Source: Planctomycetota bacterium
Lineage (GTDB): Bacteria > Planctomycetota > SZUA-567 > H5-PLA8
Assembly: GCA_026692735.1 (NCBI GenBank)
Contig: JAPLOD010000182.1
Span: 1-33,724, forward strand
Direction: 5' to 3'
Length of the DNA stretch: 33,724 nucleotides
Shown: positions 1-33,724 of the stretch, piece by piece
Layout: every line of letters begins with the position of its first letter
Position numbering within the stretch: position 1 is the first letter of the stretch
Notes under the pieces: generated by a model
Database searches by the model: none
Told to the model about the DNA's origin: nothing
What the model saw: only the letters and a program-made list of their open reading frames with translations
Position numbers and translations under genes: made by a program

Positions 1-451
1 TCAGCTTGAGCTGCACCTCTTCGTTCGTGCCCGCCCGCCAGCGGGTCAGCTTCAGGACGCCTCCATTGGCTTCCTTCTCGGCGTCCCGAATCGCCACGGC
101 TATGCTCTTGCGGGCGTCGTCCGTAAAAAGCTTGCCGCCCACGCCCAGGATCACCTCGTCCACGTTCATCACGCCATCCGCCGGCGACTTTGCCCCGACA
201 TGCGTGACCAGAATCTGGCGGCTGGCCGTCGTGGTCCGCCCCTGCGCGCTATCGAGGAAATTCGCCGGCTTTGTGTAGATCCACCCGCGAAGCCCCGTGG
301 CGCCCAGATTGTAGGTCAACTTACGGTCAACTCCCTTCGTTTCTCATTTGGTCAGATCAGGCAGGACATCCGCTCCCACAACGGGAAAGCTCATCAGCAC
401 TGACAACGCCACCATTGTGAACCCGACTTGGGCCAGATTGTGCTTTCTCAT
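1..451 (-). pseudogene. DUF6288-type secreted PDZ-like protein, 5' end, interrupted by in-frame TGA
   Basis: The start is the ATG at 451-449. It gives a clear signal peptide (MRKHNLAQVGF, then a hydrophobic stretch ending near VVGADVLPDLTK). The frame then meets TGA at 346-344 and stays open to the window edge. The open part reads ETKGVDRKLTYNLGATGLRGW, followed by a PDZ-like segment containing SPADGVMNVDEVILGVGG. The N-terminal YNLGATGLRGW signature and the SPADGV segment are what I recognise of DUF6288 proteins, which are common in Planctomycetota and related phyla. In relatives I recall a glycine after DLTK, so GGA to TGA by one base is the likely lesion. The rest lies outside the window. 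It is divergent from the hydrolase at 693. It could be a true pseudogene, a sequencing error, or translation might restart downstream without export. Family assignment is from memory of the signature, not a search. Confidence 0.7.
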
Positions 452-586
452 TATCCGTCTCCTTGGACGCCTCGGCCTAGGATGGCCCAGTTGGCGTCCC
501 CCCGTTTTTAGGTCCAGTCGGAATGAGAGGTCCTCCGGCCTGAGACGAGTTACATACACCGACGCGTCCGTCGCAGACGAAGCGCG

Positions 587-616
587 TTTGCGACACACTT
601 ATGTCGCTATGCGACA
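587..616. promoter_or_regulatory. GCGACA/TGTCGC inverted half-sites in a divergent intergenic region
   Basis: Three copies of one 6-mer lie in 30 bp: GCGACA at 589-594, TGTCGC at 602-607 and GCGACA at 611-616. The last two form a perfect palindrome with a TAT spacer. The first two also face each other. They lie between the divergent starts at 451 (minus) and 693 (plus), a typical place for a dimeric repressor or activator site. No regulator gene is nearby, and function is inferred from symmetry only. Confidence 0.35.
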
Positions 617-692
617 GCGCTGCTTATCGGGATTCCTGCTGACATCCTGCCCGAACCTGCTATCCTGGTTGTCATTGATGACAGGTGCGCTC

Positions 693-2027
693 ATGCGTGG
701 ATGCCGCGTTGTCCTGGTGACGGCAGTCATTCTCTTCGGCTTGCTCGAAGCAGCCGAAGAGGCGGGGAGCAAGCCGCTTACGTCGCTCCAGATGGAGGCG
801 TTGGTCAAGCGCTACGTCGAGGGCGATGCGGCGGAGCGCCAGAAAGTGCTGGGCGAGTGTGCTGGCGCCGACGCGCTGAAGGCCGCCGGGGATGTGAAGG
901 CATGGTCGGGGAAGATCCTCGCGGCGCTCCAGAAGAAGGGGCCACGGATGAACCCCGTCCCCACGGACCTGCTCGCCAGACTCGATGGCGACCGCCTCAA
1001 GATGTGCAAGATGCTGGGCGTCGGCACCTCGCCGGTTGCGACCCTTGAGAGCGCGGTCGGCCAGGTTCGCACGGTCGTGCTGGACGGCAGGATGCCGCGC
1101 TCGCCCGTGGTCATCTACCTGCATGGCGGCGGCCACGTCCCCCCTGACCATCCCGGCGAGAAAGACAACGAGATGGCCTGGACCTGGGGCCTGAAGCGTT
1201 CGGCGATGATCAAGTGCGCCCCCTTCAAGCTTCTGCCGCGTTGCGTGGATGACAAAGCCGTCAATGCCTGGGTGATTCCTTCCGGCCCGCAGGCCGTCAA
1301 CGCCGTGCTTGACGCGCTCCTGCGCACGTGTGCGGTTGACCCCGACCGCATCTACCTGATGGGCAGTTCCATGGGCGGCTTCGGCGCGTGGTATTTCGCC
1401 TCGATAGAAGCCGACCGCTTTGCCGCCGTCGCAAGCCTGGGTGGCGGGTGTACCGTGAACGACAACGGCTTTGCCAACTACTGCAATCTCGATTTTGGCG
1501 CGTTCGTCGGCGAACAGGATACCGCCGCCGACCGTCTTGGCGGTTCGCGCCGCGGCCGCGACACACTTAAGACGCTCAATGACAAGACCCCCGCTGGCTA
1601 CAAGTGCTTCTACAAGGAGTACGCAGGCGTGGGCCACAATCTGCCGGACAAGGTCTACGCCGACGTGGATTCCTTTCTGAAAGACAAAGCCCGCCAGGCG
1701 TACCCGCGAGTCGTGGTGTGGCATCCTGTCGTGGCGTGGAAGCCCCGGTTCTACAATCTGGCCATCCCCGCGCCCAAGGAAGGGATGTCCGTCAAGGCGG
1801 AGATGGGCAAGGACAACACCGTCACCGTGACCAGCGAGAATGTTCCCGCGCTGACCGTCTACCTGAACGAGCAGTTAGCCGACTTCAAGAAGCCGCTGAA
1901 GGTCGTGTGGAACGGCAAGGAAGCTTTCGCCGGCATTCTTTCCCCCTGCCTGTCCGTCGTGCTGGAGACGCTCGGCGATCGCTGCGACCCAGGCATGTTC
2001 TACTCGGCCAAAGTCAGCTTGCGGTAA
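693..2027 (+). CDS. Secreted alpha/beta hydrolase (esterase / prolyl-oligopeptidase-like)
   Basis: This 444-residue protein probably hydrolyses an ester outside the cytoplasm. The N-terminus MRGCRVVLVTAVILFGLLEA is a signal peptide. An alternative start is the in-frame ATG at 678; neither has a good ribosome site. HGGGH near residue 150 is the oxyanion-hole motif. GSSMGG holds the nucleophile (about Ser226). GEQD and GVGHN supply the likely acid and histidine. A C-terminal beta-rich region of about 100 residues (from WHPVVAWKPRFY to SAKVSLR) looks like the non-catalytic tail often fused to such hydrolases in Planctomycetota, where it carries a sentence-like pattern of VYLNE, VVWNGKEAF and LETLGDRCDPGMF. 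The longer reading frame upstream (from 348) covers the divergent promoter region and is unlikely to be translated. The substrate cannot be told. Confidence 0.85.
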   Translation: MRGCRVVLVTAVILFGLLEAAEEAGSKPLTSLQMEALVKRYVEGDAAERQKVLGECAGADALKAAGDVKAWSGKILAALQKKGPRMNPVPTDLLARLDGDRLKMCKMLGVGTSPVATLESAVGQVRTVVLDGRMPRSPVVIYLHGGGHVPPDHPGEKDNEMAWTWGLKRSAMIKCAPFKLLPRCVDDKAVNAWVIPSGPQAVNAVLDALLRTCAVDPDRIYLMGSSMGGFGAWYFASIEADRFAAVASLGGGCTVNDNGFANYCNLDFGAFVGEQDTAADRLGGSRRGRDTLKTLNDKTPAGYKCFYKEYAGVGHNLPDKVYADVDSFLKDKARQAYPRVVVWHPVVAWKPRFYNLAIPAPKEGMSVKAEMGKDNTVTVTSENVPALTVYLNEQLADFKKPLKVVWNGKEAFAGILSPCLSVVLETLGDRCDPGMFYSAKVSLR

Positions 2028-2085
2028 CCACTGCGGACCATCGCGCCCCGGAGAAAAAGTCGTAAACGCGAAAGAGAGGAAACTG

Positions 2086-3144
2086 ATGAGATTCGCAGTT
2101 GCGCTCTGCATTCTCAGCCTCGCCCACAGCGCCTTCGCCGAAGACGCACGCCCTCCGCGCAAAGAGCTGGTTATCAACTACGGCGGAGGCGGGTGGAAAG
2201 ATGGCCAGGTGCAGGAGCCCTGCATCCTGGTCAACCCCAAGGACGCCACCAAGTTGATCATGATCTTTGCCGGAGCCGTAACGTCGGCCAAAGGCGGTGC
2301 TGGTGCGATCGCAAAAGCCTGGGCTGACATCTCCGAGCCTTTCACTTGGCATGAGGACGCCGGCAACCCGATTCTCAAGCCCGAACCTGCCATTCCGTTC
2401 GAGTCCCATTCCATTCGGCTCGATTCGGTCATCTATAACCAAGCGCTCGACGAATACTGGATCTATTACACAGGCCATAACGCGAAGACACATGTTGATG
2501 CCATCGGCCTCGCGACATGTCCCAGCGGGAAAGACGGCTACAGCGACGTAACCCTGGCAACTATGAAGCGCCACGCCGCCAATCCGATTCTCTCTCCGGG
2601 CGGCCAAGGCCGTGACGATGAAACGTTTGTCTCGCAGGGCGCGATCTTCCGCGAAAACGGCGTGTGGTACTCCTTCTATTCTTACCGAACCGCAACGCAG
2701 ACGCTGCCCGGAATTCGCCTCGCCACTTCGAGCGACGGCAAGCAATGGAAGAAAGAGCCTGGCCCCGACCTGCTCAGCGCCGGGCCCGAATCCCAGTACT
2801 ACGAATGGCATCAGGTCTACAAGATTGCCGATCGTTACGTGATGATGCTCGAAGCGTACAACGGGGGCACGCGTTGGCGGGCCAATGTCGCAATCAGTTC
2901 AAAACTCACCAAAGGCTGGAAGAAAGCGCCCATTGATCTCATTGACCAGACCCAATGGCCAGGCTACTCCGAGGACACGCAATTCCACATTGCCACACCC
3001 GCGATCTACAACATCAATAACAAATGGTACATGTACGTCCAGGCCGCGCACTCCGGTTACTACATCGTCCAGCACTGGGCGATGTACGGCATTGAGTTCG
3101 ATGACTACATGAGAAGGATACTCGCAATTCAGACCGGAAAGTGA
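2086..3144 (+). CDS. Secreted glycosyl hydrolase-like five-bladed beta-propeller (GH43/GH130-like fold)
   Basis: This is a 352-residue exported protein. Its signal peptide is MRFAVALCILSLAHSAFAE, cleaved after the AFA-type motif. A GAGAGG ribosome site lies upstream of the ATG. The body has repeated propeller-blade features: QEPCILVNP, WHEDAGNPIL, YWIYYTGHN, FVSQGAIFRENGVWYSFYSY and YEWHQVYKIADRYVMMLEAY. Their pattern of aromatic-rich strands and acidic residues matches the glycosidase five-bladed propellers (GH43/GH62/GH130 and unclassified relatives). I cannot assign a family or substrate. It follows the alpha/beta hydrolase by 58 bp on the same strand, so the two may be cotranscribed and act on one polymer. 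Confidence 0.75.
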   Translation: MRFAVALCILSLAHSAFAEDARPPRKELVINYGGGGWKDGQVQEPCILVNPKDATKLIMIFAGAVTSAKGGAGAIAKAWADISEPFTWHEDAGNPILKPEPAIPFESHSIRLDSVIYNQALDEYWIYYTGHNAKTHVDAIGLATCPSGKDGYSDVTLATMKRHAANPILSPGGQGRDDETFVSQGAIFRENGVWYSFYSYRTATQTLPGIRLATSSDGKQWKKEPGPDLLSAGPESQYYEWHQVYKIADRYVMMLEAYNGGTRWRANVAISSKLTKGWKKAPIDLIDQTQWPGYSEDTQFHIATPAIYNINNKWYMYVQAAHSGYYIVQHWAMYGIEFDDYMRRILAIQTGK

Positions 3145-3404
3145 GTGTGGATAGTGGCGCGGTGGTGGGCAATCTGCCTTATGAGCGCCCCTGGCCAATC
3201 AACTGGCGCTGTGCGCGGATACCGGCTACACGCGGGCGAAGCTGGGATGGGACTGCAGGCGGGAACGAAGTCAACCGCCTGGATGGCGCGCCCTTCGGCG
3301 GTGTCGTGCCGCTGGAGAAGGCGGGGTAGACTGCTGTGGGGCTGATGATCCAATCGGCGGGGCAGGGCTTCGTCCGAAGGCAGGGCGTGCTCAGAATGGT
3401 ATCG

Positions 3405-3456
3405 TGCACGTCCCTGATATTTCTGATATTTGCACGTCCCTGATATTCGTCATATT
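3405..3456. repeat. Two tandem copies of a 26-bp unit
   Basis: Unit 1 is at 3405-3430 and unit 2 at 3431-3456. Both begin with the identical 17-mer TGCACGTCCCTGATATT, followed by TCTGATATT or CGTCATATT. The unit therefore also contains internal TGATATT repeats. It ends 6 bp before the stop codon of the minus-strand gene at 3463. The rest of the gap 3145-3404 shows no gene I can support. Confidence 0.7.
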
Positions 3457-3462
3457 CCCAGA

Positions 3463-4155
3463 TCAAGATCCTGACCGCCATCCGGTTGACTCCGCCTCAA
3501 GTTGAAGGACGTCTGCGAGGCGGTAGTACAAACCAGTAAGCTTGCCGCGCTCGCCGGTGTAATCGTAGTAGGCCCCAACGATGGTCTCGTACAGTCCGGT
3601 CCTGTTCAGCCGAGTCAGTATACCGGAGAACAGCTCTTCCTGAATCCCAAGTTCCGCGCAGGCTTGCCGCTTTAGGTCTGACCAATAGCGATTGCAGCGG
3701 CCGAGATCATTCTCCTGTGATTGGCGCGGGAAACGTGCCTCAAAAGCTGCCATAGTGGTCAGGAGGCGAATCTCCCGAAATGATAATTCATCGAGAATCT
3801 GGAGAAGCTCTTCGTATTCCGTCTGGAACGAGACTGGCGGCTTTTCGGTGACGCCGGCAGCGAGCGGATTCGCGAAAAGTCTGATCTTCTCTCTCTGGCG
3901 TGTTTGCGCCGCGGAGCGTGCGGTAATCTCGCAACAATGAAAGAAGTCTTCCGAGTTGAGCAGCCGCTCAGGGATGATCGCACAATTCCGGCGCAGCGCG
4001 TCGAAGAAGGCCTCCGCTCGTTGCTTCTGGATATCGGTCCACGCTGCGGTTAACGCGACGTCAAGGTTCCCGCCGCCCGGAACAAAAGAGACGAGGTAAC
4101 GCATCCACGGGTTCTCGGCGTACGCCCCCGCTGTTTTCTGAACGGGATTGGCCAC
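3463..4155 (-). CDS. Unrecognised helical protein next to the element's left end
   Basis: I do not recognise this 230-residue protein. I chose the GTG at 4155-4153 (MANPVQKTAGAY by initiation) because AAGGA and a G-run lie just upstream on its strand. The longer open frame to 4284 runs into the tRNA-derived repeat. An ATG at 4104 (MRYLVSFVPGG) is another option. The protein has no signal peptide or membrane segment and is mostly helical. Its most family-like stretches are QTRQREKIRLFANPL and LQILDELSFREIRLLTTMA. Similar pairs of segments occur in hypothetical proteins of mobile and defence regions, but I cannot name the family. It lies on the chromosomal side of attL, convergent with the gene at 2086, and may be a remnant of an older insertion at the same tRNA. 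Confidence 0.65.
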   Translation of the reverse strand: MANPVQKTAGAYAENPWMRYLVSFVPGGGNLDVALTAAWTDIQKQRAEAFFDALRRNCAIIPERLLNSEDFFHCCEITARSAAQTRQREKIRLFANPLAAGVTEKPPVSFQTEYEELLQILDELSFREIRLLTTMAAFEARFPRQSQENDLGRCNRYWSDLKRQACAELGIQEELFSGILTRLNRTGLYETIVGAYYDYTGERGKLTGLYYRLADVLQLEAESTGWRSGS

Positions 4156-4216
4156 GTCCTTACCCCCCGCGCCATCACAACCTCCCAGCAAGCCAACACA
4201 CGCCGCGGGCGGGTCG

Positions 4217-4253
4217 GCCAATCGCCAATCCGCAATCCTCAATCCGCAATCGC
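4217..4253. repeat. Short AATCCGCAATC-type dispersed repeat, copy 1
   Basis: This tract consists of nearly periodic CCAATC/GCAATC words and contains TCCGCAATCC at 4229-4238. The same 10-mer and the same style of A/T-rich ATC periodicity recur at 25029-25060, in a different intergenic region and the same orientation. It abuts attL on the chromosomal side. Confidence 0.5.
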
Positions 4254-4256
4254 AAG

Positions 4257-4301
4257 TGGTATCCCCGGCGGGATTCGAACCCACGACCTCCGGTTTAGGA
4301 A
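4257..4301. repeat. attL: 45-bp copy of the 3' half of tRNA-Arg(CCT)
   Basis: These 45 bp are identical to 13534-13578, the anticodon loop to CCA end of the tRNA-Arg gene read on the minus strand. Upstream (4256) and downstream (4302) the identity stops at once. There is no 5' half of a tRNA here. This is the displaced 3' end of the original target tRNA gene and marks the left boundary of the inserted element. Confidence 0.95.
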
Positions 4302-4545
4302 GCTCAACCCGGCGGAGCGCAGCGCAACGGCTTTAGCGCGTATTACGAGTGGAAACAGCGACAATCGCAGACAGTCAACAGCGACAGACAACGACACTGA
4401 ATTACAGAAACCGGAAGTGGTTTCGGAAGTCGTTGCGCCCGCGCTGCCGGCCGATGAACGTGAACTCCTGGACCTGTGGCACCGGCTGGACGCCGCAGGC
4501 CGCGCCGCACTGTTGGCGACGGGCAAGGCCATGGTCAAGGGATAG
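4302..4545 (+). pseudogene. Displaced C-terminal coding piece of the integrase (80 codons), joined to int only in the circle
   Basis: When 13578 is joined to 4302, as excision would do, the integrase frame crosses the junction with codon AA|G (Lys) and runs 80 more codons to TAG at 4543-4545. The predicted tail starts LNPAERSATALARITSGN, has a polar linker, and ends with a helical segment containing ERELLDLWHRLDAAGR and ALLATGKAMVKG. Codon third positions in the last 35 codons are mostly G or C, as in the neighbouring genes. The pattern of W, spaced leucines and arginine is like the C-terminal helix seen on many integrases of this type. In the integrated state it has no start codon upstream except one late ATG, so it is probably not translated. 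That it is real coding sequence is inferred. Confidence 0.75.
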
Positions 4546-4919
4546 GTTGATGCAAGGAGATTGCCAAGGTGTACGGGGGTGCATTTCGCCACACTTGCGG
4601 AAAGAGCGCGTGGCTTGCCGTGAGGTCTTCGCTCGCCAAGCGCTTTCAGAAATTATGTAACGAAAGTCGTGCAGGACTTTGAGGGACTGAAGATGGCGAT
4701 GGTATCTCGGTTGGCTGGCATGACGACGCGCGGGCTTCGTGCTGCTCCTTGTCTACGGAGGCGCTACGGCGTCCAGGAATGACGATCTCGACGCGGGTGT
4801 ACCAAAGTGCCAGACGAGGCAGTGGACCTCGAAAACAAGCCATTGCAGGCCATTGGCGCCCCCCTACAGCGATGCTCAGTCGCGGGGGTACGGTTGTGGC
4901 AAGGGTCAGACAGAGCTTG

Positions 4920-4941
4920 CCGGCGGGTGCATCCCCGCTGG
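4920..4941. repeat. 8-bp stem hairpin
   Basis: CCGGCGGG at 4920-4927 can pair with CCCGCTGG at 4934-4941 (one G-T pair) around a 6-base loop. It lies directly before the first of two related composite hairpins. There is no T-run, so terminator activity is not implied. Confidence 0.45.
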
Positions 4942-4942
4942 T

Positions 4943-4978
4943 GTCGGGCGTTGTGCGGGCGTTCGCCTGCCGCCCGAC
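4943..4978. repeat. Composite hairpin, copy 1
   Basis: The outer stem pairs GTCGGGCG (4943-4950) with CGCCCGAC (4971-4978). A 4-base bulge (TTGT) leads to an inner stem of GCGGGC (4955-4960) with GCCTGC (4965-4970), closed by loop GTTC. The total is 14 pairs with one G-T. A second copy with compensating base changes is at 5036-5070. Confidence 0.65.
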
Positions 4979-5035
4979 GAAGGACCAGGACTCGGACAGA
5001 TGGACGACTCGGACGAAGGACACCTGATTAGCGGG

Positions 5036-5070
5036 GCTGGGCGTTTGCGGGCGTGTGCCTGCCGCCCAGC
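5036..5070. repeat. Composite hairpin, copy 2
   Basis: The outer stem pairs GCTGGGCG (5036-5043) with CGCCCAGC (5063-5070). A 3-base bulge (TTT) precedes an inner stem of GCGGGC (5047-5052) with GCCTGC (5057-5062), closed by loop GTGT. Compared with copy 1, two adjacent outer pairs differ on both strands (T-A/C-G versus C-G/T-A), so pairing is kept. It ends 30 bp before the start of the gene at 5101 and could affect its expression, or be a REP-like element. Confidence 0.65.
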
Positions 5071-5100
5071 CACAAATAGAACTGAATGGAGGTTCTTCCC

Positions 5101-5517
5101 ATGAGCGGCGAAGACGACGAAGACGACGAAGACGACGAACAGCCCGAAGTGCCAGGGACGGCTGGCGAGAGCGCGCGGGACTGCGATTCGTGCAGGTACT
5201 CGTGCTCGGCCGATGGGCTTGCGCAAGTGCACGTGCCGGTGTGCTGCCGATGCGCATCGCGCGGCGCATTTCTGCCGGCTGAGGTTGTGAAGGCAGCCTG
5301 CGACGGGAAGCCCTGCGGCTCGTTCCAAGCCAGGGCATCGTTGTCGGACTGTCAGCTTGGTACGCTGCGAAAGCAACAAGAGTCCATTGACGAGTTGGCT
5401 CGCAAGATTGCCTTCGGTTCGGTGGCGGATGAAGCCGCCGACAAGGCGGAGAAATCTTCTGCGGCCAGCGCCGCCTGCAGGCCGGCGCCCTTGCCGCCAA
5501 AAGGGGCATGGCTGTGA
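5101..5517 (+). CDS. Acidic, cysteine-rich small protein of the element, unknown function
   Basis: This 138-residue protein starts at the ATG preceded by GGAGG with an 8-base spacer. The N-terminus is an acidic run (DEDDEDDEDDE) encoded by near-perfect GAAGACGAC repeats. Residues of about 28 to 62 carry a cysteine cluster (CDSCRYSC, then CCRCASRG, then CDGKPCG), suggesting a structural metal site such as zinc. A helical segment follows (LRKQQESIDELARKIAFG), then a low-complexity Ala/Pro tail. I do not recognise the family. It is the first gene of the element's rightward gene series. In the circular form it would lie downstream of the integrase. The acidic repeat could be recent expansion, so the exact N-terminus is less certain than the body. 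Confidence 0.6.
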   Translation: MSGEDDEDDEDDEQPEVPGTAGESARDCDSCRYSCSADGLAQVHVPVCCRCASRGAFLPAEVVKAACDGKPCGSFQARASLSDCQLGTLRKQQESIDELARKIAFGSVADEAADKAEKSSAASAACRPAPLPPKGAWL

Positions 5518-5781
5518 ACTCAGCGCGGTCTGAGCGCCATCTCGGGAACATCGATCTCGGTGGCTTGCTTCGGCCGTGCGCCGTCGGGAGAATGTGCCCT
5601 TTCCGCCATTCTCCTGACACGCCGGTGGGTTTGGTCCGGGGAGCCAAACACTTGCCGGCAACCGCCGAATGACGGCGGCGGGGCTGCACGGTGCATCTTT
5701 CACCGCGCGCCACAGGCCTGGGAGCGGCCCCAGACGACTCGAACTCTCCCGGGCAACTTACCTCTGAGAAAGGAGAACGAC

Positions 5782-6195
5782 ATGGAAAATGCTAGACTTG
5801 GTTTGGGCTTGCTGGGCAGCGATTCGGGCGGCGGAATGGCGCCGAGCACAGGGTGGCCGATGGGCGCACGGAGGGGGCCGACGCACCTGGGCGTGGACGA
5901 CCTTTCCCGCGTGTCTGGTGTGAAGCAGGAAACTCTGCAACGCTTGTTGGACACGCACCCGGCTCTGCGGCGGTTGCGCATCCGGCTGAACGACGACGCC
6001 GAGCCTGCAGCGGTGTGGGGCGTGTGCGACGAAAAAGTGCGCGAGGTGCTGTCCGCGCTTGACCGGCTGCGCTTCAAACAGATCTTGCGAAACGAGGATT
6101 ACTTGGCGGGGCGCGTGCCCGATGCTTTCACCAGCCAGCAGCGAGAGTTGTTTGAGATCGAGTCGCGGTTTCCGGGCGCGCCGGACGTGCCATGA
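5782..6195 (+). CDS. Unrecognised element protein with a possible helix-turn-helix
   Basis: This is a 137-residue protein. The ATG at 5782 has AAAGGAG six bases upstream, which is why the longer open frame from 5560 is not used. After a glycine-rich N-terminus, residues of about 35 to 95 (LGVDDLSRVSGVKQETLQRL through VREVLSALDRLRF) have the rhythm of a helix-turn-helix followed by a dimerising helix, but I cannot confirm this without a profile search. Its stop overlaps the next start in ATGA, so the two proteins are translationally coupled and probably work together. No signal peptide or membrane segment is visible. Confidence 0.65.
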   Translation: MENARLGLGLLGSDSGGGMAPSTGWPMGARRGPTHLGVDDLSRVSGVKQETLQRLLDTHPALRRLRIRLNDDAEPAAVWGVCDEKVREVLSALDRLRFKQILRNEDYLAGRVPDAFTSQQRELFEIESRFPGAPDVP

Positions 6196-6407
6196 GCGGA
6201 TCAATGATGCCGTTGGTGGAGTCGTTGAAAACGCCGGCAGTCGGCGACGAGCTACTCCGCCAGAACGCGGCGCATCCTGGGCTGGCTGACGACGCTCTGG
6301 TAGCGGCGACAATGGCGGCTTTGCCCAGCGGATTTGCAAGCGTGGCGCACGCGCGCGACGTGCTCAAGCGCCTCGTGGACGGCGGGATCATCGTGCGGCT
6401 GAGGTGA
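6192..6407 (+). CDS. Small unrecognised protein coupled to the preceding gene
   Basis: This 71-residue protein starts in the ATGA overlap with the gene ending at 6195. It is predicted all-helical with a short C-terminal strand (GGIIVRLR). The segment ASVAHARDVLKRLVDGGIIVRL looks like a helix plus wing of a small winged-helix domain; this is a guess from the pattern. It has no transmembrane segment. Its G/C-ending codon use matches its neighbours, and the coupling supports it being real. Confidence 0.6.
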   Translation: MSGSMMPLVESLKTPAVGDELLRQNAAHPGLADDALVAATMAALPSGFASVAHARDVLKRLVDGGIIVRLR

Positions 6408-6543
6408 GGCCAGTCCTTGGCTGGATTGACCGGCTCGAAGTGTGGTAGAGTAAAAAGCTGGGGATAGGCTTGCAACCGAAAAGCGCGCAAGTCCAACGCG
6501 CCTTCCCTGGCTTCAACCTTGGACGCGCAAAGGACACGCGCCA

Positions 6544-7305
6544 ATGACCACCGCAGCACCCATCCCCACTACCAGGGCACAGCAACGAGACATACTTGCA
6601 CGACAACTCGGAAAGCTCACAGACGCTCAACGGCTGGAGATGCTGGCGGAATGTCTGGGCAGGATTCAAAAATGGCACGAGGGTCTCAATCGTGACGCTG
6701 CGCTTCTTGAGTCTGGACGGCTGCCTATTGGGGATCCCAAAGACTTTGATGCTCTCGGCGGTTGCCGGCATGAAGCCGCACATGATCTGGCCTTGCTTTT
6801 GACCAGAGACGAGAAGATTGGGGCTTTCCTACGATCAGAGGGCATGGTACTTGAAAAGCTGCGGGAAGCCATGAGACATCTTGCAGAACGGAACTACTGC
6901 GAAGCCAGCACGCTAGACATTAGACCCGAAATCTTAGACGGCCAGAACTACGTGCGCATGGTTTTGAAAGTGCTGGACGCCGCACCCGCCGCCGGACAGC
7001 CGGCCGCTGAGACGCCACCACCGCCGCCGCGAGGCAAGCGGCAACGCCTCGATTGGCCAACACTCCAAAAGAAGGGACACGACCTTCTGAGAAGGGCGCA
7101 ACGCCAGAGAGAGCTACTAAGCGCTGAAGTTGTCGCTGACCGACTGGGGCTTAGGTCGAAAGCACAGGTAGTGAGGCTGACTGAATGGGCGCCGTATCTC
7201 GCATGGAAGGCGCAGTACACAACACGCAAGCTGCGCATCAGCCGCAACTCGGGGATTCTGGCCATCCTCAACGACCCAGACCGTGATGACGCCAACGAAG
7301 AGTGA
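6544..7305 (+). CDS. Unrecognised 253-residue element protein
   Basis: AAAGGA lies nine bases before the ATG. The N-terminal half (to about residue 145) is helical and rich in charged residues (QRDILARQLGKLTDAQRL; KLREAMRHLAERNY). A proline-rich linker follows (ETPPPPPRGKRQR). The C-terminal domain (about 170-245) contains LLSAEVVADRLGLRSKAQ, which resembles the start of a small DNA-binding helix-turn-helix, then a basic strand region (TTRKLRISRN). A linker joining two domains and its place upstream of the primase-helicase suggest a replication accessory or regulator, but this is inference only. There is a 136-bp gap before it and a 113-bp gap after it. Confidence 0.6.
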   Translation: MTTAAPIPTTRAQQRDILARQLGKLTDAQRLEMLAECLGRIQKWHEGLNRDAALLESGRLPIGDPKDFDALGGCRHEAAHDLALLLTRDEKIGAFLRSEGMVLEKLREAMRHLAERNYCEASTLDIRPEILDGQNYVRMVLKVLDAAPAAGQPAAETPPPPPRGKRQRLDWPTLQKKGHDLLRRAQRQRELLSAEVVADRLGLRSKAQVVRLTEWAPYLAWKAQYTTRKLRISRNSGILAILNDPDRDDANEE

Positions 7306-7379
7306 ACAAACACAGAGCGTTTATGAACAAAAATACCTCGCAGACTCCGCTGACTTAGTGAACAGCCTGCCATAGGTGA

Positions 7380-7398
7380 GGGCGCCACTTTGGCGTCC
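7380..7398. promoter_or_regulatory. 8-bp hairpin upstream of the coupled replication genes
   Basis: GGGCGCCA at 7380-7387 pairs with TGGCGTCC at 7391-7398 (one G-T) around loop CTT. It ends 7 bases before the GGAGG of the gene at 7419, so it could shape translation of the 7419-7628-8032 series. There is no T-run. Confidence 0.4.
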
Positions 7399-7418
7399 GC
7401 ACTGTGGAGGTTGCTCGA

Positions 7419-7631
7419 ATGCCGCGCATCCCGGTCCTCATCAATGGGCATATCGTGCGCCTGCCGTCGGAGATCACCGTCGGCGAGGCACAAGCCTTGT
7501 CTGGCCTCACCGCGGATAGATTCAACGAAGAGCTGGCGCGCATGATGGCTGGACATGCCAGGCAGAAGGGGACTCCCACCGTCGCCGCGCCGTCCGCACC
7601 GCCGCCCACTGGCGAGGGGGTGCAGCCGTGA
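7419..7631 (+). CDS. Small protein with a possible beta-grasp-like N-terminus
   Basis: This 70-residue protein starts at the ATG with GGAGG eight bases upstream; the in-frame ATG-like start at 7404 overlaps that site and is rejected. The N-terminus IPVLINGHIVRLPSEITVGE followed by AQALSGL reads as two strands, a turn and a helix, as in small ubiquitin-like (beta-grasp) domains, but the protein is short and the match is only a pattern. The C-terminus is Pro/Ala-rich. Its stop overlaps the GTG start of the next gene, so it is translationally coupled to the primase operon. Confidence 0.6.
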   Translation: MPRIPVLINGHIVRLPSEITVGEAQALSGLTADRFNEELARMMAGHARQKGTPTVAAPSAPPPTGEGVQP

Positions 7632-8035
7632 CCACGCCGAACCTGGACAAGCAGGCTCTATCTGAGCTGGGTGTGCAAACACAGGACGTCACGCCCGCGG
7701 AGTTGGCGTATCTCAAGCGCCGCAAGGCTGAACTGGAGCCTATCGAGTGCCCCGAGCCGCTCGTGATTCAGCAGCTCCTTGCTGCAGAACTCCACATCAA
7801 GCGCGTGTGGAATGATGAGCAGCGGTGCTTGAACGACACGCCCGAGAACATCGCCGAACTGCAATACCAGCGGCAGCGCCTCGACGAACTCGGCAAAGAA
7901 CGTGCTGTCTGGATGGCAAGGTACGACGCCGCGGCCATCGGGTTGGGGCTTCGACGCCGCAAAAAGGCCGACGCGCCCGCGCCGCTTGCGAGTCTCTGGC
8001 TTCGCTGGCGTCGGCAGAAAGGGGCCGCGCAATGA
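7628..8035 (+). CDS. Unrecognised coiled-coil-like protein coupled to the primase-helicase
   Basis: This is a 135-residue protein with a GTG start in a GTGA overlap with the previous stop. Its own stop overlaps the ATG of the primase-helicase in ATGA. The middle (residues of about 25 to 105) is strongly helical with heptad-like spacing (AELAYLKRRKAELEP; IAELQYQRQRLDELGKERA). The C-terminus is basic (LRRRKKADAP; LWLRWRRQKG), compatible with nucleic-acid binding. The tight coupling on both sides points to a role with the replication protein. The family is not recognised. Confidence 0.65.
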   Translation: MTTPNLDKQALSELGVQTQDVTPAELAYLKRRKAELEPIECPEPLVIQQLLAAELHIKRVWNDEQRCLNDTPENIAELQYQRQRLDELGKERAVWMARYDAAAIGLGLRRRKKADAPAPLASLWLRWRRQKGAAQ

Positions 8036-10263
8036 ACGTGGCCACGCAAGCGGTGAGGCCGGACATGCACGCCGCCGCCGTGTTTCTGGAGCACCTGGAA
8101 GCAAACGGCGTCTTCTCATTCCAGTGCTTTGACGACAGCAAGGACAAGCGCCCAGAACTGGCGCGCGTCCTGCACGGCACCTTGGCCCAACACGCGGACG
8201 AACTGACCCGGCTCAACGAGCAGGGCGCCGGAGTCTTCGTCGCGGTCAACGCGACTGACGGGCGCGGTCGCAAGGCCGAGAACGTGGTAGCGGTCCGTGC
8301 GCTTTTTGTGGACGCGGACGACGTGCCGCTCCCGGAAGCGTGGCACGTGCGGCCAAGCATCATCAACAAGCGGGACGAACGGCACTGGCACGCCTTCTGG
8401 GCGGTGTCGGACATGCCGCTCTCTGAATTCGGCACTGCTCAGAAACGGCTCGCGGCGTACTACCACACCGACCCCAAGGTCTCGGATCTCCCCCGCGTCA
8501 TGCGCCTTCCTGGATTCTTCCATCGGAAGGGCGAGCCGATCTTGGTGACGACGTGGGAGTCGAGGCCCGAAACGTACACCGTCCCCGAAGTCTTGGTTCG
8601 GTTGCCCGAACTCCCTGCTTCGATACCCGCTCCACAGCCCGCCACGCTGCCGGCAAGCCAGGGCGACAACGAGCGTCTATTCTCGGCCTGGGCTGCCAAG
8701 GCGGGGGAAGACGCCGTGGAAGGCAACCGCAATAACCAGCTTTTCCGAATCGCCGCGGAAGGCTGCGGGCGCGGTTTGTCTCTCGACTTTGTCCAGTCAG
8801 TCTGCCTGGAGCACGCGAACGGCCTCGCAGAAACCGAAGTCCGGCGCACAGTCCAATCCGCCTACCGGAAGGAACGCAGCGCCCATCCACCACCGGCCAG
8901 GGCGCCGGATGCGAAGACCGCCGCGGCGCCGGTCGTCGTAGAGGAAGCTGAGGACGAACCACCAACGCTCGCCAACTACCACGCGCTCTCGGCGCAGGTG
9001 GAAGAGTGGCGCCACTCCCTCACGCCGGAGGAGATCTTCGTGCGGTGCGTCGGGGGGGGGCATAAGCCGCGCGTGGTTGCGTACATCCTGCGGTGCACGT
9101 TTGGCTGGGACACGGACGAGACCGAAGCGCGGTATCGAAAAGCGCTCAAAGCCAAGCCTGCCGCACCCCCGCCGCCGGCCGAAACCGCTCCACAGGCCGC
9201 TGTAGAGAGCCGCGCACAGTCTTTGAGCCTGAAGGATCTTCTCTCATACGACGTGGAGGACAACGCCGATTGCCTGCTTGGGAAGCGCTACTTGTGCCGT
9301 GGCCAAAGTCTCCTGCTGCCGGGGCCAACGGGCATCGGAAAGAGCAGCTTGGTTATTCAAATGGCGCTGGTCCTGGCACTCGGGAAAGACTTCTTCGGCA
9401 TCATGCCCACGCGGCCACTACGGTCCCTCGTGCTTCAAGCCGAGAACGACCTCGGCGACTTGGCAGATATGACGCGCGGCGTGGTGAACGGCCTTGACCT
9501 TCCCGTGTCAAAGATCAAGGACGGGATGACCGTCATTAGCGAAACATCGGTATGCGGCGCTGCGTTTCACCTGTGGGCAAGAACATTGATCCTTCGGTAT
9601 CGGCCCGACATCGTCGTTGTTGATCCGGTCTTCGGCTTCCTGGGCGGGAATGCGAGCGACCAAGGCGTTGTCAGCACGTGGTTGCGGAACGGTCTGGGGA
9701 CGATCAGCCAGGAAACTGGCGCCGCCTGGATATTGGTCCACCACGTCAAGAAGCCGGCGGAAGTTGAACTCGCACGGAAGGATTCCGACTACGCGTATCT
9801 CGGCTTCGGCAGCGTCGAATTCGCCAACTTCTGCAGGGGCGTCCTGGCACTTCGCGACGTTGGAAGCGGTAGATACGAGCTGCGCGCAGCCAAGCGGGGG
9901 TCTCGCTCTGGGCTGGTGGACAACCACGGGCAGCCCACCGACACGGTCTTTCTTCGCCATGCGCGCGCCGGCATTTGCTGGGAACGCGCGGATGAACCCG
10001 AAGATGAGCGTGTCTCGGGCGAAGAAGCTGACGCGCAAGAAGTCTTCGATCACATGGAACCCGGCAAGGAGTACAACACGAACGGCTTGATTCAACTGGC
10101 CTGTGAAGCACTCAAGAAGACCCGCGGCAACTTCACGAACCCCGCCAAACGCGGCGCCCGGGTGCTCAAGATCATCAAAGATAGAACGAAAAAGCCGGGC
10201 CAAAACTGGCTTTTCCTCAAAACAGCGAAAGATACCGCCCTCTTTCCCGGAGGTATCCACTAA
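8032..10263 (+). CDS. Primase-helicase fusion (RepB-like primase plus RecA/RepA-type ATPase), element replication protein
   Basis: This 743-residue protein probably initiates and drives replication of the excised element. The start is the ATG in ATGA overlap with the previous gene, not the longer frame from 7825. The N-terminal 210 residues match the RepB-like primase-polymerase pattern: RALFVDADDVP with acidic pair Asp94/Asp96, HWHAFWAVSD, and RVMRLPGFFHRKGEP. A linker with low-complexity Pro/Ala follows. A RecA-fold ATPase starts near 415: Walker A GPTGIGKSS (Lys437), Walker B DIVVVDPVFGF (Asp526 to Asp531), and a GAAWILVHHVKKP motif, as in plasmid RepA hexameric helicases. The last 80 residues may form a small DNA-binding domain. 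A run of nine G at 9052-9060 lies in frame within the linker region. The iteron cluster begins 15 bp downstream. Confidence 0.88.
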   Translation: MNVATQAVRPDMHAAAVFLEHLEANGVFSFQCFDDSKDKRPELARVLHGTLAQHADELTRLNEQGAGVFVAVNATDGRGRKAENVVAVRALFVDADDVPLPEAWHVRPSIINKRDERHWHAFWAVSDMPLSEFGTAQKRLAAYYHTDPKVSDLPRVMRLPGFFHRKGEPILVTTWESRPETYTVPEVLVRLPELPASIPAPQPATLPASQGDNERLFSAWAAKAGEDAVEGNRNNQLFRIAAEGCGRGLSLDFVQSVCLEHANGLAETEVRRTVQSAYRKERSAHPPPARAPDAKTAAAPVVVEEAEDEPPTLANYHALSAQVEEWRHSLTPEEIFVRCVGGGHKPRVVAYILRCTFGWDTDETEARYRKALKAKPAAPPPPAETAPQAAVESRAQSLSLKDLLSYDVEDNADCLLGKRYLCRGQSLLLPGPTGIGKSSLVIQMALVLALGKDFFGIMPTRPLRSLVLQAENDLGDLADMTRGVVNGLDLPVSKIKDGMTVISETSVCGAAFHLWARTLILRYRPDIVVVDPVFGFLGGNASDQGVVSTWLRNGLGTISQETGAAWILVHHVKKPAEVELARKDSDYAYLGFGSVEFANFCRGVLALRDVGSGRYELRAAKRGSRSGLVDNHGQPTDTVFLRHARAGICWERADEPEDERVSGEEADAQEVFDHMEPGKEYNTNGLIQLACEALKKTRGNFTNPAKRGARVLKIIKDRTKKPGQNWLFLKTAKDTALFPGGIH

Positions 10264-10277
10264 TTCACCTATGAACC

Positions 10278-10373
10278 GGATACCTGGATACCACTGGATA
10301 CCTGCTGGATACCTCGAAGGGTGGATACCTGGATACCTCCCTCTCTATAGGGAGTATCCGGTATCTGGTATCC
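10278..10373. other. Iteron-like GGATACC cluster, candidate origin of replication
   Basis: Six exact GGATACC copies lie in direct orientation starting at 10278, 10286, 10296, 10307, 10323 and 10331; five of them are followed by T. Three inverted copies follow: AGTATCC (10353), GGTATCT (10360) and exact GGTATCC (10367). Between the two sets CTCCCT (10337-10342) pairs with AGGGAG (10349-10354). The cluster lies in the 237-bp gap directly after the primase-helicase gene. Repeated short sites next to a Rep gene are the usual form of iteron origins. The spacing (8 to 16 bp) is less regular than in classical plasmids, and no clear DnaA box is seen. Confidence 0.7.
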
Positions 10374-10500
10374 AGTCTCCTAAGCTCAATGAACTCCGCC
10401 AGAGCAAGGTGGTCGCTTCTGGAGCGGTCACGTTCTCTCTGTGTTGGGCGCGTGTTGTTGACCTGTTGTGTCCTTGTTCGGCCGGCGGGAGGGTTTGAAG

Positions 10501-10824
10501 ATGCCTGAGTCGCCCAAGCTGTGGATCATCGTGGCCGCAGCAGCCGATGATGGGGTGCTGAGCTATCACCAAGCGCTCTATTCCGATGAAGCCACGGCCA
10601 GGGCTGCCGCTGAGGGCCTGAACCTTCCAGGGCGCGTGCTCGTTGCGCCCGTCCGCCTTGACCTCAGCGAAGCCAAGGAAGTCATCGCGGCGGCGCCGGC
10701 GGGCGTCAGGAGCGTGACAGACACGACACCCAGCTCGCCGGCACCCGCCGTGCCTGTCAGCGACCCGCGACCCGCAACACCATTTCTGGACGCGGCTGCA
10801 AACAACCCGTGGCGGGGAGACTGA
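10501..10824 (+). CDS. Small element protein, paralogue A (C-terminal NPW motif)
   Basis: This 107-residue protein starts at an ATG with GGGAGGG seven bases upstream. The N-terminal 55 residues form a compact alpha/beta-like unit (KLWIIVAAAADDGVLSYHQA, then LYSDEATARAAAEGL, then RVLVAPVRLDL). A Pro/Ala/Thr linker follows, and the protein ends in NNPWRGD. The next gene has the same architecture: an aromatic strand, an LYxxxEEA helix, a second strand pair, a linker and a terminal GNPW. They are thus tandem paralogues. The short conserved tail resembles a peptide docking motif. The function is unknown. It is the first gene after the iteron region. Confidence 0.65.
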   Translation: MPESPKLWIIVAAAADDGVLSYHQALYSDEATARAAAEGLNLPGRVLVAPVRLDLSEAKEVIAAAPAGVRSVTDTTPSSPAPAVPVSDPRPATPFLDAAANNPWRGD

Positions 10825-10828
10825 ACGC

Positions 10829-11173
10829 ATGAAGAACGGTGTCGCGAACGCCATGCCTGACGCGCTGGAAGTCCGCACAGTTGAACGCTGGGTTGTCTGC
10901 GTCGTTCGCGCCGACGGCGAGACCGTCGAGGTGCTGAGCCAGTTGTACCACACGCGAGAGGAAGCCGAGTTTGCGGCTTCGTTCCACAGGCGCGATTTCC
11001 GCGGCGTCACCGTCCGGGCCGCGCAGTGTGTTGTGTCCATCGTCCTGCCAGCGCCGGCCGCAACGGGCGCCGTGCCAGACGCCGGCAGCCTGCAGCCCGT
11101 GCAAGCAGCGCCCGCCGTGCAAGAGCCTACGTTCCGCGGCGATCCTGGCAACCCGTGGCAAGAGCCGCACTGA
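10829..11173 (+). CDS. Small element protein, paralogue B (C-terminal NPW motif)
   Basis: This is a 114-residue protein, four bases after paralogue A. Residues of about 15 to 65 align with paralogue A: RWVVCVVRADGETVEVLSQ, LYHTREEAEFAASF and VTVRAAQCVVSI. A Pro/Ala linker leads to GNPWQEPH. The ribosome site and start region (TGAACGCATGA at 10822-10832) is repeated at 11179-11189 before the next gene, as if a module with its initiation region had been duplicated. No catalytic motif or membrane segment is visible. It could be a binding module for the replication protein or for a helper phage factor; this is speculation. Confidence 0.65.
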   Translation: MKNGVANAMPDALEVRTVERWVVCVVRADGETVEVLSQLYHTREEAEFAASFHRRDFRGVTVRAAQCVVSIVLPAPAATGAVPDAGSLQPVQAAPAVQEPTFRGDPGNPWQEPH

Positions 11174-11185
11174 GGAGTTGAACGC

Positions 11186-11446
11186 ATGACGAACCGCGTC
11201 AAGAAGATCCTCGCCACCCGCAGAAGGGCATACGGTCACCCGGCTGCCGAGTTTGCGCGCGTGGCCGCCATGTGGTCTATCATCCTGAACAGCAAGGTTA
11301 CGGCCGCACACGTCGGCCTGTGCATGATCTGCGTGAAGTTGGCGCGCGAAGTCCATTCTCATAAGCAAGACAACCTCGTGGACCTGTGCGGCTATAGCGC
11401 CTGTGTCGAGGAACTCTACCGCCGCAAGAAAGGGAAGCAGCGATGA
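11186..11446 (+). CDS. DUF6378-like small phage protein
   Basis: This 86-residue protein starts at the ATG preceded by GAGGAG. It matches the pattern I know for DUF6378, a small protein common in phages and prophages: an N-terminal basic helix with RRAYGHPAAEFARVAAMW, then VGLCMICVKLAREVHSHKQ, then DNLVDLCGYSACVEEL. The DN...D..GY signature is the key feature. The family's role is not established. Its presence argues for a phage-related rather than purely plasmid origin of the element. It overlaps the next gene in ATGA, so the two are coupled. Confidence 0.75.
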   Translation: MTNRVKKILATRRRAYGHPAAEFARVAAMWSIILNSKVTAAHVGLCMICVKLAREVHSHKQDNLVDLCGYSACVEELYRRKKGKQR

Positions 11447-11883
11447 CCGAAAGCACGCCCGTAAGTATAGCGCCCGCAGTCGAGAGAGTCCAGTCCGGGC
11501 CAGACCCGAACGTGCGCCCGCTGGACCCGTTGGGCGTCGCCACGTTCAGCGCGTTGCCGATACGGCGGAGATCCAAGGCGCCGGCTGTGGCACCCGCCGC
11601 CGTACCGGCTGCAGGACCGGGAACGACCGAGCCGGAGGCACCCTCACAGCCGGCTGCAGGACAGGGCACGGCGCCGGCTGGTGTCGCAACAGAAGTGTCC
11701 GCACCTGCCCTTGTCGTCAGTCTAGCCAAGGCAGCCAAGATGCTGAACATCTGCAAGCGCACGGCTGAACGGGAACGCGACAGAGGCAAGCTGCGCTGTC
11801 TGCTGATAGGCGGGCGCTGGAAGGTTCGGGTGGGGGAGTTGCACTCATACTTGCGCCGGATGGAAACGGAATCTGCAAGATAG
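11443..11883 (+). CDS. Excisionase-like HTH_17 protein with long Pro/Ala-rich N-terminus
   Basis: This is a 146-residue protein coupled to the DUF6378-like gene by ATGA. The C-terminal 50 residues are an excisionase/MerR-type helix-turn-helix: VVSLAKAAKMLNICKRTAER, then ERDRGKLRCLLIGGRWKV as the recognition helix and wing, then RVGELHSYLRRM. The N-terminal 90 residues are disordered (Pro, Ala, Gly, Thr rich). The position just upstream of the integrase promoter fits a recombination directionality factor that bends att DNA and favours excision. A transcriptional regulator is the alternative. The long disordered arm is unusual for excisionases, which are normally 60-80 residues. Confidence 0.75.
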   Translation: MTESTPVSIAPAVERVQSGPDPNVRPLDPLGVATFSALPIRRRSKAPAVAPAAVPAAGPGTTEPEAPSQPAAGQGTAPAGVATEVSAPALVVSLAKAAKMLNICKRTAERERDRGKLRCLLIGGRWKVRVGELHSYLRRMETESAR

Positions 11884-11886
11884 TCC

Positions 11887-11915
11887 TTGACTAAATGCAG
11901 CGCATTTAGTATAAT
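11887..11915 (+). promoter_or_regulatory. Near-consensus sigma70 promoter with an internal perfect palindromic operator
   Basis: TTGACT (11887-11892) and TATAAT (11910-11915) are 17 bp apart. Inside lies a perfect inverted repeat, ACTAAATGC (11890-11898) and GCATTTAGT (11902-11910), with spacer AGC. The repeat covers the end of the -35, the whole spacer and the first base of the -10, so a bound dimer would block RNA polymerase. The first codon of the RHH gene is at 11922, seven bases after the -10, so the transcript is probably leaderless. The RHH product is the obvious candidate for the bound protein. Confidence 0.85.
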
Positions 11916-11921
11916 GAGGGT

Positions 11922-12098
11922 ATGGCGAAAATGGGAAGACCGAAGCTGCCAGCACGTGACCGAAGGCGATTCACTGTGCATATCCGCGTGAACGCGGCAG
12001 AGAAGCGAGCTTTGCGGGAAGAAGGCCGGGCCGCCGGCGTCAAGATGCTGGCGCGGTGGATACGGGCCAAACTGCTAAAGGGGCTGCCATGCAAGTAA
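11922..12098 (+). CDS. Ribbon-helix-helix (Arc/CopG/MobC-like) small DNA-binding protein
   Basis: This is a 58-residue basic protein. RRRFTVHIRVNAAEKRAL gives the N-terminal strand and first helix, and EEGRAAGVKMLARWIRAKLL the second helix, the pattern of RHH repressors and MobC-type accessory proteins. The ATG at 11922 sits at the expected transcription start, so translation may be leaderless; an in-frame ATG at 11931 is the alternative. It is the first gene after the palindromic promoter and overlaps the integrase start by ten bases, so the two are cotranscribed and probably translationally coupled. I infer autorepression of itself and the integrase. With no relaxase in the element, a mobilisation role is less likely. 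Confidence 0.75.
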   Translation: MAKMGRPKLPARDRRRFTVHIRVNAAEKRALREEGRAAGVKMLARWIRAKLLKGLPCK

Positions 12099-13627
12099 CG
12101 AAGATCCGCAGCAAGAAGACGGGCCGCGTGGGCTGGAAGTGGCGTTTCACGGACCCCGTCACGCACCGCAAAACGGAAAAGCGCTTCTACGTGACGGAGC
12201 TCTCCCTGGCTAAGCCGATGTTTGACGCCCATTACAACGGCTTGCAGGCCAAGGCGGAGAATCTGCCGGACGGCACAGGCTGGAAGCTGCCCTTCCTGGA
12301 ACTGGTGCAGCGATTCTTGAGCGAAGCACCGATCACCAGCGAACAGCGCAAGGGCGATCTCCGCCGCGTCCTGGAACGAAACGAGCTTGAGCTTGAGTAC
12401 GCCCGCGACTTGAACGACATAGGACGGTTGACGGCCGCGTGCCGCAAGCTGCTCGAAGCCAAGACGTGCGACGCCGCGTATTTCACGCACACGCTGCAAC
12501 CGTACCTGCGTCAAGTGAGCCGGTGGGCGTGGGAGAGCGGCATTCTGCCGACGCACCCACTGGGCCGCTGGCGCAAGTTGCCCTTCGGACACGAACCCCG
12601 GAAGCGGCGCGCCTACACCGCGGACGAAGTGCAGGCGATACTGGACGCCACGCGGAAGCTGGACGAAGCCTTCGGGCGCCGCTATCCGCTCGAAATCGTG
12701 TTGCGGACGCTCGTCACGTGCGGGAACAGGCCGGGCGTCATGCTGCGGGCCACGATTGCCGACCTGGAACCAGACCGCGTGAACCTGCCGGCGGGCGTGG
12801 GCAAGAAGCGCAACGGCGCCGGCACGCTGCCGGCTGAACTGGTGCAGGAGCTTCGCATCTACGCCCGTGGTCGGGGAGCGAGCGCGCCGTTGCTGGTCTC
12901 TGCGGACGGTGACGGTCTGGACCGCCTGAACCTGTCGAAGCGGGACTTCTGGTCTTCCGCAACGCTGGCGTTCGTGACGGCATTGTGGCCGAATGGTGAC
13001 ACGGCCACGCAGCACGCGACGCCCCTGGAAGTGGCTGCGGTGATTGCAACGGGCAGGCGTCACAAGTTTGACGGGCGATCACCAACGAACCCCGCCAAGG
13101 TGCAGGAACGGGAACAACGCAAGGCAGCGATTGACAAGCTGGCCGAAGATATGAAGCCGCTGGTGGCGGCGAAACTGGCCGGGCGTGACCTGTACGCCTT
13201 CACGCGCAAGACGCACATCACGCTGGCGCGGTCGCACGGCGTCCACCCGGACGCGGTGAACGTTCAGGTTGGCCACAGTGACGGCAGCGTGGAAGAGAAG
13301 TACTACCTGGACGACAGCCAACTGAACCCTTCCGCGTCGTCCAGCATGGTCTACAGCCTGATTTGCCCACCGCGACAGGTGGAGATCGAAGGTAACGTGC
13401 TGCGGCTGGCCGCGGGCTCAGAATCGTGGAATCCTGAAGCGGTTTCGGCAGTCGGTGGCGAAAACGGCCACGAAAGACAACCGGAAGTACGCCAAGCCTT
13501 CGCGCAAGCTACTGGTACGGCAAGGACTTCGGATGGTATCCCCGGCGGGATTCGAACCCACGACCTCCGGTTTAGGAAACCAGCGCTCTATCCTGCTGAG
13601 CTACGGGGACACAGATCTGGGCAGTAA
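12089..13627 (+). CDS. Tyrosine integrase, with C-terminus swapped by integration
   Basis: This integrase would cut and join att sites in tRNA-Arg. The start is the ATG at 12089 (MQVTKIRSKKTGRVGW), which overlaps the RHH stop and has AAGGGG upstream, rather than the in-frame ATG at 12056 inside the RHH gene. Residues of about 55 to 175 are the core-binding region. The catalytic part holds Arg214 (TCGNRPG), a candidate lysine (GVGKKRNG), Arg373 (AFTRKTH), His396 (VGHSDGS) and the nucleophile Tyr405, nine residues after His396. The usual histidine three residues before the second arginine is alanine here. Residues 483-497 are read antisense through the 3' half of tRNA-Arg. The last 15 residues (PALYPAELRGHRSGQ) are host sequence. 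In the circle the protein would instead be 577 residues, ending with the tail encoded at 4302-4545. Confidence 0.9.
   Translation: MQVTKIRSKKTGRVGWKWRFTDPVTHRKTEKRFYVTELSLAKPMFDAHYNGLQAKAENLPDGTGWKLPFLELVQRFLSEAPITSEQRKGDLRRVLERNELELEYARDLNDIGRLTAACRKLLEAKTCDAAYFTHTLQPYLRQVSRWAWESGILPTHPLGRWRKLPFGHEPRKRRAYTADEVQAILDATRKLDEAFGRRYPLEIVLRTLVTCGNRPGVMLRATIADLEPDRVNLPAGVGKKRNGAGTLPAELVQELRIYARGRGASAPLLVSADGDGLDRLNLSKRDFWSSATLAFVTALWPNGDTATQHATPLEVAAVIATGRRHKFDGRSPTNPAKVQEREQRKAAIDKLAEDMKPLVAAKLAGRDLYAFTRKTHITLARSHGVHPDAVNVQVGHSDGSVEEKYYLDDSQLNPSASSSMVYSLICPPRQVEIEGNVLRLAAGSESWNPEAVSAVGGENGHERQPEVRQAFAQATGTARTSDGIPGGIRTHDLRFRKPALYPAELRGHRSGQ
13534..13578. repeat. attR: 45-bp core within tRNA-Arg and within the integrase gene
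   Basis: Identical to attL at 4257-4301. It covers the tRNA from the anticodon loop to the encoded CCA end, and also integrase codons 483-497. The element supplied this half, so the tRNA is restored intact after integration. Confidence 0.95.
13534..13610 (-). tRNA. tRNA-Arg (anticodon CCT), with encoded CCA
   Basis: The minus strand folds as a full cloverleaf. The acceptor GTCCCCG pairs with CGGGGAT, including a G-T first pair. The D stem is GCTC/GAGC. The anticodon stem is CTGGT/ACCGG with loop TTCCTAA, giving anticodon CCT, and the T arm is GTGGG-TTCGAAT-CCCGC. Discriminator A and CCA (13534-13536) are encoded. It reads AGG. The element occupies its 3' side. Integrase transcription would run antisense across the gene. 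Confidence 0.96.
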
Positions 13628-13630
13628 TGC

Positions 13631-13648
13631 CCTGGCACTCTCGCCAGG
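13631..13648 (-). promoter_or_regulatory. Hairpin between the phosphatase gene and the tRNA
   Basis: CCTGGC (13631-13636) pairs with GCCAGG (13643-13648) around six bases. It lies 20 bp upstream of the tRNA 5' end and downstream of the minus-strand phosphatase gene. It could be a processing or termination signal for read-through from that gene; there is no T-run. A weak promoter pair TTGCTT-17-TACTAT also lies upstream on the minus strand. Confidence 0.3.
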
Positions 13649-13709
13649 ATAGTAGACTCCTTCCACCAGCCAAGCAAGGGCAATTGGCCGGGGACGGCCT
13701 GAGCGCCTC

Positions 13710-14699
13710 TCACGGCTTGTCGCTCGGCGTCGTGCTGACGATGCGGATGTCGCCGCTGCGGTCGCGTTCGAAGACGTGCAGGACCGCGCCCGTGTCGTCA
13801 ATCAGGCTCACCTTCGCCGAGCGCGCGCCGAATTGCAGGGCCGCGAAGCCGTGGGTCGCGCGCAGGAACGGACCGCGCTTGCCGGCGACCGCGCGTTTCG
13901 TGTTCTCGCCGCCGCCGCCGCTGACGATGAAGGTGGTCGGCCAATCCGGCGCCTGGATATGCTGCAGGATGTGGTCGTGCCCGCTGAGGTAGAAGTCAAC
14001 CTTGTGTTTCTTCAGGAGCGGTCCCCACGCCGCCTGCAGCGTGCCGCTGTCGCCGTGTTGGCCATCGCTGAACAGCGGATGGTGCGCGAGGCAGATTGTC
14101 CAGGCTGACTGGCGCGGCTTAGAGAGTTCCTCGTCCATCCAGCGAAGCTGGGCCTTCCACTGCTCCTTTCCCACCGCATCCCGATTGCTGTCAAGCATGA
14201 GGACTGTCACCAGCGGCGCCGCTGCCGGCAGGTCCAGCCGGTACCAGTGCCCGGGCATCTTCCAGCGCGAATCGGGGTGCGTCGCGGCGTACGCGAGCTC
14301 CGCCGCCGCATTCTTGGACTCGCAATCGTGGTTGCCGAGAACGGCGTAGAACGGCATGCTCAGCGCCTTCCTGTCGTAGATCTCCTCAAACCCCTCGCGG
14401 AACTGCGGATCGTCGGGCCCCGCCAGTTTCACCTTGAAACTGTCGCCGCCGACCAGTGCCGCGTCGAACGCGAGCCGGCTCGTGCCGGCATACGCGGCCA
14501 TCGCCCGGGCCGTGTTCTGCTGGTCGGGAGTACGCTTTTCAGGCGGGCTGAAACCCAGGTCACCGACGACGAGCACGTTGACCTGTGGCTCGACCGGCTC
14601 GCCCGGCGCCGCGCCGGACGCCGCGACCAGCCAGAGGACCGCGCATACCACGACACCTGGCAGTCGCGGTCGTGCTGGCGTATTGCTGATAGCAGCCAT
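13710..14699 (-). CDS. Secreted metallophosphoesterase (tartrate-resistant acid phosphatase-like)
   Basis: This 329-residue exported phosphatase starts at the ATG at 14699. The signal peptide spans residues of about 1 to 32, with hydrophobic core LPGVVVCAVLWLVAASGAA. It has the metallophosphoesterase motifs in order: GDLGFSPPEKR, GGDSFKVK, LGNHDCES, AHHPLFSDGQHGD and SGHDHILQHIQ. These supply the two-metal site of the calcineurin-like superfamily. The layout and length resemble tartrate-resistant (type 5) acid phosphatases. The reading frame continues far upstream to 15527, but that part is antisense to the kelch gene and should be ignored. It is divergent from the gene at 14889. Its probable role is phosphate release outside the cytoplasm; the substrate is unknown. 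Confidence 0.85.
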   Translation of the reverse strand: MAAISNTPARPRLPGVVVCAVLWLVAASGAAPGEPVEPQVNVLVVGDLGFSPPEKRTPDQQNTARAMAAYAGTSRLAFDAALVGGDSFKVKLAGPDDPQFREGFEEIYDRKALSMPFYAVLGNHDCESKNAAAELAYAATHPDSRWKMPGHWYRLDLPAAAPLVTVLMLDSNRDAVGKEQWKAQLRWMDEELSKPRQSAWTICLAHHPLFSDGQHGDSGTLQAAWGPLLKKHKVDFYLSGHDHILQHIQAPDWPTTFIVSGGGGENTKRAVAGKRGPFLRATHGFAALQFGARSAKVSLIDDTGAVLHVFERDRSGDIRIVSTTPSDKP

Positions 14700-14888
14700 G
14701 CTACGTCCGAGCTTAGCATGCAGCCCCCGATCTGCAATAGCGCGCTGGTATCCGCTCGCAGTGGGCTGAAGGACGGGACGGCCCACGCTGGACACGCGTT
14801 CTGCGCCTCGCCGATCCTCTGCCTTCGGAGAGAAGAAGATGTTGCGGGCGTTGCCGAGGAAGGCTATCCTCGTGCCGGTGGCTTGGCT

Positions 14889-17546
14889 ATGAAACCGATC
14901 ATGTGCGTGAAGCTCAGGTTGGCGGCGGTGATGCTGGCGGGCATCGCGGTGCGGCTGGCGGCGGAAGAGGCCCAACCCCTTCCCGCCACGCTGCAGGCCG
15001 CCCCCGTCAACACCTGGCTGAAGGTGCTTGAAACCAAGACCGGCTGGCGCGAACAGCCCATCTTCGTCTATGTCCCGGGCATCCGGAAGTTCGTGATGGC
15101 CAGCGGCATGCAGTCCCACGGCGGCGTGGTGCCTCGCCACTACGACACGGAGGAGTTCGACCTGGCCGCACTCAAGTGGATCAACGCCTATCCCGCGGCC
15201 GTGGCCGCCGGCCGGCCGGAATCCGGGCCGGTGGGGGATGAGTATTCCAAGGCGCGCGTCCCTATGGCCAGCAACGGACCGGAGCTGTTCTACAAGGACG
15301 GTGGCCTCATCCGTCCCGGCTGCGGCGGCCAGTGGCAGGTCACCAGGTTGAACTACGAGTTCGCCTACGTGCCTGACAACGGCAGGATCTATGCCTACCT
15401 GCACGATAAAACCCTCTGCTACGATCCCGTCGCGCGCACCTGGCAGGATCTGGGCGCCAAGCCGCGGACGGGCTGCCGCATTTGGGGCTCGATGTGCTAC
15501 GACCCGCTCAACAAGGAAATCCTGCACAGCGGCGGCGACGGCGGCAGCGCCGACGTCTCTATCTGGGTCTATAGCATCGAGAAGAATGAGTGGCGCAGGC
15601 TGGAGTTCGGCTCGGCGGAGCTCAAGGCTCTCTCCGCCAAGGCCAAGGACCTCCGCTGGCAGGTCAAGGCTCTGCTGGGCGCCTGCGCCAACCGCTTCGC
15701 CATCACCGAGACCGCGCAGGAGTCCAAGGCGGACCTGGCCGCCAGGGCCGCCGAACTCGCCGCCGTCGCGGAGAAGCTCGCCGGCGAGATCGCGGCCGCG
15801 GGCCTCGCTGGGGGCGAGAAGACCGCCGGTGACGTAGCCGTCCGCCGGCTGGCGTCTGCCGCCGCCGAGCTCAAGGCCGCCGGCCCGGCGCTCTCAGGGA
15901 AGATCGCACCCGCGAACATTGCCGCGGTCAGAGCGAGCCGGGTCATCGTTGAGCAGGTGGTGGATGCGCTGGCCGCCGAGCCGCCGGGCCGCGCGCGGTC
16001 CCAGACTGCCTACGACCCGGTTCGCAAGAAGATCGTGCTCTTCGGCGGCGACGCGCTGGACCGGACGCTTTCGGACACGTGGCTCTACGACTGCGCAACC
16101 CGCTCTTGGGAGCAGAAGTTCCCCGAGAAGTGCCCCGCGCCGCGCGCCGGACACGTCTTGGCCTGGCTGCCCAAGGCCGGGCGGATCGTGCTGGCCGGCG
16201 GCTACAGCCGCGACTGGCTTGCGCAGGAAATCTGGACCTACGACGTGGCCGCCAACGACTGGAAGCTGCTGCTCCATGTGCCGCTGGTGGCTGAGGAATA
16301 CGGCCGGGTCAAGTTCAGCCAGAACTGTCCGCGCGTGACCAGCCGCCTCAACCAGGTCGGAGCGGTCAACGAGGACGACATTTTGATCTGCACTACGGGG
16401 GCGATCACCTGGGCATGCAAGGTGGATGCCGGCAAGACGGACGAGGCGGGAACGGCCGCCAGAGCCGTAACGTCGGGTTGCTATACATTCAACCGCATTG
16501 ACCCTGCGATCTGGGAGAGGGCCGCCCAGCCCGAGCCCGAGAAGACGCGAGAGTTCCTGAACGATCTCCCCGCCAACCAATGGACCGCGCTCAAGTTTCC
16601 GATGTACGCGCCCGGCGCCACCAACCGCTGGGGCACCACCGCCTACGATACCGACCGTCACCAACTCCTCTTCTGGGGCGGCGGGCACGCGACCAGTCAG
16701 GAGAACGACGTTGCTCATTTCAGCGTGCTCGGCGGCTTCTGGACCCTCGGCTATCACCCGGACGATCCCATCGAGATCATCTACGCCTGCGTGCCTACGC
16801 CGTTGAGCTTCAGCGACCGCGTGCACGTGCCTATCCATGCCTACAAGGCCTATTGCTACGATTCGAGCGCCGGCAAGATGGTCTACTTCGACCGGGCCTA
16901 CAACCCGGCGGTCCGCGAGTGGGAGCCCGCGCCGTTTCCGGGCCTGGAGCACCGTGGCCCGATGCACAGCTTCATGGCGCCCACGCCGCTGGGTGCGGTG
17001 GCCTACTCCGACAAGGGCCTCTTCCGCTTCGATGCCAAGGCCGGGCGCTGGCAGAAATTGCCCTGGACCGGCCCGGCCTTCGGCGCCATCTGGTGCGACG
17101 GTCACGCCCTGCGCTACGATTCCAAGCGCGACTGCCTGTGGCTCGCCAACGACAAGGCCATCTTCCGCTATGACCTGGCCACCGGAAAGGCCGAGAAACT
17201 GGAGGTCAAGAAGCCCAAGGCGCTCGGCCAGTTCGTCTTGTGGGGCGAAGAGGTCTACATCCCCGACGCTGACCTGATCCTGCTCATGCAACTCTTCAAG
17301 AAGCCGGATGGCAAGCTCGGCAACGTGGCCTGGGACCCCGCGGAGAACAAGTTCTACTGGGTGGACCTGAAGTTCGTGGAGAACGATAAGCCCGTGGAGT
17401 TCAAAGAGCCGCCCTTCAGTTGGTCGGACGCGCTCAGCTACGACGCGGAGCTGAAGCTGGTCCTGCTGAACAACTCCAGCGCCCGCAAGGTCTGGGTCAT
17501 GAAGCTTGACCGTAAAACCGCCGGCCTGACTGAGATCGCCGAGTAG
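14889..17546 (+). CDS. Large secreted kelch-repeat beta-propeller protein with a helical insertion
   Basis: This is an 885-residue protein. MKPIMCVKLRLAAVMLAGIA is the signal peptide; no good ribosome site marks the start. Kelch-type blades are visible at about residues 120-240 (RIYAYLHDKTLCYDP; EILHSGGDGGSADVSIWVYS) and 365-450 (KIVLFGGDALDRTLSDTWLY; RIVLAGGYSRDWLAQEIWTY). More blades follow in the second half (HQLLFWGGGHATSQENDVAHF; CLWLANDKAIFRYDL). Between them, residues of about 240 to 365 are Ala/Lys/Glu-rich and strongly helical (AARAAELAAVAEKLAGEIA), an inserted coiled-coil-like domain. Kelch propellers bind proteins or sugars. No catalytic motif is evident. It probably acts in the periplasm or at the cell surface. 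Confidence 0.8.
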   Translation: MKPIMCVKLRLAAVMLAGIAVRLAAEEAQPLPATLQAAPVNTWLKVLETKTGWREQPIFVYVPGIRKFVMASGMQSHGGVVPRHYDTEEFDLAALKWINAYPAAVAAGRPESGPVGDEYSKARVPMASNGPELFYKDGGLIRPGCGGQWQVTRLNYEFAYVPDNGRIYAYLHDKTLCYDPVARTWQDLGAKPRTGCRIWGSMCYDPLNKEILHSGGDGGSADVSIWVYSIEKNEWRRLEFGSAELKALSAKAKDLRWQVKALLGACANRFAITETAQESKADLAARAAELAAVAEKLAGEIAAAGLAGGEKTAGDVAVRRLASAAAELKAAGPALSGKIAPANIAAVRASRVIVEQVVDALAAEPPGRARSQTAYDPVRKKIVLFGGDALDRTLSDTWLYDCATRSWEQKFPEKCPAPRAGHVLAWLPKAGRIVLAGGYSRDWLAQEIWTYDVAANDWKLLLHVPLVAEEYGRVKFSQNCPRVTSRLNQVGAVNEDDILICTTGAITWACKVDAGKTDEAGTAARAVTSGCYTFNRIDPAIWERAAQPEPEKTREFLNDLPANQWTALKFPMYAPGATNRWGTTAYDTDRHQLLFWGGGHATSQENDVAHFSVLGGFWTLGYHPDDPIEIIYACVPTPLSFSDRVHVPIHAYKAYCYDSSAGKMVYFDRAYNPAVREWEPAPFPGLEHRGPMHSFMAPTPLGAVAYSDKGLFRFDAKAGRWQKLPWTGPAFGAIWCDGHALRYDSKRDCLWLANDKAIFRYDLATGKAEKLEVKKPKALGQFVLWGEEVYIPDADLILLMQLFKKPDGKLGNVAWDPAENKFYWVDLKFVENDKPVEFKEPPFSWSDALSYDAELKLVLLNNSSARKVWVMKLDRKTAGLTEIAE

Positions 17547-17619
17547 GCTTGAAGCGCAGGACAAGAACTGGTGCGCCCCCCGGGCGAGAACGGGGACTGT
17601 TTCGTGTCAGTTGGGTGGG

Positions 17620-17637
17620 GCGGGCGTCCCCGCCCGC
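17620..17637. terminator. GC-rich hairpin between two large genes
   Basis: GCGGGCG (17620-17626) pairs with CGCCCGC (17631-17637) around TCCC, 74 bp after the kelch stop. There is no T-run, so it is a weak terminator candidate or a REP-like repeat. Confidence 0.35.
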
Positions 17638-17719
17638 TGTGACCAACGTCCGGCCCGTGTCTGAAGAAGAGCTATCACCGCCGGCCTGAGCCGGTGGGCA
17701 GGCGACAAGGAGGTTGAAA

Positions 17720-20700
17720 ATGAGGAGCAACGTCACAGCGGTTCTGCCTGGCATCGTGTGCCTGCTGCTGGCCGGCGCGTGTCCGGCGTCAACCCCGACG
17801 GAGAACCTGGGCATCAGGGCCCTGCCCGCGCCGGGCAAGGTCACCATTGACGGCAAGGCCGACGACTGGGACCTCAGCGGCGGCATCTTCGCCTGCGACA
17901 ACGTGGAGTCTCAGCGCGAGAACTTCGGCGTGTGGATTCACCTGATGTACGACGCGCAGAACCTCTACGTCCTCGCGCACTGGGCCGACGACACACCGCT
18001 GAACAACCCCGGCCAGACCGTCGGCGATTACGGCTTCCAGGCCGACTGCCTGCAGATGCGCATCATCACCGCGCCCGGCACGCCTCAAGCCCTTGGCAAC
18101 CACATGACCTGCTGGAAGGGACGCGACGGCAAGGACATTGTCTTCGTCGAGGTTGGCACCGACTTCAAAGGCGGCACGATCAAGGATGCCAAAGCCACTC
18201 ACGGCGCGCAGCAGGCGTTCACCATTGACGCTGACGGCAAGGGCTACATCCAGGAACTCGCCTTCCCGTGGAAGTTGCTCGCCAAAGACGGCCAGGCGCC
18301 CAAGGCCGGCGACAAGCTCACCGTCACGGTTGAGCCTAACTTCACGACGCCCGCGAAGGGCCGCTTGACCGTGAAGGACATCTTCAAGTCCGGCCTGACG
18401 CCCGACCGCGTCTTTACGTTCATGGCCAGCCAGTGCTGGGGTACGGCGACCATCGAAGCCAAGGGCAACGTCGCACCGCAGCCCGTGCGCCTGGCCGACG
18501 GGCGCGAGTTCCCTGTGAAGCTCGAACAAGGCCCGGGGCGCCCACACGGGGGCGCCCCTACGGTGGACTGGAGCGGCCTCATCAAACGGAAGGAACTCCC
18601 CGGCTTCAAGACCATCAAGCTGACCATGCCCGTGGATGGCTACATCTCGCTGAACATCTCGAAGCCCGACGGCACTGTCGTGCGGCAATTGCTCAACATG
18701 GCCTTCGTGAGCAAAGGCGAGCATGAGGTGAAGTGGGACGGCCTCACCAACCTCTCGTGGAACCAGCCGGGCCAGCCTGTCGAGCCGGGCGAGTATGTCT
18801 GGAACGCGCTCTATCACACCGGCATCGGCCTGCGCCTGAAAGGCTGGGCCTGCAACGGCGGCAGCGCGCCGTGGGACGGCGCCACCGGCAAGGAAAACTG
18901 GGGCGGCGATCACGGCCTGCCCGTCGCCTGCGCGGCCGACGCCGATGGCGTGTATCTGGGGTGGAGCGGGGCGGAGGCCGGCAAGGCGCTGGTGGCCTGC
19001 GACCTGCAAGGGAACGTGAAGTGGAAGAACAGCCGCCAGGGCATGTGCGGCGCGGAGTCTGTCGCGGCGGATGGCGGCTTTGTCTACGCCGTCAACTGGG
19101 GACCGAACAACACCAACTACGTCTATCGCCTCAACGCCAAGGACGGGAGCTACGCGTGCTTTGAGGGGAGCGACTCGCCGGACATCTTCCCGCGCAACCT
19201 GTGGCCTGATCCGAAAGGCAAGCCGGACCGGATTGACGGGCTGTTCGTCAAGGAAGGCGTAATGTTCCTGAGCTACACCAAGGAGAACGCCATCATGGTG
19301 ATTGAGGCTAGGAACGGCAAGCTGCTGAGGACTATGTCCGTGCTTGCACCGACCTGCATCGCCGATGCCACCGACCGACTGCCGGCTGTCGCCGGTCGTC
19401 TGCCAGCACTCATCTATGTTGTCTCCGGTGGCACAAAAGTGCTCGCGGTGAGTCCCTGGCTCGACAAGTGCGAAACGGTAATCGAGGGCTTGAGCAACGC
19501 CAAGGGCATCACTACTGACAAAGACGGCCGAGTGTATGTCGCCGTGCGCGACCCCGACCAGCAGGTCAAAGTCTTCAACATGGATGGAAAGCCACTGGCC
19601 GAAATCGGCCGCAAGGGCGGCCGCGCCAGGCTTGGCCCGTGGACGCCCGACGGGATGCTGGAGGCGAGCGGCATCGCGGTTGACTCCGAAGGCAAGCTGT
19701 GGGTCATGGAAAGCGACTCCGCGCCCAAGCGCGTCAGCGTGTGGGACACCAAGGCCGGCAAGTTCGTCAAGGAGTTCTTCGGGCCGAGCAGCTACGGCGC
19801 GCTCGGCGGAGCGATCAACCCGGCGGACCCCGGCATCATGATCGGCCAGGGCTGCGAATGGCGCCTCGACCCGAAGACCGGTCGCGCCACGTGCCTGGGT
19901 ACGATCACGCGCGGCGGCATGGAGAACTCGCGCTTCGCCATCGGCCCCAACGGCAAGGTGTACCTGGCGGTCGCGGGCAACTGGAGTTTCAACACCGGGC
20001 CGCTCTGCATCTACGAAAGAGTGGGCGACGCCGACTATAAGCTGCGTACAGTCATCTACTACGCGGATGCCAACGGCAAGGAAATCCCCATGACGGGCCA
20101 CGGCGAGTCCGGCAAAGCCAAGAAGACCATGGTCTGGGCCGACGAGAACGGCGACGGCCAGCGCCAGCCGGAAGAATGCAGCGGCGTTGACGGCGAGCTG
20201 CGCTTCAGCGGCTGGTACATGTCGTTCCTGCCGAACATGACGATGTACGCCAACCATCAGCAGTTCAAGGTCGCGGGCTTCACGGCCTGCGGCGCGCCGA
20301 AGTACGACTTGAGCAAACCGACACCCATGCCGAAGCCGCCGATCAACGACATGTGGGGGCTGGGGTCGGCCGACGACAAGTACTATCTCTACGATGGCCC
20401 GTACGGCGTCAACCACGGCCAGTTCGCCTGCATGGACGTGGCCTCAGGCCGCATGCTGTGGACCTACCCCAGTAACTTCGTCGGCGTGCACGGCTCGCAC
20501 AACGCCTGCCCGCCGGAAGCGGGCATGGTGCGCGGCAGCTTCGGTGCGTGCGGCGCGGCGAAGCTGCCTGACCCCATCGGCAACATCTGGGTCATCGCCA
20601 CGAACGTCGGCGAATGGCACATGCTCACCGAACGCGGCTACTATCTGACGCGCCTGTTCGAGGGCGACCCGATGAAGATGGCTTTTCCTGAGAAGGCCGA

Positions 20701-21637
20701 GCCGGGCGCGATCGTGGACAACTGCCCGCCGGGCATGGGCGGCGAAGACTTCGGCGGCTCCATCTGCTACGCGAAAGATGGGAACCTCTATCTGCAGGCG
20801 GGCAAGACGGCGTTCTGGAATGTGCAGCTCGTCGGCCTGGATACGGTGAAGGAGATGAAGGGCGACCGCATCCAGATCGCGGCGGACGACGTCAAGCAGG
20901 CGCGTGTCCTCCGCGAACAGCAACTCCAGGCCGCCGTCGGCACGCGGCGCATGACTGTGAACAAGAAGACGATCGCGCTCACGGGCGACTTTGAGAAGGA
21001 CTTCAAGGTCGCGGAGATCGTCAGCTTCAAGAAGACGGACGATGCCGCCGTGCGCGCCGCAGCGGCGTGGGACGATCAGAACCTCTACCTCGGCTGGGAC
21101 GTGAATGACGCCACGCCGTGGGGCAACGGCGCGGAGGTGGCGGAGGAAATGTACGTCCGCGGCGACACGGTGGACTTCCAGATCGGCGCCGACCCGAAGG
21201 CCGACAAGAACCGCAGCGAAGCGGTGCTCGGCGACCTGCGCGTTTCCATCGGCAGCTTCAAAGGCACCCCCACAGCGGTGCTCTACCGCAAGGCCGCAAA
21301 AGACAAGAAGCCGAAGACGTTCAGTTCGGGCGTCGTCAAAGAGTACGTCATGGATTACGTTGCCGCGGCCGAAGGCGCCAGCATCAAGGTCAACAGCCGC
21401 AAGAACGAGAAGCGCTACACGGTCGAAGCCGCCATCCCGCTGGCCGCTCTGGATCTCAAGCCCGCGCCGGACTTGACGCTGCGCGGCGATTTCGGCGTCA
21501 CGCACGGCGACCAGGCCAGCCAGCGCACGCGCCTGCGCACGTATTGGAGCAATCAGCACACCGGCATTGTGGACGATGTGGTCTTCGAACTGCAGATGGA
21601 GCCGAAGAACTGGGGCGAGTTGCTCTTCAAGCAGTGA
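17720..21637 (+). CDS. Giant secreted CBM9-like / FlgD-Ig / NHL-propeller protein
   Basis: This is a 1305-residue exported protein. The ATG at 17720 has AAGGAGG six bases upstream. The signal peptide is MRSNVTAVLPGIVCLLLAGA plus a short tail; the Cys in AGACPAS could be lipidated. Domains in order: a CBM9/DOMON-like module (about 30-240; VTIDGKADDWDLSGG, NLYVLAHWADDTPL), a FlgD-type Ig domain (about 305-355; YISLNISKPDGTVVRQLLNM), an NHL/SMP-30-like propeller (about 400-900; KGITTDKDGRVYVAVRDPDQ) and a second CBM9-like module at the C-terminus (about 1095-1300; NLYLGWDVNDATPWGNG). A GC-rich palindrome lies in frame at 18535-18558. It is probably a polysaccharide-binding surface protein. Confidence 0.8.
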   Translation: MRSNVTAVLPGIVCLLLAGACPASTPTENLGIRALPAPGKVTIDGKADDWDLSGGIFACDNVESQRENFGVWIHLMYDAQNLYVLAHWADDTPLNNPGQTVGDYGFQADCLQMRIITAPGTPQALGNHMTCWKGRDGKDIVFVEVGTDFKGGTIKDAKATHGAQQAFTIDADGKGYIQELAFPWKLLAKDGQAPKAGDKLTVTVEPNFTTPAKGRLTVKDIFKSGLTPDRVFTFMASQCWGTATIEAKGNVAPQPVRLADGREFPVKLEQGPGRPHGGAPTVDWSGLIKRKELPGFKTIKLTMPVDGYISLNISKPDGTVVRQLLNMAFVSKGEHEVKWDGLTNLSWNQPGQPVEPGEYVWNALYHTGIGLRLKGWACNGGSAPWDGATGKENWGGDHGLPVACAADADGVYLGWSGAEAGKALVACDLQGNVKWKNSRQGMCGAESVAADGGFVYAVNWGPNNTNYVYRLNAKDGSYACFEGSDSPDIFPRNLWPDPKGKPDRIDGLFVKEGVMFLSYTKENAIMVIEARNGKLLRTMSVLAPTCIADATDRLPAVAGRLPALIYVVSGGTKVLAVSPWLDKCETVIEGLSNAKGITTDKDGRVYVAVRDPDQQVKVFNMDGKPLAEIGRKGGRARLGPWTPDGMLEASGIAVDSEGKLWVMESDSAPKRVSVWDTKAGKFVKEFFGPSSYGALGGAINPADPGIMIGQGCEWRLDPKTGRATCLGTITRGGMENSRFAIGPNGKVYLAVAGNWSFNTGPLCIYERVGDADYKLRTVIYYADANGKEIPMTGHGESGKAKKTMVWADENGDGQRQPEECSGVDGELRFSGWYMSFLPNMTMYANHQQFKVAGFTACGAPKYDLSKPTPMPKPPINDMWGLGSADDKYYLYDGPYGVNHGQFACMDVASGRMLWTYPSNFVGVHGSHNACPPEAGMVRGSFGACGAAKLPDPIGNIWVIATNVGEWHMLTERGYYLTRLFEGDPMKMAFPEKAEPGAIVDNCPPGMGGEDFGGSICYAKDGNLYLQAGKTAFWNVQLVGLDTVKEMKGDRIQIAADDVKQARVLREQQLQAAVGTRRMTVNKKTIALTGDFEKDFKVAEIVSFKKTDDAAVRAAAAWDDQNLYLGWDVNDATPWGNGAEVAEEMYVRGDTVDFQIGADPKADKNRSEAVLGDLRVSIGSFKGTPTAVLYRKAAKDKKPKTFSSGVVKEYVMDYVAAAEGASIKVNSRKNEKRYTVEAAIPLAALDLKPAPDLTLRGDFGVTHGDQASQRTRLRTYWSNQHTGIVDDVVFELQMEPKNWGELLFKQ
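18535..18558. repeat. In-frame GC-rich palindrome inside the CBM9 gene, copy A
   Basis: GGGGCGCCC (18535-18543) pairs perfectly with GGGCGCCCC (18550-18558) around six bases. The sequence continues TACGGTGG and encodes GRPHGGAPTVDW, between the first CBM9-like module and the Ig domain. A related sequence lies between genes at 27674-27713. Confidence 0.55.
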
Positions 21638-21680
21638 GACCGGGCCGCGGCGCAGTGTGCCGCGTTGCGCTGCTCCCGTG

Positions 21681-22718
21681 TCACGTCGCTCCGCGGTAGA
21701 CCGCCAGGATGTTCTCGGGCGGCACGTCGGGCTGGAACAAATGCGCGGGCCCGAGAATGTACCCGCCGCCCGCGCCGAGCACCTCGCAGTAGCGGCGCGC
21801 CTCGGCCGCGACCTGGGCCGGCGTTCCGTTGGGCAGCAGGTTCTGCATGTCAATCCCGCCGTGGAAACTCAGCCGCGCGCCGAAGTCGCGCTTGAGGCCC
21901 TCGGGCTGCATCTCCGGCCCGGTGGGCTGAATGGGGTCGAGCACGTCCACGCCCAGCTTGATGAGGTCGGGGATGAACGGCCGCACCGTGCCGCAGCTAT
22001 GGAACAACGCCAGCCCGCCCAGGCGGTGAATGCAGTCCACCATCTGCTTCAGATACGGGGCGACAAACTCGGAGAACATCGCCTTGGAGATGAGCGGCCC
22101 GAGCTGGCTGCCAAGGTCGCTGATGACCAGGTAGAGGTCAATGCGCCCGCGCGTGATCTCCGCCGCGCGCGTGTAGTCTTCCACGTAGAACTTGGCGAAG
22201 GTGCGGCAGAGGAAATGGACCCGCTCCGACCGCTCGGCCATGTCGAGGAACATGTCCTCCCAGCCGCGTACGAGCGCCGGACGCTGCCACACGTCGGCGA
22301 AGCCGTATAGCAGCGCGTGCCGCGCGTAGCGCGCGCATTGCGCCTTGAGCTGCGAGCGGTCAATGCAATCCGGCGTCGGCCAGTCGAAGGCCTCAAGCTC
22401 CGCCAGACTGCGCGGGCCGGCCAGCGCGCCCTTCACGTCCTGGCGCAGCGGCCCCCATGGCGTCTGCTGGTAGGTGTACCGCTCGCCCCAGAAATTCTGG
22501 AACACGCCGCCAATCGCGCGCTCCGGTGGCGCGGGTGCGTCGAGATGCCGCACGTCCACGCCCAGCGAGTCGAGCAGCTTGTCGGTGTCGGAGTGGCCGA
22601 CGTGGGCAAACAAGCGCCGCATCGTGGGCGGCTCCGCCCAGAAGTCGCGCGGCGTCCGGTCCGGCTGTTCGTGACGCAGCGCCGCCAGCACTCTCTCTCG
22701 TGAAGTCATGCCCCGCAT
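21681..22718 (-). CDS. Uroporphyrinogen decarboxylase-like protein (MtaA/CmuA-type superfamily), 1
   Basis: This is a 345-residue cytoplasmic protein with a UroD TIM-barrel fold. I use the ATG at 22718 (MRGMTSRERVL); the ATG at 22709 is equally possible. The N-terminal TSRERVLAALRHEQPDRTPR is the usual opening of this family. ALFHSCGTVRPFIPDLIKLG contains the HxC motif that binds zinc in the corrinoid methyltransferases MtaA and CmuA, and GVDVLDPIQP follows. The third metal ligand found as a late cysteine in MtaA is not at the expected place (GGYILGPAHLFQPDVPPENI). It is therefore more likely an uncharacterised methyltransferase than a haem enzyme. No haem or corrinoid gene is nearby. Confidence 0.85.
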   Translation of the reverse strand: MRGMTSRERVLAALRHEQPDRTPRDFWAEPPTMRRLFAHVGHSDTDKLLDSLGVDVRHLDAPAPPERAIGGVFQNFWGERYTYQQTPWGPLRQDVKGALAGPRSLAELEAFDWPTPDCIDRSQLKAQCARYARHALLYGFADVWQRPALVRGWEDMFLDMAERSERVHFLCRTFAKFYVEDYTRAAEITRGRIDLYLVISDLGSQLGPLISKAMFSEFVAPYLKQMVDCIHRLGGLALFHSCGTVRPFIPDLIKLGVDVLDPIQPTGPEMQPEGLKRDFGARLSFHGGIDMQNLLPNGTPAQVAAEARRYCEVLGAGGGYILGPAHLFQPDVPPENILAVYRGAT

Positions 22719-22752
22719 AGGCGTGTCAGTGCGGAGTAACCGTCCGCAGGCG

Positions 22753-24981
22753 TCACTCTCCCTTGTTCGAGATTGTAAGCGTCTCGTTCTCGCCGGCCTC
22801 TTTGGATTTCTTGACACCCTCAAACTCGTACTCCACTCTCAGCTTCTTAACGACGCCACCGGCCGGGTCGCCGAAGTTGTCGTTGGTCGCATCCACGGAC
22901 AGCGTATCGCCAGCGACCATGCCCTGCACCTTGGCCGTCACGTCGTCCTTCGGGCCGTCGGGCAGGCCGCCATAGACGGCCTTCACGATCTTGAGCTTGC
23001 CCGGCTTGCCGGGGGCGGCTGCAGGTGCAGTTGCCTTCTGCGTGCCTCGGGGGAAAGCCTTCAGCAGGTCTTGGGCCTTCTTCTTCGTGTCGCGGGACTT
23101 CGCTTTCTCGAGCACCGTCTGGAGCGCGTTCTGGCGCAGTTCCCCGGCCACGTCCTTCAGGTCCTTCCTCTCCGCGAGGGCGACGATGGCGGAGCAGGCT
23201 TCCTCCGCGGTCGCGGGTTCCGCCGCATAGGTCACCAGCATCTCCAGCGCGCGGGCAGAGCCGATGGTGCCCAGCACCGAACACACCAGCTTCTTCTCTT
23301 CGGGCCTGGTGACCAGCGGCAGGATTTCGTTGACCTTCGCCAACCGCTCGTCATCGTTGAGCTTCTTGTTGCCTTGCAGATACTGCAGGTAGCCGCGCAG
23401 CGCCAGGACCTGGTGCTGTGTCTTCGGCGACTTGGCGAGGGCCAGCAGCGGTTCGGTCACGCCGGCATCGTCGGGCCACCTGTTGGGCCAGGAGGACAGC
23501 GTGCGCACCGCTTCATCCTGGACAGGCTCGTCCTTGTCATTGAGCGCGGCTTTGACGGCGGCCAGTGCCTGGGGGCCGCCGGCGCAGGCCAACGCATGCA
23601 GTCCGATCACGCGCACGGCGCTGTCCCCGCTCTTGGTGAGGGGCGTCAGTTGCGGCACGCACGCCGCTCCGCCGCGGGCCGTGGTTGCCGTCAGCGCCTT
23701 CTCCACGCCCGCGCGCTCATTGGCGTCCTGGGTCTTCTGGAGTATCCTCACGAGGTCGCCCACCTGCTTCTCGCCGCCGAGCGCGGCAATGGCGGACAGA
23801 GCGGCAGCGCGGACGCCCGCGTCGGCGTCTTCCGCGCACGACACGAGCGCGGGCAGCGCGGTCTCGATCCTGCGCTGACTGACCGCCTCAAGGAGGACCT
23901 GGCGCGTCTTTCCCGTGGCCTGTGCGAGACGGCCCGCGATATCGGCATCCACTTCCTGGCCTGGCAGTTTCGCCAGCGCGCCCCGCGCCACTATCGCCAA
24001 CTCCTCATCGGTATCGAGCGCGACCATGAGCAGCACGGGCACGCATGAGGCGTTGCCGATGCGTTCCATGACCCCCATGGCGGCGAGACTTGCAGCCTTC
24101 GGGCCGTTCTTGATCGCTTCCAGGATTGCGGGCAATGCCTTGGGGTCGCCGCGGTCAGCCAGGGCGATAATCAGCATGGTTTGCCGTTCCGGCGTCAAGC
24201 GGCCCAGTTCGGCCACGAGGGCGTCGGTCGTGTCGCCGCCGGGAAGCTCGCGGGCCACACGCAGTCCGATGCCGAACATTGCCTTGTCCTGCGACTTCAG
24301 CGCCTCGACCAGCAACGGAATGCCCGCGGACTTCCGGGCGAGAATCGCGCCGCGAGTCCCTTCGAGAACTCTCTGCTTGGGCACGTCCGCCTTGCGGATC
24401 ATGTCATACAGCTTCACGGCTTCGTCGGCCTTTCCTTCGTTGAGGAACCTCTCCGCGCACAGAATGCAGCCCTCCGCGACCGCCGAGCGCACCCCGGCCG
24501 GCGCGCCGGCCACCGACTGCTCCAGCGCCTTCGCGGCCCGATCGCCGCCGATGCGGCCCAAGGCCGCGGCCGCGGCCGAGGCCACATCCGCGTCGGGATC
24601 CTTCAGCTTCTGTATGAGCGCTTCAACCGCCTTCGCGTCGCGGCGCACGCCGATGGAGTTGATCACGCCGATCAGCAGGCGGCCCTGCAGTTTGCCCGCC
24701 GCTTCGCGCAGAGCGTCGTCCGCGGCCGGGTCGGGAATCGCTTCCAGAGCAATCCGCGCCCACGATGCGAGTTTCTCATCCGGCAGGAGTGCGGCCAGCG
24801 CCGGGACCGCCGCCTTGGTGCCGTAAACGGCCAACTGCTTGCAGGGGATCGCTTTGTCCTGCGGCGGCTTGTTCGACTGCAGTATGTCAATCAGCTTACT
24901 TTCCTGCTCCGCGGCGCGCGCGAGCGCCGCCGCCAGCGCGACCAACGCCGCACACAACACATACCGTCGCATTCTGAGCAT
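22753..24981 (-). CDS. Secreted HEAT-repeat protein with DUF3395-like C-terminal domain
   Basis: This is a 742-residue exported protein. The ATG at 24981 has AAGGAG and AAGGA upstream; an ATG at 24972 is an alternative. The signal peptide is MLRMRRYVLCAALVALAAAL. Residues of about 30 to 640 are HEAT/PBS-type repeats (AVEALIQKLKDPDADVASAA; GVRAAALSAIAALGGEKQVG). These form a solenoid for protein binding. The last 80 residues (LKIVKAVYGGLPDGPKDDVT, NDNFGDPAGGVVKKLRVEYE) look like the DUF3395 domain often appended to secreted proteins in Planctomycetota. It has no catalytic motif. It lies between the UroD-like gene and the oxidoreductase on the same strand, with 34-bp and 80-bp gaps. Confidence 0.85.
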   Translation of the reverse strand: MLRMRRYVLCAALVALAAALARAAEQESKLIDILQSNKPPQDKAIPCKQLAVYGTKAAVPALAALLPDEKLASWARIALEAIPDPAADDALREAAGKLQGRLLIGVINSIGVRRDAKAVEALIQKLKDPDADVASAAAAALGRIGGDRAAKALEQSVAGAPAGVRSAVAEGCILCAERFLNEGKADEAVKLYDMIRKADVPKQRVLEGTRGAILARKSAGIPLLVEALKSQDKAMFGIGLRVARELPGGDTTDALVAELGRLTPERQTMLIIALADRGDPKALPAILEAIKNGPKAASLAAMGVMERIGNASCVPVLLMVALDTDEELAIVARGALAKLPGQEVDADIAGRLAQATGKTRQVLLEAVSQRRIETALPALVSCAEDADAGVRAAALSAIAALGGEKQVGDLVRILQKTQDANERAGVEKALTATTARGGAACVPQLTPLTKSGDSAVRVIGLHALACAGGPQALAAVKAALNDKDEPVQDEAVRTLSSWPNRWPDDAGVTEPLLALAKSPKTQHQVLALRGYLQYLQGNKKLNDDERLAKVNEILPLVTRPEEKKLVCSVLGTIGSARALEMLVTYAAEPATAEEACSAIVALAERKDLKDVAGELRQNALQTVLEKAKSRDTKKKAQDLLKAFPRGTQKATAPAAAPGKPGKLKIVKAVYGGLPDGPKDDVTAKVQGMVAGDTLSVDATNDNFGDPAGGVVKKLRVEYEFEGVKKSKEAGENETLTISNKGE

Positions 24982-25028
24982 TGTCCTTCTCCTTCGCTGC
25001 GGATCTCGGGTCCGCCGGTTAGCTATGC

Positions 25029-25060
25029 AGTCCGCAATCCAAAATCGAAAATCCAAGATC
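25029..25060. repeat. Short AATCCGCAATC-type dispersed repeat, copy 2
   Basis: This holds TCCGCAATCC at 25031-25040 followed by AAAATCGAAAATCCAAGATC, an ATC-periodic A/T-rich tract. It lies directly after the stop of the oxidoreductase gene. The sequence is unlike the GC-rich surroundings, and copy 1 lies at 4217-4253. Confidence 0.55.
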
Positions 25061-25061
25061 G

Positions 25062-26348
25062 CTAGAACCGCCACGGTTCGCGCAGCGCCTCCGACCGCAG
25101 CCGGTTTGCCTCGTCATCGTTCACGAACATGGTCGTCTTCGGATCGTAGGTGACTTTGCGCCTCAGGAAAATGGAGATGCCGGCGCAATGACAGGCAATG
25201 TGCGTGTGGCAGGCCACGAAGTGGTTGGCCCGCGGCAACCCCCGCGTCTTGACGCAGTTGAGGAAATCGCGGATGTGGTTGTTCGCCGGGTAGCCGCCAA
25301 CTTTGGTCCATCGTCCGGCAAGCAGCGCCGGGTTGCTGGCCACGATATCGCCGTTGTCGCCGGCTTCGACCCAGCCCGTCTCTCCCTCGAACCGCACCGG
25401 GCATGAGCCGAGCGGGAGCCACCCGCCCTCGCGCAGCACCAGCTTCACTCCGTTGGGGTACACAGCGATCACCTGGCCGCCTGCCGGCGGGTTGTACTCA
25501 ATGGGTTCCAGCATGTCGGCGTCGTTGGCCCACTGACACAGGTCCACGCAGTGAGAACCCCATTCCAGCACGCCGCCGCCGACCATGCCGCCGCCCTTCT
25601 CGAAACCGAACGCACTGGCCATTTTCCCCTTGTTGTACGGGCGCCAGGCAGCGGGGCCGAGGTACATGTCCCAGTCCGCCTCCTCTTTGGGCGGTTCCGG
25701 CTCGCCCGGCCACCAGCCGCTCATCTCCGTGCCCATGCCGCAGGGATGGGCGTGGACCGACTGCAGTTTGCCCAGCTTTCCGCGGCGAGCCAGCTCGACC
25801 GCGTACTGGAAATGCGACAGGCCGCGCCGCTGCATTCCGCCCTGGAACACTCGCCCGGTGCGCTGGAACGTTTCGGCGAGCATCAGGCTTTGGACAATGT
25901 TCTTGGTGCTGGGCTTCTCGCAGTAGACGTCCTTGCCGGCTCTGGCCGCGGCGCATGAGGCCGTGCAGTGCCAGTTGGGTCCGGTGGCGATCAGCACCGC
26001 GTCAATGTCCGGGCGGGCCAGCAGTTCGCGGAAGTCGCGGTACATGGCGCAGTCTTTGTTGCCGTATTTCTTGTCGGCCATGTCCTTGATCTGCGCGCGG
26101 CGCACCGCTTTCACGTCGGCGATGGCCACAAACCGCACATCCTTCTCGTTCAGAAAACATCCGAGGTCGTAGCCGCCCCGGTTGCCGATGCCGATGCCGC
26201 CCAGCGTGATCCTTTCGCTGGGGGACACGTCACCGTCCGCGCCTAGAGCGGAAGACGGTATGACGTACGGTGACGCGAAGGCCGCGCCTACGGCGGCGAG
26301 GCCCCGTTTCAGGAAGTGCCGGCGTGCAATGGCTGATTTCTTTGTCAC
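25062..26348 (-). CDS. Tat-exported Gfo/Idh/MocA family oxidoreductase
   Basis: This is a 428-residue NAD(P)-dependent sugar or inositol dehydrogenase-type protein. The GTG at 26348 (VTKKSAIARRHFLKRG) has AAGGG eight bases upstream. It opens with a twin-arginine signal (RRHFLK, then AAVGAAFASPYVIPSSALG). The Rossmann motif is GIGIGNRGGYD. YCEKPSTKNI carries the EKP motif of the family (substrate lysine). WGSHCVDLCQWAND and the C-terminal beta-sheet domain complete the Gfo/Idh/MocA pattern. The longer frame upstream lies in the divergent region and is not used. Exported members often act on carbohydrates outside the cytoplasm. The UroD-like gene at 26491 is divergent. Confidence 0.9.
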   Translation of the reverse strand: MTKKSAIARRHFLKRGLAAVGAAFASPYVIPSSALGADGDVSPSERITLGGIGIGNRGGYDLGCFLNEKDVRFVAIADVKAVRRAQIKDMADKKYGNKDCAMYRDFRELLARPDIDAVLIATGPNWHCTASCAAARAGKDVYCEKPSTKNIVQSLMLAETFQRTGRVFQGGMQRRGLSHFQYAVELARRGKLGKLQSVHAHPCGMGTEMSGWWPGEPEPPKEEADWDMYLGPAAWRPYNKGKMASAFGFEKGGGMVGGGVLEWGSHCVDLCQWANDADMLEPIEYNPPAGGQVIAVYPNGVKLVLREGGWLPLGSCPVRFEGETGWVEAGDNGDIVASNPALLAGRWTKVGGYPANNHIRDFLNCVKTRGLPRANHFVACHTHIACHCAGISIFLRRKVTYDPKTTMFVNDDEANRLRSEALREPWRF

Positions 26349-26403
26349 AGTGTGAGCCCTTTCTGCGAGAACCGTGTGGCGGACTACCCCTGGTATCCTA
26401 ACC

Positions 26404-26437
26404 AATACGCTCGAAACCACAAGCATGAGCGCGTATT
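26404..26437. promoter_or_regulatory. 7-bp inverted repeat in the divergent promoter region
   Basis: AATACGC (26404-26410) and GCGTATT (26431-26437) are perfect inverted arms 20 bp apart, in the 142-bp gap between the divergent oxidoreductase and UroD-like genes. They could be an operator; no regulator is visible. Confidence 0.3.
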
Positions 26438-26490
26438 GTTGCGTCACCCGGCCGAACATCAAGCGGCTCGCCCACAGGGGGTCATTCAAG

Positions 26491-27663
26491 ATGACTGGAG
26501 CAACGGCACGCGTCCGAAAAGCTTTCGCCTTCGAGAAGCCTGACCGCACACCGCTGTTTGAGATCTTTCAGCCATACCATCCGATCTACTGGCCGGTCTG
26601 CGGCCGAACGGTGGCCACGGACGCCGCCCTGGCCTGGGATGCCATGACTGACGGCATTGCCTGGGAGGAACTGGTCGAGACCTGGGCGCAGGCGCAGTTC
26701 CAGATCAACCGCTTCTTCGGTGTGGATATGGTCCGCCTGAACGACGCCCCCGGACGCAACTACACCCGGCCAAGAAAGCTCGGCCCCGCGCGCTGGGCAC
26801 TGGACGGCACGCTGTACGGCGTCAACGCGCGCACGAAAATGGTCGAGCCGCTCGACCCGGGCCAGGGCGCAGCCGATTCAGCGCGGCAGAATGAGGACGA
26901 GCTGCGGCGGAAGATTCTCGCGTGGGACGGCTCTCCCGGCGGGCGGCGGACGACGGACCCCGTTCTCCGGCGCGTCCAGGACCTTGCGTCGGCGGCGGGC
27001 GAGGAATGGGTGTACATGGGCGAGATCGGGTGCGGTACCGGCGTCGCGTTCTACCCGCCGTTCATGCTCATGTGGCTTGCGGAAGAGCCGGGCCTCGTTC
27101 GGCGCTGGATCGAGATGCAGATGGCGTCCGCTTTGCCGCGCACGCAGAGGATGGTGGCGGATGGCTGCTCGGTCATTGCGCTCGGGGGCGACGTCAGTTG
27201 CGACAAGGGGCCGTTCCTCTCGCCGCGGATGTACCGTGAGTTCATCCTGCCGGCAATCCGGCGCCACGTGCAGATCGTTCACGAGGCGGGCGCGCGGGCG
27301 GTGTACACCTCCGACGGCAACCACTGGCTCATCAAGGACGACCTCTTCTTCAACTCCGGCGTGGATGGGTACAAGGAAGTGGACAAGGCCGCCGGGATGA
27401 CCTGGCCGCGGCTGATTGCCGAGGGCGTCTACGGCCGCGTCTGCATCATCGGCAATCTGGACGCGCGCCACACCCTGTGCCACGGGACGGCGGACGACGT
27501 CCGGCGCGAGGTCCTCGAGTGCCTGCGCTACGGCCAGACTGGGCCGGGCGGGCATATTCTGCACGCCAGTCACTCTGTGCACGAGGACGTCAAAGCGGAG
27601 AACTACGTGGCTGCCGTGAACGCGTACCGTGAGTTCTTCGGGATGGCGCGGCTTCCCTGGTGA
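26491..27663 (+). CDS. Uroporphyrinogen decarboxylase-like protein, 2
   Basis: This is a 390-residue UroD-superfamily protein. The ATG at 26491 has a GGGGG stretch ten bases upstream; the longer frame from 26374 overlaps the promoter region. The N-terminal ATARVRKAFAFEKPDRTPLF is the family opening. WVYMGEIGCGTGVAFYPPFM and RMYREFILPAIRRHVQIVHE follow the barrel order. At the HxC position of the methyltransferases it reads GARAVYTSDGNHWLI, with no Cys. The metal site therefore differs from the paralogue at 21681 and the reaction may also. The C-terminus GGHILHASHSVHEDVKAENY has histidines instead of the usual motif. No signal peptide is present. Confidence 0.85.
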   Translation: MTGATARVRKAFAFEKPDRTPLFEIFQPYHPIYWPVCGRTVATDAALAWDAMTDGIAWEELVETWAQAQFQINRFFGVDMVRLNDAPGRNYTRPRKLGPARWALDGTLYGVNARTKMVEPLDPGQGAADSARQNEDELRRKILAWDGSPGGRRTTDPVLRRVQDLASAAGEEWVYMGEIGCGTGVAFYPPFMLMWLAEEPGLVRRWIEMQMASALPRTQRMVADGCSVIALGGDVSCDKGPFLSPRMYREFILPAIRRHVQIVHEAGARAVYTSDGNHWLIKDDLFFNSGVDGYKEVDKAAGMTWPRLIAEGVYGRVCIIGNLDARHTLCHGTADDVRREVLECLRYGQTGPGGHILHASHSVHEDVKAENYVAAVNAYREFFGMARLPW

Positions 27664-27673
27664 ACCCCGCGGC

Positions 27674-27713
27674 GGGCGCCCATGTGTCAGCGCGCGCCCC
27701 TACGTGGGCGCCC
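27674..27713. terminator. Long hairpin between convergent genes (GC palindrome, copy B)
   Basis: GGGCGCCCATGTG (27674-27686) pairs with TACGTGGGCGCCC (27701-27713), 13 pairs with two G-T, around a 14-base loop. It lies between the UroD-like stop (27663) and the GH5-like stop (27713), so it can serve as a terminator in both directions. It shares GGGCGCCCA and GCGCCCCTACG with the in-gene palindrome at 18535-18558. Confidence 0.45.
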
Positions 27714-29095
27714 TACGCTGTGCAACCCCACAGCCGCTGCCCCGGCGCGGGCACGCTGAGCAGCGCCAGGCTGAGCGGGGGCAGGACCAGAGCCGCCGCG
27801 CCTTGTGCCAGCTCGCGGCGGCCTTGATACACGAAGCCTTCGTCACCGCGCGCCATGGTCTTCAGGGCTCCGGCCCACTGAGGCGGCACGCCGGCAACGC
27901 CGAGACTGACCGTCTTGGCCGCGTCGCGGTCCTTGTTCGACGCCAACACCTGGACGCTGCCGTCCCGGCAACGTACCCCGTAGACGCCCACCCCTTCATC
28001 GTCCAACTGAGCGATGTCCAGCACGTCGCCTTCCGTACGCGAGAAGAACTCGATCAGCGCGATCTTGCGCGCGAAGCGGCGCAGGAGTTTCTCGGGCGTG
28101 AAGGCGATGTACAGGTTGCAGTCGAAGTGCGTCTTCCAGTACGGATCGCCGGTGCGGTACATGCAGTTGTACAGCGTCCAGGATATGCCTTCCTCCTGGA
28201 AGATTGAGATCTCGTCCGTCAGGTAGACCATGTCGGTCATCTCGGGGACGTCCGACACGCAGCCGAATTCGCCGCAGAAGAGCGGAACACGATGCTTCTC
28301 ACGGAAGGCGAAGACGTCGCGCCATTCGTCCTGCAGTTGGCGCCGGTTCCAGAACTTGCCTTCGCGCGTGCCGATGTGCGCCTGGCTGAAGTCCAGCGGC
28401 TTCTCGGGCCGTTTGTGCGGTATGAACCCGGGATAGCAGTACGTGGACTGGTCCTGCAACTCGCGCCGCTTCTGGCAGTGGTACGGCCCGGGCTGATAGT
28501 TGTGGAAGCTGTACACCGTGTTGGGATCGCCGTTGAGCGCCAGTCCGGAGAAGTTCTGCGGGCGAGCATAGCCGATGGAGTCAACGATGATCGTGCGGTG
28601 TGGATCGAGCGCGCGCACCGCTGCGGTCGTCCGCTGCTGCAGCCTGTTCCACACCGCGAAGTCGTTGTCCGGCGGCTCCGGCTCGTTCAGCAGCTCGTAC
28701 GCGGCCACCGCCGGATGGCCGCGGAAGCGGCGCACGAGCTGTTCCCACAACGCCACAAAACGATCCTGGAAGTGCGTCTGGCGCCACAGTCGCGCATCGC
28801 CGCCGTACTGGCGTCCCAGTGCGTTGTGCAGATCGAGGATGCAGTGGACGCGGTGCTTCGCGCACCAGTCCAGGAACTCGCCCACGGCGCGAAAGCCCGC
28901 TTCGTGGTACGTCTCGGCCTGTTCGTCGCTCAGCGTCCGGGCTTCGACGCCATAGCGGACGCATGTGACGCCGACCTCCTCCTTCAGGCGCGCCACATCC
29001 TCCTCGAGGAACGGCTCCGGCGAGTCGCCCACGTGCACGCCGCGCAACGCCGGCACAGGGCCCCGCCTCTTCGCCGGGTCAACAGCGATATGCAT
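27713..29095 (-). CDS. Cellulase-like glycoside hydrolase (GH5-type, clan A)
   Basis: This is a 460-residue protein with no signal peptide, so probably cytoplasmic. The ATG at 29095 has GGGAG nine bases upstream. The TIM-barrel motifs are in order: VTCVRYGVEART, HCILDLHNALGRQYGG, YELLNEPEPP (acid/base Glu), YSFHNYQPG and RVPLFCGEFGCVS (nucleophile Glu). The two catalytic glutamates at the ends of strands 4 and 7 are the clan GH-A signature; the whole resembles GH5 glucanases or mannanases. A C-terminal small beta domain (VQVLASNKDRDAAKTVSLGV) follows the barrel. The substrate cannot be told. It is divergent from the GH39-like gene. Confidence 0.85.
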   Translation of the reverse strand: MHIAVDPAKRRGPVPALRGVHVGDSPEPFLEEDVARLKEEVGVTCVRYGVEARTLSDEQAETYHEAGFRAVGEFLDWCAKHRVHCILDLHNALGRQYGGDARLWRQTHFQDRFVALWEQLVRRFRGHPAVAAYELLNEPEPPDNDFAVWNRLQQRTTAAVRALDPHRTIIVDSIGYARPQNFSGLALNGDPNTVYSFHNYQPGPYHCQKRRELQDQSTYCYPGFIPHKRPEKPLDFSQAHIGTREGKFWNRRQLQDEWRDVFAFREKHRVPLFCGEFGCVSDVPEMTDMVYLTDEISIFQEEGISWTLYNCMYRTGDPYWKTHFDCNLYIAFTPEKLLRRFARKIALIEFFSRTEGDVLDIAQLDDEGVGVYGVRCRDGSVQVLASNKDRDAAKTVSLGVAGVPPQWAGALKTMARGDEGFVYQGRRELAQGAAALVLPPLSLALLSVPAPGQRLWGCTA

Positions 29096-29201
29096 TCCAG
29101 TGTTCTCCCTTGCCTGTTTCCCATACACCGCGCCACGTCGCCATAGCGCCTCTCGCGGCCGCGGATGGACAGGTCCGCCGGCGCGTGCTATTCTCGGGAC
29201 C

Positions 29202-30632
29202 GTGCGCTGGCTTCCTGTCGTTACGCTCAGTCTCGCATTGTGTGCCCAGACCATCGGGGGCGAACCCGTGGACCTGCAGGTGGATTGCGCGCGTGCGGCC
29301 GGTGAGATCCGTCCCCTGCACGGCGGCAACTGCGGACCGCTGCAATACGGCGAGCTGGTTGACCTGACCGCGTATCACCGCGAACTGGGCATCCCCTACA
29401 CGCGCCTGCACGACTGCCACTGGCCCAACCCGGACGTCGTGGATTTCCACGCCGTGTTCCCGAATGGCGATGCCGACCCCGAGCGGGTTGAGAGCTACGA
29501 TTTCCGCCGCACCGACGACTACCTGCAGGCCGTGGTCAACGCCGGGTCGCGCATCGTCTACCGCCTTGGCGAAAGCATCGAGCACTCGAAGCGCAAGTAC
29601 CACGTCAACCCGCCCAAGGATAATGAGAAGTGGGCCGGCATCTGCTGTGGCATCATCCGGCACTACAACGAAGGCTGGGCCAGCGGCTTCCATCACGACA
29701 TCCGCTATTGGGAAATCTGGAATGAGCCTGAGAACCGCCCGGCCATGTGGACAGGCAGCGACGAGCAGTATTTCCGCCTCTACGAAACCGCCGCGAAGGC
29801 CATCAAGGCGCGCTGGCCGGACCTGAAAGTCGGCGGGCCGTCGTTGGGTTACACCGGACGCGTTACGGCCGGCCGCTTCGAACCTGGCGAGTTCCTGCTG
29901 CGGTTCCTGGCGCGCTGCAAGGAACGCGCGCTGCCGCTCGACTTCTTCTCCTGGCATCTCTACACCGATGACCCGTCCGAATGCATGCTTAGAGCGCAGG
30001 GCATCCGCGCGGCGCTCGACCGTTTCGGGTTCGCCCAGACGGAGCTCCACTTTAATGAATGGAATTACCTGCCGGGCAACGACTGGAAGCCGATGACGAT
30101 CCAGGGCCAGCCCGCCTTGCGCGAGCGCTTCTACGACCAGATCGGCGGCGCGCCGGGAGCCGCCTTTCTCGCGTGCGTGCTCATGAACCTGCAGGACACG
30201 CCCGTGCACGTCGCCAACTACTACCTCTCCGACAACCACGGCTTCGGCCTCTTCACCTTCCACGGCGTGCCGCGGAAGAACTTCTACGCGATGAAGGCCT
30301 TCCGTCTGCTGCTGGATACGCCCGTGCGCGTGCACGCTGCCGGAGCGCAGCCCAGTCGCCTGTCCGTGTGTGCGGGGCTTAACCGCGAGAAGTCCGAGGC
30401 CGGCATCCTGATCGGCAACCTCCGGCTCACCGATCAGCCGCTGCGCGTCACTGTGCAAGGCTTGCCGTGGCAGGGGCAGACGCGCTTTGGGCTGGCGGTG
30501 GTGGACTCGGCGCACAACCTCGAAACCATCCGCAGCGGCGTCCTGCCCGATGGGCCGCTCGACCTGTCCACCGATCTGAAGGCCCCGGCCGTCGGCCTGC
30601 TGAAGTTGCGCCGCGATGCCGGGGCGAAGTAA
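29202..30632 (+). CDS. Secreted GH39-like glycosidase
   Basis: This is a 476-residue exported protein. The GTG at 29202 begins a signal peptide (VRWLPVVTLSLALCAQTIGG). The TIM barrel contains YRLGESIEHSKRKYHVNPPK, RYWEIWNEPENRPAMWTG (acid/base Glu), FFSWHLYTDDPSE and TELHFNEWNYLPG (nucleophile Glu). The order and spacing match clan GH-A, family 39 (beta-xylosidase / iduronidase-like). A C-terminal beta domain (SVCAGLNREKSEAGILIGNL) ends it. The ribosome site is weak (GGGA near the GTG). It ends 18 bp before the convergent PQQ gene. With the GH5-like gene it may form a divergently expressed pair for a plant or algal polysaccharide. Confidence 0.85.
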   Translation: MRWLPVVTLSLALCAQTIGGEPVDLQVDCARAAGEIRPLHGGNCGPLQYGELVDLTAYHRELGIPYTRLHDCHWPNPDVVDFHAVFPNGDADPERVESYDFRRTDDYLQAVVNAGSRIVYRLGESIEHSKRKYHVNPPKDNEKWAGICCGIIRHYNEGWASGFHHDIRYWEIWNEPENRPAMWTGSDEQYFRLYETAAKAIKARWPDLKVGGPSLGYTGRVTAGRFEPGEFLLRFLARCKERALPLDFFSWHLYTDDPSECMLRAQGIRAALDRFGFAQTELHFNEWNYLPGNDWKPMTIQGQPALRERFYDQIGGAPGAAFLACVLMNLQDTPVHVANYYLSDNHGFGLFTFHGVPRKNFYAMKAFRLLLDTPVRVHAAGAQPSRLSVCAGLNREKSEAGILIGNLRLTDQPLRVTVQGLPWQGQTRFGLAVVDSAHNLETIRSGVLPDGPLDLSTDLKAPAVGLLKLRRDAGAK

Positions 30633-30650
30633 CGCGCGTTTGCCAATGCG

Positions 30651-31919
30651 CTAGCGGCCGATGCAGTAAAGCGTCTTCGTGCCGCGCAGGAACATGTCCC
30701 GGCCGTCGAAGGCCGGCGTCGCGCTGGCTCCGTCGCCAAAGCTGATCCGGGCGATTTGTTTGTACTCGCGGCCAGCCTCCAGGATCAACGTGTCGCCCGC
30801 GTCGTTCGAGATGAAGACGTGTTTCCCCGCAAGTGTCACGCTGGGGTACACCGACGGCTTCTCTGCCTTGCTGCCCGCCGGAGGCAGATCGAGCACCTTC
30901 TGCTGCACGACGGCGCCGGTCGCCGCGTCCAGAACGATGTAGCTGGCGTCCCGGGCAATAGTGTAGACCAGACCGTCGTGGCAGACGGGGGAAGCGTAGA
31001 ACACGCCCTGGAACTTCGCGGACCACCGCTCCGCGAAATCCGCCGTGTTCATCTGGTCCGCCGCCTTGTCCGGCAGAGCCACGGCGCAGGCCAGGTTGCT
31101 GATGAGGTACACGACGCCGTCTTTGACGACCGGGCTGGGGTACATCAGGCGGCCCAGCTTTTGGGCCAGGATCTTCCCATCAGCCAGACGGACCACGTCA
31201 CCCGCAGCCGTGATAACCACCTCGACGCCGCCGATGGTAGCTGCCGCCGCTGTGCCATGGGTGCACTTGATCGCGCCCTTGGGCGTCACCCACAGCGTTT
31301 GCCCCGTCTTCGGCGCGAGCGCGACCAGGCAGCCGGGTTGGACGAGGAGTTTCCCGCCGGCGATGACGAGGGAGGTGGCCCGCCCTTCCGACGAGAGCTG
31401 CGGGTAGTCGAGGAACACAGTCCACATGCGCTTGCCGTCGTAGTCGTAGCAGGCGGTGAGGCCGGTGCCGAGAAACACGAACACGTGCTGGCCGTCCGCC
31501 ACCGGCGAGGGTGTCGCGTACCCGGCCTGGGTCGTCGGCTCCCTCTTGTCGTCGTCAAGACCAGCGGCCACCGCGGGCGGCAGGTCGTCGAACGAAACGG
31601 CCCGTGTCCAGAGGATGCGGCCGTCAGCCTTGTTGAGGCAGAGCAGGCGATCGGGTTCCACGGTCACGAAGACGCGGTCACCGGCGACGATAGGGGAGGA
31701 ATGGCTGGGCCCAACGACCGTCGCCCACTTGATGTTCTTCCGCGGATTGAGGGACCATTCGAGGACCGGATCGGCGCCAGGGAAGCACCCCGAGCCATCG
31801 CTGCGCCAGCCCGCCGCCTGCTTGACTGGCGCGGTGTCTTCAGCGGGAGCGCAGATATGAACGGCCCAGAGCGCGCCGGCGAGGACTAAGGGGACGACGG
31901 ACCCTGACAGCTTGCACAT
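30651..31919 (-). CDS. Secreted PQQ-like beta-propeller protein
   Basis: This is a 422-residue exported protein. The ATG has GAGGA eight bases upstream. The signal peptide is MCKLSGSVVPLVLAGALWAV, and the Cys at AVHICAPAE is unlikely to be a lipobox. The body is a PQQ-type propeller with tryptophan-docking style repeats: LLCLNKADGRILWTRAVSF, GLTACYDYDGKRMWTVFLD, CLVALAPKTGQTLWVTPKG and IVLDAATGAVVQQKVLDL. It ends GTKTLYCIGR. Quinone-binding residues are not evident, so this is probably a binding or scaffold propeller (BamB-like fold), not a dehydrogenase. It follows a related PQQ gene by 21 bp and both end in YCIG, so they are a tandem pair in one operon. Confidence 0.85.
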   Translation of the reverse strand: MCKLSGSVVPLVLAGALWAVHICAPAEDTAPVKQAAGWRSDGSGCFPGADPVLEWSLNPRKNIKWATVVGPSHSSPIVAGDRVFVTVEPDRLLCLNKADGRILWTRAVSFDDLPPAVAAGLDDDKREPTTQAGYATPSPVADGQHVFVFLGTGLTACYDYDGKRMWTVFLDYPQLSSEGRATSLVIAGGKLLVQPGCLVALAPKTGQTLWVTPKGAIKCTHGTAAAATIGGVEVVITAAGDVVRLADGKILAQKLGRLMYPSPVVKDGVVYLISNLACAVALPDKAADQMNTADFAERWSAKFQGVFYASPVCHDGLVYTIARDASYIVLDAATGAVVQQKVLDLPPAGSKAEKPSVYPSVTLAGKHVFISNDAGDTLILEAGREYKQIARISFGDGASATPAFDGRDMFLRGTKTLYCIGR

Positions 31920-31940
31920 TCCTGTGTTCCTCGCAGAATC

Positions 31941-33724
31941 TTACTGATCGCCGATGCAGTACATCATCTCGCGGCCGCGCAGGTAGATGCGACGCCCCTC
32001 AAAGACAGGCGAACTGCCCGTCACTTCCCTGCCGCCCCACCGCATCCAATGGTCCAGGCGGAACCTGGCGACCTGCTTGTACTCGCGGCCGGGCTTGAAG
32101 ACGAGTCCCGTCCCACGGTTGTCCATCACATAGATGTTTCCACCTGCGAACGCGAGGCTCGCGCACACGCCGCCGCCTTCCGGCCCGTAAAATATCACCG
32201 GCTCCAGATCGAGCTTCTGCCGGTAGATTGGCTCCGGGGCGGCCGAGTCGAACGCATACAGGATAACGTCGCGATTCCCGGCCCCCCAGCCGCTCCGCAC
32301 CGCGTACAGGATGCCGTCGTGGCAGACGGGCGAGCCGACCGGATAGGGCTCCCTGCCGGCGTCCAGCACCTTCGGCTCGATCATCCTGACTACGCGCGTA
32401 CCCGCGTTCCTTTCAGCCTTGGCGGGGAGTTCCGCGGCGCAGAAACCGGCGCGAGCGAACAGGAAAAAGCGGTTCCCGTCAACGACGGTCGAGGCGCATT
32501 CGCCGTCAAACTTGCCGATGCTCGGCGCGATCACCTCGCCGTCCGAGACTCTCACAACCTGGCCGTCCGCCGCAACGAGCACGGCCTCGCCGGCGATCTG
32601 TGTCACCACGGGCGTTCCGTAGCAGGGATGGTGGTACTGCTGCCGCCAGGCGACCTGCCCGGTCGCCTTGTCGAACGCGACCCAGTGGTCGCCGGCGATG
32701 AGCACCAGCAGACGGCCGACGAGGACGGGCGAAGAGTTGATGCCGTGCTCCCCGCCCCCAGGCTGCTCAAAGCGCGTCCAGACCCGCCGGCCGTCGAGGT
32801 CATAGCACGCCACCACGCCCGTTTCGCCGAACCAGGCGCAGACGCGTTGCCCGTCCGTCACGGGAGTCGGGCCGGTATTGCCGCCGCCCCAGCCGATGCT
32901 GACGCGGTACGCGCGGTCGGCCTTCATCACCTTGTCGGTAATGCTCTGGGCAAGTTTGCGGCGAGGCTCGTCACGTGACCAGTCGGCCGCCTTCATGCAG
33001 GCGTCGTTCAGGGCGTCGAGTTCCGCGATCTTCGGCCGGAGATCGTCGAGGAAACCGAAGCCGAGAGCTTCGTCGGCGACCGGCCCCGCTTCGGGCGCGG
33101 CATCGAGTCCCACGCGTGAGTCCTCGGGGCGAGAGGCGAGAGAGCACACCCCTTTGGCGGGCTCCTTGCCGGCCGCATCCATGACGCGAGCACTGAAGGC
33201 CCAGTCGTTGCCCGTCTTTGAGATCATCAGCAGCAGTGTGTTCCAGCCTTTCTGCAGCGGAACGCCCTGGACCCTGTCCTGATCCGGTTGGTAACCGCGC
33301 CCGGCGGCGTGCGTGTGCACGAGTTTGCCGTTGACCACCGCGCGGATGCCGCCGTCCGAGCCGAACCAGAGCTGCACCTCGCGGCCCGCATCCGACCAGA
33401 GGTACACACACGCGTGCACGGCGACGTTGTTCCTCTTCCCGGTAATCCGCACGAGATCGAAAACGCCCTCATCGGCGGTCGCGCGAGTCCACGCAGCGCC
33501 CTCAGCCGGCCGGACCGCCGCCTCGTCGAGGAGGGACGTCTTCACGACCTTGCTCGGATCAACGCGCTCGCGCAGCTCCCCAATAAGGAACGCCTGCAAC
33601 AGTTCGCGCCCGGCCGGACGGCCGGGCCACGGCGTGAAGGTGAGGTCGCCGGCCAGTGCCTCGCCGTTCTCGGTCTTCAACCCGGAACACTGTACGGCGA
33701 CCGGCGTCCCGTACTGCCACGGCC
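31941..33724 (-). CDS. PQQ-like beta-propeller protein with N-terminal jelly-roll-like region, 5' end missing
   Basis: The frame is open to the window edge, so the start lies outside. An apparent TTG start at 33680 is internal. The visible 594 residues begin with a non-propeller part. This has a beta-sandwich-like stretch (FDLVRITGKRNNVAVHACVY; VQLWFGSDGGIRAVVNGKL; GWNTLLLMISKTGNDWAFSA) that resembles a carbohydrate-binding or PA14-type module. A helical linker and a PQQ-type propeller follow (VVACYDLDGRRVWTRFEQPG; HWVAFDKATGQVAWRQQYHH; DVILYAFDSAAPEPIYRQKL). It ends REMMYCIGDQ. It is the promoter-proximal gene of the pair with 30651-31919. The module names are inferred from strand patterns. 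Confidence 0.8.
   Translation of the reverse strand, partial: PWQYGTPVAVQCSGLKTENGEALAGDLTFTPWPGRPAGRELLQAFLIGELRERVDPSKVVKTSLLDEAAVRPAEGAAWTRATADEGVFDLVRITGKRNNVAVHACVYLWSDAGREVQLWFGSDGGIRAVVNGKLVHTHAAGRGYQPDQDRVQGVPLQKGWNTLLLMISKTGNDWAFSARVMDAAGKEPAKGVCSLASRPEDSRVGLDAAPEAGPVADEALGFGFLDDLRPKIAELDALNDACMKAADWSRDEPRRKLAQSITDKVMKADRAYRVSIGWGGGNTGPTPVTDGQRVCAWFGETGVVACYDLDGRRVWTRFEQPGGGEHGINSSPVLVGRLLVLIAGDHWVAFDKATGQVAWRQQYHHPCYGTPVVTQIAGEAVLVAADGQVVRVSDGEVIAPSIGKFDGECASTVVDGNRFFLFARAGFCAAELPAKAERNAGTRVVRMIEPKVLDAGREPYPVGSPVCHDGILYAVRSGWGAGNRDVILYAFDSAAPEPIYRQKLDLEPVIFYGPEGGGVCASLAFAGGNIYVMDNRGTGLVFKPGREYKQVARFRLDHWMRWGGREVTGSSPVFEGRRIYLRGREMMYCIGDQ

Follow-up and report, generated by a model that had tools for sequence, protein, structure and literature searches.

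An integrative element of a planctomycete with its attachment site inside the integrase gene, and a conserved C-terminal hairpin that integration would detach

The window analyzed here, a stretch of 33,724 nucleotides of a Planctomycetota bacterium, carries a 9.3-kb element inserted in a tRNA-Arg(CCT) gene and bounded by identical 45-bp repeats, one of which lies within the open frame of the element's own tyrosine integrase. Our main reading, to which we give a probability of roughly 0.7, is that this is an attP-in-int element, in which integration removes a conserved hairpin from the integrase, yielding a weaker or altered enzyme and a stabilized integrated state. The anatomy, the in-frame joint both here and in many relatives, and the conservation of the hairpin at the protein level are established from sequence. 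Most probably the tail has its role in the excised form, and losing it would damp re-excision. The directionality of integrases is usually ascribed to a dedicated excisionase. In this element, direction may be encoded in the gene itself, in that the enzyme of the recombination product differs from that of the substrate.

The two copies of the repeat are exact and have a spacing of 9277 (Table 1). The element has the Islander signature: the tRNA is intact, an integrase is present, and the fragment displaced from the tRNA lies in direct orientation. The tRNA-Arg(CCT) has no second exact copy of full length in the genome, where the next matches are 73–80% identical. The HTH_17 protein upstream of int has an E-value of 0.0067 against the excisionase model TIGR01764 excise, which is under that model's cut-off, and Pfam reports no phage structural genes in the element frames scanned. 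As part of the best explanation, we take this planctomycete element to be small and integrative, with a tRNA gene as its target and a tyrosine integrase of the lambda-like kind.

Table 1. Features of the element in the coordinates of the window.
Feature	Position	Strand	Basis or remark
Core, left copy (displaced 3′ part of tRNA-Arg)	4257..4301	+	exact repeat; second-best genome match of the tRNA
Detached integrase C-terminal tail, 80 codons and stop, in the int frame across the 13578-4302 joint	4302..4545	+
Arm-like direct repeat, tail side	4407..4430	+	20/24 identical to 13429-13452
Conserved two-helix tail hairpin (ADERELLDLWHR / AAGRAALLATGKAMVK)	4450..4539	+	alignment; AlphaFold2
Replication protein: RepB_primase, PriCT_1, AAA_25	8080..10263	+	frame open from 7825, start uncertain
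DUF6378 protein	11186..11446	+
HTH_17 protein, excisionase-like, candidate directionality factor	11443..11883	+	HTH_17 E = 1.1e-8
Tyrosine integrase, integrated form, 512 aa	12089..13627	+	Tyr406 at 13304-13306
Arm-like direct repeat, int side, within coding sequence	13429..13452	+
Core, right copy, within the int frame, codons 482-497	13534..13578	+	exact repeat; frame reading
tRNA-Arg(CCT), restored, running antisense to int	13534..13610	-
Host-encoded new integrase C-terminus, 15 codons and stop, mostly antisense-tRNA reading	13579..13627	+

The int frame, open from 11960 and with an inferred ATG start at 12089, crosses the tRNA and ends with the stop codon 13625-13627. An earlier, sequence-only reading had placed the core inside this open frame of 512 codons, and both the repeat and the frame agree with it; its codon range of 483–497 needs a small correction, as the first base of the core is the third of codon 482. 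We recomputed the joint that it had proposed, and when 13578 is joined to 4302 the frame is indeed kept, up to a TAG at 4543-4545, so that 1490 + 241 nt make 577 codons.

By its R...R...Y arrangement and its fold, the window protein is a tyrosine recombinase of the phage integrase kind. R373 and Y406 are invariant and R214 is nearly invariant in 28 integrases, and an alignment of 9 sequences gives the same Tyr406 as the invariant nucleophile. The catalytic tyrosine is thus retained as had been claimed, with 406 replacing 405 as its number. All the catalytic residues are upstream of the core and present in the integrated form, which upholds the earlier statement that only the C-terminus is exchanged, unlike in SSV-type integrases. 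The window integrase matches a profile of 25 other integrases with a probability of 98.8, and the best solved folds found by Foldseek are those of lambda integrase, with TM-scores that are low (about 0.2–0.3). The Pfam family PF00589 is matched at E ≤ 0.01 by 26 of 28 integrase frames, and it has no match to the window integrase itself. The N-terminal domain is predicted as three strands plus a helix, while residues 429–481, preceding the core, have a predicted pLDDT below 50, which fits the linker expected there.

By sequence comparison the tail is real protein sequence, and its end is conserved over the phylum. The last ~30 residues form a predicted helical hairpin, DLAxLxxxWPxLPxAxRAAxLA; AlphaFold2 applied to a 50-residue segment of the tail puts helices at 20–31 and 34–49, where block-mean pLDDT values are 90–96. 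The GC content by codon position is 0.69/0.51/0.66 in the tail versus 0.68/0.49/0.76 in int. The C-terminus of the tail matches orphan tails elsewhere in its own genome (E = 1.4e-7). A search of 392 genomes of the phylum using the single tail sequence gave mostly chance matches (only one of the 23 frames read, L063, is a plausible orphan tail), and for that reason we built profiles. The tail profile then finds matches in 107 of the 392 sampled genomes (E ≤ 0.001). The coding-like GC by codon position, the homologous tails and the conserved end all bear out the earlier proposal that 4302-4545 is coding. The dN/dS values of the tail favor the same in part: they are 0.59, 0.49, 0.44, 0.34, 0.83 and 0.25 in the six most similar pairs, some members of which recur from pair to pair, with two of the six values weak, high dS in some pairs, and arm sites that may constrain synonymous positions.

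Most tails are found alone. Among the 150 matches listed, 136 are in open frames shorter than 250 aa, away from any integrase, and 5 are in frames longer than 380 aa (G260, G311, G360:2332151, G312 and G235:C23). Two of these long frames (G360c and G312) are paired with a downstream integrase, and no integrase is found in the parts read of the other three. The 608-aa frame of G235:C23 was considered as an intact int-plus-tail gene and rejected, as its upstream part is not integrase-like. Pfam, NCBIfam, PHROGs and solved structures offer no known family that the tail matches consistently, and the matches there are isolated and weak. We found no free circle and no contiguous int-plus-tail gene, and single-sequence searches with either the tail or the integrase had no match in viral contigs, phages or plasmids. 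A further viral search produced five viral relatives, all without the tail; four are complete at 424–430 aa, and two of those four are alike in the part compared.

How general is the in-frame joint? We hand-picked 70 tail sites from the profile matches, mainly ones with enough contig, although 11 of them had less than 6 kb downstream. A repeat of at least 16 bp recurs downstream at 36 sites. Using the longest repeat, a frame of at least 150 aa is found in the phase of the tail at 29 of the 36 (P = 8e-9 under three equal phases). The count of in-phase integrase-length frames becomes 31/36 if the inner core copy is used in two tandem arrays (G053:C5 and G245:C18), where that copy was picked after inspecting the frames; without that choice it is 29/36. 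At G309:C5 and G372:C1, the repeats counted (22 bp and 27 bp) are arm-like, and the true core of 14 bp at the former and the 20-bp core at the latter are in phase as well. An in-phase frame of at least 150 aa is absent at five sites, the tandem choice included (G175:C136, G376:C125, G301:C45, G222:C16 and G053:C5b). The other 34 of the 70 sites have no repeat of at least 16 bp, 11 of them with 38–58 kb searched. Ten further named loci show an in-phase joint at L165 only, and seven of the remaining nine had less than 4 kb downstream. In all four tandem arrays, the tail of the neighbor reads the shared core in a frame other than that of the first integrase, so the phase follows the element and not the core.

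The arrangement recurs at about twelve types of tRNA, with integrases only 13–23% identical to that of the window. As an example, a second, distant integrase in the same genome (L030) has the same arrangement at a tRNA-SeC, with a 19-bp core and a homologous tail. In the 400 bp that precede the tail, T-arm motifs are found antisense at 45/70 sites and sense at 23/70; in control stretches taken downstream, of which two fall short of 400 bp, the numbers are 7/70 and 1/70. On whether homologous integrases stop before their att site, a point raised by the sequence-only reading, the outcome is mixed: int runs into the antisense tRNA at 8 of 17 loci, that of the window included, and the relatives L006, L015 and L017 stop 72–122 bp short of their tRNA. 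L023, a relative for which a core was found, has an open extension of 77 aa with no recognizable tail. The three early stops and L023 speak against the earlier suggestion that the tail may control the direction or stability of the enzyme. The closest relative, L004 (52% identity), has no second core or tail within the 18 kb examined, and its genome has one tail-profile match, which is not among the positions listed.

The core is also flanked by putative arms. Arm-like repeats around the core reach p < 0.05 in direct orientation at 21 of 31 sites, and in inverted orientation at none of the 31. For the window, the 20/24 repeat is reached by 0 of 40 resampled sequences, while its exact 10-mer by itself is not significant (p 0.117). 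These values come from first-order resamplings, 60 for the 31-site set and the 10-mer, and 40 for the window 24-mer.

The mechanism that we propose is the following. The attP, core plus arm-like repeats, sits within the int frame, in what is presumably a flexible linker that joins the catalytic domain to the conserved hairpin, and in the excised circle int would encode the full 577-aa protein. Recombination at the tRNA core would then cut int: the catalytic part would gain a short antisense-tRNA end (512 aa), and the hairpin would be left start-less at the opposite end of the element. The excised-form enzyme would need the hairpin, which perhaps packs on the adjacent subunit in the synapse. 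Along the lines reported for the Myxococcus phage Mx8, integration would thus leave a weaker or altered integrase and stabilize the integrated state. With such a weaker enzyme, excision would require extra integrase or the excisionase-like HTH protein.

The closest precedent is the integrase of Mx8. As reported in later papers, its attP lies within int, integration swaps 112 residues for 13, and the product is less active (PMC4701971); a changed specificity of the prophage integrase is described in PMC6070905. As in Mx8, the attP here is inside a tyrosine int, the frame crosses the core in both forms (the circular one inferred), the catalytic domain is kept and the C-terminus is exchanged. By our own reading of AF396866, the Mx8 int also has an antisense T-arm-like stretch in frame, and the record annotates an excisionase just upstream of int. 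The tail profile has no match in the Mx8 genome AF396866 up to E = 10; such homology bears on common descent with the Mx8 tail and is not required for a shared arrangement. Unlike Mx8, which is a tailed phage, the element has no phage structural gene by Pfam in the frames scanned, and its tail is common to divergent integrases over a phylum.

In archaeal SSV, attP is in int and integration splits the gene (PMC8371274); the N- and C-terminal parts are separated, with the catalytic domain on the C-terminal fragment, whereas here a non-catalytic tail alone is lost. Streptococcal ICEs in rumA have attR inside int, so that the length and the C-terminus of the integrase change between the excised and the integrated form (PMC4701971), but they use a serine recombinase and a protein-gene target. 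The predicted N-terminal domain and the top Foldseek matches (at low TM-scores) resemble lambda-type systems, and the arm-like direct repeats around the core may be a counterpart of the lambda arm sites. The attP of lambda is outside int, unlike the one here, which is within it. In the literature searched, we found no conserved detachable tail common to divergent integrases across a bacterial phylum; Mx8 and SSV are the precedents. The Mx8 precedent, the wide occurrence of the arrangement and the arm-like repeats around the core had all been missed by the earlier reading.

Other explanations have to be weighed. That the frame across the junction is open by chance, in GC-rich DNA and antisense tRNA, both of them often open, would agree with L023 and with some tail frames that extend far upstream into unrelated sequence; yet the tail homology in other genomes and the phase counts make it hardly credible, and for the window the conserved tail contradicts it. 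The tail could also be a small gene of its own, or a regulator, that is expressed by itself in the integrated state, with the in-frame joint incidental. An in-frame ATG, GTG or TTG at least 12 codons ahead of the W..L motif does exist in 20 of 31 paired tails, but one with a ribosome-site-like 4-mer in only 3 of the 31, and in-phase joints at 29–31 of 36 sites would be unexpected; we regard this as very improbable.

A suicidal integration as in SSV would have a dead integrated enzyme, excision by the intact integrase of another element, and arrays and orphan tails as remains. Orphan tails are common, tandem arrays occur, and no intact int-plus-tail gene is present among the frames read. Against this, the integrated enzyme retains its catalytic domain, R373 and Y406 included. 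We also discarded restoration of the integrase by the next element in tandem, as the neighbor tails are out of phase in 4/4 arrays, an outcome for which chance gives about one in five; on the whole we find suicidal integration unlikely. A stronger contender, with an appreciable though minority chance of being right, is that the integrase simply has the hairpin as a structural end needed in the excised form only, that its loss is a by-product of having attP in the gene and serves no regulation, and that the excisionase alone governs excision. It accounts equally well for the conservation and the phase, there is an excisionase-like HTH gene upstream of int, and the integrated form has its catalytic residues intact. 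What speaks against a mere by-product is the lower activity reported for the Mx8 prophage form (PMC4701971), and the recurrence at about twelve tRNA types with 13–23% identity, which may point to a position kept by selection.

For the reading that integration itself reprograms the enzyme, the occurrence of the detachable piece in many related bacteria suggests, as far as genomes can tell, a widespread built-in switch. In its fullest form, Planctomycetota elements would share a self-editing integrase switch: a regulatory hairpin specific to the excised form would be removed by the enzyme's own recombination, reprogramming it towards the integrated state, and the module would be kept by or passed among divergent integrases at about twelve tRNA types, with its frame re-tuned to each core. 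We hold this tentatively, at somewhat less than even odds. A detachable tail conserved phylum-wide offers many natural replicates for testing the role of the tail. Integrases annotated from such chromosomes are missing their true C-terminus, and orphan tails are practical markers of element ends.

Re-deriving the repeat, the integrase frame and the joined frame bears out the coordinates of the sequence-only reading (see table), although the catalytic tyrosine placed there at residue 405 is Tyr406 in the aligned integrases. The window spans one entire contig (G000:C182), and its genome has no second exact full-length copy of the tRNA-Arg(CCT) gene. When the two copies of the att core are recombined, the integrase continues in frame into an 80-codon stretch, the tail, which the integrated element carries at its other end. 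The excised circle would encode the full integrase, including the helical hairpin at the end of the tail, and integration would leave a hairpin-less integrase ending in whatever sequence adjoins the core. The codons added after the core range from 2 to 228 over the 31 elements that have a tail, a repeated core and an in-phase integrase frame (the paired set).

Features of the window element at its two junctions
Feature	Position	Strand	Remarks
Exact 45-bp direct repeat (core)	4257-4301 and 13534-13578		
tRNA-Arg(CCT) gene		minus	3′ part is the right 45-bp repeat copy
Integrase, integrated form	ATG 12089 (start inferred) to stop 13627		512 aa; crosses repeat and antisense tRNA
Integrase, copies recombined	13578 joined to 4302; stop 4543-4545		577 aa
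Host-derived integrase end beyond core	13579-13627		15 codons
Arm-like repeat, imperfect	13429-13452 and 4407-4430		20/24 identical; 0/40 resamplings equal

That the 80-codon stretch is real protein, as had been proposed, is confirmed by homologous tails in the same genome and across the phylum. A distant integrase of the window's own genome (L030), with a tRNA-SeC target and a 19-bp core, stays in frame across that core and continues into a tail of 105 residues, the end of which is homologous to the window tail (E=1.4e-7, 50% identical over 44 residues). Two further tails (L035 and L063) are orphans without an attached integrase, the second directly after an apparent 5′ half of tRNA-Lys. A four-sequence tail profile has matches in 68 of 392 sampled genomes of the phylum (E<=0.05), and a 31-sequence profile in 107 of 392 (E<=0.001), including 71 of the 217 better genomes and 13 matches within the window's genome. 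Among the matches listed, 136 of 150 lie in open frames below 250 aa, and an apparent antisense tRNA precedes many tail frames (29 tail loci inspected). Comparing a 50-residue tail to contigs of 84,980 species gives at least 12 loci, all those listed being titled Planctomycetota or subgroups; among the 12 listed, one is the query and another (L166) matches residues 1-17 only. Searches of Pfam, NCBIfam, PHROGs and solved structures give the tail no consistent match to a known family. Its fold as predicted by AlphaFold2 is a hairpin of two helices (mean pLDDT 83.9, 90-96 across the helices).

For the six tail pairs that are closest to each other, some tails being used in more than one pair, the dN/dS ratios span 0.25-0.83 (about 0.59, 0.49, 0.44, 0.34, 0.83 and 0.25); dS is high in some pairs and possibly lowered by arm sites in others. 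These ratios indicate mostly purifying selection on the tail as a protein. Since the tail is chromosomally detached in every paired element, it is most likely the excised form on which selection acts, which would mean that the elements still cycle.

The relation between tail and integrase was evaluated at 70 tail sites, hand-picked from both profile searches mainly by available flanking sequence. At each site, the 450 bp ahead of the tail were compared with the DNA beyond it, ignoring frame, and the longest shared repeat was taken; all three phases at its far copy were then checked for a long frame. A repeat of at least 16 bp is present at 36 of the 70 sites. Using the longest repeat, a frame of at least 150 aa is in the tail phase at 29 of these 36, in another phase only at two (G175:C136, and G245:C18 by its outer copy), and in no phase at five; if phases were equal, P = 8e-9 for at least 29. 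The inner copies in the tandem arrays G053:C5 and G245:C18, selected after the frames had been seen, lead to an in-phase integrase, for a total of 31/36. The 34 sites with no repeat have downstream DNA of less than 6 kb (11), 6-20 kb (12) or 38-58 kb (11). PF00589 is found at E<=0.01 in 26 of the 28 in-phase frames scanned by Pfam (of the 31, those whole in one stretch), the exceptions being the window protein, unmatched, and locus L233, marginal at E 0.011. Ten separate loci from the 84,980-species scan include one in-phase joint (L165, with a 53-bp core and a 505-aa frame that continues about 98 codons beyond the hairpin); it is absent at the other nine, seven of which have less than 4 kb downstream. 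The tRNA targets in the paired set include Arg, SeC, Leu, Lys, Ser, Gly, Phe, Ala, Asn, Ile, Val and His.

In four tandem arrays, the next element's tail uses a different frame over the shared core than the first integrase, with a chance probability of about one in five for 4/4 out of phase. The core being read in different frames per element, the open frame belongs to the element and not to the core; and a neighbour's tail, being out of phase, would not restore the first integrase in those four arrays. Different elements lie in tandem at a single site in G000:C517, G016:C83, G053:C5 and G245:C18 (L099, L100, L118, L127-L129).

Some results among relatives of the window integrase count against the arrangement. 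The att site had been placed inside the gene, and 8 of 17 integrase loci (window counted) do extend into antisense tRNA, but the integrases of L006, L015 and L017 stop before it, 72-122 bp short of their tRNA. The related integrases found in viral contigs terminate shortly after the catalytic domain and lack the tail, and no free circle was seen among the viral contigs, phages and plasmids searched. The tail has no match in 13 integrase-centred stretches (0/13), and therefore the window is the sole shown tail-bearer in its own integrase family. The nearest relative (L004) has no second core and no tail in the 18 kb examined; its genome has one tail match (position unlisted). Another relative, L023 at tRNA-Arg(gcg), has a 51-bp core (3611-3661 and 17264-17314) and a joined frame open for 77 aa, yet without a recognisable conserved tail.

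The window integrase is unrecognised by Pfam and NCBIfam. Eight relatives can be aligned with it, all sharing the catalytic residues, and the profile of this group and one built from 25 further integrases in the study match at a probability of 98.8. For its predicted structure (mean pLDDT 78.5), the best solved match is lambda integrase, at E near 1e-4 and low TM-scores of about 0.2-0.3. The N-terminal domain of the model has three strands plus a helix, which we take to resemble the arm-binding domain of lambda Int. Residues 429-481, directly ahead of the core, have pLDDT below 50, as expected of the flexible linker they may form.

An attP within the gene would place arm sites in coding sequence. 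The 300 bp to the int side and to the tail side of the core were compared for exact repeats, against 60 first-order resamplings. Of 31 elements, 21 have direct repeats that exceed the resampled lengths (p<0.05), and none has such inverted repeats. Several are, by eye, doubled motifs at a spacing of about 12 bp, resembling arm-type integrase sites. The exact 10-mer inside the window repeat is not significant (p 0.117).

How does losing the hairpin affect the enzyme? For the Myxococcus phage Mx8, the integrated-form integrase is described as less active in a passage of PMC4701971, and as altered in specificity in a passage of another review (PMC6070905). By analogy, the integrated-form enzyme here would most likely also have reduced or altered activity; the loss may instead be merely tolerated. 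When integrated, int transcription in the window would run antisense across the host tRNA-Arg gene (13579-13627), which might be a cost of expressing int after integration.

Integrases reaching across attP are known for Mx8 and the archaeal SSV (Islander, a passage of PMC4383910), and ICEs in rumA are a serine-integrase counterpart (a passage of PMC4701971). Neither a conserved detachable tail nor this arrangement in Planctomycetota is described in the literature searched, which lies mostly outside subscription journals.

The window element also carries a replication protein (RepB_primase/PriCT_1/AAA_25, 8080-10263) and a DUF6378 protein (11186-11446), and Pfam shows no phage structural gene in those of its frames that were scanned; the element might be an integrative plasmid or a satellite. 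Another element, 3.5 kb long and located at tRNA-His, has an integrase frame (L246:3395-4939, G235:C34) in which the catalytic domain (PF00589, E=2.6e-8) is preceded by the N-terminal domain of a T7-type RNA polymerase (PF14700, E=5.9e-16, residues 2-248). Three elements of 1.1-2.8 kb, L233 (G263:C44), L245 (G222:C16) and L144 (G376:C125), have a core pair and a tail with a short or truncated integrase frame, and are perhaps decayed remnants.
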